A stretch of 64,000 nt of DNA from Jiangella alba. GTDB taxonomy: Bacteria > Actinomycetota > Actinomycetes > Jiangellales > Jiangellaceae. Below the pieces are notes generated by a model. It was not told where the DNA came from, did no database searches, and saw only the letters and a program-made list of their open reading frames with translations. Both the position numbers and the translations under genes were made by a program. The first letter of the stretch is position 1. Every line of letters starts with the position of its first letter. Below are positions 1 to 64,000 of the stretch, piece by piece. The stretch spans positions 1,977,501 to 2,041,500 of the forward strand of contig NZ_FNUC01000003.1 of NCBI RefSeq assembly GCF_900106035.1. Reading direction: 5' to 3'.

Positions 1-201
1 GCGACCATCGAGACGCCGGCCGGGACGCGGGCGGTCGTCGGCACGATCCTCCCGGAGCCGGCGCAGGTTCCGGCCGTGGGCGGGACCGTGCTGGTCTGGT
101 ATCTCGGCGACGGCTCCGGCGAGGTCCACGTCGACGTCGATCCCGAGAGCATCCGCGAGCCCGGCGCGGCCGAGAAGTACGAGTCGTCCTCACCCAGCTG
201 A
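1..201 (+). CDS. C-terminal end of an unidentified protein (truncated by window edge)
   Basis: Reading frame 1 is open from the first base to a TGA at 199-201, giving a 66-residue C-terminal fragment that ends in an acidic, serine-rich tail (AEKYESSSPS). It contains a short beta-rich stretch (GTVLVWYLGDGSGEVHVDVD) but no motif I recognise, so no function is offered. Codon use is normal for this genome (GC-rich third positions), which supports real coding. It converges on the GH3 gene and the two stops overlap by 12 nt. Confidence 0.55.
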   Translation, partial: ATIETPAGTRAVVGTILPEPAQVPAVGGTVLVWYLGDGSGEVHVDVDPESIREPGAAEKYESSSPS

Positions 202-2607
202 ACCGGGCATCGTCACCTCGGCGCGCAGCGGGAGGTCCGCCACGTTCGCGCCGGCGTGGATGGTGAAGGTGCCCGGCTCGGTGCGCCAGCCGCCGTCCCA
301 GTGGGCGAACGACCGCGGCCGGAGCTCGATGCGGGCGGCCGCGGTGGCGCCGGGGGCGGCGCGGACGACGGCGAAGCCGGCCAGCCAGCGGGCCGGGCGG
401 TCGACGGCGCTGCCGGGTCGCGAGAGGTAGACCTGGACGACGTGCTTGCCGGGCCGCGTCCCGGTGTTGCGGACGCGGACGGTGACGTCGTGGCCGTCGA
501 CGGCGAGGTGGTCGAACGACCAGGTCGTGTAGCCCAGGCCGTGTCCGAACGGGTACGCGGGCTCGGCGTCGGTCCGCAGCCAGGCCCGGTGGCCGACGTG
601 GATGCCCTCGTCGTAGCGGAGCACGCCGCCGGCCGGCGCGGTGGCCAGCACCGGCACGTCGGCCTCGGTGGCCGGCCAGGTCGTCGGCAGCCGCCCGCCC
701 GGCTCGGCCAGCCCGAGCAGCACGTCGGCCAGCGCGTGGCCGAGCTCCTGCCCGCCGAACCAGGTGAGCAGCACCGCGGCCACGTCTGAGCGCCACGGCA
801 GCAGCACCGGCGCCCCCGCGTTCACGGCGACGACGGTGTGCGGGTTGGCCGCGGCGACCGCGCGCACCAGCTCGTCCTGCCGTCCGGGCAGCGCCAGCGT
901 GGACCGGTCGAAGCTCTCGCTCTCCATGTCCGGCGTGGTCCCGACGACGACGAGGACGGCGTCGGCGTCGCGGGCGGCGGCCACCGCGGCCGCCAGTTCG
1001 TCGTCGGGCGACGACGTGGCGAGGTCGGTCCCCACCACGAGCGTCGCCGCGGTGTGGCCGGCGCCCGGCTCGGGCGGCTGGGGGAGGTCGAGCCGGACGG
1101 CGATCCGGACCGGCCGGCCGGCGGCGAACTCGACCGGTGCGCTGGCCACCGGCGGCGACACCAGGCCCCCGGCGAACGAGGTGCCGTCGTGGTCCAGCAC
1201 GGTGTCGATGACGTCGGCGCCGTCGACGCTCAGCCGGACCCGCCCGGCCGCCGCGACCCCCAGCCGGACCGGGCCGTCGTCGCCGGGCCGGTGGATCGTG
1301 GCCAGTTCGATGGAGGCCGCGCCGGCCAGCCGCTTCGAGCCGATGCGGGTGAGGTCGGCCGAGCGGTGCCGCTCGGAGCGCAGGACGGCGCCGTCGGCCG
1401 CCCGGATCACCAGCCGCACCCCCGGGGATCCGGTCTCCGGATCGGTGAGGCCGGGCGGGGGGAGCGGGACGAGGCCACGCTGCACCTGGGCGCCGAGCGA
1501 CCACCGCACGTCGACGCCCGGCATCGCGGCGCGCAGCCCGTCGAGCGGCGACACCACGTGCTCGGGCTGCACGTACGCGCTGCCGCCGCCCTGTGTCCGC
1601 GCCAGCACGGCGCTCTGTCCGATGACCGCCACCGACCGCAGCCGGGCCGGGTTCCAGGGCAGCTCGTCCTGGTTGCGGACGAGCACCATCCCGGCGGCCG
1701 CCGCCTCGCGGGCCAGGCCCGGCCCGTCGACCGGCGGCGGCACGACGGCGCCCGCGCCGACGCCGTCCAGCGCTCCGACCCGCTCCGCCAGCCGGAGCAG
1801 CCGCCGCACCTTCTCGTCGACCGCCGCCTCCGGCACCTCACCGGCCCGCACCGCCTTGACCAGCGCGTCGCCCCACGGCCCGGACGGCCCGGGCATCACG
1901 AGGTCCAGCCGGGCCCGTCCGGCCGCGGCCGTGGTCCGTGCCGCGCCCCAGTCCGAGACGACGACGCCGTCGAAGCCCCATTCGTCGCACAGCGGCGACG
2001 CGAGCAGGGCGTTCTCCGTCATCGTCGTCCCGTTCACGGAGTTGTAGGCGGCCATCACCATCCACGGCCGTTCCTCGACGACGGTGTCCTCGAACGCCGC
2101 CAGGTACAGCTCGCGCAGCGCCCGCTCGGACACGACCACGTCGGCGGTGAATCGCTCGGTCTCGAAGTCGTTGGCCACGTAGTGCTTCGGGCAGGCGCCC
2201 ACCCCGCCGTCCTGCACACCACGCACGTACGCCGCGGCCAGCCGCGACGTCAGCAGCGGATCCTCCGAGTACGCCTCGAAGTGCCGGCCGCCGAGCGGGC
2301 TGCGGTGCAGGTTGACGGTGGGACCGAGCAGGACGTCGGCACCCACCCGGCGGGTCTCGGCCGCGAGCGCCGCGCCGAACCGGCGGGCGAGGTCGGTGTC
2401 CCACGACGCGCCGAGCGCCGTTCCGGACGGCAGGTTGAGGGCGGTGCCGTGGCCGGCGAGGTGGGCGGCGCGGACCCCGGCGGGGCCGTCGGTGAGGACC
2501 ACCGGACGCAGCCCGACGGCCGGCTCGGCCGGCAGCCGCCACGAGTCGGTCCCGGTCAGCAGCCGCACCTTCTGCTCCAGCGTCAGCTTCCCCAGCAGGT
2601 CGTCCAT
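190..2607 (-). CDS. Glycoside hydrolase family 3 protein (beta-glycosidase)
   Basis: An 805-residue GH3 enzyme, expected to release terminal beta-linked sugars from oligosaccharides. The N-terminal TIM-barrel domain carries the KH pair (residues 141-142) and the nucleophile in VVSDWG (Asp219). The alpha/beta sandwich domain follows. Residues about 390-500 form a beta-rich insertion that may be a PA14-like carbohydrate-binding domain, and a fibronectin-III-like domain (VRVRNTGTRPGKHVVQVYL) closes the protein. There is no signal peptide, so it probably acts in the cytoplasm on imported oligosaccharides. It lies 4 nt downstream of the LacI-family gene with no clear Shine-Dalgarno of its own, suggesting translational coupling. 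The sugar specificity cannot be read from the sequence. Confidence 0.92.
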   Translation of the reverse strand: MDDLLGKLTLEQKVRLLTGTDSWRLPAEPAVGLRPVVLTDGPAGVRAAHLAGHGTALNLPSGTALGASWDTDLARRFGAALAAETRRVGADVLLGPTVNLHRSPLGGRHFEAYSEDPLLTSRLAAAYVRGVQDGGVGACPKHYVANDFETERFTADVVVSERALRELYLAAFEDTVVEERPWMVMAAYNSVNGTTMTENALLASPLCDEWGFDGVVVSDWGAARTTAAAGRARLDLVMPGPSGPWGDALVKAVRAGEVPEAAVDEKVRRLLRLAERVGALDGVGAGAVVPPPVDGPGLAREAAAAGMVLVRNQDELPWNPARLRSVAVIGQSAVLARTQGGGSAYVQPEHVVSPLDGLRAAMPGVDVRWSLGAQVQRGLVPLPPPGLTDPETGSPGVRLVIRAADGAVLRSERHRSADLTRIGSKRLAGAASIELATIHRPGDDGPVRLGVAAAGRVRLSVDGADVIDTVLDHDGTSFAGGLVSPPVASAPVEFAAGRPVRIAVRLDLPQPPEPGAGHTAATLVVGTDLATSSPDDELAAAVAAARDADAVLVVVGTTPDMESESFDRSTLALPGRQDELVRAVAAANPHTVVAVNAGAPVLLPWRSDVAAVLLTWFGGQELGHALADVLLGLAEPGGRLPTTWPATEADVPVLATAPAGGVLRYDEGIHVGHRAWLRTDAEPAYPFGHGLGYTTWSFDHLAVDGHDVTVRVRNTGTRPGKHVVQVYLSRPGSAVDRPARWLAGFAVVRAAPGATAAARIELRPRSFAHWDGGWRTEPGTFTIHAGANVADLPLRAEVTMPGSAG

Positions 2608-2611
2608 CGGG

Positions 2612-3706
2612 TCAGCCCGGCGTGCCGACGGTCTGGCCGCCGGTCAGCTCGCAGGGGACGAACTCCTGCTCAGGGCCGGTGTCGCGCGTGTCGAGCAGCC
2701 GCAGCAGCATGCGGACCGCGGCCGCGCCGATCTCGCGGCTGGGGGTGCGCAGCAGCGTCAGCGCGGGGTCGGGGGAGAGGACGTTCGCGCGGTCGCCGTG
2801 GTCGCCCAGCCCGACGATGCTCAGCGCACCCGGCACGTCGACGCCCTGGGCCCGCGCGGTCTCGAGGAGGCGGTGCGCGACGTACGAGGACTCGGCGATG
2901 ACGGCGGTCGAGCCGGCCTCGCGGGCCGCGGCGAGGACGGCGGGCTCATCGGCGGCCACCGCGAGGCGCGGCAGGTCGGGGTTGGCGGCGCCGAAGGCCA
3001 CCATGCGGGCCCGCTTCGGGCCCAGCCGGTGCCGGGCGCAGGCGGCCGCGAACCCGGTGCGCCGCTCGGCCAGCGTCTCCTGCGTGCGCGAGCCGGCGAC
3101 GTACAGCAGCCGCCGGTGGCCGCGCGCGTACAGCTCCTCGACGACGGCGTCGGCTCCGGCCGCGTAGTCGGCCGCGACCCAGGACACCTGCGGGCCGACC
3201 TCGTCGTGCCGGCCGATCATGACGAACGGGTAGCCGTCGGCGGTCAGTTTGGCGAGCTCGTCGCCGTCGACCCGGCCACCGACCAGGATGGCGCCGTCGG
3301 CCAGCCGCAGCAGGTTGGCGTCGTGGTTGAAGATCGAGCGCTCGCCTGACTCGTTCTTGGCGCCGGTGAACAGCAGCAGGTGGTGCGCGACCGCCTCGGC
3401 CTCCTCCTCGATGCCCAGCAGGAACTCGTAGTAGAAGTCGCGGCTCTCCCACGGGAACAGCCGCTGGTAGGTGAACGCGCCGATGATGCGGTTGCGGCCG
3501 CCGGCCAGGCTCTGCGCGGCGATGTTCGGGGTGTAGTGCAGGTCGCGGACGGCCTGCCAGACCCGTTCGCGAGTCGTCTCGCTGACCCGGATGGAGTCGG
3601 TCTTGCCGTTGATGACCGTGGAGACGATGGCCGTGGACACGTTGGCGGCGCGAGCGACGTCGCTCTGTGTGACGCGTCGTTTGTCGGCCCGGCGGCGCTG
3701 AGCCAC
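2612..3706 (-). CDS. LacI-family transcriptional repressor
   Basis: A LacI/GalR regulator: an N-terminal helix-turn-helix (RVTQSDVARAANVSTAIVST) and hinge, then a periplasmic-binding-protein-like sensor domain. The frame is open to an ATG at 3781. I prefer the GTG at 3706, because a GGAGG (3716-3720, minus strand) sits 9 nt upstream of it and the HTH then starts at the usual distance; this gives 364 residues. It is the first gene of a LacI-GH3 pair and is divergent from the large plus-strand catabolic operon. The three tandem repeats at 3790-3826 in the shared promoter region are its likely operator. It probably represses the locus until an imported sugar binds. Confidence 0.9.
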   Translation of the reverse strand: MAQRRRADKRRVTQSDVARAANVSTAIVSTVINGKTDSIRVSETTRERVWQAVRDLHYTPNIAAQSLAGGRNRIIGAFTYQRLFPWESRDFYYEFLLGIEEEAEAVAHHLLLFTGAKNESGERSIFNHDANLLRLADGAILVGGRVDGDELAKLTADGYPFVMIGRHDEVGPQVSWVAADYAAGADAVVEELYARGHRRLLYVAGSRTQETLAERRTGFAAACARHRLGPKRARMVAFGAANPDLPRLAVAADEPAVLAAAREAGSTAVIAESSYVAHRLLETARAQGVDVPGALSIVGLGDHGDRANVLSPDPALTLLRTPSREIGAAAVRMLLRLLDTRDTGPEQEFVPCELTGGQTVGTPG

Positions 3707-3789
3707 GAGTACCTGCCTCCCTTGTGCCGGCGAACCTCGCCGGCCCCACCCATTGACGACGGAACGAGCCGAGTCTACCATCGGCTAAC

Positions 3790-3826
3790 GCGCTTAATCA
3801 TAGCGCTTAATCAAAGCGTTTAATCA
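3790..3826. promoter_or_regulatory. Three tandem GCGYTTAATCA repeats, candidate LacI-family operator
   Basis: Copies GCGCTTAATCA (3790-3800), GCGCTTAATCA (3803-3813) and GCGTTTAATCA (3816-3826) recur with an exact 13-nt period. They lie between the divergent LacI gene and the FAD oxidoreductase operon, in an AT-rich island that contrasts with its surroundings. LacI regulators usually bind palindromes with a central CG. The minus-strand reading (TTAAGCGCT, TTAAACGCTTT) contains half-palindromes of that style. The repeats are seen directly; the protein-operator assignment is inferred. Confidence 0.6.
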
Positions 3827-3850
3827 GCTTCTGACGAGGCAGGAGGCGCG

Positions 3851-5476
3851 GTGGACCACGAGACGGACGTGCTCGTCGTCGGTGGCGGGCTGGGCGGTGT
3901 CGCCGCGGCCCTCGCGGCGCTACGCCTGGGCCGCACGGTCGTCCTCACCGAGGAGTCGCCGTGGCTCGGCGGCCAGCTCACCTCGCAGGCCGTCCCGCCC
4001 GACGAGAACGCCTGGGTCGAAACGTTCGGCGCACCCGCGAGCTACCGCCGCCTGCGCACCGAGATCCGCGAGGTGTACCGGCGGCACTACCCGCTGACGG
4101 AGTCGGCCCGGGCGGCCGCCGCGCTCAGCCCGGGCGACGGCCGCGTCAGCCCGCTGTGTCACGAACCCAAGGTCGCGCTGGCCGCCATCGGCGCGATGCT
4201 GGCGCCGTACCAGGCGAACCGCCGGCTCACGGTGCTGACCGGCACCCGGCCGCGCGCCGCCGAGGTCGACGGCGACACCGTCACCGCGGTGCTGTTCGAG
4301 CGCGACGGCGACGACGTCACCGTCCGCGCGCCCTACGTCCTGGACGCCACCGAGCTGGGCGACGTCGTCGAGCTGTCCGGCACCGAGTCGGTCATCGGCG
4401 CGGAGAGCCGGGAGCAGACCGGCGAGCTGCACGCGCTGCCCGGCGCGGCGCAGCCGCTGGACCAGCAGTCGTTCACCTGGTGCTTCGCCCTGGACTACCG
4501 CGAGGGCGAGGACTGGACCATCGACCGCCCGGACGGCTACGCGTTCTGGCGCGACTTCGCCCCCGCCTACTGGCCGGGACCGCTGCTGTCCTGGACCGAC
4601 GTGCGGCCGGACTCGCTGGCCGTCCGCACCCACCCGCTGTTCACCGACGCCGAGACGCCCACCGGCGGGCACGGCATCGACCGCTGGACCTTCCGGCGCA
4701 TCCTCAGCGCCCGCACGTTCACCCCCGGCTTCCTGGCCAGCGACGTCACCCTCGTCAACTGGCCGCAGAACGACTACGTCCTCGGCCCGCTCGTCGGCGT
4801 GGAACCGGCCGAGCGGGAGCGCCATCTCGACGCCGCCCGGCAGCTGAGCCGGTCGCTGCTGCACTGGATGCAGACCGAGGCGCCCCGGCACGACGGTGGC
4901 ACCGGCTACCCCGGGCTGCGCCCACGCGGCGACCTGCTGTGCGACGGCGACGCCGACGACGCCGGGCTGGCACTGCGCCCGTACGTCCGCGAGTCGCGGC
5001 GCATCGCCGGCGAGCTGACCGTCGTCGAGGAACACGTCGGCGTCGAGGCGCGCCGGGCCGCCGGGCTGCCGGCGGGCTCGGAGCTGTTCCCCGACTCCGT
5101 CGGCATCGGCTGCTACCGCATCGACCTGCACCCCAGCACCGGCGCCGGCCACCCGCGCAGCTACGTCGACATCGCCTGCCACCCCTTCCAGGTGCCGCTC
5201 GGCGCGCTGCTCCCCGTCCGCATGGACAACCTGATCGCCGCCGCGAAGAACATCGCCACCACGCACATCACCAACGGCGGATACCGGCTGCACCCGGTCG
5301 AGTGGACCATCGGCGAGGCGGCCGGCGCGCTGGCCGCGTACGCCCTCACCACCGGTCTGCCGCCGCGCGCGATCCGGGCGAAGAGCGACGCGCTGGCGGA
5401 GTTCCAGCGCCTGCTCACCGGCGTGCTCGGCGCCGAACTCGCCTGGCCCGAGCGCATCCGCACCCGCACGGTCTGA
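3851..5476 (+). CDS. FAD-dependent oxidoreductase (FAD_oxidored-type)
   Basis: A 541-residue flavoprotein with an N-terminal dinucleotide-binding motif ([18 protein letters not shown]) and a C-terminal FAD-closing segment ([18 protein letters not shown]). It belongs to the FAD-dependent oxidoreductases often found in bacterial polysaccharide loci, whose substrates are mostly undefined. The start is GTG at 3851 with AGGAGG at 3841-3846. It is the first gene of an operon running to about 18058, directly downstream of the triple repeat operator. No signal peptide is seen. A role in oxidising a sugar or an aromatic substituent released from the glycan is conjecture. Confidence 0.85.
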
Positions 5477-5511
5477 CGCCCCCTGGACCACATCTCCCAC
5501 TGGAGGGACCC

Positions 5512-7101
5512 ATGGCACCAACGAGCCCCATGACCCGCCGCACCCTGCTCACCATGGCCGCCGCGATCCCGCTGTTCCACGGCGCCACGCGACTCAGCGT
5601 CGCGGCCGCGGACGCCGACCCCGCGGCCGGCGTCGTCAAGGCCTCCGACTTCGGCTTCGACCCCGCGGACTCCACGGCGGCGCTGACGGCGGCACTGGAC
5701 AGCGGCGCCGACGTCGTCGTCATCGACAACGTGGGCCAGGACTGGATCACCGGTCCGCTGTGGATCAACCGCGACCACCTCACCGTCATCCTGGAGGACG
5801 GCGTCACCGTGCGCGGCAAGGCGGCCGCGTTCCCGGACAAGCGCGACGGCATCTGGCGCATCCACGGCCGGCGGGGTGTCAAGCTGATCGGCTACGGCGC
5901 CACCTGCGTCATGAACAAGCCCGAGTACACGGGCGAGTGGCGCTCCATCGTGCGCATGGGCACCAGCGAGGACGTCACCGTCGAGGGCCTGGTGCTGCGC
6001 GGCGCACCCGGCGACGGCATCATCACCGGCGCCGGCTCGACGAACGTCACGATCCGCAACGTCGTCTGCGACGACAACAAGCGCAACGCCATCAGCGTCA
6101 TCTACGCCGACGGCCTGCTCATCGAGGGCTGCGCCCTGATCAACACGGTGGGGACGCTGCCGCAGGCCGGCATCGACCTCGAGCCGGACACGGCGGCCCA
6201 GATCATCAAGGACGTCGTCATCCGCGACTGCGTCTTCACCGGCAACGAGACCTACAGCTTCGAGATCAACCTCATGCGGTTCACCGCGCAGAGCCTGCCG
6301 CCGACGATGCTGGTCGAGCGGTGCTACATGGGCCCGACCGCCGACGCCGTGGTGCACGTCCAGCCCGCCACCCGCGGCCCCGTCGGCGGGTCGTTCGTCT
6401 TCCGCGACTGCGTCTTCGACGCCGGCGACTCGCCGGGCACCGTGAACGTCTACGGCCAGCGCGGCTACGACAGCACGCAGACCCGGTTCGAGCGGGTGGC
6501 GTTCACCGCGCTGCGCGACACCCCGCGCACCGACCCGTTCGTCAAGGTGTGGTCCGGGATGGTCAACGTCCTGCCCGAGTACGGCAACGTCCGGTTCGAC
6601 GACTGCCTGGTGCTGGCCGACCTCGACGGCCCGTTCCTGGCCGGCATGGAAGGCGCCGGCGACCCCACGCTGTGCAACGTCCAGGGCACGGTCTGGGCGG
6701 CCCGGCCGCAGCAGCCGGTCGTCGACACCACCGGCACGGCCAAGGACGTCGACCTCGACGTCCGGCCCATCGGTGGCGCGGCCACCGTCGTCGTCACCAG
6801 CGACCGGCGCTGGGTGCGGGCCGGCGAGACCGCCACCGTGACCGTCCGCCGGCTCGGCGACGACCTCGCCGCGCCGCTCGCGCTGCACTACGACCTGACC
6901 GGCGCCGCCCGGCAGCGGGTCGACTACGACGGCCTGCCCGGCGTGGCCGTCATCGCGCCGGGGGAGCGCGCCGTCACGATTCCCGTCCGCGCCCGCGACA
7001 CCGCCGGCGCCACGCCCCGCGAGCTGACCCTGACGCTGCGCCCGCTGCCCGGCACGACCGTCGCCGGCCGCGACGCCGTCACGGTGCGCGTCGCCGGCTG
7101 A
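5512..7101 (+). CDS. Exported right-handed beta-helix protein with C-terminal Calx-beta-like domain
   Basis: A 529-residue protein whose N-terminus has a twin-arginine signal (MTRRTLLTM followed by a hydrophobic stretch, AAA near residue 33). The body shows the repeating short beta-strands of a pectate-lyase-type parallel beta-helix (NVTIRNVVCDDNKRNAISV, VVIRDCVFTGNETYSF). Residues about 420-529 resemble a Calx-beta domain (TVTVRRLGDDL, VTIPVRARDTAG). A secreted polysaccharide lyase or hydrolase role is likely, but no catalytic residues can be assigned. ATG at 5512 follows GGAGGG; the preceding gene ends 35 nt upstream. Confidence 0.8.
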   Translation: MAPTSPMTRRTLLTMAAAIPLFHGATRLSVAAADADPAAGVVKASDFGFDPADSTAALTAALDSGADVVVIDNVGQDWITGPLWINRDHLTVILEDGVTVRGKAAAFPDKRDGIWRIHGRRGVKLIGYGATCVMNKPEYTGEWRSIVRMGTSEDVTVEGLVLRGAPGDGIITGAGSTNVTIRNVVCDDNKRNAISVIYADGLLIEGCALINTVGTLPQAGIDLEPDTAAQIIKDVVIRDCVFTGNETYSFEINLMRFTAQSLPPTMLVERCYMGPTADAVVHVQPATRGPVGGSFVFRDCVFDAGDSPGTVNVYGQRGYDSTQTRFERVAFTALRDTPRTDPFVKVWSGMVNVLPEYGNVRFDDCLVLADLDGPFLAGMEGAGDPTLCNVQGTVWAARPQQPVVDTTGTAKDVDLDVRPIGGAATVVVTSDRRWVRAGETATVTVRRLGDDLAAPLALHYDLTGAARQRVDYDGLPGVAVIAPGERAVTIPVRARDTAGATPRELTLTLRPLPGTTVAGRDAVTVRVAG

Positions 7102-7120
7102 CCCCATCCGAGGAGACACC

Positions 7121-8548
7121 ATGACCCACCCGACCCGCGCCCTGAGCCGGCGCACCCTCCTGGGCATGGGCGCCGGACTCGGCGCCCTGGCCGGCACCGG
7201 GCTGCTGTCCGCCTGCGCGACGTCGTCGTCCACCCGCGACGGCGGCGAGTCCGCCAGCCCGCGCGCCACCGGCGACCCGGACAACCCGCTCGGCGTGCCC
7301 GCGGACCTGCCGCTGGAGGCCGTCATCTTCAAGGGCGGCTACGGCGACCAGTACGCGATCGACGCCGAGGCCGTCTACCAGCAGCGCTTCCCGCAGGCGA
7401 AGATCCAGCACACCGGCGGGCAGGAGCTGGCCAAGCTGCTGCAGCCGCGGTTCGTCTCCGGCGACGTGCCCGACGTCATCTGCAACGCCGGCGCGGGCGC
7501 GCTGATGCTCGCCCCGCTGGTCGAGAACGGCCAGCTGGCCGACCTGACGCCGCTGCTGGACGCACCCGCCGACGGCGGCGACGGCAAGACCGTGCGCGAC
7601 ACGCTGCTGCCGGGCATCGTCGAACAGGGCACGTTCGGCGGCGTGCCGTACGCGCTCAACTACACCTTCACCGTGCACGGGCTGTACTACAGCAGCTCGC
7701 TGTTCGAGCAGAACGGCTGGAGCTATCCGTCGACGTGGGCGGAGATGCTCGACCTGTGCCAGGAGATCAAGGACTCCACCGGCATGGCGCCCTGGACCTA
7801 CCAGGGCAAGAACCCCGGCTACATCCTGACGCCGCTGGTCATGATGGCGATCAAGGCCGGCGGCCGGGACGTCATCGAGGCGCTGGACAACCTCGACCCG
7901 GACGGCTGGACCAGCGAGCCGATGATGGAGTCGGCCCGCGCGATGTACCAGCTGGTCGAGCGCGACTTCATCATGCAGGGCACGTCCGGCCTCACCCACA
8001 TCCAGGCGCAGACCTACTGGGCCAACGGCGAGGCCGCGTTCATCCCGTGCGGGTCGTGGCTGGAGAGCGAGCTCGGCGACGTCACGCCCGAGGGCTTCGA
8101 CATGGTCATCGCGTCGCCGCCGGCCCTGACCGACGACGACGCGCTGCCGCAGGCGGCCATCCGCGGCATGGGCAACGAGCCGTTCATCGTCCCGGCGCAG
8201 GCGGAGAACCCGTACGGCGGCATGGAGTTCCTGCGCATCATGCTGTCGCCCACGTCGTCGCAGAACTTCACCAAGCAGACGCAGACGCTCACCAGCCTGG
8301 CGGAGTACGACCCGACGTCGGCCGGCACCGGCCTCACGTCGGTGCGCGACGCGCTCACCGAGTCCGGCGACGACACCTTCTACTGGCGCTACGGCACCTG
8401 GTACTCGGCGCTGCAGACCGAGGCGGCCAACGCCACCAGCGCGCTGATGACCGGCGAGATCGACCCGGACGAGTGGGGCCGGCGCTGCCAGGCGGCCGCC
8501 GACGCCGTCCGGGAGGACGACTCGATCGAGAAGTACGGGGACCAGTGA
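7121..8548 (+). CDS. Sugar ABC transporter substrate-binding lipoprotein (CUT1 type)
   Basis: A 475-residue family-1 extracellular solute-binding protein. The N-terminus combines a twin-arginine motif (SRRTLLGMG) with a lipobox (LLSAC, Cys32), so it should be a Tat-exported membrane-anchored lipoprotein. It is followed after 4 nt by two permease genes, forming a carbohydrate uptake system. No ATPase gene is present in the operon, which is usual for actinomycete CUT1 systems that share one MsiK-like ATPase. The ligand is probably the oligosaccharide or uronate product of the neighbouring secreted beta-helix enzymes. Confidence 0.92.
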   Translation: MTHPTRALSRRTLLGMGAGLGALAGTGLLSACATSSSTRDGGESASPRATGDPDNPLGVPADLPLEAVIFKGGYGDQYAIDAEAVYQQRFPQAKIQHTGGQELAKLLQPRFVSGDVPDVICNAGAGALMLAPLVENGQLADLTPLLDAPADGGDGKTVRDTLLPGIVEQGTFGGVPYALNYTFTVHGLYYSSSLFEQNGWSYPSTWAEMLDLCQEIKDSTGMAPWTYQGKNPGYILTPLVMMAIKAGGRDVIEALDNLDPDGWTSEPMMESARAMYQLVERDFIMQGTSGLTHIQAQTYWANGEAAFIPCGSWLESELGDVTPEGFDMVIASPPALTDDDALPQAAIRGMGNEPFIVPAQAENPYGGMEFLRIMLSPTSSQNFTKQTQTLTSLAEYDPTSAGTGLTSVRDALTESGDDTFYWRYGTWYSALQTEAANATSALMTGEIDPDEWGRRCQAAADAVREDDSIEKYGDQ

Positions 8549-8552
8549 CGCC

Positions 8553-9470
8553 ATGCGTGCCGGCAGTCTGAGGTTCGTCGTCACGGCCCTCGCCATCCCG
8601 ATCCTGCTCTACGGCGTGCTCGTCATCTCCCCGTACGCCCAGTCGTTCTACATCTCGCTGACCGACTGGAACGGGCTGTCGCCGGAGCGGACGTTCGTCG
8701 GGCTGGACAACTACACCCGGCTGGTCAAGGACGACGTGTTCTGGATCTCGGTGTGGCACAACGTCATCGCGGTGCTCGTGATCCCGGCCGTGACGCTGGC
8801 GCTGGGGCTGTTCTTCGCGACGATGATCCACGTCGGCCGGTACCGGGCTCGTGGCGGCGGCCGCGGCGTGCGGGGCGCCGCGGTCTACCGCATCGTCTAC
8901 TTCTTCCCGCACCTGCTCTCGATCGCCGTCGTCGGCGTGCTGTTCTCGACGGTGTACGACCCCACCGACAGCGGCCTGCTCAACGGCGCGCTCGGCCTGG
9001 TCGGCATCGAGCCGGTGAACTGGCTGGGCGACCGCGGCACCGCCTACCCGGCGATGCTGGCGGTCATCATCTGGCTGTCCGTCGGCTTCTACGTGATCCT
9101 GTTCACCAGCGCCATGAGCTCGATCCCGGCCGACATCTACGAGGCCGCCCGGCTCGACGGCACGACGCGGTGGCAGACGTTCTGGCGCATGACGCTGCCG
9201 CTGATCTGGGACACCGTCCAGGTCGCCGGCATCTACCTCGGCATCCACGCGCTGGACATGTTCGCGATCGTCAACGTGATGTCGGCGGCCGGCGGGTCGG
9301 GCGGGCCGGACAACGCCACCCAGGTGCTCGGCAACTACCTCTACATCACCGCGTTCCAGAACAGCGAGTTCGGCTACGCCACCGCCATCGGCGTCGCCCT
9401 GCTGCTGCTCACCCTGGCCTTCGCCGCGGCATCACTGCGGCTGACCCGGCGCGAACGCGTCGAGTTCTAG
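8553..9470 (+). CDS. Sugar ABC transporter permease (MalF/UgpA-like)
   Basis: A 305-residue membrane protein with about six transmembrane helices. It carries the conserved cytoplasmic EAA loop (YEAARLDGTTRWQTFWRMTL) that docks the ATPase. It begins 4 nt after the binding-protein gene and ends 8 nt before the second permease, so the three are surely co-transcribed. It is the first inner-membrane subunit of the CUT1 importer; substrate as for the binding protein. Confidence 0.93.
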   Translation: MRAGSLRFVVTALAIPILLYGVLVISPYAQSFYISLTDWNGLSPERTFVGLDNYTRLVKDDVFWISVWHNVIAVLVIPAVTLALGLFFATMIHVGRYRARGGGRGVRGAAVYRIVYFFPHLLSIAVVGVLFSTVYDPTDSGLLNGALGLVGIEPVNWLGDRGTAYPAMLAVIIWLSVGFYVILFTSAMSSIPADIYEAARLDGTTRWQTFWRMTLPLIWDTVQVAGIYLGIHALDMFAIVNVMSAAGGSGGPDNATQVLGNYLYITAFQNSEFGYATAIGVALLLLTLAFAAASLRLTRRERVEF

Positions 9471-9478
9471 GAGCGACC

Positions 9479-10387
9479 ATGAGCCTCGACACGACGCCGC
9501 GCGCGCCGGCCGCCCCCGCGGCCCGGCCCGCGTCGCCCGGACCCGGCGACGGCCGCTCGGCCACCGGCACCGTCCTCAACGTCTTCACCCACGGCTTCCT
9601 GCTCACCTGGGCGGCGCTGGTGGTCATCCCGCTGGCCTGGTGCGTGATGTCGGCGTTCAAGACCAACGACGAGCTGTTCAGCGACCCGTGGAGCCTGCCC
9701 GGCGCGCTGCGCTGGGAGAACTTCGCCGACGCCTGGACGAACGCCGAGATCGGCCGCTACTTCGTCAACACGGTCATCGTCGTGACGCTGGGGACGGTGC
9801 TCACGCTGGCGATGGGCGCGACGGTGTCGTACGTCGTCGCGCGCTACGCGTTCCGCGGCAACCGGCTGGTGTACTTCCTGTTCGTCATCGGCATGACGTT
9901 CCCGACGTTCCTCGCCATCGTGCCGCTGTTCTTCATCGCGCAGAGCCTGCGGCTGGCCGACTCGCTACCCGGCCTGGCCGTCGTCTACGCGGCGTACAAC
10001 CTGCCGTTCGCGGTCTTCTTCCTCACCGCCTACTTCCGCACGCTGCCGACGTCGCTGTCGGAGGCCGCGTTCATCGACGGCTGCGGGCACTGGGGGGCGT
10101 ACCTGCGGATCATGCTGCCGCTGGCCCGGCCGGGCCTGGTGAGCGTCGGCATCTTCGTGGTGCTCGGCCAGTGGAACCAGTACCTGCTGCCGCTGGTGCT
10201 GCAGTCCAGCCCGGAGAACTACGTGCTCGCACAGGGACTGGCCAACCTCGCGGTCAGCCAGGGCTACGCCGGCAACTGGAGCGCGCTGTTCGCCGGCCTG
10301 ACCATCTCGATCGTGCCCGTGCTCGTCGTCTACCTCAGCTTCCAGCGGCAGATCCAGGGCGGCATGGTCACCGGCGCCCTGAAGTAG
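9479..10387 (+). CDS. Sugar ABC transporter permease (MalG/UgpE-like)
   Basis: A 302-residue permease with six predicted transmembrane helices and an EAA loop (LSEAAFIDGCGHWGAYLRIM). The first 35 residues are a cytoplasmic Ala/Pro-rich tail before the first helix. ATG at 9479 follows GGAGCG and lies 8 nt after the previous stop. It pairs with the upstream permease to form the transmembrane heterodimer. Confidence 0.93.
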   Translation: MSLDTTPRAPAAPAARPASPGPGDGRSATGTVLNVFTHGFLLTWAALVVIPLAWCVMSAFKTNDELFSDPWSLPGALRWENFADAWTNAEIGRYFVNTVIVVTLGTVLTLAMGATVSYVVARYAFRGNRLVYFLFVIGMTFPTFLAIVPLFFIAQSLRLADSLPGLAVVYAAYNLPFAVFFLTAYFRTLPTSLSEAAFIDGCGHWGAYLRIMLPLARPGLVSVGIFVVLGQWNQYLLPLVLQSSPENYVLAQGLANLAVSQGYAGNWSALFAGLTISIVPVLVVYLSFQRQIQGGMVTGALK

Positions 10388-10415
10388 CCCCCCGTCCAGC
10401 CCGCAAGGAGGAATC

Positions 10416-11939
10416 ATGGCCGACCCCCGCCGGCTCCGCCGCCGCACCGTCCTCGCCGGAGGCGCCGCCTTGGCCGTCGCGACCCAGCTGCCCCAGGCCG
10501 CAGCCGCGGCCGCCTACCCGACGTTCGACCTCAAGGCCGACTTCGGCGCCGCCGGCAACGGCAGCACCAACGACACCACCGCCTTCCAGCAGGCCGCGGC
10601 CGCGATCCAGGCGGCCGGCGGCGGCACCTTGACCATCCCGGCCGGCGTCTACGTCGTGGGCCGGCAGACGCACACCAGCGGCGTCACGCCGTACTGGGTC
10701 ATGCAGCCGATCTTCGCCCTCAGCGGGGTGCGGTTCCTGCACGTCAAGGGCGTCGCCGGCACCGTCATCCGGCTCGCGGCCGGGCTGCGGTACGGCTCGT
10801 TCGACCCGGCCACCGGCGCGCCACTGGCCGGCATCACCACGAACCCGGCCTACGGCGTCGAGGCCGGGCGGATGATCGAGGTGCTCGACGGCACCGACCT
10901 CACCATCGAGAACCTCGAGCTCGACGGCAACAACGACCAGCTCGTCCTCGGCGGCGAGTTCGGCGACACCGGCCGGCAGCTCAAGGCCACCGGCATCCGG
11001 CTGCTGGGCTGCTCGAACGTGCGCATCACCGACGTCCACGCGCACCACCACGGCCTCGACGGCGTCACCGTCGGGCAGCCGGGCCACACCGCCGCCGACC
11101 CGGCGACGCCGCACACCATCACCCGGCTGCGCTCGGAGTACAACGGCCGCCAGGGCCTGTCGTGGACCGGCGGGCGCGGGCTCACCTGCACCGACAGCTC
11201 CTTCAACCACACCGGACGGGCCGCCGTGCAGTCCGCGCCGTCGGCCGGCCTGGACATCGAGGCCGAGAACAGCGTGTGCCGCGACGGCCTGTTCACCGGC
11301 TGCGAGTTCGTGAACAACGCCGGCGAGGGGCTCAACGTGACCCACGGCGACGGCGGCTACACCCGGTTCGAGGGCTGCACGTTCTGGGGCACGACGGAGC
11401 GCAGCGTGCTGGTCACCAAGCCCGGCGTGGTCTTCAAGTGGTCGAACGTGTACGGAGCGTGCACCGTCGGCTACGGATCGGCCGACGCCGCGCTGGCCAC
11501 GGTGTGGGCCGACTGCCACTTCGAGGACCGCCCGTGGACCAACGGGCAGGTGTTCCGCAACGGGTACCTGGTCACGGACCACGAGAACGACGGGCACAAC
11601 GCCCGCTTCGCCGACTGCACGTTCGTGGCCCGCGAGGTGCGCAGCATCTGGGCCTCCGTCCTCACCGCGCAGAAGCACTTCGTCCGGTGCACGTTCGACC
11701 ACCGCCACGCGACCCTCGCCGACGGCAGCTACCAGAGCCACCCCTGGGGCAGCCGGCTGGTGGCCTGCACGTTCACCGAGGCGATGGGCACCACGTCCAG
11801 ACGGTGGTACCTCCACCTCAACGACATCGTGGTCGAGAACGACACCGACGGCACGCCGACGACGGTGACCGGGCCGGCCGTCCGGTGGGGCAACCCGGCC
11901 GGCCCGGTCGGCCCGATCGCCGAGGGCACCTATGGCTGA
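10416..11939 (+). CDS. Exported pectate-lyase-superfamily beta-helix protein
   Basis: A 507-residue protein starting with a twin-arginine signal (LRRRTVLAGGAALAVA) and an Ala-rich cleavage region. The mature part opens with the signature of the Pectate_lyase_3 / GH28-like fold (DLKADFGAAGNGSTNDTTAF) and continues as a parallel beta-helix (LTIENLELDGNND, VRITDVHAHHHGLDGVTV). It is probably a secreted glycan-active enzyme. Sequence alone does not separate lyase from hydrolase or epimerase. ATG at 10416 has AAGGAGG 7 nt upstream. The end overlaps the next gene by 8 nt. Confidence 0.82.
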   Translation: MADPRRLRRRTVLAGGAALAVATQLPQAAAAAAYPTFDLKADFGAAGNGSTNDTTAFQQAAAAIQAAGGGTLTIPAGVYVVGRQTHTSGVTPYWVMQPIFALSGVRFLHVKGVAGTVIRLAAGLRYGSFDPATGAPLAGITTNPAYGVEAGRMIEVLDGTDLTIENLELDGNNDQLVLGGEFGDTGRQLKATGIRLLGCSNVRITDVHAHHHGLDGVTVGQPGHTAADPATPHTITRLRSEYNGRQGLSWTGGRGLTCTDSSFNHTGRAAVQSAPSAGLDIEAENSVCRDGLFTGCEFVNNAGEGLNVTHGDGGYTRFEGCTFWGTTERSVLVTKPGVVFKWSNVYGACTVGYGSADAALATVWADCHFEDRPWTNGQVFRNGYLVTDHENDGHNARFADCTFVAREVRSIWASVLTAQKHFVRCTFDHRHATLADGSYQSHPWGSRLVACTFTEAMGTTSRRWYLHLNDIVVENDTDGTPTTVTGPAVRWGNPAGPVGPIAEGTYG

Positions 11940-13899
11940 CGCCGACGGCGCGGCGCCGGGGTTCCGCGACTTCCTCGACGGGATGTACGACCCGTCGCTG
12001 CAGGTGCAGCAGAACGTCCACCGGCGGACCAGCGAGTGGCTCGCGGCCGGCCGGCGCGCCAACGACCTGCTGCGGACCCCCGACGACGTGCGCCGGCGGC
12101 AGGAGGAGCTGCGCAAGCTCGCCCTCGACGCCCTGGGCGGGGACCTGCCGGACGACCGGCCGGTCCCCGCGGCCCGGCCGGCCGGCACGCTCACGGCGGA
12201 CGGGTACGCGATCGAGAAGCTGGTGCTCGACGCCGGCGACGGCGTTCTGATCCCGGCGAACCTGTACCGGCCGGACGACGCGACGCCCGGGCGGCCGGCC
12301 GGCGCGGTGCTGTTCCTCTGCGGGCACGCCGACTCCGGCAAGGCCGCGCCGCGCTACCAGGCCATGTGCGCCCGGCTGGCCCGGGCCGGCCTGGTGGTGC
12401 TCACGTTCGACTCGATCGGGCAGGGCGAGCGCAAGAGCTACCTCGACGCGGACGGGAAGGAGCTCATCGCGGCGAACGTGCCCGAGCACGTCCACGCCGG
12501 CGTGCAGTGCTGGTGGGCGGGCGACACCATCGCGCGGTACTTCGTCAGCGACGCCCGGCGCGCCCTGGACTACCTGGCCGCCCGCCCCGAGGTCGACCCG
12601 GACCGCATCGGGGTGGCCGGCAACAGTGGCGGCGGCACGCAGACCACCTGGCTCATGCTGGTCGAGCCGCGCATCGCCGCCGCGGCGCCGAGCTGCTTCA
12701 TCACCGGCCGCGAGGAGTACCAGCGCTCCGGCCAGGCACAGGACCCGGAGCAGATCATCCCGGGCGGCGCGCTGGCGGGCATCGACCACGAGGACCTCCT
12801 CGTCGCCATGGCGCCCCGGCCGACGCTGGTGCTCTCGGCGAACTCCGACTTCTTCTGCGTCGAGGGCGCGATCCGCACGGTGCAGCGGGCCCGGCGGGTC
12901 TTCGACCTGACCGGCGGCTCGCTGACGCACGTGCGCGCCGACGGGGAGCACGGCCTCGGCCGGGAGCTCGCGGGGGAGGCGGTCGAGTTCTTCGCCCGGC
13001 AGCTGGGCGCGACGTCGCTGGCGCCGGACGAGCGGGCGCTCGCCGAACCGGCGCTGCACACGGCCGCGCAGCTCCAGTGCACCCGGACCGGCCAGATCTC
13101 CACCGACCACCCGGCCGCGCGCCAGGTCTTCGAGCTCAACCGGGACCGGCTGGCCGCGGCGCCGGCCGGCGCGGGCGACGCCGGTGGCGTGCCCTGGCTG
13201 CACGACCAGGTGTGGTCGGGCCGCGACCCGGGGCCGGAGTTCTACCCGCGCTGGTGGACCGACCCCGAGTCCGGCGCGCGCAAGGCGTTCTGGTGGTCCG
13301 AGCGTGACGTCGTCAACGCCGCGATCGTCCTGGAGCCGACCGGCCCGGGTGCGGCGGGGACGGACGTCCTCGTGCTCGACCGCGGCACCGAGGACCTCTC
13401 CGCCCACCTCGACGCCTGCACGCGCGCCAGGGCCGCCGGCCGGCGGGTCGTCGTGCTGGACGTCCGCGGCACCGGCGCCCTCGCGGTGCACCGGTTCAAC
13501 GAGTTCGGCCTGGAACAGAACTACGGCACGATGTACAAGATCGTCGCCGACCTCGTCTGCCTGTCCGACAGCCTCGGCGCGGCCCGCACCTACGACGTCC
13601 TGCGCGCCGTCGCGTTCGTCCGGAGCTGGCCCGGCGCCGACGGACCCGTCCGCCTCGTCGGCGCCGGGCAGGGCGCGTTCCTCGCGGTCCTGGCCGGAGC
13701 CCTGGACCCCGGCATCGCCGAGGTCGTCTGCCTGACCCCGCCGCTGGATCCGGTGCGGATCGTCAACACCCGCTTCTACGGGCCGGAGCGCGACAACCAG
13801 TGCGTCGTCCCCGGCCTGGCCCGGCACTGCCCGCCGGAGCAGCTCGCGGCGGCCCTGCACGGCCGGTACAGCCACCTCTGGGAGATGGAGCAGCAGTGA
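11932..13899 (+). CDS. Alpha/beta hydrolase, acetylxylan-esterase-like, with two hydrolase-type halves
   Basis: A 655-residue protein. The N-terminal half (to about residue 345) is an alpha/beta hydrolase of the acetylxylan esterase/dienelactone hydrolase type with a nucleophile elbow GNSGGG (Ser232) and candidate Asp (SANSDFF) and His (GEHGLG). The C-terminal half resembles a second hydrolase fold, but its elbow reads GAGQG with no serine, so it looks catalytically dead. No signal peptide is visible, so the enzyme may deacetylate imported oligosaccharides. It overlaps both neighbours (8 nt and 4 nt). Confidence 0.78.
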   Translation: MADADGAAPGFRDFLDGMYDPSLQVQQNVHRRTSEWLAAGRRANDLLRTPDDVRRRQEELRKLALDALGGDLPDDRPVPAARPAGTLTADGYAIEKLVLDAGDGVLIPANLYRPDDATPGRPAGAVLFLCGHADSGKAAPRYQAMCARLARAGLVVLTFDSIGQGERKSYLDADGKELIAANVPEHVHAGVQCWWAGDTIARYFVSDARRALDYLAARPEVDPDRIGVAGNSGGGTQTTWLMLVEPRIAAAAPSCFITGREEYQRSGQAQDPEQIIPGGALAGIDHEDLLVAMAPRPTLVLSANSDFFCVEGAIRTVQRARRVFDLTGGSLTHVRADGEHGLGRELAGEAVEFFARQLGATSLAPDERALAEPALHTAAQLQCTRTGQISTDHPAARQVFELNRDRLAAAPAGAGDAGGVPWLHDQVWSGRDPGPEFYPRWWTDPESGARKAFWWSERDVVNAAIVLEPTGPGAAGTDVLVLDRGTEDLSAHLDACTRARAAGRRVVVLDVRGTGALAVHRFNEFGLEQNYGTMYKIVADLVCLSDSLGAARTYDVLRAVAFVRSWPGADGPVRLVGAGQGAFLAVLAGALDPGIAEVVCLTPPLDPVRIVNTRFYGPERDNQCVVPGLARHCPPEQLAAALHGRYSHLWEMEQQ

Positions 13900-15215
13900 A
13901 CACGACAGTCGGCCGCCGGCGCTACGCCGTCGTCGGCACCGGGAACCGCGCCCAGCTGTACGTGGACGCGCTGCTGACCACGCACGCCGACGTGGGCACA
14001 CCCGTCGCGTGGTGCGACGTCAACGCGGTCCGGATGTCGTACTACGACGACCGCTACCGCGCGGTGCACGGCGACCAGCCGGCCCCGCGCCGCTACGGTC
14101 CCGACGACTTCGCCGCGCTGCTGGCCGAGGTGCGCCCGGACGGCGTCATCGTCACCTCGCCGGACTGGACGCACCACCGCTACGTCGTCGCGGCCCTGGA
14201 ACACGGCTGCGACGTCGTGGTCGAGAAGCCGCTCACCACCAGCGCCGGCCACGCCCGCGCCATCGCGCGCGCGGCGGAGGCGAGCGCCGCCCGTGCGGTG
14301 CTGACCTTCAACTACCGCTACTCGCCGCGGAACACAGAGGTGCGGCGGCTGATCGCCTCCGGCGCCGTCGGCGACGTCACGTCGGTGCACTTCGAGTGGC
14401 TGCTCGACACCGCGCACGGAGCGGACTACTTCCGGCGCTGGCATCGCGAGAAGGCCAAGTCCGGCGGGCTGCTGGTGCACAAGGCGACGCACCACTTCGA
14501 CCTCGCCAACTGGTGGCTCGACGACGTGCCGGCGACGGTGTTCGCGCTCGGCGGGCTGCGGTTCTACGGCGCCCGGCGGGCCGAGGAACGCGGGCTCGGC
14601 CCGCGCCCGGCGCGCAGCCGCGACGACCCCGGCCGCGCCGACGACCCGTTCGCGCTCGACCTGGGCGCCGACGACACGTTGCGGCGGCTGTACCTGGAGG
14701 CCGAGGGCGACGACGGCTACCTGCGCGACCAGGACGTGTTCGGCGAGGGCATCACCATCGAGGACAACCTCAGCGTGCTGGTCGGCTACGAGCGCGGCGC
14801 CAGCATGACGTACTCCCTGAACGCACACGCGCCGTGGGAGGGCTACCGGGTCGCCGTCAACGGCACGGCCGGCCGGCTCGAGCTCGAGGTCGTCGAGACG
14901 GCGCACCAGGCCGCCGGGCCGGGCGCCGACGCCGTCCGGGCCGAGGGCGACCGGATCGTGCTGCAGCGGCACTGGGAGCGGGCGGTCGAGGTGCCGGTGC
15001 CGCCGGGCGCGCACGGGCCGCACGGGCACGGGGGCGGCGACGCGCTGCTCCTCGACGACCTGTTCCGCGGGCCGGGCGACGACCCGCTGCGCCGGCCCGC
15101 GGGTCTCGACGACGGGTTCCGCAGCATCGCCGTCGGGCTGGCCGCCAACGAGTCGCTGGCGACCGGGCGCCCGGTCCGGGTGGCGAGCCTCGGCCTCCCG
15201 CTGGGCCCGCGATGA
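13896..15215 (+). CDS. Gfo/Idh/MocA-family oxidoreductase
   Basis: A 439-residue NAD(P)-dependent sugar oxidoreductase: Rossmann motif VVGTGNRAQ near the N-terminus, the family EKPLTT motif with its conserved Lys, and a His-rich catalytic region (HKATHHFDLANWW). Start GTG at 13896 overlaps the previous stop as GTGA, with GGAG 5 nt upstream. The family oxidises or dehydrates cyclic sugars and inositols; here the substrate is probably a monosaccharide from the imported glycan. The length slightly exceeds the family norm because of a linker around residues 225-260. Confidence 0.88.
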   Translation: MNTTVGRRRYAVVGTGNRAQLYVDALLTTHADVGTPVAWCDVNAVRMSYYDDRYRAVHGDQPAPRRYGPDDFAALLAEVRPDGVIVTSPDWTHHRYVVAALEHGCDVVVEKPLTTSAGHARAIARAAEASAARAVLTFNYRYSPRNTEVRRLIASGAVGDVTSVHFEWLLDTAHGADYFRRWHREKAKSGGLLVHKATHHFDLANWWLDDVPATVFALGGLRFYGARRAEERGLGPRPARSRDDPGRADDPFALDLGADDTLRRLYLEAEGDDGYLRDQDVFGEGITIEDNLSVLVGYERGASMTYSLNAHAPWEGYRVAVNGTAGRLELEVVETAHQAAGPGADAVRAEGDRIVLQRHWERAVEVPVPPGAHGPHGHGGGDALLLDDLFRGPGDDPLRRPAGLDDGFRSIAVGLAANESLATGRPVRVASLGLPLGPR

Positions 15216-16093
15216 AGGTGCTCGTGACCGGCGGGTCCGGGCGGCTGGGCACGGCGGTGGTCGACGGGCTGCTGGCCTCCGGCCACGAGGTGGTGAGCGT
15301 CGACCGGCGCGCGCCCGACCGGCATCGTGGGCAGTGGTTCGCCGCCGACCTCACCGTCGCCGACGAGGCGCGCTGGGCGCTGGCCCAGGTGCGGCCCGAC
15401 GCCGTCGTGCACCTGGCCGCGATCGCGGTGCCGTTCAGCCGGCCGGAGCCGGAGATCCTGCGGGTGAACGCGGCGCTGGCCCACCACGTCTGCGCGGCCG
15501 CCCTCGACGCCGGGGTGCGCGGCGTCGTCGTCGCGAGCAGCCCGACGGTGGTCGGCTACGGCGCCCCGGCCGGCTGGGTCCCGTCGTACCTGCCGATCGA
15601 CGAGGCGCATCCGGTCCGGCCGTGGCACGCGTACGGCCTGTCGAAGCTGGTCGCCGAGCAGGTCGTGCGGATGTTCACCGCCCAGGCCGGTGACCGGATG
15701 CGGCTGAGCGCCGTCCGGCCGTGCTACGTGATCGGCGCGGACGAGTGGGCCGGCGCGCCGACCCAGCAGGGGCACACCGTCCGCGAGCGGCTGGACGACC
15801 CGGCGCTGGCGGCGGGGTCGCTGTTCAACTACGTCGACGCCCGGGACGCCGCGGACCTCGTCGCCCTGCTGCTGTCGGCGGCGGACGATCTCCCCAACGG
15901 CGAGACGTTCTTCGCCGGCGCGGCGGACGCGCTGGCGCGCGAGCCGCTGGCCGAGCTGCTGCCGCGGTTCCACCCCGGCACGGCCGGTGCGGCGGCCGCG
16001 CTGGTGGGTGACGCACCCGCCTTCAGCACGGCCCAGGCCGAGCGGCTGCTCGGCTGGAAACCCCGGCGGACCTGGCGAACGGAGCTGCGGTGA
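15212..16093 (+). CDS. NAD-dependent epimerase/dehydratase (SDR), possible uronate dehydrogenase
   Basis: A 293-residue extended SDR protein: nucleotide-binding GGSGRLG near residue 8, a serine-containing strand (VVASSPTVVGYG) and the catalytic YGLSK motif. It overlaps the preceding gene by ATGA and the following one by GTGA. Because the next two genes resemble KDG dehydratase and a sugar-acid dehydratase, one reading is that it oxidises a uronate to the aldarolactone, as Udh does in the oxidative pathway. The resemblance to characterised Udh is limited, so this role is inference from context. Confidence 0.82.
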   Translation: MKVLVTGGSGRLGTAVVDGLLASGHEVVSVDRRAPDRHRGQWFAADLTVADEARWALAQVRPDAVVHLAAIAVPFSRPEPEILRVNAALAHHVCAAALDAGVRGVVVASSPTVVGYGAPAGWVPSYLPIDEAHPVRPWHAYGLSKLVAEQVVRMFTAQAGDRMRLSAVRPCYVIGADEWAGAPTQQGHTVRERLDDPALAAGSLFNYVDARDAADLVALLLSAADDLPNGETFFAGAADALAREPLAELLPRFHPGTAGAAAALVGDAPAFSTAQAERLLGWKPRRTWRTELR

Positions 16094-16989
16094 CCCTCGA
16101 CGGTGTGTTGTTCTTCCCGGTGACGCCGTTCGGCCCGGCCGGGGCGGTCGACCCGCGGGTGCTGGCCGCGCACGTGGAGGACGGGCTGGCGCACGGGCCG
16201 GGCGCGGTCTTCGCTGCGTGCGGGACCGGCGAGTTCCACGCGCTCGACGCCGCCGAGCACGAGCTGGTCGTGACGACCGCGGTCCGGGCCGCCGCGGGCG
16301 CGGTGCCGGTGTTCGGCGGCACCGGCGGCGCGCTGCCCCATGCGGTGGCGTGTGCCCGGGGTGCTGAGCGGGCCGGCGCCGACGGGCTGCTGGTGCTGCC
16401 GCCGTACCTGGTCAGCGGGCCGGACGACGGCCTGGTCGCCTATGTCGAGGCGGTGGCGGCGGCGAGCGGCCTGCCGCTGGTGCTCTACCAGCGCGGCGGC
16501 GCGCGGTTCACCCCGTCGGCCGTGGCCCGGCTCGCGCGGCTGCCTGCGGTCGTCGGCTTCAAGGACGGGCTCGGCGACCTCGACCTGATGCAGCGGATCG
16601 TGCTCGCGGTCCGGTCCGAGGTGGGCGAGGAGTTCCAGTTCTTCAACGGCATGCCCACGGCGGAGCAGACCCAGGCCGCCTACCGGGGGATCGGGGTGCC
16701 GCTGTACTCGTCGGCGGCGTTCTGCTTCGCCCCCAGGGTGTCCGGGGCGTTCCATCGCGCGGTGGCCACCGGTGACGAGGCCGGCCGCACCCGGCTGCTC
16801 GCGGAGTTCTTCCAGCCACTGGTGGAGCTGCGCGACCAGGTCCCCGGCTACGCCGTCTCGCTGGTCAAGGCGGCGGTGCGGCTGCGCGGTCCGGAGGTCG
16901 GCGGGGTGCGCCCGCCGCTGGCCGACCCGTCCCCGGCGCACCTGCGGCGACTGCGGGAGCTGATCGAGGTGGCCGATGGGCTCGTCTGA
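16090..16989 (+). CDS. kdgD: 5-dehydro-4-deoxyglucarate dehydratase (DHDPS/NAL superfamily)
   Basis: A 299-residue class I aldolase-fold enzyme. It contains the Schiff-base Lys158 in VVGFKDGLGD and the Tyr133 motif (LYQRGGARFT), a combination typical of KDG dehydratase, which converts 5-dehydro-4-deoxy-D-glucarate to 2-oxoglutarate semialdehyde plus CO2 and water. Start GTG at 16090 overlaps the previous stop by 4 nt. With the downstream enolase-superfamily dehydratase it would make the lower half of the oxidative uronate/aldarate pathway, running in the cytoplasm. The semialdehyde dehydrogenase that completes the route is not in this window. Confidence 0.85.
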   Translation: MTLDGVLFFPVTPFGPAGAVDPRVLAAHVEDGLAHGPGAVFAACGTGEFHALDAAEHELVVTTAVRAAAGAVPVFGGTGGALPHAVACARGAERAGADGLLVLPPYLVSGPDDGLVAYVEAVAAASGLPLVLYQRGGARFTPSAVARLARLPAVVGFKDGLGDLDLMQRIVLAVRSEVGEEFQFFNGMPTAEQTQAAYRGIGVPLYSSAAFCFAPRVSGAFHRAVATGDEAGRTRLLAEFFQPLVELRDQVPGYAVSLVKAAVRLRGPEVGGVRPPLADPSPAHLRRLRELIEVADGLV

Positions 16990-18058
16990 CGTGGTGGCCG
17001 CGGTCTCGACCCGCCTGCTGCGGCTGCCGCTGCCCCGGCCGTGGGGCCCGGACGTGCCGTGCGTGCACGTCGTCGTCGTGGACGTCACCACCGAGGACGG
17101 CGCGACCGGCACCGGGTTCTCCTGGACGCCCACCATCGGCGCCACCGCCGTGCGGGCGCTGCTCGACGACGAGTGCACGCGGTTCGTCGTCGGCGGCCCG
17201 GCCGATCCCGAGGTCGTCTGGGACCCGCTGTGGCGGCACCTGCACGAGGCCGGCGGCGGCGGCGTCACCACCATCGCCATGGCCGGCATCGACCTCGCGC
17301 TGTGGGACCTGCGCGGCCGCCGCTGCGGCGCCGGGCTGACGGACCTGCTCGGCCGGCGCCGCGACTCCGCCGAGGTCTACGGCAGCGGCGTGAACCTGCA
17401 CTACGGCCTGGACGAGCTGGTCGAGCAGGCCGGCCGGTGGGTCGCGGCCGGGCACGACGCCGTCAAGATCAAGGTCGGCCGGCCGAGCCTGGACGAGGAC
17501 GTCGAACGCGTCGCCGCCGTCCGCGACGTCATCGGGCCCGGCCGCCGCCTCATGGTCGACGCGAACCAGCGGTGGGACCTCCCCACCGCGCGCCGCGCCA
17601 TCGGCGCCCTCGCCCGGTTCGACCTCGCCTGGGTCGAGGAGCCGCTCCTCGCCGACGCCACCTGGGCGTACCGGCAGCTGCGCGCCGCCGTCGACGTCCC
17701 GGTCGCCCTGGGCGAGAACGTCCACACGCTGCACCGTTTCCGCGACCTCCTCGACGCCGGCGCCTGCGACATCGTGCAGCCCAACGTCGTCCGCGTCGGG
17801 GGAGTGACGCCGTTCCTGCGCATCGCCGCGCTCGCCCGGGCCTACGGCGTCGCGCTGGCGCCGCACCTGCTGCCCGAGCTCTCCGGCCAGCTCGCGCTGA
17901 GCCTGCCCGAGCCGGTGCTGGTCGAGGACGTCGAGGACGCGTCGTTCGCCGCCCTCGGCTGCCTGGCCGCACCCAGCGGCGTCACGATCACCGGCGGCCG
18001 CCTCACCGCCAGCACCCGACCCGGCCTCGGCCTCAGCTTCCGCCACGCCCGCCGGTGA
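16976..18058 (+). CDS. Enolase-superfamily (mandelate racemase type) sugar-acid dehydratase or cycloisomerase
   Basis: A 360-residue enolase-superfamily enzyme. The C-terminal barrel shows the general base KIK pair (DAVKIKVG), metal ligands in LMVDANQRWD, VEEPL and LGENVH, and a histidine in LAPHLLPEL that fits an MR-type His-Asp dyad. By position, 14 nt overlapping KDG dehydratase, it likely makes the 3-deoxy-2-keto hexarate substrate from glucarate, galactarate or their lactone. Substrate identity cannot be settled from sequence. It is the last gene of the uronate operon and converges with the amidohydrolase gene (26-nt overlap). Confidence 0.85.
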   Translation: MGSSDVVAAVSTRLLRLPLPRPWGPDVPCVHVVVVDVTTEDGATGTGFSWTPTIGATAVRALLDDECTRFVVGGPADPEVVWDPLWRHLHEAGGGGVTTIAMAGIDLALWDLRGRRCGAGLTDLLGRRRDSAEVYGSGVNLHYGLDELVEQAGRWVAAGHDAVKIKVGRPSLDEDVERVAAVRDVIGPGRRLMVDANQRWDLPTARRAIGALARFDLAWVEEPLLADATWAYRQLRAAVDVPVALGENVHTLHRFRDLLDAGACDIVQPNVVRVGGVTPFLRIAALARAYGVALAPHLLPELSGQLALSLPEPVLVEDVEDASFAALGCLAAPSGVTITGGRLTASTRPGLGLSFRHARR

Positions 18059-19400
18059 TCTCGCCCGGGCCCGGGACGAACCGGCCGGTGCGGTCGTCGG
18101 CCGGCACACCGTCCTGGGCGACGAGCCGTCCGCGCAGGTAGGTGCGGACCACCCGGCCGGTGACCCGGCGGCCGTCGTACGGCGTCCAGCCGGCCTTGGA
18201 CAGCACGCACTCGTCGCGCAGCCGCCACTCGACGTCCGGGTCGACCAGCGCGAGGTCGGCGTCGAAGCCCGGTGCGACGGCGCCCTTGCGCGGCCAGAGC
18301 CCGTAGATCCGGGCCGGCACCTCGGCGTAGAGCCGGGCGACGTCCTCGTAGGCGAGGTGCTGCCGGGCGACGGCGTCCAGCAGCGCCGGCATGGTGGTGT
18401 CGAGACCCGGCAGGCCGAAGTGGACGTCCCACATGCTCCCGGTCTTCTGCTCCCGGGTCGCCGGCGCGTGGTCGGACGACACGTGGGTCAGCACGCCATC
18501 GCGCAGGAGCCGCCACATCGCGGCCTCGTCGGCGTCGCCGCGGGCCCGGGCCGGCGGCGTGAACTTGCGGAACGTCTCGTGCTCGACGACCTCGTGCTCG
18601 CGGAGCAGCAGGTACTGCGGGCAGGTCTCCGCCCAGATGCGCCCGCCGCGGCGGCGCTCGCCGGCCAGGTACTCGGCCACCTCCGGGTGGCTGACGTGCG
18701 CGACGGTGAGCCGCGCGCCGCTGCGCCGTGCCAGCAGGGCGGTCACGGCGGCGGCCACCACCTCGGCGTCGCGGTCGCGCCACTCGGGCAGCAGGCCGCC
18801 GTCGTCGCGCCCGTCGGCGCGCAGCAGCGCTTCCGCGTCCTCGGTCAGCGACTCGTCCTCGCAGTGGACGAGGCTCACCGCGCCGGCGTCGGCGGTCGCG
18901 CGCAGGTGCCCGCGCAGCGCCGCCGCACCGTGGCCGGGGATGCCGTGGGTGGTGCAGGTGAACACCTTGAAGAAGGCGACCCCGGCACGCCACAGGCCGG
19001 CGACGCTGCCGGCCTCGCCCGGCCACGCGTGCGCGGCCAGCGCGTAGTCGACGTTGGACCGGCCGGTGAGGTAGGAGACCTTCGTGTCCAGGTCGGCCAC
19101 GGTGCGCACCGGGGCGCCGTGGGAGTGCTCGACGATCGTGGTGGTGCCGGCGGCCGCGGCGGCGCGGGTGCCGGTGGGGAAGTCCTCGCGCTCGATGTCG
19201 CCGGGGTCCATGAGGTGCACGTGGCTGTCGACGCCGCCGGGCAGCACGAGCAGGCCGCCGGCGTCGACCACCTTCGCGGCGGCGGCGTCCAGCCGGCCGA
19301 CGGCGACGATGCGGCCGTCGCGGACGGCGACGTCGGCGCGCCGCCGTCCGGAGGAGGTGATGACGATGCCGCCGGAGATCAGCAGGTCGACGGTGGGCAC
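18033..19400 (-). CDS. Hydantoinase/dihydropyrimidinase/allantoinase-like amidohydrolase
   Basis: A 455-residue cyclic-amidohydrolase. It has the metal-binding HVH motif (LPGGVDSHVHLMDPGD), a lysine in the FFKVF segment where the family carries a carboxylated bridging Lys, further metal ligands (VHCEDES, LTVAHVSH) and the metal-proximal Asp (HVSSDHAP). It hydrolyses cyclic amides such as hydantoins, dihydropyrimidines or allantoin; the exact ring is unknown. I chose GTG at 19400, 14 nt after the upstream gene, because the family N-terminus (DLLISGGIVITSSG) begins there. It is the last gene of a four-gene minus-strand operon. Confidence 0.87.
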   Translation of the reverse strand: MPTVDLLISGGIVITSSGRRRADVAVRDGRIVAVGRLDAAAAKVVDAGGLLVLPGGVDSHVHLMDPGDIEREDFPTGTRAAAAAGTTTIVEHSHGAPVRTVADLDTKVSYLTGRSNVDYALAAHAWPGEAGSVAGLWRAGVAFFKVFTCTTHGIPGHGAAALRGHLRATADAGAVSLVHCEDESLTEDAEALLRADGRDDGGLLPEWRDRDAEVVAAAVTALLARRSGARLTVAHVSHPEVAEYLAGERRRGGRIWAETCPQYLLLREHEVVEHETFRKFTPPARARGDADEAAMWRLLRDGVLTHVSSDHAPATREQKTGSMWDVHFGLPGLDTTMPALLDAVARQHLAYEDVARLYAEVPARIYGLWPRKGAVAPGFDADLALVDPDVEWRLRDECVLSKAGWTPYDGRRVTGRVVRTYLRGRLVAQDGVPADDRTGRFVPGPGEITGGRGGS

Positions 19401-19414
19401 GGGCGGGTCCCCGT

Positions 19415-20509
19415 TCAGAGCCGGTACTCGGCGACGGCGGACGCCGACAGCCGCAGGCCGAAGCCGGGCTCGTCGCCCAGCGCGATGCAGCCGTCGACCA
19501 CCTGCACGGGCGTCTCCAGGATGGGCTGCCACCAGGGCTGGTACTCCTGCCACACCGCGTTGGGCGCCGCGCCCGCCAGGTGCGCGGAGTGCTCCATGAA
19601 CAGGTGCGGCGTCACCCGCAGCCCGAACACCTCGCACATCCGGGCCGCCTTCATCCACTCCGTCACCCCGCCCATGCGCATGAGGTCGGGCATGACGTAG
19701 TCCGCCGCCCGTCGCCGGGCGAGGGCGAGCAGCTCGTCGGCGTAGTAGTTCGACTCGCCGGTGCACAGCGGCATCTCGATGGCCGGCGCCGCGGCCGCGT
19801 AGTCGTCGACGTGGCCGTGCGGCATCGGCTCCTCCAGCCAGAAGAGGTCGAACTCGGCCAGGTCGCGGGCCATGCGGAGGGTCTGCTTGAGGTCCCACGC
19901 CTGGTTGGCGTCGACCATCAGCGCGACGTCGGGACCGATGGCCTCGCGCACCGCCCGCACCCGGGCGACGTCCTCAGCCGGGTCCGGCAGGCCGGCGCGC
20001 ATCTTGACCGCCCGGAACCCCTGGCCGACCAGCGACTGCGCCTCGGCGGCGAGGTCGTCGCGGCCGCGGTCGAGCCACAGCCCCTGGCTGGCGTACGTCT
20101 CGACCCGGTCGCGGAACCCGCCGAGCAGCCGGTGCACCGGGAGGCCCGCGGCCTGGCCGGTGATGTCCCAGCAGGCGGTGTCGATGGTGGAGATCGCCGC
20201 CGCGGCGAGGCCACGCCGGCCGGCGAACTCCACCGCCTTGGACAGCCGCGCCCACAGCGCCTCGGTGGCCACCGCGTCGGCGCCGACGGCCAGCTCGCCG
20301 AGATCGTCGATGAGCCGGACCAGGCTGGCGACGCGCCCGCGCCCGAAGGCGAAGCTCCAGGCGACGCCCTCGTGGCCGTCGGCGGTGCGCACCTGTACCA
20401 GTGCGGTGTCGATGGCCGGGATCGGGAACGCCGCCGTGACCAGCGGCCGCTCCAGCGGGATGGAGAGGAAGGTGGTGGTCACGTCGGTGATCGTGGTGCC
20501 GCTCGCCAC
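19415..20509 (-). CDS. Enolase-superfamily (mandelate racemase/muconate lactonising type) enzyme
   Basis: A 364-residue protein with a capping domain and a barrel bearing KMR (FRAVKMRAG), metal ligands (LMVDANQAWD, LEEPM, TGESNYY) and a His-containing motif (VTPHLFMEHS) matching the MR-type His-Asp pair. Family members racemise, dehydrate or cycloisomerise alpha-proton carboxylates. GTG start at 20509 with AAGGAG 6 nt upstream. It is not closely similar to the enolase-superfamily gene at 16976 and belongs to a different operon, between CoxG and the amidohydrolase, so its substrate is probably the open-chain or ring acid of that pathway. Confidence 0.85.
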   Translation of the reverse strand: MASGTTITDVTTTFLSIPLERPLVTAAFPIPAIDTALVQVRTADGHEGVAWSFAFGRGRVASLVRLIDDLGELAVGADAVATEALWARLSKAVEFAGRRGLAAAAISTIDTACWDITGQAAGLPVHRLLGGFRDRVETYASQGLWLDRGRDDLAAEAQSLVGQGFRAVKMRAGLPDPAEDVARVRAVREAIGPDVALMVDANQAWDLKQTLRMARDLAEFDLFWLEEPMPHGHVDDYAAAAPAIEMPLCTGESNYYADELLALARRRAADYVMPDLMRMGGVTEWMKAARMCEVFGLRVTPHLFMEHSAHLAGAAPNAVWQEYQPWWQPILETPVQVVDGCIALGDEPGFGLRLSASAVAEYRL

Positions 20510-20539
20510 AGTGGGCTCCTTACGGGACGTCGGGTGGGG

Positions 20540-21178
20540 TCAGGAGCGCCGGAACAGCCGGCGCACGAAGCGGGCCAGGGCCGCGCCCAGGCGGCGCAGC
20601 ACCGACCGGCCGGCGATCCCGAGCACGTCGATGGCCTCGGGCACCGTGTCGTCGAGCACCGGCGCGGGCACCCGGGTGGCCGCGCGCACGGGCGCCGGGT
20701 CATCGGCGGGCTGCTGGCCGGGCGACGCCGGCGGGGTCGCCGCCAGCTGCCGCGCCAGCGCCGTCGCGAATTGCCCGATGATGGCGTTCGCGACGTCGCT
20801 CATGACGCCGCGCCCGAGCTGGGCCGGCCGCCCGGTGATGTCGAGCTCGGTGAGCAGGTCGACGCGCGCCGCGCCCGCGTCGTCGGTCAGGTGCATGGTG
20901 ACGGTCGCGGCGGCCGTGCCGTTGCCGTGCGCGTCCTTGCCCCGGGCGGCGATGACGGCGGTGTACGACTCGTCGTCGGCGGACTCGATGCGGGCCCGCC
21001 CCTTGTACGACAGGCTCACCGGACCGACCTTCGCCTTGACCCGGCCGGAGAACTCGTCGCCGTCGACGGAGTCGAGCGTGGCGCCGGGCATGCACGGCGC
21101 CACCCGTTCCACGTCGAGCAGCACTCTCCAGGCCTCGTCCACCGGAACCGGGACGGTGAACGTGTTCTCGATCTCCAT
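20540..21178 (-). CDS. coxG: CoxG-type SRPBCC protein (molybdenum hydroxylase accessory)
   Basis: A 212-residue protein. The first 150 residues match the CO dehydrogenase subunit G family (IENTFTVPVPVDEAWRVLLD, CMPGATLDSVDG, VKAKVGPVSLSYKGRA). An Ala/Pro-rich linker and a basic C-terminal tail follow. In carboxydotrophs CoxG recruits the enzyme to the membrane; similar proteins sit in many molybdenum-hydroxylase loci that have nothing to do with CO. Its presence opposite the three Mo-hydroxylase subunits supports joint function. ATG with AAGGAG 5 nt upstream. Confidence 0.88.
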   Translation of the reverse strand: MEIENTFTVPVPVDEAWRVLLDVERVAPCMPGATLDSVDGDEFSGRVKAKVGPVSLSYKGRARIESADDESYTAVIAARGKDAHGNGTAAATVTMHLTDDAGAARVDLLTELDITGRPAQLGRGVMSDVANAIIGQFATALARQLAATPPASPGQQPADDPAPVRAATRVPAPVLDDTVPEAIDVLGIAGRSVLRRLGAALARFVRRLFRRS

Positions 21179-21206
21179 GACCGCTCCTTCGTTCCCGGCC
21201 GCCCGG

Positions 21207-22199
21207 TCAGGCGGCCCACGCGGCGGCCGACGTCAGCCACCGGTACGCCAGCAGGACGTTGAGCTCGTGGTTCGACCGGACCAGCGCGTCGAAGCGGCCG
21301 GCCTCGTCAGGGCCGGCCGACGGCACGACCTCGGACAGCTGCAGCGGGTCGTCCAGCGTGTACTCGGCCAGCATCTTCTCGACGGTCTCGCCGGCCTCGC
21401 TGCGCCGCGAGACCTCGGTGGCGAGGCGGTCCAGGTAGCTGAGGTGCCAGCTGATGCCGTCGGCGGCCGCGGTCAGCGGGCCGTGGCCGGGGACGAGCGT
21501 GTCGGCGCGCAGCGTCGCCTTCAGCGACCGGATGGACCGCCCGTAGCCGACGGGGTCGCCGGCCAGCAGCATGGGCGGGATGCCGGCGTGGCGCAGGAAG
21601 TTGCCGACCCAGGCGACGCCGGCGTCGGGGACGTGGACGATGGTGTCGCCCGAGCCGTTGCCGGGCCCGAAGTGCCACAGATGAACGACGCGCCCGCCGA
21701 GGTCGATCTCGCAGAACCGGTCGAACACCAGGTCGGGTGCGCGCCAGCTCACCACCTCGTCGAGGTGAGGGTCGCCGTAGAGGCTGCTGAGGCGCAGCTG
21801 CTTCTCCTCCTCCAGCCCCATCGTGGTCATGGCGGCCTTGTTGAGCCGCGACGACACGATCGTGACGTCGTCGCCGAACGACGCGTTCCCGAAGCTGTGG
21901 TCGCCGTGGTACGTGGTGTTGACCAGGTACCGGATCGGCTTGTCGGTGTGCTTGCCGACCACGTCCTGCAGGTAGCGGCCGACGCCGGGGGTGATGCCGG
22001 CGTCGATCACCAGGGCGGCGTCGCGGCCGACCACGAGCCCGTTGTTGTCCTTGGGCACGCGGTTCGCCATGAGGGCGTAGACGCCGTCGGCGAGCTCATG
22101 GGGGATCAGTTCGAGTCCGCGCGGGCTGAGGTTCGGCGGGACGAAGCCCGCCTGTCGCTCGCTGGTCTCGTGGATGACGGGCAACGGCCAGCAGACCAC
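21207..22199 (-). CDS. MBL-fold metallohydrolase
   Basis: A metallo-beta-lactamase-fold protein of about 330 residues. The metal motif is atypical (NTTYHGDHSFGN instead of HxHxDH), with later candidates in the MWHFGPG-like segment (LWHFGPGNGSGDT) and VPGHGPLT. Family members hydrolyse lactones, thioesters and amides. The frame extends to an ATG at 22217. I prefer GTG at 22199, because GAAGGGA (22207-22213) sits 7 nt upstream and the extra six residues are not family-like. It is the first gene of the minus-strand operon, and the shared dyad at 22225-22240 lies immediately upstream. Confidence 0.83.
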   Translation of the reverse strand: MVCWPLPVIHETSERQAGFVPPNLSPRGLELIPHELADGVYALMANRVPKDNNGLVVGRDAALVIDAGITPGVGRYLQDVVGKHTDKPIRYLVNTTYHGDHSFGNASFGDDVTIVSSRLNKAAMTTMGLEEEKQLRLSSLYGDPHLDEVVSWRAPDLVFDRFCEIDLGGRVVHLWHFGPGNGSGDTIVHVPDAGVAWVGNFLRHAGIPPMLLAGDPVGYGRSIRSLKATLRADTLVPGHGPLTAAADGISWHLSYLDRLATEVSRRSEAGETVEKMLAEYTLDDPLQLSEVVPSAGPDEAGRFDALVRSNHELNVLLAYRWLTSAAAWAA

Positions 22200-22224
22200 G
22201 GTCCGGTCCCTTCTCATGGGAAGT

Positions 22225-22240
22225 ATGTATTAAGATACGT
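22225..22240. promoter_or_regulatory. 16-bp dyad (ATGTAT-TAAG-ATACGT), copy 1 of 2
   Basis: The site lies in the divergent promoter region between the MBL hydrolase and asparaginase genes. Read on the minus strand it is ACGTAT-CTTA-ATACAT, identical in both half-sites to the element at 23298-23313. The ATGT-N8-ACRT geometry fits the ATGT-N8-ACAT consensus known for PadR-type repressors, and a PadR gene ends this cluster at 27003-27617. Regulation by that protein is inferred. Confidence 0.65.
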
Positions 22241-22282
22241 AAACGCTAACGTCAGTTGATTCCTATCGTCAAGGAGGGGCGC

Positions 22283-23269
22283 ATGACTCGGACGGTGCAC
22301 GTGCTCTCGCTCGGCGGCACGATCGCGATGACGACCAGGGCGGACGGGCGCGGCGTCGAGCCCGCCCTGGACGCGGCGGCGCTCGTGGCGGGCGTGCCGG
22401 AACTGGCGGAGGTGGCGACGATCGACGCCGAGGAGTTCCGGCGGCTGCCCGGTGCGCAGTTGCGGCTCACCGACCTCATCGCGCTCGCCGGGCGGGTGCG
22501 CGAGCTGGTCGCGGCCGGCGGCGACGGCGTCGTCGTGACCCAGGGCACCGACACCATCGAGGAGACGGCGTTCGCGCTCGATCTGCTGAGCGACACCGAC
22601 CGGCCGGTCGTCGTCACCGGCGCCCTGCGCGGCCCCGGTCAGCCCGGCGCGGACGGGCCGGCCAACCTGCTCGCCGCCGTCCGGGTGGCGGCCGGTGACG
22701 AGGCGCGCGGGCTGGGCGTCGTCGTCGCCATGAACGACGAGATCCACGCGGCCCGGTTCGTCCGCAAGCTGCACACGTCGCGGCCGTCGGCGTTCGCGTC
22801 GCCGAGCGCCGGGCCCCTCGGCTGGCTCGCGGAGGACCGGGTGCGAATACCGCTGCGGCCGGCCGCCCGGGTCGTCATCGGCGCGCCGCTGGGCACCCAG
22901 CCGCCGCCGGTCGCACTCGTGACCATCGCGCTCGGCGACGACGGGCGGGTCCTGCGGGAACTGGCCGACCTCGGGTTCGGCGGCGTCGTGCTGGCCGGGT
23001 TCGGCGCCGGCCATGTGCCCGGCCAGCTGGTCGAGGACGTCACCCGGCTGGCCCGGCGCATCCCGGTGGTGCTGGCCTCGCGCTGCGGCGCCGGCGAGGG
23101 GTTCCGCGCGACGTACGGGTTCCCGGGGTCCGAGCGCGACCTGCTGTCCCGCGGGCTGCTCACCGCCGGCGCGCTCGACCCGTTCAAGGCCCGGATCCTG
23201 CTGTCGCTCGCGCTGGGGGCCGGGTGGCGCACCCAGCGGATCGCCGTGGCCTTCGACCAGATCGCCTGA
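22283..23269 (+). CDS. L-asparaginase family amidohydrolase
   Basis: A 328-residue type I/II asparaginase-fold protein with both active-site threonine motifs: LSLGGTIAM near residue 9 and VVTQGTDTIEET near residue 85. ATG at 22283 is chosen over an upstream TTG because AAGGAGG (22271-22277) precedes it by 5 nt. It lacks a signal peptide. The protein may be a true asparaginase/glutaminase or act on a related open-chain amide. Its place at the head of the molybdenum-hydroxylase operon, opposite a hydantoinase, suggests it removes an amide nitrogen from a pathway intermediate. Confidence 0.85.
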   Translation: MTRTVHVLSLGGTIAMTTRADGRGVEPALDAAALVAGVPELAEVATIDAEEFRRLPGAQLRLTDLIALAGRVRELVAAGGDGVVVTQGTDTIEETAFALDLLSDTDRPVVVTGALRGPGQPGADGPANLLAAVRVAAGDEARGLGVVVAMNDEIHAARFVRKLHTSRPSAFASPSAGPLGWLAEDRVRIPLRPAARVVIGAPLGTQPPPVALVTIALGDDGRVLRELADLGFGGVVLAGFGAGHVPGQLVEDVTRLARRIPVVLASRCGAGEGFRATYGFPGSERDLLSRGLLTAGALDPFKARILLSLALGAGWRTQRIAVAFDQIA

Positions 23270-23297
23270 GCGGGCGTTGACGGCTGCTTATGACGAT

Positions 23298-23313
23298 ACG
23301 TATGGTGATACAT
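23298..23313. promoter_or_regulatory. 16-bp dyad (ACGTAT-GGTG-ATACAT), copy 2 of 2
   Basis: It lies in the 61-nt gap between asparaginase and the iron-sulfur subunit gene, 17 nt before the latter's ATG. Its half-sites are identical to those of the minus-strand reading of 22225-22240; only the 4-nt centre differs. An additional GATAC half-site copy just upstream (23295 region) makes a short direct repeat. Its position over the start of the Mo-hydroxylase genes suggests an internal, separately regulated promoter. Confidence 0.65.
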
Positions 23314-23330
23314 AAGTGAGAGGAGCGGCG

Positions 23331-23828
23331 ATGACCTGGATCGGGGAGGACGACAGCGCTGCCGTCGACGTCGTCGTCAACGGCCGGCCGGCGACCCTGC
23401 GGGTGCCGGCCAGGCGCACGCTCGCCGACGCGCTGCGCGACGACGGCCGCACCGGCACGCACCTGGGCTGCGAGCACGGCGTCTGCGGCGCCTGCACGGT
23501 GCTGCTGGACGGCCGGCCGGTCCGGTCCTGCCTGACGCTGGCCGTGCAGGCCGAGGGCGCCGACGTCGAGACCGTCGAAGGGCTGGCCGACGGGCCTGAG
23601 CTGCACGTGCTGCAGCGGGCCTTCCACGAGCACGGCGCCCTGCAGTGCGGGTTCTGCACGCCCGGCTTCCTCATGCTCGCGCTGGGCCTGTTGCGCGCGG
23701 AGCCAGGCGCGTCGCCCGAGCGCGTCCGCGAGGTCCTGACGTCCAACCTGTGCCGCTGCACCGGCGGCGCGCCCATCGTGCGGGCGGTCCTCGCCGCGCA
23801 GCGCGAGCTGGCCGGGGACGTGGCGTGA
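23331..23828 (+). CDS. Molybdenum hydroxylase small subunit, two [2Fe-2S] clusters (CoxS/XdhC type)
   Basis: A 165-residue electron-transfer subunit. It carries a plant-ferredoxin-type cluster motif (GCEHGVCGACTVLLDG plus the following Cys in VRSCLTL) and the C-terminal four-helix cluster motifs CGFCTPG and NLCRCTG. All eight expected cysteines are visible. ATG at 23331 is chosen with GAGAGGAG upstream; a GTG at 23316 is also in frame. It passes electrons from the Mo centre to the FAD subunit encoded next, with a 4-nt overlap. Confidence 0.93.
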   Translation: MTWIGEDDSAAVDVVVNGRPATLRVPARRTLADALRDDGRTGTHLGCEHGVCGACTVLLDGRPVRSCLTLAVQAEGADVETVEGLADGPELHVLQRAFHEHGALQCGFCTPGFLMLALGLLRAEPGASPERVREVLTSNLCRCTGGAPIVRAVLAAQRELAGDVA

Positions 23829-24691
23829 AGCCGCCGCCGTTCGCCTACGCCCGCGCCGAGTCGCTCGAGCACGCGCTGGCGCTGCTGGACGAGGCCGGCG
23901 AGGACGCCAAGGTGCTGGCCGGCGGGCAGAGCCTCGTCCCGCTGCTGGCCTACCGCCTCGCCCGGCCGACCCATCTGGTCGACATCGGCCGCCTGCCCGG
24001 ACTGGACACCCTGCGCGCCGACGACACCGGGCTCGTCGTCGGCGCGCTGGTCCGTCACCACGAGCTGGAGCGGTCGGCCGTCCTGAGCGGTCCGTGGCAG
24101 GTCCTGCGCGAGGCCGCCGCGCTCATCGGGCACCATCCCATCCGCATCCGCGGCACGCTCGGCGGCAGCCTGGCGCACGCCGACCCCGCGGCCGAGCTGC
24201 CGGTGGCCGCCACCGCCCTGGACGCGTCGGTCACGGTGCGCTCCAGCGGCGGCGAACGGGCGATTCCGGCCGCGGAGTTCTTCGCCGGCCCGTTCATGAC
24301 CGTGCTGGAGCCGGAGGAGATCGTCGTCGACCTCCGGTGCCCGGCCCCGCCGGCGGGCCTGCGCAGCGCGTTCGCCGAGTTCAGCCCGCGGGCGGGCGAC
24401 TTCGCGTTCGTCTCCGTCGCCGTGGCCGTCGCGCTGGACGACGGCGGCCGGGTCACGCACGCACGCGTCGTCCTGGGCTGTGTCGCCGCACGTCCGCTGC
24501 GCGCGGGCGAGGCCGAGGACGCACTGCTGGGCTCGGCCCTGACCGAGCAGGACATCGACGCCGCCGCCCGCGCGGCGGCCGCGGGCTGCGACCCCGCCGA
24601 CGGCCCGCACGCGAGCGCGACGTTCCGGCGCGAGCTGGTCGCCGTCCTGGTGGGGCGGACCCTGCGACGGCTGAGGGAGGACCACCCATGA
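23825..24691 (+). CDS. Molybdenum hydroxylase FAD-binding medium subunit (CoxM type)
   Basis: A 288-residue FAD subunit with the two signature flavin-binding motifs: AGGQSLVPLLAYRLARPTHL near residue 32 and GTLGGSLAHADPAAELP near residue 109. The CO_deh_flav C-terminal domain follows. GTG at 23825 overlaps the previous TGA by 4 nt, and its end overlaps the large-subunit start by 4 nt, so all three subunits are translationally coupled. Confidence 0.93.
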   Translation: MKPPPFAYARAESLEHALALLDEAGEDAKVLAGGQSLVPLLAYRLARPTHLVDIGRLPGLDTLRADDTGLVVGALVRHHELERSAVLSGPWQVLREAAALIGHHPIRIRGTLGGSLAHADPAAELPVAATALDASVTVRSSGGERAIPAAEFFAGPFMTVLEPEEIVVDLRCPAPPAGLRSAFAEFSPRAGDFAFVSVAVAVALDDGGRVTHARVVLGCVAARPLRAGEAEDALLGSALTEQDIDAAARAAAAGCDPADGPHASATFRRELVAVLVGRTLRRLREDHP

Positions 24692-26949
24692 CCCGAGTCC
24701 GCGGACTCGTCGGCGCCGACGTCGAACGGCTCGCCGACCTCCCGCTGCTCACCGGCGCGGCGCGGTACGTCGCCGACGTGTGTCGCGACGGCGAGGTGCA
24801 CGCCAGGATCGTGCGCAGCCAGGTGGCCCACGCACGGATCGCCGGCATCGACACCGCCGACGCCGCGGCCATGCCCGGCGTGCTGGCGGTCATCACCGCC
24901 GACGACCTCCCCGACGTGCGCATCCCTATCCGGCTGCCGCTCGCCGACACGCCCCGGGCCAGACGGGTGCTCCAGCCGCCGCTGGCCCGGGGCGTCGTCC
25001 GGTACGTGGGCGAGCCGATCGCCGTCGTCGTCGCCACCGACCCCTACCTGGCCGAGGACGCCGCCGAGCTGGTCGACGTCGACCTCGACGAGCTCGACGT
25101 CGTCGCGGACCTCGCCAGCGCGGCGGACCTCGGCGCGCCGGTGCTCCACCCCGGCCTCGGCGACAACGTCGTCAGCAGCTACCCGCTGCGCCACGGCGAC
25201 GTCGACGCGGCGTTCGCCCGGGCCGACGTCGTCGTCCGCGAGCGGCTGCGGATGCACCGGCACACCGCCGTCCCGATGGAGACGCGCGGCGCCATCGCCG
25301 AGATCGACCCCGTCACCGGCCGGCTCACGCTCTGGGGCGGCGCGAAGGTGAAGCACGCCGTGCGCGCGGCGCTCGGCGAGATGCTGGCGATCGACCCGGC
25401 GGACATCAGGATCGTCGAGGTGAGCGTCGGCGGTGGCTTCGGTGTGCGCGGCGAGGCCTACCCGGAGGACTACCTCGTGGCGTTCCTGGCGCTGCGGCTG
25501 GGGCGTCCGGTCAAGTGGATCGAGGACCGCACCGAGCACTTCGTGGCCACCAACCACGCCCGCGAGCAGGAGCACGAGCTCGAGATCGCCGCGACGGCCG
25601 ACGGCCGGCTGCTCGCCTTCCGCGACCGCGCCTGGTGCGACCAGGGCGCCTACGCGAGGTCGCAGGGCACGCTGCCGGAGCTGCTGCCGGCGCTGCACCT
25701 GCCGGGCCCGTACCGGTGGGAGGCGTTCGCGCTGGAGACCACGGGCGTTCTCACCAACCGCACGCCGGTCGGCACCTACCGCGGGCCGGGCATGACGGAG
25801 GCGGCGTTCGTCCGCGAGCGGCTGCTGGACGTCCTGGCGGGGCGGCTGGGGCTCGACCCGGCCGAGCTGCGCCGGCGCAACCTCATCCGCGACGACGACC
25901 TGCCGTTCACCTGGTCGCTCGACGCCGGATCGGCGCCGGTCCCGCCGATCAGCTACCTGAGCGGCGCGTTCGGGTCGTCCTTCGAGACCCTGCTCGCGCG
26001 GGCCGGCTACGACGAGCTCCGCCGCGAGGCGGCGGCCAGGTCCGGCGACGGCGTCAGCGCGGGCGTCGGCGTCGCCACCTACGTCGAGGTGGGCGCCATG
26101 GGCCCGTTCGAGGACGCGCGCATCGTGCCCGCCGCGGACGGGAGCTTCGTCGTCCACGTCGGGGTCGCGTCGCTGGGCCAGGGCGTCGAGACGGTGCTGG
26201 CGCAGGTCGCGGGCGACGAGCTCGGCGTGCCGATGGACCGCCTGCGCGTCGACCACCACGACACCGACGCCGTCCCCATGGGGTTCGGGGCGTTCGCCAG
26301 CCGGTCCACCCCCGTGGCCGGCAACGCGGTGCTGCTGGCCGCCCGCGACCTGCGCGCCAAGGCCGCGAAGCTGCTGGGGGCCGAGCCCGGCGACGTGGAG
26401 TTCCGCGACGGGCGCGCGCACGCCCCCGGGGGCGCGTCGTGCCCGCTCCAGGAGGTGGGCGAGGGCCGGGCGCGCTTCGACAAGCCGCATCCGACGTTCT
26501 CGTTCGGCGCCGCGCTCAGCGTGGTGGAGGTCGAGCGCGATACCGGGCGGGTGCGCGTCGTGCGCCACGTCGTCGCCCACGACGTCGGCCGCGCGGTGAA
26601 CCCGGCCCTGGTCCGCGGCCAGCTGGCGGGCGCGGCGAGCCAGGGCATCGGCGCCGCGCTGCTGGAGGAGCTCAGCTACGACGAGCGGGCCCAGCCGATG
26701 GCGACGACGCTCGGCGACTACCGCCTCCCGTCGGCCGGTGAGCTGCCCGACGTCGAGGTGATCGTCCTCGAGCACCCCGCACCGGGCAACCCGCTGGGCG
26801 CCAAGGGCGCGGGGGAGTCCGGCATGGTCGGGACGCCGGCCGCCGTGGCCAACGCGGTCGCCGACGCGCTGGGCGCGGCCGGCGCCCGGGTGACCACCTT
26901 GCCGCTCACCGCCGACCGCGTCCGCGCGCTGCTGCGCGAGGCCACATGA
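24688..26949 (+). CDS. Molybdenum hydroxylase large subunit (xanthine-dehydrogenase family, Mo-cofactor binding)
   Basis: A 753-residue Mo-pterin subunit. It shows VSVGGGFGVRGE, the substrate-channel loop TYRGPGMTEA and the catalytic Glu in GAKGAGESGMVG near the C-terminus. The AYRCSFR loop of true CO dehydrogenase is absent, so this is not a CO oxidiser. It also departs from the RGxGRPE motif of purine hydroxylases (RGPGMTE). It should hydroxylate a carbon next to nitrogen in an aromatic heterocycle or an aldehyde. Together with CoxG, amidohydrolase and asparaginase-like neighbours it suggests N-heterocycle breakdown; the substrate is unknown. Confidence 0.9.
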   Translation: MTRVRGLVGADVERLADLPLLTGAARYVADVCRDGEVHARIVRSQVAHARIAGIDTADAAAMPGVLAVITADDLPDVRIPIRLPLADTPRARRVLQPPLARGVVRYVGEPIAVVVATDPYLAEDAAELVDVDLDELDVVADLASAADLGAPVLHPGLGDNVVSSYPLRHGDVDAAFARADVVVRERLRMHRHTAVPMETRGAIAEIDPVTGRLTLWGGAKVKHAVRAALGEMLAIDPADIRIVEVSVGGGFGVRGEAYPEDYLVAFLALRLGRPVKWIEDRTEHFVATNHAREQEHELEIAATADGRLLAFRDRAWCDQGAYARSQGTLPELLPALHLPGPYRWEAFALETTGVLTNRTPVGTYRGPGMTEAAFVRERLLDVLAGRLGLDPAELRRRNLIRDDDLPFTWSLDAGSAPVPPISYLSGAFGSSFETLLARAGYDELRREAAARSGDGVSAGVGVATYVEVGAMGPFEDARIVPAADGSFVVHVGVASLGQGVETVLAQVAGDELGVPMDRLRVDHHDTDAVPMGFGAFASRSTPVAGNAVLLAARDLRAKAAKLLGAEPGDVEFRDGRAHAPGGASCPLQEVGEGRARFDKPHPTFSFGAALSVVEVERDTGRVRVVRHVVAHDVGRAVNPALVRGQLAGAASQGIGAALLEELSYDERAQPMATTLGDYRLPSAGELPDVEVIVLEHPAPGNPLGAKGAGESGMVGTPAAVANAVADALGAAGARVTTLPLTADRVRALLREAT

Positions 26950-27002
26950 GTCGTTCGGTACTGTTGCGGATATTCATCGGTTTGCTGATGTAGGGACACC
27001 CC

Positions 27003-27617
27003 ATGTCGCTGCGCCACGCGCTGCTCGCCACCCTCACCGCCCAGCCCATGACCGGGTACGAGCTGATCAAGTACTTCGACGGCAGCATCGCCTACGTCTG
27101 GAGCGCGCCGCACAGCCAGATCTACCCTGAGCTGCGGCGCATGGAGCGCGACGGCCTGATCGACGCCGACGTCGTGCCGCGTGGCGACCGCGCGCAGAAG
27201 CGGGTCTACTCGATCAACGACGCCGGTAGGGCCGAGCTGCGGCGGTGGTCCGGCGAGCTCATCCCGTACCAGTCCGAGCGCGACGCCTACCGGCTCAAGG
27301 CCGCCCACTTCGAGCAGTCCAGCTACGACGCGGCGCGGCGCCAGCTGCACGAGCACATCGGCCACTACGCGCGGGCCCTGCAGGGCTGGCAGCACATGCT
27401 CGACGACCTCGACGCCCGCCGCGTCTCGCTGCTGCGCGAGCGGCTCAGCCGGCGGCCCGAGGCCGAGCACGAGGCGATCGTCGCGTTCCGCAAGTTCGCC
27501 TTCGAGGGCGAGGTGGCGAAGGCGCAGATGGAGATCGACTGGGCGCGCAAGGGGCTGGCCCTGCTGGACGACCTCGAACAGCGCGGCGTCCCCCTGGCCG
27601 GCGACGACAACCCCTAG
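27003..27617 (+). CDS. PadR-family transcriptional regulator
   Basis: A 204-residue regulator with an N-terminal winged helix (LRHALLATLTAQPMTGYELIKY, then SQIYPELRRMERDGLI) and the C-terminal helical Vir_act_alpha_C domain that dimerises PadR proteins. It begins 53 nt after the large Mo subunit gene, with AGGGA before the ATG. PadR proteins commonly repress catabolic or detoxification genes and release DNA on binding a small aromatic. It is the best candidate to bind the paired dyads at 22225 and 23298. Confidence 0.9.
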   Translation: MSLRHALLATLTAQPMTGYELIKYFDGSIAYVWSAPHSQIYPELRRMERDGLIDADVVPRGDRAQKRVYSINDAGRAELRRWSGELIPYQSERDAYRLKAAHFEQSSYDAARRQLHEHIGHYARALQGWQHMLDDLDARRVSLLRERLSRRPEAEHEAIVAFRKFAFEGEVAKAQMEIDWARKGLALLDDLEQRGVPLAGDDNP

Positions 27618-27694
27618 GTCTGCCGCGGGTGATGAGTTGTCGCGCCCGCAGCCGTCACATGTACGAAGGGTCGACGTGACGGAAGGATGGCGCG

Positions 27695-28696
27695 ATGAGT
27701 GTGGATGCGTGGCTGGCGGAACTGGGCGTCGGCGGCCTGGGCGAGGCCGGCGAGGCGGAGTTCTCGGGGCTGGCGCAGCGGCACCGGCGGGAGCTGCACG
27801 TGCACTGCTACCGGATGCTCGGGTCGTTCGAGGACGCCGAGGACACCGTGCAGGAGACGTTCCTCCGTGCGTGGCGGCGGCGCGAGACGTTCGAGGGGCG
27901 GTCGACGCTGCGGGCGTGGCTGTACCGCATCGCCACCAACGCCTGCCTGGACCTGCTCGCCAAGCGCCGCCCCGAGCCCGCGACCGGCGGCGAGGTGCTG
28001 TGGCTGCAGCCCTACCCGGACCGGCTGCTGGACGAGCTGCCCGCGGGTGACGCGGACGAGCCCGAGGCCGTCGCCGTGGCGCGGGAGACGATCGAGCTGG
28101 CGTACCTGGTCGCGGTCCAGCACCTCGCGCCTCGACCGCGGGCCGTGCTGATCCTGCGCGACGTGCTCGGCTGGCCGGCGAAAGACGTCGCGGAGCTGCT
28201 CGGCGACTCCGTCAACTCCGTGAACAGCGCGCTGCAGCGGGCCCGCGCCGGCATGCGCGAGCACCTGCCCGCCGAGCGGCAGGACTGGACCGGCGACGAG
28301 GACGACGCCGGGACGCGCGAGCTGGTGCGCCGCTACACCGACGCCAGTGTCGCCACGGACGTCGACGCGCTGGCCGCGCTGCTGCGCGACGACGTCCGCT
28401 GCTCGATGCCGCCCACGCCGGGCCTGCACATCGGCCGCGACGCCGTGGTGACCAACTGGGTCGACGACGGCTTCGAGCGCATGGAGGGCCTGCGCGCCGT
28501 CTCCACCGCCGTGAACCGCCAGCCCGCCGTCGCCTTCTACCAGTGGCGCGAGGACGCCGGCGCGTACCTCCCCCTGACGATCGACGTCCTGCGCGCCACC
28601 GGCGGGGCGATCACCGAGATCGTCACGTTCCACGCCGACCGGTTCCCGCGGCTCGGGCTGCCGGAGCGCCTGGCCGCGGACGGAGGGACGGCATGA
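27695..28696 (+). CDS. ECF RNA polymerase sigma factor with C-terminal SnoaL-like domain (SigG/TIGR02960-like)
   Basis: A 333-residue sigma-70 family factor. Region 2 is visible as LHVHCYRMLGSFEDAEDTVQ, with the -10 recognition helix (ETFLRAWRRRETF). Region 4 is LAPRPRAVLILRDVLGWPAK. Residues about 210-333 form a SnoaL/NTF2-like domain that in this ECF group modulates activity in place of a separate anti-sigma factor. ATG follows GGAAGGA by 7 nt. The DUF6069-like membrane gene overlaps its stop by 4 nt and is likely its functional partner. Confidence 0.9.
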   Translation: MSVDAWLAELGVGGLGEAGEAEFSGLAQRHRRELHVHCYRMLGSFEDAEDTVQETFLRAWRRRETFEGRSTLRAWLYRIATNACLDLLAKRRPEPATGGEVLWLQPYPDRLLDELPAGDADEPEAVAVARETIELAYLVAVQHLAPRPRAVLILRDVLGWPAKDVAELLGDSVNSVNSALQRARAGMREHLPAERQDWTGDEDDAGTRELVRRYTDASVATDVDALAALLRDDVRCSMPPTPGLHIGRDAVVTNWVDDGFERMEGLRAVSTAVNRQPAVAFYQWREDAGAYLPLTIDVLRATGGAITEIVTFHADRFPRLGLPERLAADGGTA

Positions 28697-29076
28697 GCGG
28701 GCTCGCCGGCACCGGCGCCCTCGCCGCGCTCACGGCGGTGACCGCCACCACCCTCGCCGGTGCGCTGGCCCGGGCCGCCGGCGTCGACTTCGAGGTCTCC
28801 GGCGGCGACACGATCCCGGTGGCCGGGCTCGCCGTGGTGACCGGCGTCTTCTCGGTCGTCGGCGTCGTCATCGCCGCCGCGCTGCTGCGGTGGAGCGCCC
28901 GCCCCGCGCGGCGGTTCGTGTGGACGGCGGTGACGCTGACCGCGATCTCGCTGGTGCCGCCGCTGCTCTTCGGGGCGAACGCCGCCACCACCGTCACCCT
29001 CGTCGGGCTGCACCTCCTCGCCGCGGCGGTGATGATCCCCGCCCTGACGCGGAGCCTGCGCGTCAGGGCCGCCTAG
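28693..29076 (+). CDS. Small four-helix membrane protein (DUF6069-like)
   Basis: A 127-residue hydrophobic protein with about four transmembrane segments (LAALTAVTATTLAGALARAA, VTGVFSVVGVVIAAALL, VTLTAISLVPPLLF, LVGLHLLAAAVMIPAL). This pattern and its coupling to an ECF sigma factor match the DUF6069 family; function unknown. ATG overlaps the sigma stop by 4 nt. Its TAG stop lies exactly in the CTAG where a MITE has inserted, so the gene remains intact. Confidence 0.75.
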   Translation: MSGLAGTGALAALTAVTATTLAGALARAAGVDFEVSGGDTIPVAGLAVVTGVFSVVGVVIAAALLRWSARPARRFVWTAVTLTAISLVPPLLFGANAATTVTLVGLHLLAAAVMIPALTRSLRVRAA

Positions 29077-29361
29077 ATGAATGAGTCCGAATGGGTTCTT
29101 CCCTTCGCTCGGCCGGCCTCGCACGCGACGTTGTGAGATCGCTGCGTGATTGATGTGAGCACGGTGTCGCGTCCACGACCATGACCCCGCGTCGTTTCGG
29201 CAGCGATCTGACATCGATCGAACCGGCTCTGATGTGGGGTGCAGCGCGCCTTGAATAGGGGTGTACTGGCCGGTGAGGGTGAGCGGTGTGGCTCACCGGA
29301 CCGGCCGGACGCCGGCCACAGCCACGTACCCGTCCGGCGAACCCATTCGGACTCACTCATC
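29076..29361. mobile_element. 286-bp MITE with 23-bp terminal inverted repeats, IS630/Tc1-type TA duplication
   Basis: The ends at 29076-29098 (GATGAATGAGTCCG...) and 29339-29361 are inverted repeats of 23 nt with one mismatch. The element is flanked by TA on both sides (29074-29075 and 29362-29363), within a re-formed CTAG at each border, which is the target habit of IS630-family elements. It is too small for a transposase, so it would be mobilised in trans. A perfect internal hairpin GGTGAGC-N6-GCTCACC lies near 29277-29298. Small minus-strand frames that fill it look non-coding. Confidence 0.8.
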
Positions 29362-29365
29362 TAGG

Positions 29366-30481
29366 TGTTCTGACCACGGACGTTAGGTACGGCGGGTCGG
29401 CTGGACCATGACGAAGACCTCCGGGTGAGGTGTGGAGCAACCACGCACCCACGTCTCACCACGGAGGTCTTCGTGTCCCACGCTAACGCCACCCTCGCTC
29501 CAGCCGGACGACTACGTCTGGCTCGGCTCGTCGTCGACAAGCGCTGGTCGTATGCCCGAGCGGCCGAACGGTTCTCAGTCAGCATCACCACTGCGCGTCG
29601 CTGGGCCGACCGCTACCGCGAACTCGGCGAGCCCGGCATGGTCGACCGGTCCTCGCGTCCGCGACGCAGCCCGAACCAGCTGCCCAAGCGCATCGAGCAC
29701 CGGGTCGTGAAGCTGCGGGTGACTCGACGTTGGGGCCCGGCCCGGATCGCCTACCACCTGGGCCTGAACCCCTCGACTGTCCACCAGGTGCTGGTCCGGT
29801 ACCGATGCCCGCGGTTGAAGTGGACCGATCCGGCCACCGGCACCCGGATCAAGACCTCCTCGCGCGACAAGAACCGCTACGAGCACGCCACGCCCGGCGA
29901 CCTGATCCACGTCGACATCAAGAAGCTCGGCCGGATCCCCGACGGCGGCGGCTGGCGGATGTTCGGACGTGGCTCAGAACAAGCCCGACGGGCGAACGCG
30001 GCAGCCGATCACGCGGCCCGCGCCGGCGCATCACCCTCACGCGGCTACGTCTACCTCCACCACGCCGTGGACGACCACTCCCGGCTGGCCTACTCCGAGA
30101 TCCTCACCGACGAACGCAAGGAGACCGCGGCGGCCTTCTGGACGCGCGCCAACGCTCACTTCGCAGCGCACAGCATCACGGTCAAGGCCGTGCTCACCGA
30201 CAACGGCTCCTGCTACCGGTCACGACTGTGGGCCAAGACCCTTGGCAAGAAGATCAAACACCGACGCACCCGCCCGTACCGTCCCCAGACCAACGGCAAG
30301 GTCGAGCGGTTCAACCGGACCCTGCTCGAGGAATGGGCCTACGCCTGCGCCTACCGCTCAGAGGCCGACCGCGCAGCGGCCTACCCGACCTGGCTGCACC
30401 ACTACAATCACCACCGCGGCCACACCAGCCTCAACGGCAAGTCACCCATCGACCGCGTGCCCAACCTCCCCGGTCAGAACA
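29366..30481 (+). mobile_element. Complete IS481-family insertion sequence (1116 bp)
   Basis: Both ends are TGTTCTGACC, a perfect 10-bp terminal inverted repeat (29366-29375 and 30472-30481) of TGT...ACA type. It is flanked by an exact 6-bp duplication TCTAGG (29360-29365 and 30482-30487). This agrees with the NCTAGN target preference known for IS481. One intact DDE transposase occupies most of the length, so the element may still be active. It is inserted at the right border of the MITE. Confidence 0.93.
29411..29474 (+). promoter_or_regulatory. Long hairpin sequestering the transposase ribosome-binding site
   Basis: The arms 29411-29429 (starting ACGAAGACCTCCG) and 29455-29474 are complementary over 19 pairs with a single bulge. 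The right arm contains the GGAGG Shine-Dalgarno (29463-29467) and the first two bases of the GTG start at 29473. RNA read through from outside the element would fold and hide the start, whereas a transcript starting inside the left arm would not. Several insertion sequences limit transposition this way; here it is inferred. Confidence 0.65.
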
Positions 30482-30486
30482 TCTAG
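29473..30486 (+). CDS. IS481-family transposase (DDE integrase fold)
   Basis: A 337-residue transposase: N-terminal helix-turn-helix (YARAAERFSVSITTARRWAD), a second HTH, then an rve-type catalytic core with Asp in DLIHVDIKKLG, Asp in VLTDNGSCYRS and Glu in QTNGKVERFNRTL. The frame begins further upstream (GTG 29425), but GTG 29473 has GGAGG 5 nt before it. The reading frame runs past the end of the element: its last codon and TAG stop (30484-30486) are provided by the duplicated target TCTAGG. Confidence 0.93.
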   Translation: MSHANATLAPAGRLRLARLVVDKRWSYARAAERFSVSITTARRWADRYRELGEPGMVDRSSRPRRSPNQLPKRIEHRVVKLRVTRRWGPARIAYHLGLNPSTVHQVLVRYRCPRLKWTDPATGTRIKTSSRDKNRYEHATPGDLIHVDIKKLGRIPDGGGWRMFGRGSEQARRANAAADHAARAGASPSRGYVYLHHAVDDHSRLAYSEILTDERKETAAAFWTRANAHFAAHSITVKAVLTDNGSCYRSRLWAKTLGKKIKHRRTRPYRPQTNGKVERFNRTLLEEWAYACAYRSEADRAAAYPTWLHHYNHHRGHTSLNGKSPIDRVPNLPGQNI

Positions 30487-31283
30487 GCGATGGCGGTCAG
30501 GGCGCGCGGCCGGGGCGGCCGGTTCAGGAGCCGCTCGGCCCGGAGCCGCATGGACTCGTCGCCGGTGCGGCCGGCCATGGTCCGCAGGGCGCCGGCCGTG
30601 GCGACGGCGCCGTGGGCGCGGGCCGCGGCGTCGTCGGCGGCCAGTTCGAGCAGGAGCGCGGTCGAGCGCCGCATCGCCTGCGCGGCCGACACGCCGGGGA
30701 GGCAGGCGGCGTTGACGTTGGCCAGGCGCAGCACGGTCGCGTGCCGGCCGCGGAGGTGGGCGAGCTCGTGCTCGACGGCCGTGAGCAGTTCCGCCCGGGT
30801 GAGCGCCTCGGCGGCGGCCGACGAGACGAGGACGCGGGCCGGCCGGCCGGGGACGGCGCAGACGAACGCCTCGTGCGAGCGCACGTAGCTGACCTGGACG
30901 CCGTGCCGGTGCTCGACGTCGTAGGTCAGGGCCTGGGCGAGGCCGGTGAGGCTGTGCTGTGTCGCGTGCTCGTCGTGGAGCATCGGCTCGGTGCGGTCGG
31001 CGACCAGCGCGATGACCGCGCCGAGCCCCGCCAGGGCGAGATGGGCGAAGAGGACGAGCACCGTCGGGTCGGACCAGGGCGCGTCCGTCGCGTGCCGGTG
31101 CGACGCGAGCACGACCGCGACGACCAGGCTCGCCGCGCTGGCCAGCAGGCCGGTGCCGAAGAAGGCGTACCAGGCGGCCAGCGCGCAGCGGGGATGGCCG
31201 ATCGACCAGCGGCCGCGGATGACGGCCGGAGCGGTCAGCACGGTGAGCAGCGCGTAGCCGAGGAGCGCGAGGACGATCGACAC
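30483..31283 (-). CDS. M56-family membrane metallopeptidase (BlaR1/MecR1-like, no sensor domain)
   Basis: A 266-residue protein with transmembrane helices in its first 100 residues, one near the centre, and the zinc-protease motif HELAH (VEHELAHLRGRH). It lacks the penicillin-binding sensor domain of BlaR1. It starts with GTG 10 nt after the BlaI-family gene, the classical pairing in which the protease inactivates the repressor. Its stop codon (CTA read on the plus strand, 30483-30485) lies in the right target duplication of the IS481 element, so the coding sequence is intact. Confidence 0.87.
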   Translation of the reverse strand: MSIVLALLGYALLTVLTAPAVIRGRWSIGHPRCALAAWYAFFGTGLLASAASLVVAVVLASHRHATDAPWSDPTVLVLFAHLALAGLGAVIALVADRTEPMLHDEHATQHSLTGLAQALTYDVEHRHGVQVSYVRSHEAFVCAVPGRPARVLVSSAAAEALTRAELLTAVEHELAHLRGRHATVLRLANVNAACLPGVSAAQAMRRSTALLLELAADDAAARAHGAVATAGALRTMAGRTGDESMRLRAERLLNRPPRPRALTAIA

Positions 31284-31293
31284 GGAGCGGGCC

Positions 31294-31680
31294 TCAGTCC
31301 GAACGCCGCCGCGCGCGGCGCGGGGTGAGGGCGTCGCGGAGCAGGTCGACGTCGCGGGCGTCGAGGTTGCCGGCGAACTTCAGCAACGCCGCGGAACGAT
31401 CGGTGGAGGTGGCCAGCTGGCTCAGCATGACGCGGCTGGTGTGCTCGGACTCCGAATGCGCCGCGGTGAAGCGGAACCCGCGGCTGCCCTCGCCCGCGCG
31501 GACGACGTCGCCCTTGGCGCGCAGCCGCTCGAGCGTGGTGAGGATGGTGGTGTAGGCCGGCACCGGCTCGGCGAAGACCTCCTGGATCTCCTTGGCGGTG
31601 AGCGCGACGTCGTTGCTCCAGAGCACGCGCAGGACGTCGAGTTCGAGTTCGCCGCTGGCGCGGCGCCGCTGACCGGCCAT
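31294..31680 (-). CDS. BlaI/MecI/CopY-family transcriptional repressor
   Basis: A 128-residue winged-helix regulator: LELDVLRVLWSNDVALTAKEIQEV, then TILTTLERLRAKGDVVRAGE, and a short C-terminal dimerisation helix. There are no cysteines, so the copper-binding mechanism of CopY is excluded and proteolytic inactivation by the neighbouring M56 peptidase is more likely. The frame continues to 31734, but ATG 31680 is preceded by TAGAGT at 31688-31693 with a 7-nt gap, a leaderless-type promoter. The dyad at 31689-31705 covers that promoter, implying autorepression. Confidence 0.88.
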   Translation of the reverse strand: MAGQRRRASGELELDVLRVLWSNDVALTAKEIQEVFAEPVPAYTTILTTLERLRAKGDVVRAGEGSRGFRFTAAHSESEHTSRVMLSQLATSTDRSAALLKFAGNLDARDVDLLRDALTPRRARRRSD

Positions 31681-31688
31681 GCTGGCCA

Positions 31689-31705
31689 CTCTACTGCTGG
31701 TAGAG
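31689..31705. promoter_or_regulatory. BlaI-type operator 1 (CTCTAC-N5-GTAGAG) over the blaI-like promoter
   Basis: A perfect inverted repeat of 17 bp. It overlaps the minus-strand -10 element TAGAGT that lies 7 nt before the repressor's ATG. The second copy at 31752 has the same 17-bp span and the same CTCTA-N7-TAGAG core. The pairing of one site per divergent promoter supports one regulator acting on both. Confidence 0.75.
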
Positions 31706-31751
31706 ATCCTGCCGGTAGGAGGGGGGCGGTGCACATAGCGGGCGCCGATTT

Positions 31752-31768
31752 CTCTATTTCATGTAGAG
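31752..31768. promoter_or_regulatory. BlaI-type operator 2 (CTCTA-N7-TAGAG) over the copper-operon promoter
   Basis: A perfect dyad with arms extended to TTCTCTA (31750-31756) and TAGAGAA (31764-31770). It lies just upstream of the -10-like TAGCGT (31774-31779), which precedes the GTG at 31787 by 7 nt. A bound repressor would block this leaderless promoter and so the CopD-CtaG and CopA genes. Confidence 0.75.
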
Positions 31769-31786
31769 AACGGTAGCGTGCGGCGC

Positions 31787-33841
31787 GTGCGTCAGCTGAA
31801 CCTGGAGGACCGGCCGGCGACGGCCGCGGCCCCGGACGTCACCGGGCTGCGGCTGTCCCGCCGCCGGGCGCCGCTCGCGGCGGTGGCGGTCCTCGCCGCC
31901 GGTGTCGCCGGCGGGCCGGGCATCGCGGCGGCCGTGGCTCAGGACGCGGCGGTCTACGCGTCGATCCATGTCGACTTCCCGGGGACGGCGGTGCCCGTCA
32001 CGACCGCGGTGGCGCGCCTGGTGGCCGACGTCGCCGCGCTGATCGCCGTCGGCGGGATCGTCGTCGCGCTGTTCCTGCGGCCGCGCCGCGGCGGCGGGCG
32101 GGATCGGCTGTCGCGCGGGCTGACGCTGACGACGGTCCAGGTCGCGGCGCTGGTGTGGCTGTCCGCGGCGGCCGTGTCCGTGCTGGCCGAGGCGGCCGAC
32201 GCCGGGGGAGCGCCGCTGTCCAGCGCGGTGCTGCCGGGACACCTGCCGTACCTGGTGTCGTTCTCCGACCTGCCCAAGGCGTGGATCCTGACCGCCCTGT
32301 GCGCGGCGGTGGTCGCGGCGGGCGCGTTCCTGGCGCGCCGCTGGCCGGGCCTGCTCGTGCCGTTCGGGGCGGGCGTGCTCGGCATGCTGGCCCCGGTGGT
32401 GGTCGGGCAGGTGCTGGTCGGGCCGGACCACGACGTCGGCGTGGACGCCGCGGCGATCCAGGTGGTGCTGGTGGCGGCGACATTCGGGCCGGTGCTGGTG
32501 CTCGGCCTGCGGGCCGCGACGAGCCGGGTGCTGGAACACGAGACGCTGCGCCGGGCCGCGCGGCTGCTGGCCACCGGGCTGCCCCTCGTCCTCGCCACGG
32601 AGCTGGCCGTGACGTGGTTCAAGCTCGCGGGCTCGCCACTGCTCGGGCCGGGCACCGGGCGGCTGGCCGTCGTGCGGCTGGCCGCGGTGGTCGTCGTCGG
32701 CGCCGCGCTGGCGGCGGCCTGGTGGTGGACGAGGCGCGGCGCGCTGACCGGCCGCCGCCTGATGTGGTGCCTCGCGACGGCGGTGGTGGCGGTGGCGGGC
32801 TGGCTCGGCGCCGGCGTCGCCATGACGCGCATCCCGCCGCCGCAGTACTTCGTGCCGACCTCGTACGCGCAGGTGTTCCTCGGGTTCGACGTCGACGCGC
32901 CGCCGTCGGCCGCCGCGCTGGTCACGGCCTGGCGGCCGAACGTCCTGTTCGCCGTCCTCGCCGCCGTGGCCGTCCTGATCTACCTGCTGGCGGTGCGGCG
33001 GCTGCGCCGGCGCGGCGACCTCTGGCCGGTGGGACGGACCGCCGCGTGGACGGCCGGCTGGCTGGTCGTGGTGGTGGTGACGTCGTCCGGGCTGGGCCGC
33101 TACTCCGGTCCGTCGTTCAGCGTGCACATGGGCGTGCACATGGCGTTGAACATGCTCGCGCCGGTGCTCCTGGCGATGGGCGGTGTGACGACGCTGCTGC
33201 TGCGCGCGGCCCGCCCGGCCGGCCCGCGGGCGGCCGCCGGCCCGCACGAGTGGCTGACGGCGCTGCTCGGATCAGGGCTGCTGCGGCTCGCGTACCACCC
33301 GTTGCTGGTGTTCGTGGTCTTCATCGGCTCGTACTACGGCCTCTACCTGACCGGGCTGTTCGGCGACGCGATGCGGTTCCACTGGGCGCACCAGCTGATG
33401 AACCTGCACTTCGTGGTGGTCGGCTACCTGTTCTTCAGCCTGGTGGTCGGCGTCGACCGGCCGCCGCGGCCGCTGCCGCACCTGGGCCGGCTCGGCTTCG
33501 TGCTGGCCGCCATGCCGTTCCACGCCTTCTTCGGCGTCATCCTCATGAACAGCGACACCGTCATCGCCGAGGAGTACTACCGCCTGCTCGACCTCCCGTG
33601 GATCGGCGACCTCGACGGCGTGCAGCGGACCGGGGGCGGCATCGCCTGGGCCGGCGGGGAGATCCCGCTGCTGCTGGTGATGTCGGCGCTGGGCCTGCAG
33701 TGGGCGCGCTCGGACGAACGCGAGGCGCGCCGCCGGGACCGTCACTTCGACAGCGGGCTCGACGACGACTTCGACTCCTACAACGAGATGCTGCGCCGGC
33801 TCGGCGAACGGGCCGCGCGCGACGGGAAGGCGCACCCGTGA
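31787..33841 (+). CDS. Fused CopD-like copper-resistance / CtaG-like cytochrome oxidase assembly membrane protein
   Basis: A polytopic membrane protein of 684 residues with more than a dozen hydrophobic segments. The N-terminal half (to about 350) resembles CopD/YcnJ copper-import domains. The C-terminal part, from about 420 (GRYSGPSFSVHMGVHMALNM, FHWAHQLMNLHFVVVGYLFF, HAFFGVILMNS), is a Caa3_CtaG domain with several conserved His residues for copper handling. GTG 31778 and GTG 31787 are both possible; I chose 31787 for its leaderless -10 spacing. Its end overlaps the CopA gene by GTGA, linking copper uptake/delivery to export. Confidence 0.88.
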   Translation: MRQLNLEDRPATAAAPDVTGLRLSRRRAPLAAVAVLAAGVAGGPGIAAAVAQDAAVYASIHVDFPGTAVPVTTAVARLVADVAALIAVGGIVVALFLRPRRGGGRDRLSRGLTLTTVQVAALVWLSAAAVSVLAEAADAGGAPLSSAVLPGHLPYLVSFSDLPKAWILTALCAAVVAAGAFLARRWPGLLVPFGAGVLGMLAPVVVGQVLVGPDHDVGVDAAAIQVVLVAATFGPVLVLGLRAATSRVLEHETLRRAARLLATGLPLVLATELAVTWFKLAGSPLLGPGTGRLAVVRLAAVVVVGAALAAAWWWTRRGALTGRRLMWCLATAVVAVAGWLGAGVAMTRIPPPQYFVPTSYAQVFLGFDVDAPPSAAALVTAWRPNVLFAVLAAVAVLIYLLAVRRLRRRGDLWPVGRTAAWTAGWLVVVVVTSSGLGRYSGPSFSVHMGVHMALNMLAPVLLAMGGVTTLLLRAARPAGPRAAAGPHEWLTALLGSGLLRLAYHPLLVFVVFIGSYYGLYLTGLFGDAMRFHWAHQLMNLHFVVVGYLFFSLVVGVDRPPRPLPHLGRLGFVLAAMPFHAFFGVILMNSDTVIAEEYYRLLDLPWIGDLDGVQRTGGGIAWAGGEIPLLLVMSALGLQWARSDEREARRRDRHFDSGLDDDFDSYNEMLRRLGERAARDGKAHP

Positions 33842-36105
33842 GCGACACCGCCGTCCGGCCGGACGCCAACGAGCTGCTCGAGCTGCAGGTGGCCGGCATG
33901 ACCTGCGCGGCCTGCGCGCGCCGCGTCGAGCGGGCCCTGAACGCGCTCGACGGCGTCACCGCGACCGTCAACTACGCCACCGAGCGCGCGGTGGTGGCCG
34001 GGGTGCCGGCCGCGGACGCCGCGCGAGCGGTCGAGGCGGTCCGCGCGGCCGGCTACGACGCCGCGCCCTGGGAGCGCGGCGACGACGAGTGGAGCCGCCG
34101 GGCTCGCACCGACCGCATCGCCTCGCTGCGCCGCCGGCTGATCGTGGCGGCGCTGCTGACCATCCCGCTGTGCGACCTCACCATCGTGCTGGCGCTGGTG
34201 CCGGAGTGGCGCTTCCCGTTCTGGGAGGCGGCCTGCGTCGCGCTGGCCGTCCCCATCGTGTTCTGGGCGGCCGCGCCGTTCCACCGGGCGGCGCTGCGGC
34301 ACCTGCGGCATCGCAGCTTCACCATGGACACGCTGGTGTCGCTCGGCATCACGGCGTCGTTCGGCTGGGCGGTCGTCACGCTGGCGATCGGCTCGGACGA
34401 GCCGGCCTACTGGCTGGGGTACGGCATGACGCCGGCCGGCGCCGACTCCCTCTACCTCGACGTCGCCGCGGCGATGACGACGTTCCAGCTGGCCGGCCGC
34501 TACTTCGAGACCCGGTCGCGGCGGCGGGCCGGCGACGTGCTGAACGCGCTGGACCGGCTGGCGGCCGTGAGCGTCCGCGTGCTGCGCGACGGGCGGGAGG
34601 TCCTCGTCGCGCCCGCCGAGCTGCGCGCGGGCGAGGTGTTCGTCGTGCTGCCGGGGGAGACGATCGCCGCCGACGGACGCGTCCGCGCCGGGCTCGCCGC
34701 CGTCGACGTCAGCGCCATGACCGGTGAACCGGTGCCGCGCGAGGTGCGCCCCGGCGACGACGTCGTCGGCGGGACGGTCAGCAGCGACGGCCGCCTCGAG
34801 GTGGTGGCCGAACGGGTCGGCGCGCACACCCAGCTGGCGCAGATGGTGGCGCTGGCCGAGGAGGCCCAGCAGCGCAAGGCCCGCATCCACGCTCTGGTCG
34901 ACCGAGTGGTCGCCGTGTTCGTGCCGGCGGTCATGGCGTTGTCGGCGGTGGTGCTGGCGGGCTGGCTGCTGGCCGGCGCGGCGCCGCGCGACGCCTTCGG
35001 CACGGCCGTCACCGTGCTCATCATCGCCTGCCCGTGCGCGCTGGGCCTGGCCACGCCGACCGCGCTGATGGTCGGCGTGGGCCGCGGCGCGCAGCTCGGG
35101 ATCCTCATCAAGGGCCACGACGCGCTCGAGGCGAGCGGCCGCATCGACGCCGTGGTCTTCGACAAGACCGGCACCCTCACCACCGGGATCATGCGGGTCG
35201 ACGCCGTCGTCGCGCGGGACGGGGCCGACGCCGGCGCGGTGCTGGCGCTGGCCGCGGCCGTCGAACGCGGCTCCGAGCACGCCATCGCCCGGGCGGTCGT
35301 GGCGCACGCCGACGAGACCGGCGCCGCCCAGGTGGCGGCCACCGATCACCGCACCCTTCCCGGACTGGGCGTCCGCGCGGTCGTCGGCGGCCGCGAGATC
35401 CTGGTCGGCGGACCCGGGCTGCTGCTCGACCAGGGCGTGGAGGTGCCCGCGTCGCTGCGCGCCGAGCTGGACCGGCGCGGCGCCGCCGGGCACACGACCG
35501 TGGTCGTCGCGGCCGGCGCGACGGCGCAGGCCGTCATCGCGCTCTCCGACACCGTCAAGCCGTCCGCCGCGCCCGCGGTCGCCCGGCTGCGCTCGCTCGG
35601 GTTGCGGACGATCCTGCTCACCGGCGACGGCCCGGCGGCCGCCGCGGCCGTCGCTCGTGCGGCGGGCATCGACGACGTGCGATCGCAGGTGCTGCCGGCC
35701 GCGAAGGCCGCCGCTGTCGAGCGGCTGCGGGCCGATGGCCGCCGGGTCGCCATGGTCGGCGACGGCATCAACGACGCCGCCGCTCTCGCCGCGGCCGATC
35801 TCGGCATCGCCGTGGTCGACGGCACCGACGTCGCCATGCGCGCGGCCGGCATCATCGTCGTCCGCGACGACCTGCGCGCCGTCGTCGACGCGGTCGAGCT
35901 GTCCCGCAAGACCCTGAGCACCATCCGCGGCAACCTGGTCTGGGCGTTCGGGTACAACCTGGCCGCCGTCCCGGTCGCGGCGGCCGGGCTGCTCAACCCG
36001 CTCATCGCGGCCGCCACGATGTCGCTGTCGTCGGTCCTGGTGGTCACCAACAGCCTGCGGCTGCGCTCGTTCCGGGCCCGGCGCCGGTCGGCCGGGCTTG
36101 GATAA
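33838..36105 (+). CDS. copA: Heavy-metal (copper-type) P1B ATPase
   Basis: A 755-residue P-type ATPase. It starts with one heavy-metal-associated domain (GMTCAAC, Cys23 and Cys26), then shows the transmembrane CPC metal site (about residues 398-400), the phosphorylation motif DKTGT (Asp442), TGEP in the actuator domain and GDGINDAAAL in the hinge. CPC with an N-terminal CxxC indicates Cu(I)/Ag(I) export. GTG start overlaps the previous gene by 4 nt. It is expressed with the CopD-CtaG fusion under the BlaI-type dyad. Confidence 0.93.
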   Translation: MSDTAVRPDANELLELQVAGMTCAACARRVERALNALDGVTATVNYATERAVVAGVPAADAARAVEAVRAAGYDAAPWERGDDEWSRRARTDRIASLRRRLIVAALLTIPLCDLTIVLALVPEWRFPFWEAACVALAVPIVFWAAAPFHRAALRHLRHRSFTMDTLVSLGITASFGWAVVTLAIGSDEPAYWLGYGMTPAGADSLYLDVAAAMTTFQLAGRYFETRSRRRAGDVLNALDRLAAVSVRVLRDGREVLVAPAELRAGEVFVVLPGETIAADGRVRAGLAAVDVSAMTGEPVPREVRPGDDVVGGTVSSDGRLEVVAERVGAHTQLAQMVALAEEAQQRKARIHALVDRVVAVFVPAVMALSAVVLAGWLLAGAAPRDAFGTAVTVLIIACPCALGLATPTALMVGVGRGAQLGILIKGHDALEASGRIDAVVFDKTGTLTTGIMRVDAVVARDGADAGAVLALAAAVERGSEHAIARAVVAHADETGAAQVAATDHRTLPGLGVRAVVGGREILVGGPGLLLDQGVEVPASLRAELDRRGAAGHTTVVVAAGATAQAVIALSDTVKPSAAPAVARLRSLGLRTILLTGDGPAAAAAVARAAGIDDVRSQVLPAAKAAAVERLRADGRRVAMVGDGINDAAALAAADLGIAVVDGTDVAMRAAGIIVVRDDLRAVVDAVELSRKTLSTIRGNLVWAFGYNLAAVPVAAAGLLNPLIAAATMSLSSVLVVTNSLRLRSFRARRRSAGLG

Positions 36106-36106
36106 C

Positions 36107-36652
36107 ATGTCGGCCGTGCCGTCCCCCGGACGTGGTCTGCCGCGCCTCGTGCGCGGTGCTGTGCTGGCCACGTTCTGCCTGCTCATGTCCATGGGTGCGC
36201 ATGTGGCCGCGGGCGGCAGCCCGCCGTTGTCGCCCGGTCTGCTGCTGTGCGCCGGGCTGCTCGTCGTCAGCTGTGTCGCGGCCGCCGACCGGCGTCGCGG
36301 GTTCGGCGGCATCGTCACGGTCGCCGGGGTGTCGCAGGTGGTGTTCCACCTGCTCAGCGCCGGTGGTGACCACGGCGGTTCGGCCGCCGTGGTGACGCCG
36401 GGGCCTGGCATGGTGCTGGCCCACGTCGTCGCGACGCTCGTCGTCGGAGCCGCGCTGGCCTGCGGGGAGCGGCTGGTGTGGTCGCTGGCCGCGCTGTGCG
36501 GCGTGGTCCGGGCGCTGCGGCTGGTCCGCTGCTGCCCGCCGCCCGGGCCCGCGCCGGCCGCCGCCGCGTTCGCCGCGCCCCGGCCCGTGCGCCGGTGGAT
36601 CCTGGCCCGCTCCGGGCCGGCCTGGCGCGGCCCGCCCGTCCTCTCGCACTGA
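36107..36652 (+). CDS. Uncharacterised membrane protein
   Basis: A 181-residue protein with about four hydrophobic segments (LVRGAVLATFCLLMSMGAHV, GLLLCAGLLVVSCVAAA, GIVTVAGVSQVVFHLL, MVLAHVVATLVVGAALACG), single histidines in three of them, and a basic proline-rich C-terminal tail. ATG lies 2 nt after the CopA stop. I do not recognise the family. His placement within helices and the operon position suggest a copper-related role, which is only inference. Confidence 0.6.
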   Translation: MSAVPSPGRGLPRLVRGAVLATFCLLMSMGAHVAAGGSPPLSPGLLLCAGLLVVSCVAAADRRRGFGGIVTVAGVSQVVFHLLSAGGDHGGSAAVVTPGPGMVLAHVVATLVVGAALACGERLVWSLAALCGVVRALRLVRCCPPPGPAPAAAAFAAPRPVRRWILARSGPAWRGPPVLSH

Positions 36653-36659
36653 GCGCCCC

Positions 36660-36684
36660 GCCGTCGCGGACCATCCGCGGCGGC
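36660..36684 (+). terminator. Strong hairpin, possible terminator after the copper operon
   Basis: An 11-bp stem (36660-36670 with 36674-36684, one G-U pair) closes a 3-nt loop, 8 nt after the membrane-protein stop. No T-tract follows, as is common in high-GC genomes. It separates the copper operon from the FecCD permease gene at 36781; the rest of that 128-nt gap shows nothing I can name. Confidence 0.4.
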
Positions 36685-36780
36685 GTCCCGGTGCGTGCTG
36701 CCGAGCCGCCGGGTTTCCCCCTGCCGGCGCGGTCCCCGGACTCCGGGGCGCGTCGCCGCAGGACGTGCGAGAGGACCCCC

Positions 36781-37818
36781 ATGCCGCAACGGTTCGTCGT
36801 CTTCGCCGCTCTGGTCGTGCTGCTCGTGCTCGGCGTCCTGGTGCTCCTGGGCCAGGGGTCGGTGCGGATCCCGCTCGACGAGGTCGCCTCGGTGCTGCTG
36901 GGCGGTGAGGCGAGCCGCGACGTGTACGAGACGGTGATCGTCGACGCGCGGCTGCCGAAGGCGCTCACCGCCGTGCTCGCCGGCGCCGCGCTCGCCGTCG
37001 GCGGCGCCCAGATGCAGACCCTGTTCCGCAACCCGCTGGCCGACCCGTTCGTCCTCGGGGTCAGCTCCGGCGCCCAGCTCGGCGCCGCCATCGTGATCCT
37101 GGGGACCACGGGCACCGGCTGGCTGAGCCAGCTCGGCGTGCTGGACCAGCTCGGCGTGACCGGCGCCGCGATCATCGGAGCCGGGCTGGTGCTCGTCCTC
37201 GCGCTGGCGGTCGCGCAGCGCGTCGCCGGGCCGGTCACCGTCCTGATCGTCGGCGTGATGTTCGGCTACCTGGCCGGCGCGGTCGTCGACGTGCTGGTCT
37301 ACTACACCGAGCCGGAGCGGCTGCAGAGCCTGGCCGGCTTCACCCGGGGCACCGTCCGGGACGTCTCGTGGGACGACCTGCGGGTGCTCGCGCCGGTCTG
37401 CGTCGTCGCCGTGGTCGTGTCGCTGGCGCTGGCGCGGCCGCTGAACGTCCTGCTGCTGGGGGAGCGGTACGCGGCGACGATGGGCATCCCGGTGCGCGCG
37501 GTGCAGCGGCTGTCGCTGGTCGCGGTCGCCGTGCTCGCCGGGGTGACCACCGCGTACTGCGGGGTGATCGGGTTCATCGGCCTGGCCGCCCCGCACCTGG
37601 TCAGGGGCCTGTTGCGCACGTCGGATCACCGGGTGGTGCTGCCGGCCTCGGCGCTGCTCGGGGCCGTGCTCGTGCTGGTCGCCGAGTACGTGGCCGGCGG
37701 GAACGGCGTCACCGGCACGGCCCTGCCGCTGAACTCGGTGACGGCCTTCATCGGCGGGCCGGTCGTGCTGTGGGTGCTGCTGCGCCGCCGGCGCGACTCG
37801 GCGCAGGTGCCGGCATGA
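36781..37818 (+). CDS. FecCD/BtuC-family ABC transporter permease (metal-chelate or cobalamin)
   Basis: A 345-residue permease of the FecCD family with about 9-10 transmembrane helices. It contains the family signatures RLPKALTAVLAGAALAVGGAQMQ, FRNPLADPFVLGVSSGAQLG and, near the C-terminus, VIGFIGLAAPHLVRGLL, which contacts the ATPase. ATG has GAGAGGA 5 nt upstream. It forms one operon with the ATPase and binding protein that follow. The substrate (iron siderophore, heme or cobalamin) cannot be chosen from the sequence, and no B12 riboswitch is visible upstream. Confidence 0.92.
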   Translation: MPQRFVVFAALVVLLVLGVLVLLGQGSVRIPLDEVASVLLGGEASRDVYETVIVDARLPKALTAVLAGAALAVGGAQMQTLFRNPLADPFVLGVSSGAQLGAAIVILGTTGTGWLSQLGVLDQLGVTGAAIIGAGLVLVLALAVAQRVAGPVTVLIVGVMFGYLAGAVVDVLVYYTEPERLQSLAGFTRGTVRDVSWDDLRVLAPVCVVAVVVSLALARPLNVLLLGERYAATMGIPVRAVQRLSLVAVAVLAGVTTAYCGVIGFIGLAAPHLVRGLLRTSDHRVVLPASALLGAVLVLVAEYVAGGNGVTGTALPLNSVTAFIGGPVVLWVLLRRRRDSAQVPA

Positions 37819-38879
37819 CCGGCGACGCGGTCCTCGCGGCCGCCGGCCTGACCGCCGGGTACCAGGGAGCCCGCCGCCGGCCCGTCGCCGTCGTCGAGTC
37901 GGTGTCGGCGTCGCTGCGGCCCGGCCGGCTGGTCTGCCTGCTCGGGCCGAACGGCGCCGGGAAGTCGACGCTGCTGCGCACCCTGGTGGGCAGCCAGCCG
38001 GCGCTGGGCGGGTCCGTGCGCCTGGACGGCGCGGAACTGTCGCGGCTGACGGCCCGCGAGCGGGCCCGGCGGCTCGCGGTCGTGCTGACCGACCGCGTCG
38101 ACGTCGGCCTGCTCACCGCCCGCGACCTGGTGACCATGGGCCGCACCCCGCGCACGGGCTGGTTCGGCGCCCTGCGCGGCGCCGACCACGACGTCGTCGA
38201 CTGGGCGCTGGCGGCGGCCGGCGCCACCGAGCTGGCCGGCCGGCACGTCGACGAGCTGTCCGACGGCGAGCGGCAACGGGTCATGGTCGCCCGCGCGCTG
38301 GCGCAGCAGCCGTCGGTGCTGGTCCTGGACGAGCCGACCGCGTTCCTGGACCTCACCCGCCGGGTCGAGCTGATGGCGCTGCTGCGCCGGCTGGCCGCCG
38401 AGACCGGCCTGGCCGTGCTGATGTCGATGCACGACCTCGAGCTGGCGCTGCGCACCGCCGACGAGATCTGGCTGGTCCATCCCGGCGGGCGGTTCCAGGC
38501 GGGCGCGCCGGAGGATCTCGGCGCCGACGGCAGCATCGCGGCGGCCTACGCCGGCGACGGCATCAGGTTCGACCACGCGGCCGGCACCTTCGTGACCGAC
38601 GGGCGCGAGGACGGCCCGGCCGTCAACGTCGGCGGCGACGAGACCGCGGTGCACTGGGCGCGCCGGGCGGCCGCCCGGGCCGGCGTGGCCGTCGCCGCGT
38701 CGGCCGCCCACCGCCTCGAGGTCCGTGACGGACCACCGGTGACCTGGACCCTCACCGCCGCCGGCCGCGCGACCAGCGGTTCCGGCTTCGCCACCTTGCA
38801 CGGCCGGCTCGCGGAGCTCGCGCCGGCCACCTCCGGCCTCCCGGCCGACCCCGCAGAGACGAGGAGCACCACACCATGA
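37815..38879 (+). CDS. FecE/BtuD-type ABC transporter ATPase with C-terminal extension
   Basis: A 354-residue ATPase. Walker A is GPNGAGKST (44-52), the signature motif LSDGERQRV, Walker B VLVLDEPT, and the His switch lies in SMHDLEL. The ABC domain ends near residue 250. A further region of about 100 residues follows (VNVGGDETAVHWARRAAARA ... SGSGFATLHGRLAELAPA) that most FecE proteins lack, and it may be a regulatory or ligand-sensing domain. It overlaps both neighbours by 4 nt. Confidence 0.9.
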   Translation: MTGDAVLAAAGLTAGYQGARRRPVAVVESVSASLRPGRLVCLLGPNGAGKSTLLRTLVGSQPALGGSVRLDGAELSRLTARERARRLAVVLTDRVDVGLLTARDLVTMGRTPRTGWFGALRGADHDVVDWALAAAGATELAGRHVDELSDGERQRVMVARALAQQPSVLVLDEPTAFLDLTRRVELMALLRRLAAETGLAVLMSMHDLELALRTADEIWLVHPGGRFQAGAPEDLGADGSIAAAYAGDGIRFDHAAGTFVTDGREDGPAVNVGGDETAVHWARRAAARAGVAVAASAAHRLEVRDGPPVTWTLTAAGRATSGSGFATLHGRLAELAPATSGLPADPAETRSTTP

Positions 38880-40111
38880 ACCGAGCGTCCCGCACCACCG
38901 TCCCGGCCCTGGCCGCTGCCCTGCTCGTGCTCGCCGGCTGCGGCGCCGACGACGACACCCGGCCGGCCGCCGAGGCCGACGTCCGCGGCTGCGTCACGGA
39001 CCAGTCCGGCGACGACGACCACTTCCCGGTCAAGAGCACCGTCGAGGAGTCGGAGCTGTGGAACATCGAGTACTTCGGCTCCTACAAGGTCATCACCGTC
39101 GCCGACGGTGAGAACCCCGGCGACGAGGACCTGCGCTACGTCCTGTACCAGTGCGGGACGCCGCAGCCGCCGGCCGAGGGCGTCCTGGCCGACGCGCTGT
39201 TCGTCGAGATCCCGGTCGACAGCGCCACCGTCACGTCGTTCAACGCGCTGGCGATGATCGACCGGGTCGGCCGGAACCGGTCCGTCACCGGGCTCAGCGG
39301 CCAGCTTTTGGGCAACGGTGACCAGGACGCCTGGTACGCGAGCGTCATCGAGGAGGCCGGCGACCCGCTCCCGGTCGGCGAGTACACCGACCTCGACCGC
39401 GAGACGCTGCTCGTCCTGGAGAACGACGTCCTGTTCATGTCCGGCTTCGGCGTGGGCTTCGACGACATCACCAACGCTCGCGCCGCCGGGCTGCCTGGCG
39501 TCAGCGTCTCGAACCGGCTCGAGACGCACGCCCTCGCCTCCGCCGAGTGGATCAAGATGATCGGGGCGTTCTACAACGCCGAGGAGGCCGCCAACGCCGA
39601 GTTCGACGCCATCCGCGGCCGCTTCGACGCCGTCGTCGAGCGGGTCACCGGCGCCGGCGCCGCCACCGGCCGGCAGGTCGGCTACGTCTGCGTCGGCGAG
39701 CAGTTCTGCGGCGACTTCTTCTACGCGCACGGGGTGGACACGCTGAACGGGCGGCTGCTGGCCCAGCTGGGCGCGGACAACCCGTTCGGCGACGACAACA
39801 CCGAGCCCAACGGCAGGCTCTACGACTACGAGGCGGCCCTGGGCGCCGGCGCCGACGCGGACTTCTTCATCAACTACGCCCCGATGAGCGAGCACCTGGC
39901 CACGACCGCCGCCGACTCGCGCTACCAGAGCTTCGCGCCCATCGCCGCGGGCCGGTTCCTCGCCGTGGCGGACGAGAGCTTCCAGGAGTGCCGGGCCAAG
40001 GGCTACCTCGACGTCGACCTGCTGATCAAGGACTACGCGATCGGCCTCGCCCCCGACCTGTTCCCCGGCGAGCGCGGCACCTGCTATGTCGCGCCGGCCG
40101 CGGCGGGGTGA
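38876..40111 (+). CDS. ABC transporter substrate-binding lipoprotein (TroA/BtuF-like fold)
   Basis: A 411-residue lipoprotein with signal peptide and lipobox LAGC (Cys22). The mature part matches class III periplasmic binding proteins of metal-chelate importers: two lobes joined by a long helix (EWIKMIGAFYNAEEAANAEF). The partner permease and ATPase are immediately upstream with a 4-nt overlap. Unusually for the class it is long and carries extra Cys residues (YQCGTP, VCVGEQFCGD). It ends 1 nt before the convergent flavin reductase stop. Confidence 0.85.
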   Translation: MNRASRTTVPALAAALLVLAGCGADDDTRPAAEADVRGCVTDQSGDDDHFPVKSTVEESELWNIEYFGSYKVITVADGENPGDEDLRYVLYQCGTPQPPAEGVLADALFVEIPVDSATVTSFNALAMIDRVGRNRSVTGLSGQLLGNGDQDAWYASVIEEAGDPLPVGEYTDLDRETLLVLENDVLFMSGFGVGFDDITNARAAGLPGVSVSNRLETHALASAEWIKMIGAFYNAEEAANAEFDAIRGRFDAVVERVTGAGAATGRQVGYVCVGEQFCGDFFYAHGVDTLNGRLLAQLGADNPFGDDNTEPNGRLYDYEAALGAGADADFFINYAPMSEHLATTAADSRYQSFAPIAAGRFLAVADESFQECRAKGYLDVDLLIKDYAIGLAPDLFPGERGTCYVAPAAAG

Positions 40112-40112
40112 G

Positions 40113-40655
40113 TCACCCGGCGGCCCGGTGCTCGACCCGTCCGTAGGCGCCGGCGTGGTAGACGAGGGGCGCGTGCTCGCCGCCGCTCCAGGCGTGGGTG
40201 ACGCGGGCGACGACGATGTGGTGGTCGCCGACCGGGTGGCGGTCGACGACCACGGCGCGGAGGTGGCCGGGCGCGCTGTCGAGGACCGGTTCACCGGTGA
40301 CCAGCCGCGACCACCGGGTGGGCGCGGCGAACCGGTCGATGCCGCTGGTGGCGAACGTGGTGGCGAGGCCGTGCTGGTCGTCGGCGAGGAAGTTGACCAC
40401 GAGCGTGGGCGCGATCGCGACGGCGGGCCAGCTGGACGCCGTCGTCGCGAGGGCGAACGAGAGCAGCGGCGGGTCGAGGGACACCGAGGCGAGGGACGTC
40501 GCGGTGAACCCGGCCGGCCGGCCGCCGGCGTCGGCGGTGATGACGACGACACCGGCGGCGTGGCGGCGGAAGGCGGCCCGGAACGCGTCGGCGTCGACGG
40601 AGACGGGCTGGGCCGGCCTGGGGGACGGGGCCGGGGTGTGGAGGCGGACGGACAT
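40113..40655 (-). CDS. Flavin reductase (FMN/FAD reductase for two-component monooxygenases)
   Basis: A 180-residue protein of the flavin reductase-like (SsuE-unrelated, HpaC/DszD-type) fold: FRRHAAGVVVITADAGGRPAGF, TSLASVSLDPPLLSFAL, FLADDQHGLATTFA. It would use NAD(P)H to make reduced FMN for the DszA-, SfnB- and SsuD-like monooxygenases encoded across the divergent control region. ATG follows AGGAG. The dyad at 40792-40816 lies 137 nt upstream, and a matching dyad precedes the oppositely oriented transporter operon, so co-regulation is likely. Confidence 0.9.
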   Translation of the reverse strand: MSVRLHTPAPSPRPAQPVSVDADAFRAAFRRHAAGVVVITADAGGRPAGFTATSLASVSLDPPLLSFALATTASSWPAVAIAPTLVVNFLADDQHGLATTFATSGIDRFAAPTRWSRLVTGEPVLDSAPGHLRAVVVDRHPVGDHHIVVARVTHAWSGGEHAPLVYHAGAYGRVEHRAAG

Positions 40656-40791
40656 GGGGCGGCTCCTGGGTAGGTGACGGCGGAGGTGCGCCGGAGCGGC
40701 GACCTCGACGGAACCCGGGATCGATGACGGGGCCGGCTGCCGACGCGGATCAGGCCGTCCGCGTCGCTGGGTGAGCCACGGCCCGCACTCA

Positions 40792-40816
40792 ATTTCCTAC
40801 TGAGCAGCTAGGAAAT
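40792..40816. promoter_or_regulatory. 25-bp dyad ATTTCCTA-N9-TAGGAAAT, copy 1
   Basis: A perfect inverted repeat, arms of 8 bp and spacer of 9 nt, located on the flavin-reductase side of the divergent region. It shares the core TTCCTA-N9-TAGGAA with the site at 40881. The perfection and repetition make chance unlikely. It is presumably bound by a dimeric sulfur-responsive regulator not encoded here. Confidence 0.75.
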
Positions 40817-40880
40817 CAACCGGCCATCCAGATGGCGGACGAATTCGAGACGCGTGTCTCAGGTGTCGGACATTGCCTTG

Positions 40881-40905
40881 TATTCCTACCTACTTACTAG
40901 GAATA
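40881..40905. promoter_or_regulatory. 25-bp dyad TATTCCTA-N9-TAGGAATA, copy 2
   Basis: A perfect inverted repeat with the same arm and spacer lengths as copy 1, 65 nt away. It ends at the first base of an ATG that opens the leader-peptide frame, so it must overlap the promoter of the transporter/monooxygenase operon (TAGGAAT at 40898-40904 could be its -10). A bound protein would block initiation. Confidence 0.75.
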
Positions 40906-40913
40906 TGGCCGGT

Positions 40914-41003
40914 ATGACTGCTGGCGACCTCCTGGTACGGCGACTCGCCGTCGACCTCATGCGCAGCGCCAGCGCACTGTGTCCGCTCTGCTCGCACCGC
41001 TGA
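40914..41003 (+). CDS. Cysteine-ended leader peptide of the organosulfur operon
   Basis: A 29-residue frame with core VRRLAVDLMRSASALC and the end PLCSHR (Cys codons at 40980 and 40989). It fits a pattern I recall for short actinomycete leader peptides before sulfur genes (R-x-H/A-VDL-x-R-x-x-S-A-x-C). ATG 40914 is 11 nt after AGGA; ATG 40905 is in frame too. Ten nt after its stop is a hairpin GTCGGCG-N7-CGCCGAC (41013-41033). Slow translation of the Cys codons at low Cys-tRNA may control expression of the genes from 41121. Confidence 0.65.
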   Translation: MTAGDLLVRRLAVDLMRSASALCPLCSHR

Positions 41004-41012
41004 TCCTGCCGC

Positions 41013-41033
41013 GTCGGCGATGGGTGCGCCGAC
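41013..41033 (+). promoter_or_regulatory. Post-leader hairpin, candidate attenuator
   Basis: A perfect 7-bp stem GTCGGCG/CGCCGAC with a 7-nt loop starts 10 nt after the leader peptide stop. Part of it (GTGCGC, 41024-41029) can instead pair with GCGCAC (40972-40977) just before the first leader Cys codon. The two structures are mutually exclusive, so ribosome position on the Cys codons could choose between them. No T-tract follows. Confidence 0.45.
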
Positions 41034-41120
41034 CTCGATCCGCACGGTACCCGGGTGATCCCCCCGTTCTGGCCGCCGGCCGCGCCATGTCCTGGCGCCC
41101 GCGACGAAGGAGCTGCACAC

Positions 41121-42785
41121 GTGACGACGACCCATGCCCCCATCCACCGGCGACGCAGACTCGCCGCAGCGGCGAGCACGGTCCTGCTGCTGGTGACCGC
41201 CGCCTGCTCGTCCGGCGCCGCGGACGACGACACCGAGGACGCCGCGGCGAGCGGCGAGCCGGTGCGCGGCGGCGAGCTGGTGTACCTCGACGCCGAGATC
41301 CCGATCTCCGCGCTCATCCAGGAACAGGGCACCTGGCAGGACCGGGCGCTGTTCTGGAACCTCACCGACCGGCTGGTCTACCGCAACGCCGAGACCGGCG
41401 AGTTCGAGCCGTGGATCGCGCAGAGCTGGGAGGTGTCCGACGACGGCCTGCGCTACGACTTCGTCATCCGCGACGGGGTCAGCTACAGCGACGGCACGCC
41501 GGTCGACGCGCAGAGCGTGGCGCGCAACCTGACCCGTCAGGTGTACGGCGACGAGGCGAAGGGGCTGGCGAAGAACTACGCCTTCCCGGACGACGCGCAG
41601 ATCACCGCCGACCCGGCGACGCGCACCGTCACGGTGGTGCTGACGCAGCCGTGGGCGCCGCTGCTGGGCGCGCTCACCGGCTGGGCGGCCGGCCTGGTCG
41701 CCGACTCGGTGTTCGAGCTGACCCGCGAGGAGCAGTCGGACTACACGAACCTGGTCGGCAGCGGCCCGTTCACGGTCCAGTCGGTCGAGTACGGCAAGTC
41801 GTACGTGCTCACCCGCCGCGACGGCTACGCGTGGGCGCCGGAGAGCTCGCCCAACCAGGGCGAGGCGTACCTCGACACCGTCGCCATCACGCCGGTGCAG
41901 GAGGACTCCGTCCGCCTCGGCACGTTGCGGTCCGGGCAGGCGCACCTGCTGCGCTACGTCCAGCCGAGCGAGGAGCGGGCGCTGGCCGACGACGGCTACA
42001 CCATCGTCGCGCGCAGCGGCGTCGGCCTGGCCAACCAGTGGCCGCTGCGGCAGAACGTCTGGCCCGGCGACGACCCGGACGTGCGCAAGGCGCTGCAGCT
42101 GGCCGTCGACCGCGAGCAGATCATCGAGGACCTCTACACCGAGAACTGGTCGGCTGCGACCAGCGTGCTCGCACCCGGCACGGCCGGCTACACCGACCTC
42201 TCCGCGGAGATCGGCTACGACCCCGAGCGCGCCGCCACGCTGCTCGACGAGGCCGGCTTCGCCGAGCGCGACGCCGACGGGTACCGCGTCCGCGACGGGC
42301 GGCGGCTGAGCCTCAAGACCTACGTCGACGTCTTCGACAACACCGCCAAGGCGCTGTTCCAGCACATCCAGGCGCAGTTCAAGGACCTCGGCGTCGAGGT
42401 GGTCATCGACGAGACCGACTACAGCTCGTACGGCCAGACCGTGAACGCCGACCCCGCGGTGAACTTCACCCGGACGGGCTGGCCGCACCCGGACCCGGCG
42501 CACGGACTGTGGAACGTCTACTCGTCCGGGCGCGCCGACAGCCTGAAGCTCGAGGGCGCCGACCCGCAGCTGGACGCGCTGCTCGACGCCGGCCTGCACG
42601 CGCCCGGCGCCGACGCCGAGTCGGCGGCGCTCGCCGAGACCCAGCGGTACCTGCTGGAGAACGCGCTGACGATCCCGATCCTCAACGACACCCAGGTCTA
42701 CGCGGGCGCCCCGGACCTGCACGGGTTCACGCTGTCCGACGGCGGCCTGCCCGAGTACCAGCGGGCGTGGCTGGACGCCGGATGA
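41121..42785 (+). CDS. ABC transporter substrate-binding lipoprotein, family 5 (Dpp/Opp/Nik-type)
   Basis: A 554-residue SBP_bac_5 protein. It has a basic N-terminus, a hydrophobic segment and lipobox VTAAC (Cys29). Family features include GGELVYLDAEIP, a FEPWIAQSWEVSDDGLRYDF stretch and the C-terminal lobe. GTG 41121 is chosen, with AAGGAG 8 nt upstream. Family 5 proteins bind peptides, nickel, opines, glutathione or other polar molecules. Linked to desulfurisation enzymes, this one probably binds a sulfur-containing organic solute. Confidence 0.9.
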   Translation: MTTTHAPIHRRRRLAAAASTVLLLVTAACSSGAADDDTEDAAASGEPVRGGELVYLDAEIPISALIQEQGTWQDRALFWNLTDRLVYRNAETGEFEPWIAQSWEVSDDGLRYDFVIRDGVSYSDGTPVDAQSVARNLTRQVYGDEAKGLAKNYAFPDDAQITADPATRTVTVVLTQPWAPLLGALTGWAAGLVADSVFELTREEQSDYTNLVGSGPFTVQSVEYGKSYVLTRRDGYAWAPESSPNQGEAYLDTVAITPVQEDSVRLGTLRSGQAHLLRYVQPSEERALADDGYTIVARSGVGLANQWPLRQNVWPGDDPDVRKALQLAVDREQIIEDLYTENWSAATSVLAPGTAGYTDLSAEIGYDPERAATLLDEAGFAERDADGYRVRDGRRLSLKTYVDVFDNTAKALFQHIQAQFKDLGVEVVIDETDYSSYGQTVNADPAVNFTRTGWPHPDPAHGLWNVYSSGRADSLKLEGADPQLDALLDAGLHAPGADAESAALAETQRYLLENALTIPILNDTQVYAGAPDLHGFTLSDGGLPEYQRAWLDAG

Positions 42786-43717
42786 GCCGGCGCGCGTTCG
42801 TCGTGCGCCGGAGCGCGCAGGCGCTGCTGGTGGTCTGGCTGTCGTACACGCTGGTCTTCGCGGTGCTGTTCGTGCTGCCCGGCAACCCGATCCGCGACAA
42901 GATCACCAACCCGCTCAACCCGCTGCCCGAGTCGGTGGTCCGGCCGCTGATCGAGTACTACGACCTCGACCTCACGCTGCTCGAGCAGTACGTCGTCACG
43001 CTCGGCCGGACCCTCACCGGCGATCTCGGCTACTCGCTGGTCAACGGCATCCCGGTGACCGAGCTGCTGGCGCAGGGGCTGTCCGAGACGGTGGCGCTGG
43101 CGACGCTCGCGCTGCTGTTCTCGGTCGTGCTGGCGCTGGGCATCGCGCTCACCGCGGTGTTCTTCCCGGTCGCGGCCGTGCGCAGCGTCGTGCGCGCCCT
43201 GCCGGCGGTGTTCCTGTCCACGCCGAGCTTCCTGGTGGGCTTCGTCCTGCTGGTGGTCTTCTCGTTCCAGCTCGGCTGGGTCTCGTCGATCCGGGACCAG
43301 GGCCTGGTGTCGTACGTGCTGCCGGCGCTGACGCTGGCGATCGCCGTCACGGCGCCGATCGCCCAGGTGCTGATCCAGGGGCTCAGCCGGGCCAGGGGCG
43401 AGCCGTTCGTCACCGTGCTCAAGGCCAAGGGGGTGCCGCCGGCCACCATCGCCGGGCGGCACGTCCTCAAGAACGGGTCGATCCCGGCGCTGACGCTCGC
43501 CGCGCTGACCGTCGGCGACCTGCTGGCCGGCGCCACGATCGTCGAGACGATCTTCAACCGGACCGGGATCGGGCTGATCACCGAGCAGGCCGTCCGCGAG
43601 CAGGACACCCCTGTCGTCATGGCCATCGTGGTGCTGGTGTCCGCGCTGTTCGTGGCCATCAACCTGGTCACCGACCTCGTGTACCCGGTCATCGACCCGC
43701 GGATCACGGTCGGATGA
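42782..43717 (+). CDS. ABC transporter permease (DppB-like)
   Basis: A 311-residue permease with six transmembrane helices, the DppB-type N-terminus (FVVRRSAQALLVVWLSYTLV) and an EAA-type loop (SRARGEPFVTVLKAKGVPP). It overlaps the binding-protein gene and the next permease by 4 nt each. It forms half of the membrane channel of the importer. Confidence 0.92.
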   Translation: MSRRAFVVRRSAQALLVVWLSYTLVFAVLFVLPGNPIRDKITNPLNPLPESVVRPLIEYYDLDLTLLEQYVVTLGRTLTGDLGYSLVNGIPVTELLAQGLSETVALATLALLFSVVLALGIALTAVFFPVAAVRSVVRALPAVFLSTPSFLVGFVLLVVFSFQLGWVSSIRDQGLVSYVLPALTLAIAVTAPIAQVLIQGLSRARGEPFVTVLKAKGVPPATIAGRHVLKNGSIPALTLAALTVGDLLAGATIVETIFNRTGIGLITEQAVREQDTPVVMAIVVLVSALFVAINLVTDLVYPVIDPRITVG

Positions 43718-44553
43718 CGGCCGCCGGCATCGCCGTGCCCGCCACCGGATTCCGGCTGCGCGAGGTCTCCGTGACGGAGTGGCTGGCCCTCGCCGTCGTG
43801 ACGCTGCTGGTCGTCGCGGTGGTCGCGCCCGGCCTGCTGACGGCGTACGACCCGCTGGCGCCGGACCCGGCGGCGATCCTGCAGGGACCGTCGGCGGCGC
43901 ACCCCTTCGGCACCGACTACCTGGGCCGCGACCTGCTGTCGCGGGTCGTGCACGGGACCGTCAGGACGATGGTCGGCTCGGCCGTCGCGGTGGTCATCGG
44001 GCTCGGCCTGGGCACCGTGCTCGGGCTGCTGGCCGCCTACTTCGGCGGGGTCGTCGACGCGGTCATCTCGCGGGTCGTCGACGTGCTGCTGTCGATCCCC
44101 GGCCTGCTGCTGTCGATGGTGGTCGTGGTCGCGCTCGGCTTCGGCGCGCTCAACGCCGCGATCGCCGTCGGGGTGTCGTCGGTCGCGGTGTTCACCCGGC
44201 TGATGCGCTCGGAGACGCTCACCGTCACCGGGCTGCCGTTCGTCGAGGCCAGCCACCACCTCGGCGGCAGCCGGCGGCAGGTGCTGATCAGGCACGTGTT
44301 CCCCAACTCCTACTCCGCGGTGCTGTCGCTCACCGCGCTGCAGTTCGGCCTCGCGATCCTCTGGATCTCGTCGCTGAGCTTCCTCGGCTACGGCGCGCCG
44401 CCGCCGCAGCCGGAGTGGGGGCTGCTCGTCGCCGAGGGCCGCGAGTACGTCGTCTCCTCGCCGTGGCTGGTGGTGATCCCGGGGCTGGCCATCACCGTGT
44501 CCGTCCTGTCCATCAGCCGGGTGAGTCAGTTCGTGAAGGAGAGGGTGCTGTGA
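43714..44553 (+). CDS. ABC transporter permease (DppC-like)
   Basis: A 279-residue permease with the DppC-type motif HPFGTDYLGRDLLSRVVHGT and an EAA loop (GLPFVEASHHLGGSRRQVLI). About six transmembrane helices. It overlaps the flanking genes by 4 nt, so transporter assembly is translationally coupled. Confidence 0.92.
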   Translation: MTAAGIAVPATGFRLREVSVTEWLALAVVTLLVVAVVAPGLLTAYDPLAPDPAAILQGPSAAHPFGTDYLGRDLLSRVVHGTVRTMVGSAVAVVIGLGLGTVLGLLAAYFGGVVDAVISRVVDVLLSIPGLLLSMVVVVALGFGALNAAIAVGVSSVAVFTRLMRSETLTVTGLPFVEASHHLGGSRRQVLIRHVFPNSYSAVLSLTALQFGLAILWISSLSFLGYGAPPPQPEWGLLVAEGREYVVSSPWLVVIPGLAITVSVLSISRVSQFVKERVL

Positions 44554-46169
44554 CGACCGATGCCCCGATCGTGGTCGAGGACCTGCGGATCGGCTACTTC
44601 CACGGCCGCGGCGGCGTCGCCGACGTCGTCCACGGCGTCTCGCTCGAGGTGCGCCGGGGCGAGACGACGTCGCTGGTGGGCCAGTCCGGGTCCGGCAAGA
44701 GCACTATCGCGCACGCCATCGGCGGGCTGCTGCCGGCCAACGGCGCCGTCACCGGCGGCCGGATCCAGGTGCTGGGCCGCGACGCCACCGGGTTCACGCC
44801 GCGGCAGTGGCGCGGCCTCTACGGGTCGTCGGTCGGGTTCGTCCCGCAGGACCCGCTCAGCTCGCTGGACCCGCTGGTCCGGGTCGGCGACCAGATCGCG
44901 CAGAGCCTGCGGGTGCATCGGACGGTGCCGCGCGCGGCCGTCCGCGGCCGGGTCGTCGAGCTGCTGGACCGCGTCGGCATCCAGAACCCGGCCGAGCGGG
45001 CGCGGTCGTACCCGCACCAGCTCTCCGGCGGGCAGCTGCAGCGGGTGCTGATCGCGATCGCGGTGGCCGCGCGCCCGTCGATCCTCATCGCCGACGAGCC
45101 CACCTCGGCGCTGGACGTCACCGTCCAGAAGACGATCCTCGACCTTATCGGCGAGCTGCAGCACGACCTCGGGCTGGCGGTCCTGTTCATCACCCACGAC
45201 CTGGCGCTGGCCCGGGAGCGGGCCGACCGGCTGGTCGTGCTCGACCAGGGGCTGGTGAAGGACCACGGGCCGGCCCGGGAGGTGCTGGAGAACCCGCGCG
45301 ACCCGTACACCGTGACGCTGCTGTCGCACGCGCCCGCGGAGGATCCGGACCGCTACGTGGACCGGGTCGCGCCCGGCCCCGCCGCGCCGGCCGTGCTGGA
45401 GATCGACGGCGTCAGCAAGGTCTTCGGCCGCGGCCCGGCCGCGGTCCGGGCGGTCGACGACGTGTCGCTGCGGCTCACCCGCGGCTCGATCCACGCCGTC
45501 GTGGGGGAGTCGGGGTCGGGGAAGACGACGCTCGCGCGCATCGCCGCCGGGCTGACCGGGTTCGACGCCGGCCGGGTGACGGTGGCCGGGCGCGAGCTCG
45601 GCCCGTTGCCGGACGTCGCCAACCACCACGCCGCCGACCTGCAGCTGGTCTATCAGAACCCGCTGGCGGCGATGGACCCGCGCTACGACGTCGGGCGGAT
45701 CGTCGAGGAGCCGCTGCGGCTGGCCGGCATCCGCGACCGCGCCGAGCGGCGCCGCCGGGTCCGCGACATCCTCGACCGCGTCGCGCTGCCCGCCGCGGTG
45801 CTGCGGCGCCGTCCGCGCGAGGTCTCCGGCGGCCAGCGGCAACGGGTCGCGATCGCCCGGGCGCTCGTGCTGGCGCCGAAGATCCTCGTCCTCGACGAGC
45901 CCACCTCCGCCCTGGACGTCACCGTCCAGGCCCAGATCATCGACCTGCTGGTCGGACTGCAACACGAACAGGAGCTGAGCTACGTGTTCATCTCGCACGA
46001 CCTGAGCCTGGTCCGCCAGGTCGCCGACACGATCACGGTGCTCGAGAACGGCGCCGCGGTCGAGCACGGCCCGACCCGCGGGGTGTTCGCCGCGCCCGCC
46101 CACCCGTACACCCGGCGGCTGCTCGACGCGATCCCCGGCCGCGTCGAGCAGCGGGAGGTGGCGGCATGA
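44550..46169 (+). CDS. Fused double ABC ATPase (DppD-DppF-like)
   Basis: A 539-residue protein with two complete nucleotide-binding domains. Domain 1 has Walker A GQSGSGKST and signature LSGGQLQR; domain 2 has GESGSGKTT and VSGGQRQR. Both carry DEPTSALD Walker B segments. Each replaces one of the two separate ATPases found in classical Dpp systems. The oligopeptide-transporter C-terminal zinc-binding extension appears short or missing in both halves. Start GTG overlaps the permease stop. Confidence 0.92.
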   Translation: MTTDAPIVVEDLRIGYFHGRGGVADVVHGVSLEVRRGETTSLVGQSGSGKSTIAHAIGGLLPANGAVTGGRIQVLGRDATGFTPRQWRGLYGSSVGFVPQDPLSSLDPLVRVGDQIAQSLRVHRTVPRAAVRGRVVELLDRVGIQNPAERARSYPHQLSGGQLQRVLIAIAVAARPSILIADEPTSALDVTVQKTILDLIGELQHDLGLAVLFITHDLALARERADRLVVLDQGLVKDHGPAREVLENPRDPYTVTLLSHAPAEDPDRYVDRVAPGPAAPAVLEIDGVSKVFGRGPAAVRAVDDVSLRLTRGSIHAVVGESGSGKTTLARIAAGLTGFDAGRVTVAGRELGPLPDVANHHAADLQLVYQNPLAAMDPRYDVGRIVEEPLRLAGIRDRAERRRRVRDILDRVALPAAVLRRRPREVSGGQRQRVAIARALVLAPKILVLDEPTSALDVTVQAQIIDLLVGLQHEQELSYVFISHDLSLVRQVADTITVLENGAAVEHGPTRGVFAAPAHPYTRRLLDAIPGRVEQREVAA

Positions 46170-47563
46170 CGACGGCCGAGCCGAAGCGGCTGATCCTCAA
46201 CCTGTTCGAGATGAACTGCGTCAGCCACATCACCCACGGGCTGTGGCGGCTGCCCGGCAACAACCGCGAGCGGTTCAACGACATCGAGTACTGGACCGAG
46301 CTGGCCCGGCTGCTGGAGGACGGCGGCTTCGACGCGGTGTTCCTCGCCGACGTCGTCGGCGCCTACGACACGTTCCGCGGCAGCGCCGACACCGCCGTCC
46401 GCGAGGGCCTGCAGATCCCGTCGAACGACCCGCTGCTGATCGTCCCGGCCATGGCCGCGGTGACCCGGCATCTCGGCTTCGGCATCACGTTCTCGACGAC
46501 GTACGAGCCGCCGTTCGCGTTCGCCCGCCGCATGAGCACGCTGGACCACCTGACCAAGGGCCGGGTCGGCTGGAACATCGTCACGTCCTACCTGCCCAAC
46601 GCCGCCCGCAACTTCGGCCTCGACGGCGAGATCGACCACGACCACCGGTTCGAGATCGCCGACGAGTACCTGGAGGTGCTCTACAAGCTGTGGGAGGGGT
46701 CGTGGGAGGAGGACGCGGTCGTCGCCGACCGGGCGACCGGCGTCTACGCGGACCCGGCGAAGGTGCACCCCATCGACCACGAGGGTGAGCACTACAAGGT
46801 GGCCGGGCCGCACCTCGCGTCGCCGTCGCGGCAGCGCACGCCGCTGCTCATCACCGCCACCGCGTCGCCGCGCGGCATCCGGTTCGCCGGGACGCACGCC
46901 GAGGCGCTGTTCACCGGCGGCGGCACCCCCGAGGCGGTCCAGGACACCATCGCGCGGGTGCGGGCGGCCGCCGCCGACGCCGGACGCGAGCCCGGGGACG
47001 TCAAGTTCGTCGTCGGCGCGGGTGTGGTCGTCGCCGCGACGGAGGCGGAGGCGCGGGCGAAGCTGGCCCGCTACCAGCAGTACTCCAGCGTCGAGGGCCG
47101 GCTGGCGCACGGCGGGTTCGGCTTCGACCCGACGGCGCATCCGCGCGACACACTGGTGCGCGACGTCGCCGGCGAGAACGGGTTCGGCCGCCGCTCGCGC
47201 GGTCCCTTCAGCGGCGACCAGACCGTCGGAGAGCTGCTGGACGCGCTGGCCGACCTGTCGCGCGGCCCGTTCTTCGCCGTCGGCGACCCCGGTCAGGTGG
47301 CCGACGCGATCGAGTCGTGGCTCGACGACGTCGGCATCGACGGCATCAACCTCACCCAGCACCACAGCTTCGACACCGCCCGCGACTTCGTCGAGCACGT
47401 CGTGCCGGAGCTGCGCCGGCGCGGCCGGCTGCGCCCGGCCTACCGCGACGGCGAGACGCTGCGCGAGCGCGTCCACGGCGGCGGCGACCGGCTGCCGGCG
47501 CGCCACCCGGCCGCGAGGTACCGCCGCACGCCCGAGCTCGCCGTCTCGAGGAGGACGTCATGA
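46166..47563 (+). CDS. LLM-class FMN-dependent monooxygenase (DszA/SfnG/NtaA-like)
   Basis: A 465-residue bacterial-luciferase-fold monooxygenase of the NtaA/SnaA/DszA subgroup: LILNLFEMNCVSHITHGLWR, SNDPLLIVPAMAAVTRHLGF, GRVGWNIVTSYLPNAARNFG. These FMNH2-dependent enzymes cleave sulfones, aminocarboxylates or related compounds. Among DszC/SfnB-like and SsuD-like neighbours a sulfone or sulfonate substrate is most plausible. The C-terminal 40 residues are basic and disordered. ATGA overlaps with the transporter ATPase gene. Confidence 0.88.
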   Translation: MTTAEPKRLILNLFEMNCVSHITHGLWRLPGNNRERFNDIEYWTELARLLEDGGFDAVFLADVVGAYDTFRGSADTAVREGLQIPSNDPLLIVPAMAAVTRHLGFGITFSTTYEPPFAFARRMSTLDHLTKGRVGWNIVTSYLPNAARNFGLDGEIDHDHRFEIADEYLEVLYKLWEGSWEEDAVVADRATGVYADPAKVHPIDHEGEHYKVAGPHLASPSRQRTPLLITATASPRGIRFAGTHAEALFTGGGTPEAVQDTIARVRAAAADAGREPGDVKFVVGAGVVVAATEAEARAKLARYQQYSSVEGRLAHGGFGFDPTAHPRDTLVRDVAGENGFGRRSRGPFSGDQTVGELLDALADLSRGPFFAVGDPGQVADAIESWLDDVGIDGINLTQHHSFDTARDFVEHVVPELRRRGRLRPAYRDGETLRERVHGGGDRLPARHPAARYRRTPELAVSRRTS

Positions 47564-48756
47564 CGACACCGGAGCCGCTGGAGCGGTTCACCCCGATCTT
47601 CGAGCGCATCCGCGCCGGCGCCGCCCAGCGCGAGCGCGACCGCGTCCTGCCCCGCGACGAGGTGCGCGAGCTGGCCGCGGCCGGGTTCGGCGCGCTGCGG
47701 CTGCCGCCGGACGGCGCCGGTCGCGGCGTCTCGCTGACGGCGTTCTTCGAGCTGCTGATCCGGCTCGGCGCGGCCGACTCCAACCTGCCGCAGATCTGGC
47801 GCAACCACATCGCCTTCGTCGAGGACCGGCTGCAGCCCGGCGACGGCCGCAGCGAGCACTGGCGCAAGGTGCTCGCCGGGGGAGCGGTGGTCGGCGGCGC
47901 CTGGTCCGAGCGCGGCACCGCGACTGGGCAGTCCACGACGACGCTCACCGAGGACGACGGCGGCTGGCGGCTCACCGGCACGAAGTACTACAGCACCGGC
48001 AGCCTGTTCGCCGACTGGATCAGCGTCACGGCGCCTCGCGGCGACGATCACGTCGTCGCCCTCGTCGACGCCACCGCCGACGGCGTCGAGGTGGTGGACG
48101 ACTGGACCGGCATCGGCCAGCGCACCACGGCCAGCGGCACCGCCCGGTTCACCGGCGTCGCCGTCGACGAGACCGGGATCTACCCGTTCCACGACCGTGC
48201 CCCCTACCAGGAGGCGGTCTACCAGCTCGTGCACCTGGCGACGCTGGCCGGCACCGCCCGGGGCGCGCACCTGGACCTCGTCGACGCCGTCCGGGCCCGG
48301 TCCCGCTCCTACAAGCACGGCCTGGCCGAGTCCGCCCGCGAGGACGCCCAGGTGCTGGCCGTCGTCGGCCGGGTCGCGGCGGCCGCGTTCGCCGCCGAGG
48401 CCGCCGTGCTGCGGGCGGCGGCGGCGCTGGACGGCGTGGCCGACCTCGCCATCGCCGGCGGTCACGACGCGGATGCGCTGGCGCCGTCGCTGCACGCCGC
48501 GACGATCACCGTCTACGAGGCGCAGGTCGCCGTCACCGAGCTGGTGCTGCAGGCCACGACGCTGCTCTACGACGCGCTCAGCGCGTCCGCCCTGGACGCC
48601 GCGACGCTGCTGGACCGGCACTGGCGCAACGCCCGCACCGTCACGTCGCACAACCCGCGGATCTACAAGGAACGCCTGGTCGGGAACTGGCACGTCAACG
48701 CGGTGCCGCCGAGCCTCGGCTTCGACCGGGCCGGCGCACCGGGCGGCGGCTCGTGA
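47560..48756 (+). CDS. Acyl-CoA-dehydrogenase-fold monooxygenase (SfnB/DszC-like), copy 1
   Basis: A 398-residue flavin-dependent enzyme of the acyl-CoA dehydrogenase fold. It contains the flavin-binding GTKYYSTGSLFADWI segment and the C-terminal helical bundle motif LLDRHWRNARTVTSHNP. That last motif (RHWRNAR..) is typical of the DszC/SfnB group, which oxygenates sulfides or sulfones rather than dehydrogenating acyl-CoA. It overlaps both neighbours by 4 nt and is followed by a paralogue. Confidence 0.87.
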   Translation: MTTPEPLERFTPIFERIRAGAAQRERDRVLPRDEVRELAAAGFGALRLPPDGAGRGVSLTAFFELLIRLGAADSNLPQIWRNHIAFVEDRLQPGDGRSEHWRKVLAGGAVVGGAWSERGTATGQSTTTLTEDDGGWRLTGTKYYSTGSLFADWISVTAPRGDDHVVALVDATADGVEVVDDWTGIGQRTTASGTARFTGVAVDETGIYPFHDRAPYQEAVYQLVHLATLAGTARGAHLDLVDAVRARSRSYKHGLAESAREDAQVLAVVGRVAAAAFAAEAAVLRAAAALDGVADLAIAGGHDADALAPSLHAATITVYEAQVAVTELVLQATTLLYDALSASALDAATLLDRHWRNARTVTSHNPRIYKERLVGNWHVNAVPPSLGFDRAGAPGGGS

Positions 48757-49940
48757 CGGCGCGCCCGCCGGTGCTGGACGCGGGCCGGGCCGTCCAGGCC
48801 GCCCGGGACCAGTCCGTCCTGCTGGCGAAGGACGCCGCCGCGCGCGATGCCGATCGCCGGCTGCCCGGTCCGGAGGTGGACGCGCTGTCGGCCAGCGGGC
48901 TGCTGGGCATCACGGTTCCGGCGGCGTACGGCGGGCCGGGCCTGCGGGCGTCGGTGGCCGCCGAGGTGTTCCGGCTGCTGGCCACCGGCGATCCGAACGT
49001 CGCGCAGATCCCGCAGAGCCACTTCGTGTACGTCCGCGCCCTGCGCGACCGGGCGACACCGGAGCAGCAGTCGTTCTTCTTCGGCGAGGTGCTGGCCGGG
49101 CGGCGGTTCGGCAACGCGCAGGCCGAGCCCGGCACCCGGCACGTCCGGGACCTGCGGACGACGCTCACGCCCGACGGCGACGGCTGGCGGCTCGACGGCG
49201 TCAAGGGGTACAGCACCGGCGCGCTGTTCGCCGACTGGATCCCCGTGCTCGCACACCGCGGCGACGGCGGCCCACTGGCGGTCGCGTGGGTCCGTCGCGA
49301 CGCCGGCGGTGTCGAGGTCGTGGACGACTGGAACGGCCTGGGACAGCGGACCACGGCGAGCGGGACGGTCCGGCTCAGCGGCGTGCGGGTCGCCGCCGAG
49401 CACGTCACCGGCTACGCGGAGACGTTCGACGGCCCGCAGGTCCACGGGGCCTTCGCCCAGTTGTTGCACGCGGCGATCGACACCGGCATCGCGCGCGCGG
49501 CGCTGGGCGACGCCGCCGAGTTCGTGCGCGCCGCCAGCCGCCCGTACCCGGACGCCGGGGTCGACCGGCACGCCGACGACCCGCTCGTCGCGCAGGCCTT
49601 CGGCGAGCTGGAGGTGGCGGTGCGCTCCGCCGAGGCGCTGCTGCACGCCGCCGGCCGCGCCGTCGACGCGGCCGACCGTGACCTCGACACCGGCTCGGCA
49701 CGTGAGGCCGGCCTGGCCGTCGCCGCCGTCCGGGTCGCGTCGAGCCGGGCGGCCGTCGAGGCGGGCAGCCGGCTGTTCGAGCTGGGCGGCACCCGCTCGG
49801 CGCTGGCCACGCTCAACCTCGACCGGCACTGGCGCAACGCGCGCACCCACACCCTGCACGATCCGGCCGCGTGGAAGCTGCAGCACCTCGGCCGCTGGAT
49901 CGCCGGCGGCGCCGAGCCGCCGAACCATCCGCAGTTCTAG
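48753..49940 (+). CDS. Acyl-CoA-dehydrogenase-fold monooxygenase (SfnB-like), copy 2
   Basis: A 395-residue paralogue of the preceding gene, sharing the patterns GYSTGALFADWIPVLA, DDWNGLGQRTTASGTVR and LDRHWRNARTHTLHDP. It has a longer, better conserved N-terminal helical domain (ITVPAAYGGPGLRASVAAEV) than copy 1. GTG start overlaps the previous stop as GTGA. The two may act on different sulfur oxidation states or form a heteromer; neither can be told from sequence. Confidence 0.87.
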   Translation: MTARPPVLDAGRAVQAARDQSVLLAKDAAARDADRRLPGPEVDALSASGLLGITVPAAYGGPGLRASVAAEVFRLLATGDPNVAQIPQSHFVYVRALRDRATPEQQSFFFGEVLAGRRFGNAQAEPGTRHVRDLRTTLTPDGDGWRLDGVKGYSTGALFADWIPVLAHRGDGGPLAVAWVRRDAGGVEVVDDWNGLGQRTTASGTVRLSGVRVAAEHVTGYAETFDGPQVHGAFAQLLHAAIDTGIARAALGDAAEFVRAASRPYPDAGVDRHADDPLVAQAFGELEVAVRSAEALLHAAGRAVDAADRDLDTGSAREAGLAVAAVRVASSRAAVEAGSRLFELGGTRSALATLNLDRHWRNARTHTLHDPAAWKLQHLGRWIAGGAEPPNHPQF

Positions 49941-49954
49941 CCACGGAGTTCACG

Positions 49955-51103
49955 ATGACCTTGACGTTCCACTGGTTCCTGCCCACCAACGGCGACAGCC
50001 GCGACGTGGTCGGCGGCGGTCACGGCACCGCGACCGGTGTCGCGGGCGGCGACCGGCCGGCCAGCGTCGCCTACCTCGGCCAGGTCGCGCGCGCCGCCGA
50101 GCAGCTCGGGTTCACCGGCGCGCTGACACCGGCCGGCGCGTGGTGCGAGGACGCCTGGATCACCACCGCGCTGCTGAACGGCGTCACCGAGCGGCTGCGG
50201 TTCCTGGTCGCGTTCCGGCCCGGCCTGGTCTCGCCGACGCTGGCCGCGCAGATGGCGGCGACGTTCCAGAACCTGTCCGGCGGCCGGCTGCTGCTCAACG
50301 TCGTCACCGGCGGGGAGAGCCACGAGCAGCGCGGGTACGGCGACTTCCTCGACAAGGACGCCCGCTACGCGCGCACCGGCGAGTTCCTCGACATCGTCCG
50401 GCGGCTGTGGCGCGGCGAGACGGTCACCCACGGCGGCGAGCACCTCCAGGTCGAGGGCGCCGCGCTCGCGCGCGTCCCCGACCCCGTCCCGCCGATCTAC
50501 TTCGGCGGCTCGTCACCGGCCGCCGGCCGCGTCGCCGCCCGGCACGCCGACGTCTACCTCACCTGGGGCGAGCCGCCGGACGCCGTCGCGGAGAAGGTCG
50601 CCTGGATCCGCTCCCTCGCCCGCGAGGAGGGCCGCGAACCGCGCTTCGGCATCCGGCTGCACGTCATCCCGCGCGACACCGCCGCCGAGGCCTGGGCCGA
50701 GGCCGGCCGCCTGCTGGCGCGGATCGGCGACGACACCATCGACGGCATCCAGCAGGGATTGCGCCGCAGCGAGTCCGAGGGCCAGCGGCGCATGCTGGAG
50801 CTGAACCGCGGCAGCCGCGAGAACCTGGAGGTGGCGCCCAACCTGTGGGCCGGCGTCGGCCTGGTCCGCGGCGGCGCCGGAACGGCGCTGGTCGGCAGTC
50901 ACACCGAGGTCGCGGACCGGATCGAGGAGTACCACCGCGTCGGGATCGACGAGTTCGTCCTCTCCGGCTACCCGCACCTGGAGACGGCGTACTGGTTCGC
51001 CGAGGGCGTCGGGCCGGTGCTGTCCCGGCGCGGCCTGTGGGACCGTGGCTCCGCGGCGCCGTCCGCCCAGCCCGCGCGGGTGCCGTTCGCGGCGACGCCC
51101 TAA
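49955..51103 (+). CDS. ssuD: FMNH2-dependent alkanesulfonate monooxygenase (SsuD-like)
   Basis: A 382-residue luciferase-fold enzyme with SsuD-type hallmarks: FHWFLPTNGDSRDV at the N-terminus, the active-site Cys-containing WCEDAWI, RPGLVSPTLAAQMAAT, NVVTGGES and VPPIYFGGSSPA. SsuD releases sulfite from alkanesulfonates with FMNH2 and oxygen; the flavin would come from the reductase at 40113. ATG 49955 has GGAG upstream, 14 nt after the previous stop. It ends the plus-strand operon and overlaps by 4 nt the convergent flavoprotein gene. Confidence 0.92.
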   Translation: MTLTFHWFLPTNGDSRDVVGGGHGTATGVAGGDRPASVAYLGQVARAAEQLGFTGALTPAGAWCEDAWITTALLNGVTERLRFLVAFRPGLVSPTLAAQMAATFQNLSGGRLLLNVVTGGESHEQRGYGDFLDKDARYARTGEFLDIVRRLWRGETVTHGGEHLQVEGAALARVPDPVPPIYFGGSSPAAGRVAARHADVYLTWGEPPDAVAEKVAWIRSLAREEGREPRFGIRLHVIPRDTAAEAWAEAGRLLARIGDDTIDGIQQGLRRSESEGQRRMLELNRGSRENLEVAPNLWAGVGLVRGGAGTALVGSHTEVADRIEEYHRVGIDEFVLSGYPHLETAYWFAEGVGPVLSRRGLWDRGSAAPSAQPARVPFAATP

Positions 51104-52335
51104 CGGGCGGCCAGGTGCCGCGCGAGGTGGCCGACGATCTCGCGCGCGTCGTCCTCGATGCCGTACACGTAGCTGGACCTGCGCCGCCGCATGACGGGCA
51201 GCCCGAGCGCGTAGAGCCCGGGCCCGACGACGCCGCCGTCGTGTCGCAGGTGTCCCTTCGCGTCGACCACGGGCACGTCGAGCCAGGAGTAGTCCGGGCG
51301 GTAGCCGGTGGCCCAGACGACCGAGCGGATCTCGCCGCCGCGCAGGTCCAGCTGGAGCCGCGGCGACGGCGGCAGCGGCGTCGGCGCCGGCCGCTCCGGC
51401 GGGCCGGCGGGCGCGTCGTTCGTCCGTGCCCACGCGTCGAACGTGCCGAGCAGCCGGTCCAGCTTGAGGTCGGCGAGCGTGACGACGTTGCGCAGCCCGC
51501 CGGAGAACAGGGCGCGGTCGTCGCGCACCGCCGCCCACCGTCCGACCAGCTCGACGTCCAGGGCGGCCAGCGCGCCGAGGTCCAGCGTCGCGCGGTCCGG
51601 TGTGCCGACGAGCTGCGGTGACGGCAGCCGCCGGGCGCGGCCGAGGTCGTCGATCTCGTCGTGACGCTGGTCCCAGACCCCGGACGCGTCCATCCACCAC
51701 AGCACGTCGCGGCCGCGGTAGATGCGGGGGAGCCGGACGTGCTCGCCGGTGGACAGCGTCACCGGCCGGCCGGACCGGCGCAGCTCGGCGGCCAGCTGCA
51801 CACCGGTGGCCGACCCGCCGACGACCAGCACGCCGCCGTCCGGGAGGTCGTCCGGACGCCGGTAGTCGAACGTCGTCACCTGGACGACCTCCGGCGGCAC
51901 GGCGGCGGCGAACGGTGGCAGCGCGGGCCGGTTCGCGGCCCCGCCGGCGAGGACCACGGCGCGGCAGTCCAGCACGCCGCGATCCGTCGTCACGCGATAG
52001 CCGTCGCCGGCGCGGCGCACCGACGTCACCGTCGTCCCGGTCCGGACGGGCGCGCGGGTCACGGCGGCGTACCGGTCGAGGAGGCCGGCCAGCTCGTCCG
52101 CCGTCTGGTAGCCGTCCGGGTCCGGGCCGTCGTAGCTCAGGCCGGGCAGCCGGGTCTGCCAGTTCGGCGTGAGCAGCCGCAGCGAGTCCCACCGCTCGCG
52201 TCGCCACGAGTTGGCCACCACGCCGCGCTCCAGGACGACGTGGTCGATCGCGTGCTCGGTGAGGACGTGGCTCGCGGCGAGGCCGGCGTGCCCCGCCCCG
52301 ACGACGACGGCGGTGACGATGGCCGGGCCCGTCAG
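51100..52335 (-). CDS. FAD/NAD(P)-binding flavoprotein monooxygenase-like protein, apparent CTG start
   Basis: A 411-residue flavoprotein with the FAD motif VVVGAGHAGLAASHVL at the start, an internal NAD(P)H motif VLVVGGSATGVQLAAEL and the family ATGY motif (VVWATGYRPDY). This matches group B flavin monooxygenase/CzcO-like proteins. No ATG, GTG or TTG lies in frame between the OsmC region and the FAD motif. A CTG at 52335-52333 forms a CTGA overlap with the OsmC stop, like the other 4-nt overlaps here, and is proposed as the start. Probably oxidises a sulfur- or nitrogen-containing metabolite. Confidence 0.8.
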   Translation of the reverse strand: MTGPAIVTAVVVGAGHAGLAASHVLTEHAIDHVVLERGVVANSWRRERWDSLRLLTPNWQTRLPGLSYDGPDPDGYQTADELAGLLDRYAAVTRAPVRTGTTVTSVRRAGDGYRVTTDRGVLDCRAVVLAGGAANRPALPPFAAAVPPEVVQVTTFDYRRPDDLPDGGVLVVGGSATGVQLAAELRRSGRPVTLSTGEHVRLPRIYRGRDVLWWMDASGVWDQRHDEIDDLGRARRLPSPQLVGTPDRATLDLGALAALDVELVGRWAAVRDDRALFSGGLRNVVTLADLKLDRLLGTFDAWARTNDAPAGPPERPAPTPLPPSPRLQLDLRGGEIRSVVWATGYRPDYSWLDVPVVDAKGHLRHDGGVVGPGLYALGLPVMRRRRSSYVYGIEDDAREIVGHLARHLAAR

Positions 52336-52880
52336 GCGACCGTGACGGACACGTCCGTGGGGTTGGTCAGCGCGTCGAACACGGCCGAGCGCTTCTGCGA
52401 CTGCGCCACCAGCGCCTCGATCTCCTCCCGCGACGCGTCGGCGTCGATGGCGAAGCTCACCCGGACGTCGTTGAAGCCGTTGCGGACGTCGCTGTCGGCG
52501 CCGAGGATCCCGCGGATGTCGTGGTCGCCCTCGACCGTCGCCTCGACCGAGCGCAGCTGGATGCCGCGGTTCTGCGCGACCGACGCCACGCCCGCCGTCA
52601 GGCAGCCGACCAGGCCGACCAGCAGGTACTCGATCGGCGTGATGCCGTTGTCCTGGGCGGCGAACACCTCCGGGTGGTCGGCCTCGAACACCGTCTCGGA
52701 CTTGTGCGTCTGCTCGGCGCCGAGACCGAAGAAGTCCTGCACGCGGGTCGTGCTGTGCACGCCGTTCCGCCACGTCGAGGAGGCCCGCCAGGTGAACCGG
52801 GCCGCCTCGGGCGCGCCCTTCAACACGTCACGCGCGTCGAGCAGCGCCTGGACGTTCACCCCGTTGTCGATCGTCGTCAT
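52332..52880 (-). CDS. OsmC/Ohr-family protein
   Basis: A 182-residue OsmC-fold protein: Cys in VGLVGCLTAGVASVAQNRG, GITPIEYLLVG and the central helix. OsmC/Ohr proteins reduce organic hydroperoxides with Cys thiols; this subgroup often sits beside sulfur-assimilation genes. The second Cys of the redox pair is not evident (only one is seen), so peroxidase activity is uncertain. ATG has AAGGAT upstream. It is divergent from metX across a 73-nt AT-rich gap. Confidence 0.87.
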   Translation of the reverse strand: MTTIDNGVNVQALLDARDVLKGAPEAARFTWRASSTWRNGVHSTTRVQDFFGLGAEQTHKSETVFEADHPEVFAAQDNGITPIEYLLVGLVGCLTAGVASVAQNRGIQLRSVEATVEGDHDIRGILGADSDVRNGFNDVRVSFAIDADASREEIEALVAQSQKRSAVFDALTNPTDVSVTVA

Positions 52881-52953
52881 GCCGATCCTTCTTTCCTGGA
52901 TTCCCTATGGTATTAGTGGACAATACACGGGAGCGAGGGCGGACGGGGTGGTC

Positions 52954-54231
52954 ATGAGCACACGCGCGGCGGCTGGGAGCGGTCGCCCGGCCGCCGCCGG
53001 CTCGCCCGGCACCGGCTCGGCCGCCGCCGGCTCGGCCGAGGCCGCCGGCACCGCCCTGGCCGCCGGCTCGGCCGGCACTGTCGAGACCCGCTTCCTCGAC
53101 CTGCCCGGCCCGGTCCGGCTCGACTCCGGCCGCGACCTGCATCCGGTCCGCGTCGCCTACGAGACCTACGGCACGCTCTCGCCCCGCCGCGACAACGTCG
53201 TCCTCGTCTGCCACGCCCTCAGCGGCGACGCCCACGCGGCCGGCGTCTCCGCCACCGCGGCGAGCACCCGTGACGGCTTCGGAGCGGAGGACCGCGACGG
53301 CGCCGCGGGCCGCAATCTCGGCTGGTGGGACGGCATGATCGGCCCGGGCAAGGCGTTCGACACCGACCGCTGGTTCGTCGTGTCGACCAACCTGCTCGGC
53401 GGCTGCCGCGGGACCACCGGGCCGGCGAGTCCCGACCCGGCGACGGGGCAGCCGTACGGCCCGGACTTCCCGGTGCTCACCGTCGCCGACCTGGTGCGGA
53501 CCCAGCGGGCGTTCCTGGACGAGCTCGGCGTCGCGCGGCTCGCGGCGGTGGCCGGTGGCTCGCTCGGCGGCATGCAGGCGCTGGAGTGGGCCGTCCGCTA
53601 CCCGGACCAGGTCGGCGCCGTCGTGGCGATCGCCAGCACGCACGCGTTGCACCCGCAGGGCGTGGCATGGAACGCGATCGCCCGCGAGGCGATCCTGCGC
53701 GACCCGGCCTGGCAGGGCGGCCGCTACTACGGCACGGGCCGGGCGCCCGACGGCGGCATGGGCGTCGCGCGGATGGTCGGCCACGTCACCTACCTGTCCG
53801 GGCCGGCGCTGGCGGCGAAGTTCGGCCGGCGGCTGCAGTTCGCCGACGACGTCCGGTACACGCTCACCGAGCCCGAGTTCGCGGTCGAGAGCTACCTGCG
53901 CCACCAGGCGGCGTCGTTCGTCCGCCGGTTCGACGCCAACACCTACCTGACGCTGTCCCGGGCGCTGACGTACTTCGACCTCGCCCGCGAGCACGGCGGC
54001 GGCTCGCTCACCCAGGCGCTCGCCGGTGTCCGGGCGCGGACGCTGCTGATCGCGTTCGACTCGGACTGGCTCTACCCGCCGGCCGGGTCGAGGGAGCTCG
54101 ACGCCGCGCTGCGCGAACTGGGCAAGCCGGTCGACCTCCACGTGCTCGACACGCCGTACGGGCACGACAGCTTCCTGCTCGACGAGGCCCGGCAGACGCC
54201 CATCATCCGGCAGTTCCTGGAGGCACAGTGA
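52954..54231 (+). CDS. metX: Homoserine O-acetyltransferase
   Basis: A 425-residue alpha/beta-hydrolase-fold acetyltransferase. Nucleophile Ser203 lies in VAGGSLGGMQALEW; the Asp is in AFDSDWLYP and the His in YGHDSFLLD. It acetylates homoserine with acetyl-CoA to prime sulfur fixation. The first about 40 residues are a low-complexity Ala/Gly/Ser repeat tail not found in typical MetX, so the true start might be downstream, although ATG 52954 is the first good candidate. The next gene, metY, overlaps by 4 nt. Confidence 0.94.
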   Translation: MSTRAAAGSGRPAAAGSPGTGSAAAGSAEAAGTALAAGSAGTVETRFLDLPGPVRLDSGRDLHPVRVAYETYGTLSPRRDNVVLVCHALSGDAHAAGVSATAASTRDGFGAEDRDGAAGRNLGWWDGMIGPGKAFDTDRWFVVSTNLLGGCRGTTGPASPDPATGQPYGPDFPVLTVADLVRTQRAFLDELGVARLAAVAGGSLGGMQALEWAVRYPDQVGAVVAIASTHALHPQGVAWNAIAREAILRDPAWQGGRYYGTGRAPDGGMGVARMVGHVTYLSGPALAAKFGRRLQFADDVRYTLTEPEFAVESYLRHQAASFVRRFDANTYLTLSRALTYFDLAREHGGGSLTQALAGVRARTLLIAFDSDWLYPPAGSRELDAALRELGKPVDLHVLDTPYGHDSFLLDEARQTPIIRQFLEAQ

Positions 54232-55532
54232 CCGACCGCGTCGAGCAGGACCGCGCGTTCGGGTTCGAGACCCGGCAGCTGCACGCCGGGCAGCGGCCCG
54301 ACCCGAACACCGGCGCCCGCGCGGTGCCGATCTTCCAGACCACCAGCTATGTGTTCGAGGACCCGGAGTCCGCGGCGGCGTACTTCAACCTGCAGGAGTA
54401 CGGCAACACCTACTCGCGGATCATGAACCCGACCGTCGCGGTGTTCGAGGAGCGGGTGGCCAGCCTCGAAGGCGGCGCCGGCGCGGTCGCGTTCGCCAGC
54501 GGCATCGCCGCGCAGGCCGCCGCGCTGTTCACGCTGCTGCAGCCGGGCGACCACGTCGTGTCGTCGTCGGCGCTGTACGGCGGGACGGTGAACCAGCTCA
54601 AGCACCTGCTGCGCAAGATGGACGTCGAGCTGAGCTGGGTCGATCCCGACGACGGCGACGCCTGGCGCGCAGCGGTCCGGGCGAACACGAAGGCGTTCTT
54701 CGCCGAGACCATCGGCAACCCGGCCGGCAACGTGCTCGACGTCGAGGCCGTCGCGGCGATCGCGCACGAGCACGAGCTGCCGCTGATCGTCGACAACACC
54801 TTCGCGACGCCGTACCTGTGCCGGCCGATCGAGTGGGGCGCCGACATCGTCGTCCACTCGGCCACCAAGTTCCTCGGCGGCCACGGCACCAGCATCGGCG
54901 GGGTGGTGGTCGAGGCCGGCACGTTCGACTGGTCCAACGGGCGGTTCCCGGTGGTCGCGGAGCCGTCGCCGGCCTACCACGGGCTGCGCTTCCACGAGAC
55001 GTTCGGCATGTACGGCTACCTGATGAAGCTGCGCGCCGAGACGCTGCGCGACCTCGGCGGCGCGCTGTCGCCGTTCAACGCGTTCCTGTTCCTGCAGGGG
55101 CTGGAGACGCTGTCGCTGCGGATGGAGCGGCACGTCGCCAACGCGCTGGCGGTCGCGGAGTTCCTCGACGCGCACGAGCTGGCCTCGAACGTCACCCATC
55201 CCGGGCTGCCCGGCAGCCGGTACCGGCCGCTGGTGGAGAAGTACCTGCCCGACGGCGCGGGCGCGGTGTTCTCCTTCGACGTCGCCGGTGGCCGCGACGG
55301 CGGGCAGACGCTGATCCGCGGCCTGTCGGTGTGGTCGCACCTGGCCAACGTCGGCGACGCGAAGAGCCTGGTCATCCACCCGGCCAGCACCACGCACCGC
55401 CAGCTGGGCGACGCCGAGCTGGCCGCGGCCGGCGTCGGCTCCGGGACCGTGCGGCTGTCGGTCGGCACCGAGTCGGTCGCCGACCTGATCTGGGACCTCG
55501 AGCAGGGCTTCGCGAAGGTGGCGACCCGATGA
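54228..55532 (+). CDS. metY: O-acetylhomoserine sulfhydrylase
   Basis: A 434-residue PLP enzyme of the Cys/Met metabolism family. The Schiff-base Lys214 is in [11 protein letters not shown]; other marks are QTTSYVFED and YSRIMNPT. It makes homocysteine from O-acetylhomoserine and sulfide, closing the route from organosulfur compounds to methionine. GTG start overlaps metX stop as GTGA. Confidence 0.95.
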
Positions 55533-56014
55533 GCGACCTCACCCGATACCAGGACCCGCTGACGATCCAGCGCGTGCTGCACGGCGCCCGGACCATCGCC
55601 GTCGTCGGCCTGTCCGGCAACGAGCTGCGCGCCAGTCACTTCGTCGGCTACTACCTGAAGCGGCACGGCTACCGCGTCATCCCGGTCAACCCGCGCGAGA
55701 CGACGGTCCTGGGCGAGACCAGCTACCCGAGCCTGCGCGACGTCCCGGAGCCCGTCGACCTCGTCAACGTCTTCCGTGCCCCCGACGCCGTCCCGGACAT
55801 CGCCCACGACACCGTCGCGATCGGGGCGTCGGCGCTGTGGTGCCAGTTCGGCGTCATCAGCGAGGAGGGCGCGCGCATCGCCGAGGACGGCGGCGTCACG
55901 GTCGTCATGGACCGCTGCCTCAAGGTCGAGCACGCCCGCTACGCCGGGCGCATGCACTGGCTCGGCTTCAACACCCGCCGCATCACGTCCGTGCGCACCT
56001 GGCTGGACCGGTGA
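55529..56014 (+). CDS. CoA-binding domain protein (YccU-like)
   Basis: A 161-residue Rossmann-type CoA-binding protein: TIAVVGLSGNELRASHFVG, RVIPVNPRETTVLGE and the C-terminal Cys in MDRCLKVEHARY. The family is widespread and mostly uncharacterised. It often follows metY in actinomycetes and proteobacteria, so a link to sulfur or CoA metabolism is inferred. ATGA overlap with metY. Confidence 0.88.
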   Translation: MSDLTRYQDPLTIQRVLHGARTIAVVGLSGNELRASHFVGYYLKRHGYRVIPVNPRETTVLGETSYPSLRDVPEPVDLVNVFRAPDAVPDIAHDTVAIGASALWCQFGVISEEGARIAEDGGVTVVMDRCLKVEHARYAGRMHWLGFNTRRITSVRTWLDR

Positions 56015-56071
56015 TCTGCTGACAGCAGAGCGGCGCCGGAGCGGGCGCGGTCCGGGCCGTAGGCTGCTGCG

Positions 56072-57319
56072 GTGAGTGGGCGGCAGCCGCTGGGGCGAGC
56101 GTTGGGCAACGTCGTGGCGGCGAATGTCAGCTCGAGCCTGGGCGACGGCATCGCGAAGGTCGCGGCGCCCCTGCTGGCGGCGCGGCTGACCGGCGATCCG
56201 CTGCTCGTCTCCGGTATCGCGGCGGTCGCGATGCTGCCGTGGCTGCTGTTCGCCATCCCGGCCGGGATCCTGCTGGACCGTGTCGACCGGCGGCGCGCGA
56301 TGACGCTGGCCAACGGGGCGAGGTCGCTCCTGGCGGTGCTGTTGCTGGTGCTGTTCGCGACCGACGCGCTGACGATCTGGTGGCTCTACCTCGTGGTGTT
56401 CGTCTACGGAGCGCTCGAGACGGTCTACGACGGCGCGTTGCGGGCGGTGCTGCCCTCGATCGTCGCCAAGCCCGACCTGCCGCGGGCGAACTCGCGGGTC
56501 GAGGGCGGCGAGATCGTCGTCGAGCGGTTCCTGTCCGGCCCGCTGACCTCGGCGCTGTTCGCGGTGTCGGTGGTGGTGCCGCTCGGCGTCAACGCGCTGA
56601 CGTACGCGGTCGCCGGCGTCCTGGCCGTGTTCCTCCCCGTCGCGGCGGCCGGCGCCCACCGCGGCGACCCGCGCGAACCGCACGTCGCCTGGTACCGGCA
56701 GTTCACCGTCGGCTTCCGCTACCTCATGGGTCATCCGATGCTGCGGAAACTGTGGATGATCAGCGTGGTGGTCGGCCTGTTCTTCTCGGCCGCCACGGCG
56801 ACGATGGTGCTCTACGTGCTGAACCGGCTCGGGCTGCCCGAGGCGTGGTACGGCGCGTTCATCCTGGCCGGCGCCGTCGGCTCGCTCGGTGCCGCCGCGC
56901 TGGCCAACCGGCTGAAGGAGCGGTACCGGGCCGGGCCGGTGATGGCCGTCGCGCAGACCGTGTCGCTGCTGGCGCTGGTCCTCATGGGCGCCGTTCCGGT
57001 GCTCGGCGTGGTCGCGTTCGGCTATCTCCTCTCCGCCGCCGGCACGACGGTGTGGAACATCCTGGTGATGTCGCTGCGCCAGGCCGCGATCCCGGGCCGT
57101 CTGCTGGGCCGGGTCCACGGCACGTGGCGCACGCTGCTGTGGGGCACCATGCCGCTCGGCTCGTTGCTGGGCGGGATCCTGGGCCGCGTCGATCTGCGGG
57201 CCCCGTTCCTGATCGCGGGCGGTGCCGCGGCGCTGGTCACGCTCGCGTCGTTCCGCTTCCTGGCCGGCCTGCCCAACCCGGAAGACCTCGACGACGTGGA
57301 CGCGACCGGCCCACCGTGA
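56072..57319 (+). CDS. MFS transporter (drug-efflux type)
   Basis: A 415-residue membrane protein with about 12 transmembrane helices and the inter-helix 2-3 loop LLDRVDRRRAM typical of MFS exporters. It starts with GTG at 56072. A TAGGCT -10-like box (56060-56065) precedes it by exactly 6 nt and there is no Shine-Dalgarno, so it is probably read from a leaderless mRNA. A small IR TCTGCT-GAC-AGCAGA near 56015-56030 lies upstream and might be an operator. Substrate unknown. Confidence 0.88.
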   Translation: MSGRQPLGRALGNVVAANVSSSLGDGIAKVAAPLLAARLTGDPLLVSGIAAVAMLPWLLFAIPAGILLDRVDRRRAMTLANGARSLLAVLLLVLFATDALTIWWLYLVVFVYGALETVYDGALRAVLPSIVAKPDLPRANSRVEGGEIVVERFLSGPLTSALFAVSVVVPLGVNALTYAVAGVLAVFLPVAAAGAHRGDPREPHVAWYRQFTVGFRYLMGHPMLRKLWMISVVVGLFFSAATATMVLYVLNRLGLPEAWYGAFILAGAVGSLGAAALANRLKERYRAGPVMAVAQTVSLLALVLMGAVPVLGVVAFGYLLSAAGTTVWNILVMSLRQAAIPGRLLGRVHGTWRTLLWGTMPLGSLLGGILGRVDLRAPFLIAGGAAALVTLASFRFLAGLPNPEDLDDVDATGPP

Positions 57320-57322
57320 GCG

Positions 57323-57364
57323 CCGTGTCCCGCGCCGAGGCCGATCGGCTGGCGCGGGACACGG
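57323..57364. terminator. Strong bidirectional hairpin in convergent gap
   Basis: A perfect 14-bp stem CCGTGTCCCGCGCC (57323-57336) with 57351-57364 closes a 14-nt loop that is itself self-complementary (GCCGATCGGC). It begins 4 nt after the MFS stop, in the gap before the convergent sialidase. No T-tract follows, but the symmetric position fits a terminator for both genes. Confidence 0.6.
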
Positions 57365-57369
57365 CTGGA

Positions 57370-57402
57370 GCCGGCCCGGGAGATCAGGCCCGGGTGGCCG
57401 GC
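57370..57402. terminator. Second strong hairpin in the same gap
   Basis: The arms GCCGGCCCGGG (57370-57380) and 57389-57402 pair with a 3-nt bulge. It lies closer to the sialidase stop (57413), so it may terminate the minus-strand transcript. Tandem hairpins like this are common between convergent high-GC genes. Confidence 0.5.
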
Positions 57403-57412
57403 GTGCGTGCGG

Positions 57413-59848
57413 TCAGAGGCCGCCGCACTGGCCGGCCTTCGGTCCGTCCACCTGGTTGGCCGCGCCGCCGTCGACCGGCGGCACCTGGTTGCCGGCGCAG
57501 CTCAACGGCCCGTCGACGGTGTTGGCGCCGAAGCGGACCGGCCCGGCGTTCTGGTTCAGCGCGACCGGCCCGGTCACCTCGTTGCCCGCACAGCCGTGGG
57601 CCGGATCCCCGACGACGGTGGCTCCGGTGCTGCCGGAGACGGCCACCGGCCCCTCCACCTCGGTGCCGCAGATCAGCACCGCGGCCGCGCCGGACGCCCG
57701 CACCGGACCATCGATCACCGACCCGTCGACCACCAGCTGGCCACCCGCGGCGACGGTCACCGGGCCGCTGACGTTCGCCTGGTCAATGCAGGTGACGCCG
57801 GCCCCGGCGGTGAGTGGCCCGTCGTGCTCGCCGGTCACCGTCGTCGTGCAGGGAACCGGAGCGAACTCGACGCCGATGTCGGCCCGCGGATTGCCGAGCA
57901 CGAAGCTGAACGACCCGTCCCCGCGGTCCTGGGCGATCTTGAGGTACCGGTCGGTGACGGCGAACCCGTCGAACCGGTGCACCAGCCGGCCGCCCTCGAC
58001 CCGGGACGAGAAGGACCAGCCGTCGACCTCGGTGTAGTGCTCGTTGTCGGGGCTGCTGAGCACTCGGTAGCTGGCCGCGGTCAGCCGGCTCGCGGTGTCC
58101 TCGTCGGTCAGCTCGACGGCGGTGACCGCCTGCCCAGCGGGCGGGGTGACCTCGAGGCCGAGGCTGCGCCGCCGGTAGTCGAAGGCCATCCGGCCGGGCG
58201 CGCAGGCGCGGTCCCAGTTGGCCACCGACCGGTCTTCCGGTGCGATGTCCAGCTCGGTGTAGCCGATCCGGTAGAGACCGCTGGAGCTGGAGGTGCCGGA
58301 CACCTGCACGACGGCGCCGTTCACCACGCCCGCCTCGGCCAGCGTCGCGGCCGGATCGAGCGGCTGCCCGTCCCGGGTGCGCAGCGTGAGCGAGTCACCC
58401 GGGTGGCAGACCAGCCGGTTGGCCTGGGCCGCGAGCACGGCGCCGACGGTGGTGGTGGCCGGGTAGCCGACGCGCGCGTGCGACATCGGCAGGAACCAGT
58501 CCTCGCGGTCGGACCGCTCCACCACGAAGCTCGGCTGCGCCGTCGCCCTGGCCGCCGCGGCATCGGCCTGCGCCTGGCAGGCGGCCGCGTCGGGTGCGTC
58601 CTCCAGCACGTTGGCCGCCAGTCGGAAGGGCCCGCCGCCGGACTGGATCTGGAAGACGGTCAGCAGCCGGCCGTCGTCGAGCCGGTGGTAGTCGGGCTCG
58701 GCCGAGGTGAAGCTGGCCTGGTTGCGGGGGTCACGGAGGAAGACCTGGCCCTGGAACGAGCTGCCGCCGTCGAACGACACGCTCACGGCCGCGCGGCTGC
58801 CCGGGCCGCGGTAGCCCAGCAGCAGCTTGGACCGGCCGTCGCCGAGGTGGTCGCTGCAGGGGGCCATCGTGGCCGACAGGGTCGAAGCACCGAGGCCGCT
58901 GGCCAGTGGGGTGCTCCAGGTCCGGCCGCCGTCGCTGGAGCGGGAGACGTAGAACTGGCCCGACGTCCCGCCGACGCTGATGTCGAACCGGACGAAGGCC
59001 ACGATGGTGCCGTCCGGCAGCACCTCCAGGGTCGTCTCGTTGGCCCCGCCGGGGAACAGCTCGCCGCCGCCGAACTGGTAGGCCGGCGAGTGCTCGTCGC
59101 GCAGGATGCGGTGGTACTCCGGCCAGGTCTTGCCGCCGTCGAAGGAGAGCAGCACGCCGGACTCGTACGGGTTCGGGTCGGTCTCCCAGTCCTCCGGCAG
59201 CTCCCGGATGCCCCAGATGGTCTGCACCAGGGTGCCGTCGTCGAGTTCCAGGATGCGCCCGCCACCGCCCCAGGCCTCGCGGAACTCGACCGGCAGGTCG
59301 ACCGGCTCGTCGGTGCCGGCCCAGGTCTGCCCGCTGTCCGTGGAGCTGGCCACGAACAGGGCCGCCTCGCGGTCGTTGTACGGCTTGTGGTTCACGCCGT
59401 CGTTGTACGGCAGCAGGATGGTCCCGTCCCGCAGCGTGGTCATGCCGCGCTGCAGGTGGATGCTGCCGCCCGGGAACATGGTCGGTTCGGCGATCACCTC
59501 GGACGCGCCCCAGGTCCGCCCGTCGTCGGTGGACCGGATCAGCCGGAGCTGGCCGCCGGGGTGGGCGTCGGTGGTGGTGTTGAAGCCGACCAGCAGGTCG
59601 CCGTTGGGCGCCTCGGTGAGGGCGGGGCGGAACGCCGGCAGCACGCCGCCGCCGAGGTCGGGGAAGGTGTGCTCGCCGGTCATGTCCCACGCGTCGACGA
59701 CGCGCATGGCGGGGTCGTCGGCGGCGGCTACAGCGACGGAGTCCTCGGCTCCGGCGGGTGTCGCCGCACCGAGGGTGGCGGCGACGGTGGCGCCCGTCGC
59801 GAGTATCGCGACGAGGTGGTGACGGCGTGGGCGGCCTCTCTTGATCAT
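57413..59848 (-). CDS. Secreted exo-alpha-sialidase-like protein (BNR repeats) with C-terminal beta-helix repeats
   Basis: An 811-residue secreted protein with signal peptide (cleavage near AGA-ED, residue 34). The catalytic region is a six-bladed propeller with at least five Asp-box repeats (STDDGRTWG, STDSGQTWAG, SFDGGKTWP, SSDGGRTWS, SFDGGSSFQ). Linker and beta-sandwich regions follow. Residues about 690-811 are repeats of the form GPV-x-V-x-GG-x-V-x-GS, likely a small right-handed beta-helix. It should remove terminal sialic acid or a related acid from glycans. ATG has AAGGAG 5 nt upstream. Confidence 0.85.
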   Translation of the reverse strand: MIKRGRPRRHHLVAILATGATVAATLGAATPAGAEDSVAVAAADDPAMRVVDAWDMTGEHTFPDLGGGVLPAFRPALTEAPNGDLLVGFNTTTDAHPGGQLRLIRSTDDGRTWGASEVIAEPTMFPGGSIHLQRGMTTLRDGTILLPYNDGVNHKPYNDREAALFVASSTDSGQTWAGTDEPVDLPVEFREAWGGGGRILELDDGTLVQTIWGIRELPEDWETDPNPYESGVLLSFDGGKTWPEYHRILRDEHSPAYQFGGGELFPGGANETTLEVLPDGTIVAFVRFDISVGGTSGQFYVSRSSDGGRTWSTPLASGLGASTLSATMAPCSDHLGDGRSKLLLGYRGPGSRAAVSVSFDGGSSFQGQVFLRDPRNQASFTSAEPDYHRLDDGRLLTVFQIQSGGGPFRLAANVLEDAPDAAACQAQADAAAARATAQPSFVVERSDREDWFLPMSHARVGYPATTTVGAVLAAQANRLVCHPGDSLTLRTRDGQPLDPAATLAEAGVVNGAVVQVSGTSSSSGLYRIGYTELDIAPEDRSVANWDRACAPGRMAFDYRRRSLGLEVTPPAGQAVTAVELTDEDTASRLTAASYRVLSSPDNEHYTEVDGWSFSSRVEGGRLVHRFDGFAVTDRYLKIAQDRGDGSFSFVLGNPRADIGVEFAPVPCTTTVTGEHDGPLTAGAGVTCIDQANVSGPVTVAAGGQLVVDGSVIDGPVRASGAAAVLICGTEVEGPVAVSGSTGATVVGDPAHGCAGNEVTGPVALNQNAGPVRFGANTVDGPLSCAGNQVPPVDGGAANQVDGPKAGQCGGL

Positions 59849-59893
59849 CTGCGCTCCTTGTCGGAAGATCGCTGACGGTCCTGGCGGTCGGAG

Positions 59894-59932
59894 GTTCCAG
59901 TAGATGGAACGTCGAGTTCCAATTGTGCGAAC
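59894..59932. promoter_or_regulatory. Two 17-bp operator-like repeats (GTTCCA-N8-AAC) upstream of the sialidase
   Basis: Site A, GTTCCA-GTAGA-TGGAAC (59894-59910), is a perfect dyad. Site B (59916-59932) has the form GTTCCA-ATTGTGC-GAAC. They are direct repeats with a 22-nt period, so they lie on the same DNA face. GTTCC...GGAAC dyads are typical of IclR-type regulators; no such gene is in the window. Confidence 0.6.
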
Positions 59933-60001
59933 AGGATCGTGCCCGCCGGAACGCCTGTCAAGGGCTCGGTCAGCACACGTCGCCGGCGACCGGGCCCGGC
60001 G

Positions 60002-60018
60002 TCACCCGGGTCGGGTGA
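60002..60018. promoter_or_regulatory. 17-bp palindrome TCACCCG-GGT-CGGGTGA before the sulfatase
   Basis: A perfect dyad of 7-bp arms, 63 nt before the sulfatase ATG. It could be an operator or an mRNA hairpin in the leader. Nothing links it to a given regulator. Confidence 0.4.
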
Positions 60019-60081
60019 GGCTGGGGCCGGTCGGTCGCCCGGAGGATGAGGGCGGAGCCCCCTGACGAAGGAGACCCGGCC

Positions 60082-62424
60082 ATGACCAGGAGATTCAACG
60101 GGACGATCGACGTCGACGCGCGCGACTCGACACCGGACTGGGAGCCGTACCTGCAGCCGGTGGCGCCCGAGGGCGCACCGAACGTCCTGTACATCGTGCT
60201 CGACGACGTCGGGTTCTCGGCCATGGAGCCGTGGGGCGGGCTGATCGAGACGCCGAACATCAGGCGGCTGGCCGAGCGTGGCCTCACGTACACGAACTGG
60301 CACACGACGGCGCTGTGCTCGCCGACCCGGTCGTCGCTGCTGACGGGGCGCAATCACACGACCAACGGGATGGCGTGCATCGCCGAGGCGACGGTCGGGT
60401 TCCCGAACGGCAACGGGCACATCCCGTTCGAGTGCGCGACGATCGCCGAGGTGCTGGGCGAGCGCGGCTGGAACACCTACATGCTCGGCAAGTGGCACCT
60501 GTGCCCGTCGGACGAGATGAACCTGGCCTCGACGAAGCGGAACTGGCCGGTCGGGCGCGGGTTCGAGCGCTACTACGGCTTCCTCGGCGGCGAGACCAAC
60601 CAGTGGTACCCGGACCTCGTCTACGACAACCACCCGGTGGAGCAGCCGGCGCTACCCGAGGACGGCTACCACCTGACGACCGACCTGACGGACAAGGCGA
60701 TCGAGTTCATCCGCGACGCGAAGATGATCACGCCGGACAAGCCGTTCTTCATGTACTTCTGCCCGGGCGCGACGCACGCCCCGCATCACGCGCCGAGGGA
60801 GTGGATCGACCGCTACCGCGGCCGGTTCGACGAGGGCTACGAGGCGTACCGGGAGCGGGTGTTCGCCCGGCAGAAGGAACTGGGGATCTTCCCCGGCGGC
60901 GCCGAGCTGTCGCCGTTGAACCCGTACGCGGGGGAGCAGTCGCCCGACGGGAAGCCGTGGCCGCCGCTGGACGTCGTCCGCCCCTGGGACTCGCTGTCGG
61001 ACGAGGAGCGGCGGCTGTTCGCCCGGATGGCCGAGGTCTACGCCGGGTTCCTGTCGCACACCGACCACGAGATCGGCCGGCTGCTGGACCACCTGGAGGA
61101 GTCGGGGGAGTTCGACAACACCATCGTCGTGCTCGTCTCCGACAACGGCGCCAGCGGCGAGGGCGGCCCGAACGGCTCGGTGAACGAGAACAAGTTCTTC
61201 AACGACATCCCCGACGACATCGAGGAGAACCTGCGCTACCTCGACGAGCTCGGGTCGCCGGCGACGTACAACCACTACCCGGTGGGGTGGGCGTGGGCCT
61301 TCAACACGCCGTTCAAGATGTGGAAGCGCTACAACTTCGAGGGCGGCGTGGCCGACCCGCTGCTGGTGTCGTGGCCGGCCGGCATCGCGGCCAGCGGTGA
61401 GCTGCGGCACCAGTTCCTGCACGCCACCGACATCGTCCCGACGATCTACGACATCCTGGACGTCGAGCTGCCCGGGACCGTCAAGGGCTACCCGCAGGTC
61501 CCCCTCGAGGGCGTGAGCTTCCGCTCGACGTTCGAGAGCGACGACGTGCCCACGCCGAAGGAGTCGGCGTTCTTCTCGATGCTCGGGTCGCGCGCCGTGT
61601 GGCACAAGGGCTGGAAGGCCGTCACCGTCCACCCGACCATCGCCGGGTGGGGCGCGTTCGACCAGGACCGGTGGGAGCTCTACCACACCGACGCCGACCC
61701 GACGGAGAGCCGCGACCTCGCCGCGGAGCACCCCGTCAAGCTGCAGGAGATGATCGGCCACTGGTTCCACCTCGCCGGCATGTACCACGGCCTGCCGCTG
61801 GTCGACGCGACCGCGGCGGAGGTCCTGTCCGACCCGACCCGGCCCCAGGTGGCGCCGCCGCGCGGCAAGTACGTCTACTACCCGGGCACGGCCGAGGTGC
61901 CGGAGTCGGCGGCGGTGAACGTCCGCAACCGCGACTACGCCATCGCCGTCGAGACCCACATCGACACCTCGGACGCGCAGGGCGTGCTGTTCTCGCACGG
62001 CGCCCGGTTCGGCGGGCACGCGCTCTACGTCAAGGACGGCCGGCTGCACTACGTCTACAACTTCGTCGGCAGCAACGTGCAGACGGTCGTCGGCGACGAA
62101 CCGGTGCCCACGGGCGACGTCGTGCTGTCAGCGGCCTTCGTCAAGGACGGCGACGGCATGCCGACCACCGGCACCCTCAGCCTGTACATCGACGACCGCA
62201 AGGTCGGCGAGGGCGCCATCACCACGCAACCGGGCAACTTCTCGCTGGTCGGCGAGGGCCTCAACGTGGGGCAGGACCCGGCCTCCCCGGTGACCGAGGA
62301 CTACCCCGGCGCCAGCCCGTTCGCCTTCACCGGCGGCACCATCAAGGCCGCGATCGTCGACGTCTCGGGCGAGCCGTTCGTCGATCTCGAGAAGGAGGCG
62401 ACGGCGATGATGGCCCGCGAGTAG
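60082..62424 (+). CDS. Sulfatase (formylglycine-dependent arylsulfatase type)
   Basis: A 780-residue alkaline-phosphatase-fold sulfatase. The metal-binding Asp pair is in YIVLDDVGFS (Asp41-42), the FGly signature is CSPTRSSLLTGR (Cys79), the Lys/His motif is YMLGKWHL, and VSDNGASGE follows. ATG 60082 has GAAGGAG upstream. The last about 150 residues form a beta-sandwich-like domain. No Sec or Tat signal is visible, so it may act in the cytoplasm. Divergent from the sialidase; perhaps both serve a sulfated sialo-glycan, or it feeds the sulfur-scavenging genes. Confidence 0.92.
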   Translation: MTRRFNGTIDVDARDSTPDWEPYLQPVAPEGAPNVLYIVLDDVGFSAMEPWGGLIETPNIRRLAERGLTYTNWHTTALCSPTRSSLLTGRNHTTNGMACIAEATVGFPNGNGHIPFECATIAEVLGERGWNTYMLGKWHLCPSDEMNLASTKRNWPVGRGFERYYGFLGGETNQWYPDLVYDNHPVEQPALPEDGYHLTTDLTDKAIEFIRDAKMITPDKPFFMYFCPGATHAPHHAPREWIDRYRGRFDEGYEAYRERVFARQKELGIFPGGAELSPLNPYAGEQSPDGKPWPPLDVVRPWDSLSDEERRLFARMAEVYAGFLSHTDHEIGRLLDHLEESGEFDNTIVVLVSDNGASGEGGPNGSVNENKFFNDIPDDIEENLRYLDELGSPATYNHYPVGWAWAFNTPFKMWKRYNFEGGVADPLLVSWPAGIAASGELRHQFLHATDIVPTIYDILDVELPGTVKGYPQVPLEGVSFRSTFESDDVPTPKESAFFSMLGSRAVWHKGWKAVTVHPTIAGWGAFDQDRWELYHTDADPTESRDLAAEHPVKLQEMIGHWFHLAGMYHGLPLVDATAAEVLSDPTRPQVAPPRGKYVYYPGTAEVPESAAVNVRNRDYAIAVETHIDTSDAQGVLFSHGARFGGHALYVKDGRLHYVYNFVGSNVQTVVGDEPVPTGDVVLSAAFVKDGDGMPTTGTLSLYIDDRKVGEGAITTQPGNFSLVGEGLNVGQDPASPVTEDYPGASPFAFTGGTIKAAIVDVSGEPFVDLEKEATAMMARE

Positions 62425-62436
62425 CGGGCGAGGGCG

Positions 62437-63594
62437 TCAGCCGGCGCCGCCGCGGGCCGGTGGGGCGCACGAGCCGCGGTCGGTGAACGTCGGCTGGATG
62501 AGCACGTGCTGGATCGTGGCGGTGCTGTCGAGGCCGAGGTCGTGGGCCATGCGGGCGGCCGTGCGGCCGAGGACGGGCTTGACGGGTGAGCTGGACGTCA
62601 GCGGCGGGTCGGTCAGCTGCGCGATCTGGTCCTCGTTGGTGATCACGGAGAGATCCTCGGGGATGCGCCAGCCCCTGGCCCGGACGGCGTGCACGATGTC
62701 CAGCGTGGCCTGGTCGCAGTGGCTGATGATGCCGGTGACGCCGGTGCGTTCGATGCTGGCCAGGATGTCGTCCAGGACCTCCTGCTGCGGGCTGAGCGTC
62801 GCCCGCGGATCGAGCAGGAGCACGGCGTCCTCCGGGCGGTAGCCGGCGTCCGTGGCCGCCTGCTTCCAGAGCGTCTCGAGGTTCACGCCCACCTGGCGGA
62901 GGCCATGGGTCACGAGGGCGACGCGCTCGTGACCGAGCCCGCGTAAGTGGCGCAGGCTCATCTCCCAGCCCTTCTCGTACGCGGTGCGCACCGACGACAG
63001 CGCGCGCCCGGTGGCCGCGTCGGCGATGTCGCGTTCGAGGAGGACCACGGGGACGGGCAGCTCGAACAGCCACGACGTGACGTCAGCCGCCGCCGGGAGG
63101 ACGAACGTGGGCGCGTAGACGATGGCGTGGGCGCCGGCGTCGACGAACTGCCGGCAGATCTGCCGCTCCCGGGCGACGTCGTAGTTCGACACCATCACCG
63201 ACGCCGGCACGCCCTCGGCGCTCAACGTCTCCTTGACGCCCTGGATGACCGGGGCGAAGTAGTAGTCGGCGGTGGGGACGACGATACCGACGTGCCCGGC
63301 GCCGAGCCGTTCGTCGTCGGCGGCCGGGGCCGGATCGTCGGCGGACCTGCGCAGCACCGCGCCGCCGTGCACCTGGCGCAGCAGGCCCTCGGCGTCCATG
63401 GCCATGAGATCGCGTCGGATGGTCATCTGCGACGTGTTGAGCTCAGTGGCGAGCTCGCTCACGCGCACCATCGACTCCCCGCGCAGCTTCGCGAGGATCC
63501 TGAGCCGGCGTTCACCTGCCAGCAGCGTCTGTTTCCCCACCGTCGGGTCCCACACCTCGTGTGTTCGGATCGGAATCTGGCCCACAGCGTACAT
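62437..63594 (-). CDS. DeoR-HTH / LacI-type-sensor hybrid transcriptional regulator
   Basis: A 385-residue regulator. Residues about 28-80 are a DeoR-type winged helix (ERRLRILAKLRGESMVRVSE, NTSQMTIRRDLMAM); the rest is a LacI-style periplasmic-binding sensor (GHVGIVVPTADYYFAPVIQG, DDILASIERTGVTGIISHCD). DeoR factors usually carry a sugar-phosphate isomerase-like domain, so this is a less common architecture. ATG 63594 lacks a Shine-Dalgarno; GTG 63540 is an alternative. It is divergent from the enolase-superfamily gene at 63775 and probably controls it. Confidence 0.88.
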   Translation of the reverse strand: MYAVGQIPIRTHEVWDPTVGKQTLLAGERRLRILAKLRGESMVRVSELATELNTSQMTIRRDLMAMDAEGLLRQVHGGAVLRRSADDPAPAADDERLGAGHVGIVVPTADYYFAPVIQGVKETLSAEGVPASVMVSNYDVARERQICRQFVDAGAHAIVYAPTFVLPAAADVTSWLFELPVPVVLLERDIADAATGRALSSVRTAYEKGWEMSLRHLRGLGHERVALVTHGLRQVGVNLETLWKQAATDAGYRPEDAVLLLDPRATLSPQQEVLDDILASIERTGVTGIISHCDQATLDIVHAVRARGWRIPEDLSVITNEDQIAQLTDPPLTSSSPVKPVLGRTAARMAHDLGLDSTATIQHVLIQPTFTDRGSCAPPARGGAG

Positions 63595-63607
63595 TGATCA
63601 GCGCTGT
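63584..63607. promoter_or_regulatory. Inverted repeat ACAGCG-N12-CGCTGT over the regulator start
   Basis: The dyad spans the ATG at 63594, so binding would block the regulator's own promoter or start. It is a plausible autoregulatory site of the DeoR/LacI hybrid. Confidence 0.5.
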
Positions 63608-63684
63608 ATGTTCGAAAATGTGAGAAAACACTATCACGAGCTTCGGAGTCTGAGGCGGACGTGCCGCGTCGCGCCGCAGCGACG

Positions 63685-63731
63685 TTGTTTGAATGTTGCT
63701 ATTGACACATAAACAAACAAGTCACTAGCTT
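63685..63731 (+). promoter_or_regulatory. Sigma-70-type promoter with flanking TTGTTTG/CAAACAA dyad
   Basis: A TTGACA -35 (63702-63707) and a TAGCTT -10 (63726-63731) are separated by 18 nt, ahead of the GTG at 63775. The arms TTGTTTG (63685-63691) and CAAACAA (63714-63720) form a dyad across the -35 and spacer. The region is much AT-richer than its neighbours. The hybrid regulator is the obvious candidate to bind it. Confidence 0.6.
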
Positions 63732-63774
63732 GCTCTCCCATGCGAACCAGCTCGCTGACGGAGGACGTGCTTCG

Positions 63775-64000
63775 GTGAAGATCACCAGTGTCGAGACGCT
63801 CAGCGTCGGTTCCCAGACCCCTGGGAACGGACGCCTCACCAACCGGAACTTCCTGTTCGTCCGGGTGCACACCGACGAAGGACTGGTGGGACTGGGGGAG
63901 GCCACGCTCGAGGGGCACGACAACGCCGTCCGCGGGATGATCGCCGACCTGGAGCCGCTGCTGCTGGGGGAGGACCCGCGCCGGATCGAGCACCTCACGC
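63775..64000 (+). CDS. Enolase-superfamily protein, N-terminal part (truncated by window edge)
   Basis: Seventy-five codons of a mandelate racemase/muconate lactonising enzyme N-terminal capping domain ([49 protein letters not shown]). GTG 63775 has GGAGGA 9 nt upstream. The catalytic barrel lies outside the window, so no substrate is proposed. The [15 protein letters not shown] pattern is typical of the sugar-acid dehydratase branch. Confidence 0.85.

What the first reader, a model, noticed from the sequence alone, without database searches (positions are those of the whole stretch)
18033..27617. Unassigned molybdenum-hydroxylase/amidohydrolase catabolic system
A three-subunit Mo hydroxylase with CoxG, a hydantoinase-like enzyme, an enolase-superfamily enzyme, an asparaginase-family amidohydrolase, an atypical MBL hydrolase and a PadR regulator form one divergent unit. 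I know no textbook pathway using this exact set. A plausible scheme is ring hydroxylation, cyclic-amide opening, amide removal and rearrangement of the resulting acid, that is, breakdown of an unknown N-heterocycle.
Basis: partly seen in the sequence, partly recalled or inferred. Interest (0 to 1): 0.72.

Follow-up and report, generated by a model that had tools for sequence, protein, structure and literature searches.

The report
PadR-controlled N-heterocycle breakdown gene cluster
Nine neighbouring genes in a soil actinobacterium form one jointly controlled unit that probably oxidises a nitrogen-containing ring, opens it and strips off the nitrogen; the parts are known enzyme families, but the set, and the ring it eats, look new.

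Summary
In detail: nine intact genes at 18033-27617 form one divergent unit, and its halves belong together. A PadR-type palindrome occurs exactly twice in the 7.68-Mb genome, at the divergent MBL/asparaginase promoter and upstream of CoxS. The enzyme set recurs in five other genomes, once all on one strand. DNA matching J. muralis begins and ends at the unit's edges in the stretch compared. The Mo enzyme lacks the CO-dehydrogenase loop; among solved structures it is nearest nicotine-pathway Kdh, but two Kdh substrate residues are changed. The 'hydantoinase' sits in a clade of its own, with the asparaginase-family enzyme nearby in 20 of 32 loci against 0 of 48 paralogue loci, and in two haloarchaeal plasmids. 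The 'atypical MBL' shares fold and catalytic zinc ligands with chlorothalonil dehalogenase. Best reading: Mo hydroxylation of an N-heteroaromatic, opening of the cyclic imide, ammonia release, then dehydration of the acid by the enolase-superfamily enzyme. Substrate and MBL step are unknown. It is a new combination of known families; every reaction is inferred.

The parts
18033..19400 (-). HYD: cyclic amidohydrolase of its own clade; predicted ring-opening (imide/lactam) hydrolase
   Evidence: PF01979 71.0 bits; 287.9 bits against the NCBIfam allantoinase cut-off 357.85; H60, H62, K145, H179, H235, D310 invariant in 18 of 18 aligned; clade support 99/97
19415..20509 (-). ENO2: mandelate-racemase-subgroup enolase-superfamily enzyme; predicted hydroxy-acid dehydratase
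   Evidence: PF13378/PF02746; nearest solved 2og9, 228.6 bits; K169-x-R171, D200, E226, E252, D275, H302 invariant in 6 of 6
20540..21178 (-). CoxG: CoxG-family protein with a basic C-terminal tail; predicted membrane tether for the Mo enzyme
   Evidence: PF06240 73.9 bits; tail RRLGAALARFVRRLFRRS
21207..22217 (-). MBL: chlorothalonil-dehalogenase-type MBL-fold enzyme, predicted mono-zinc hydrolase; true start probably between 22184 and 22217
22224..22241 (.). operator 1, TATGTATTAAGATACGTA, at the divergent MBL/ASN promoter
   Evidence: at most 1 mismatch at the divergent or first-gene promoter in L038, L039, L040, L045, L131
22283..23269 (+). ASN: atypical asparaginase-family amidohydrolase; predicted half-amidase
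   Evidence: PF00710/PF17763; the only match to this protein in its genome at E 1e-3; T13, T89, D90, K162 invariant in 14 of 14
23297..23314 (.). operator 2, TACGTATGGTGATACATA, upstream of CoxS
   Evidence: exact in L038 and L131, 2 mismatches in L039, not seen in L045 or L040
23316..23828 (+). CoxS: [2Fe-2S] subunit of the Mo hydroxylase, eight cysteines (start 23316 or 23331)
   Evidence: PF01799/PF00111
23825..24691 (+). CoxM: FAD subunit
   Evidence: PF00941/PF03450
24688..26949 (+). CoxL: molybdopterin subunit, TYRGPG loop, catalytic Glu kept
   Evidence: PF02738/PF20256/PF01315; nearest solved 7dqx Kdh, 497.6 bits
27003..27617 (+). PadR-family regulator
   Evidence: PF03551 61.7 bits

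Best explanation
One PadR-controlled catabolic regulon for a small N-heteroaromatic compound. CoxSML, tethered to the membrane by CoxG, takes oxygen from water to hydroxylate a ring carbon next to nitrogen, turning a lactam-like ring into a cyclic imide, and passes electrons through [2Fe-2S] and FAD to the respiratory chain. The MBL, a mono-zinc enzyme with an Asn ligand, hydrolytically exchanges a substituent of the activated ring (least certain step). HYD opens the cyclic imide to a half-amide, ASN releases ammonia to give a (hydroxy) dicarboxylic acid, and ENO2 dehydrates this acid to a 2-oxo acid for central metabolism. PadR represses both operons until the substrate or an intermediate binds. 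Shown by sequence: gene set, shared operator, conservation, intact catalytic residues. Inferred: every reaction, their order, the substrate, and that PadR binds the operator.
For: Unity: exactly two operator sites genome-wide, both here, reversed control 0; operator conserved; enzyme set in six genomes in two gene orders, one with all eight enzyme genes on one strand; edges within 30 bases of a conserved DNA block. Mo hydroxylase: nearest solved enzyme is 6-hydroxypseudooxynicotine dehydrogenase, 497.6 bits, against 418.1 for a CO dehydrogenase and 409.7 for quinoline 2-oxidoreductase; Glu748, Phe269 and Arg383 equivalents kept in 6 of 6. HYD with ASN: 20 of 32 loci against 0 of 48, also two haloarchaeal plasmids. 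MBL: catalytic zinc-ligand set as in Chd. ENO2: MR-subgroup residues in 6 of 6. [quoted passage not shown] Imidase then amidase after a Mo nicotinate hydroxylase is known in Aspergillus (PMC9304392, passages; PMC5746545, abstract start in the listing).
Against: Sixteen of the 20 HYD-ASN loci lack this module (two of them, L051 and L060, have other Cox-like genes; L060's are doubtful), so the pair's substrate need not come from a Mo hydroxylase. A congener (L133) has HYD-ASN without the module. Twelve of 32 HYD loci show no ASN, six of them with 10 kb on both sides. The CoxL tree does not resolve the module's clade with Kdh or any other reference. CoxL's best NCBIfam model is a glyceraldehyde dehydrogenase, though under its cut-off. 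No transporter lies in the module. No PadR was found in L040. The MBL step rests on fold and zinc site alone.
Confidence: 0.45

Rival explanations
1. Oxidative pyrimidine route: the Mo enzyme oxidises uracil or thymine to (5-methyl)barbiturate, HYD stands in for barbiturase and ASN for ureidomalonase.
For: The number of oxidation and hydrolysis steps fits (route recalled); one haloarchaeal HYD-ASN locus carries a cytosine permease and the other a methylmalonate-semialdehyde dehydrogenase.
Against: Leaves ENO2 and MBL without a role. Barbiturase belongs to the cyanuric-acid-hydrolase family (recalled; papers on that family appear in the listing), not to the HYD fold.
Confidence: 0.15
2. The Mo enzyme acts on a side-chain aldehyde or a late intermediate, and HYD-ASN on a separate ring part of the same compound.
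For: NCBIfam's best CoxL model is glyceraldehyde dehydrogenase, 568.5 bits, under its 790 cut-off; most HYD-ASN pairs do without this Mo enzyme; the other common setting has an aldehyde dehydrogenase instead.
Against: The best solved relative is an N-heteroaromatic hydroxylase.
Confidence: 0.17
3. A route for a halogenated or nitrile-bearing N-heteroaromatic xenobiotic in which the MBL is a true hydrolytic dehalogenase.
For: Chd fold and zinc site; patchy distribution, 3 of 12 genomes of the genus have the MBL.
Against: 25-27% identity to Chd; Chd's structural zinc ligands absent; module proteins outside Jiangella are 55-77% identical to the window's, which I read as divergence older than agrochemicals.
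Confidence: 0.1
4. Two independent functions that merely share a regulator and a divergent promoter.
For: HYD and ASN occur together without the rest.
Against: HYD and ASN sit in opposite halves, and the whole enzyme set persists after rearrangement onto one strand in L040.
Confidence: 0.06

Closest known systems
Nicotine-pathway Kdh (6-hydroxypseudooxynicotine dehydrogenase) of Arthrobacter nicotinovorans (PMC8305194, passages)
   Same: Three-subunit Mo hydroxylase, best solved hit; Glu748, Phe269, Arg383 equivalents kept; a gene annotated CoxG-family lies near the Kdh-like gene on a tobacco-isolate Arthrobacter plasmid.
   Different: Glu345 and Trp551, whose mutation abolished Kdh activity, are Gly and Phe in 6 of 6 module CoxL; no hydantoinase, asparaginase or enolase is named in that plasmid's stretch.
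Chlorothalonil hydrolytic dehalogenase Chd, Pseudomonas sp. CTN-3 (6uxu; PMC12784990, passages)
   Different: Structural zinc ligands His143/Asp146 missing; 25-27% identity; activity unknown.
Aspergillus nidulans hxn nicotinate pathway (HxnS, HxnM imidase, HxnN amidase; PMC9304392, passages)
   Same: Mo hydroxylase first; later a cyclic imide is opened to a half-amide, then the amide is hydrolysed to a hydroxy-diacid.
   Different: HxnM and HxnN belong to other protein families (PgdA/PuuE-like; FAAH-like) by the paper's account.
Rubrobacter xylanophilus allantoin cluster (PMC4016543, passages and one section)
   Same: Cyclic amidohydrolase (allantoinase) with an asparaginase-like gene nearby.
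   Different: Carbamoyltransferase, carbamate kinase and uricase present; no Mo hydroxylase, enolase or MBL in the table passage seen; not compared by sequence here.
Aerobic CO dehydrogenase (Cox)
   Same: CoxSML architecture and CoxG.
   Different: No CSFR active-site loop; the genome has a separate CoxL with VAYACSFR (L143).

Membership tests
Chd (chlorothalonil dehalogenase) | Catalytic zinc ligands Asp116, His117, Asn216, His257, and His114 | tested here: met
   Ligands from PMC12784990 (passages); printed 6uxu positions plus 27 give these numbers; aligned with Chd in 6 of 6 MBL; invariant in 11 of 11 homologues
Chd (chlorothalonil dehalogenase) | Structural zinc ligands His143 and Asp146 | tested here: not met
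   Aligned to Gly and Glu in the window protein
Chd (chlorothalonil dehalogenase) | Fold | tested here: met
Chd (chlorothalonil dehalogenase) | Hydrolytic aryl dehalogenation | not testable with these tools
   Needs an assay
Kdh (6-hydroxypseudooxynicotine dehydrogenase) | Glu748, Phe269 and Arg383 | tested here: met
   6 of 6 module CoxL, mapped through a plasmid protein that has all the paper's residues at the paper's numbers
Kdh (6-hydroxypseudooxynicotine dehydrogenase) | Substrate residues Glu345 and Trp551 (no activity detected when mutated, PMC8305194) | tested here: not met
   Gly and Phe in 6 of 6
Aerobic CO dehydrogenase | Active-site CSFR loop | tested here: not met
   TYRGPG instead in 6 of 6; 549.1 of 950 and 461.4 of 991.15 bits against NCBIfam cut-offs
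Allantoinase, dihydropyrimidinase/hydantoinase, dihydroorotase | NCBIfam cut-offs | tested here: not met
   287.9 of 357.85, 252.8 of 393.25; all 25 models shown of 58 are below cut-off
Cyclic amidohydrolase superfamily | Binuclear-metal ligands including the bridging Lys | tested here: met
   H60, H62, K145, H179, H235, D310 invariant in 18 of 18; roles recalled
Type II L-asparaginase | NCBIfam subfamily cut-off 314.3 | tested here: not met
   185.7 bits
Asparaginase family | Two catalytic threonines, Asp and Lys | tested here: met
   T13, T89, D90, K162 invariant in 14 of 14; roles recalled
Type II L-asparaginase | Ser of the substrate carboxylate pocket (SPH segment in the two nearest solved chains) | tested here: not met
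   Gly-Ala in 12 of 12 bacterial members, Ser-Pro kept in 2 of 2 archaeal; role recalled
Mandelate racemase subgroup of the enolase superfamily | Lys-x-Lys/Arg, three acidic metal ligands, Asp-His dyad | tested here: met
   6 of 6; roles recalled
L-talarate/galactarate dehydratase | NCBIfam cut-off 500 | tested here: not met
   267.2 bits
PadR regulon | PadR binds the palindrome | not testable with these tools
   Site ATGT-N8-ACRT resembles the recalled PadR consensus; PadR gene beside 5 of 6 complete modules

The most novel reading that the evidence does not exclude
The module is a previously undescribed bacterial N-heterocycle route in which a chlorothalonil-dehalogenase-type zinc enzyme does hydrolytic substitution on an activated ring made by a Mo hydroxylase, and a new imidase/half-amidase pair (HYD-ASN), shared with archaea, removes the ring nitrogen. 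It would give a natural physiological setting, and a plausible origin, for the Chd active site.
Probability: 0.3. Interest if true: 0.7.

Novelty: new variant of a known kind. Interest (0 to 1): 0.52.

Why it matters
If right, it defines a new ring-opening and nitrogen-release pair found in bacteria and haloarchaea, and gives a natural genetic context for a zinc site known from a pesticide-degrading enzyme. The two-site operator and sharp boundaries make the whole route testable in one strain with one reporter and a few gene removals.

Tried and rejected
CO dehydrogenase: rejected, no CSFR loop, and a separate CoxL with that loop is in the genome. Two unrelated halves: rejected. The upstream enolase 16976-18058 as a member: rejected; its four-fold-site divergence to G010 is 0.284 against 0.126 in HYD, and no such gene was matched beside the J. 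muralis module. Isonicotinate/citrazinate route: none of the 20 papers listed of 69 was a gene-level account, so it is neither supported nor excluded. Literature on this gene set: none of the papers listed (20 of 69; 9 of 9; 12 of 12; 7 of 7; 6 of 6; 4 of 4; 10 of 27; 7 of 7; 3 of 3) describes it, judged from titles and abstract starts except for the papers cited as passages; only open-licence PMC papers are covered. Plasmid records: no match at 60% identity or more for HYD, MBL or CoxL. Cox-like proteins of L060 proved doubtful and are not used as support.

Limits: the genome-contig scan kept the best 80 of 328 loci. The 48 control loci are all labelled Pseudomonadota or a group within it, nearly all Alphaproteobacteria, unlike the 32 test loci, and 8 of the 48 have less than 10 kb on one side or both. 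Gene calls in fetched loci come from my own simple caller. In the HYD tree the tool warned of long branches among the control rows. L139 and L140 were not read.
Full report
What is there. The window lies in a high-GC genome of 7.68 Mb; Jiangella muralis is its nearest named relative in the scan (89% in HYD). Nine genes occupy 18033-27617: on the minus strand MBL, CoxG, ENO2, HYD in transcription order, on the plus strand ASN, CoxS, CoxM, CoxL, PadR. Gaps are short, and CoxS/CoxM and CoxM/CoxL overlap by 4 bases. All nine genes show dN/dS below 1 against G010 (L131) and Actinomadura geliboluensis (L039).

One unit, not two. An 18-base palindrome TAYGTAT-N4-ATACRTA lies between the divergent MBL and ASN starts (22224-22241) and just upstream of CoxS (23297-23314); at up to 2 mismatches the window has 3 matches against a mean of 0.01 in 100 shuffles. 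In the whole genome these are the only two exact sites, and the reversed control pattern gave none. In the fetched modules the site is at the divergent promoter, or before the first gene in L040, with at most one mismatch (L038, L039, L040, L045, L131); a second site lies upstream of CoxS in L038 and L131 (exact) and L039 (2 mismatches) but was not seen in L045 or L040. The complete enzyme set is in the window, L131 (G010), J. muralis (L038; L132 is the same contig by its length), A. geliboluensis (L039), [Actinomadura] parvosata subsp. kistnae (L040; a Nonomuraea by recalled naming) and Streptomyces aculeolatus (L045). L040 has all eight enzyme genes on one strand and no PadR match in its 21 kb. 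L069 (A. soli) has PadR, a 315-base piece of CoxL and the last part of HYD only: a module with its interior lost, or a contig fault.

How rare. MBL relatives at E up to 1e-30 occur in 7 of 393 genomes of the class: 3 of the 12 of this genus, and 4 others with 47-56% paralogues that have no Cox genes beside them. ENO2 at E up to 1e-110 occurs in 2 of 345 genomes of the order of G104.

The core pair. The best 80 of 328 HYD relatives in named genomes fall into 32 loci at 49-89% identity and 48 at 33-37%. An ASN relative lies in 20 of the 32 and 0 of the 48. Of the 20, 4 are the full module. Of the other 16, 9 (L043, L044, L046, L048, L050, L052, L053, L065, L067) share another set: ASN, an MFS-like transporter, FrsA-like hydrolase, isochorismatase-type hydrolase, ACMSD-like amidohydrolase, aldehyde dehydrogenase and HYD, mostly with a regulator that I read as GntR-like without a family search (L052 lacks the ACMSD-like gene between them and L050 is cut; families searched in L044 only). 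Of the 12 loci without ASN, six are cut by a contig end within 10 kb and six are not. A congener outside the module's range, G001 (L133), also has HYD (66%) next to ASN (48%). Two haloarchaeal plasmids have HYD (42%) beside and divergent from ASN (37-39%). In a tree of 28 rows the HYD clade, with one archaeal and one acidobacterial member, is separate from ten paralogues with support 99/97; relations inside it are weak. ASN is the only match to itself in this genome at E 1e-3, so it is not a copy of a housekeeping enzyme here.

The enzymes. HYD keeps all six metal ligands in 18 of 18 aligned but is below the cut-off of all 25 NCBIfam models shown of 58. ASN keeps the catalytic residues in 14 of 14, while 12 of 12 bacterial members replace the Ser-Pro of the substrate pocket by Gly-Ala (roles recalled). 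ENO2 has the MR-subgroup residues in 6 of 6. CoxL is nearest among solved proteins to Kdh of nicotine breakdown (497.6 bits), keeps Glu748, Phe269 and Arg383 and has Gly for Glu345 and Phe for Trp551 in 6 of 6 (roles from PMC8305194, passages). So it should hydroxylate in the same way but on another substrate, probably without Kdh's amine tail. The module's CoxL form one clade (100/100), whose place among the references is unresolved. CoxS has eight cysteines, enough for two [2Fe-2S] clusters, and CoxG has a basic tail.

Proposed working. Mo hydroxylation next to ring nitrogen, with CoxG as membrane tether (anchoring by CoxG homologues: PMC11962113, passages); hydrolytic substitution by MBL; imide opening by HYD; ammonia release by ASN; dehydration of the resulting acid by ENO2. 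The imide, half-amide, acid logic has a fungal precedent in nicotinate breakdown with unrelated enzymes (PMC9304392, passages). Against it stand the many HYD-ASN pairs without this Mo enzyme, the missing transporter, the unresolved CoxL tree and a best NCBIfam CoxL model that is an aldehyde dehydrogenase (below cut-off).

Verdict. The finding is real and can be bounded sharply. It is a new combination of known enzyme families, with a distinct HYD clade tied to ASN and a Chd-type enzyme in a natural setting. The substrate is not known.

Noticed in passing
L044:2472-11356 and similar loci (L043, L046, L048, L050, L052, L053, L065, L067): A second conserved setting of HYD-ASN: regulator and ASN divergent from MFS-like transporter, FrsA-like hydrolase, isochorismatase-type hydrolase, ACMSD-like amidohydrolase, aldehyde dehydrogenase and HYD.
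   Followed up: partly
L135:7701-10191 and L136:7705-10197: Haloarchaeal plasmids carry the divergent HYD-ASN pair, with methylmalonate-semialdehyde dehydrogenase (L135) or cysteine hydrolase, ABC transporter and cytosine permease (L136).
   Followed up: partly
L040:17808-20120; also L127, L128, L129, L130: MBL paralogues with the same zinc ligands and no Cox genes nearby; in L040 the next gene is an M24 metallopeptidase, and unannotated genes of similar length lie near those of L127, L128 and L129.
   Followed up: partly
window 190-18058: Separate cluster that reads as sugar or sugar-acid use (beta-glucosidase-like, LacI-like regulator, ABC transporter, Gfo/Idh, DHDPS-like, enolase-superfamily gene; only the last was searched). 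Its last three genes diverge from G010 two to three times as much at four-fold sites as HYD, CoxL and PadR.
   Followed up: partly
window 29425-30486: ORF that reads as a transposase, near the module's right side (not searched).
   Followed up: no
window 27695-28696: ORF that reads as an ECF sigma factor just after PadR; present in G010 but not matched beside the J. muralis module.
   Followed up: no
L143 (own genome): A separate CoxL with the VAYACSFR loop of CO dehydrogenase.
   Followed up: partly
L069:3598-5199: Actinomadura soli contig with PadR, a piece of CoxL and the last part of HYD: a module with its interior missing, or an assembly fault.
   Followed up: no
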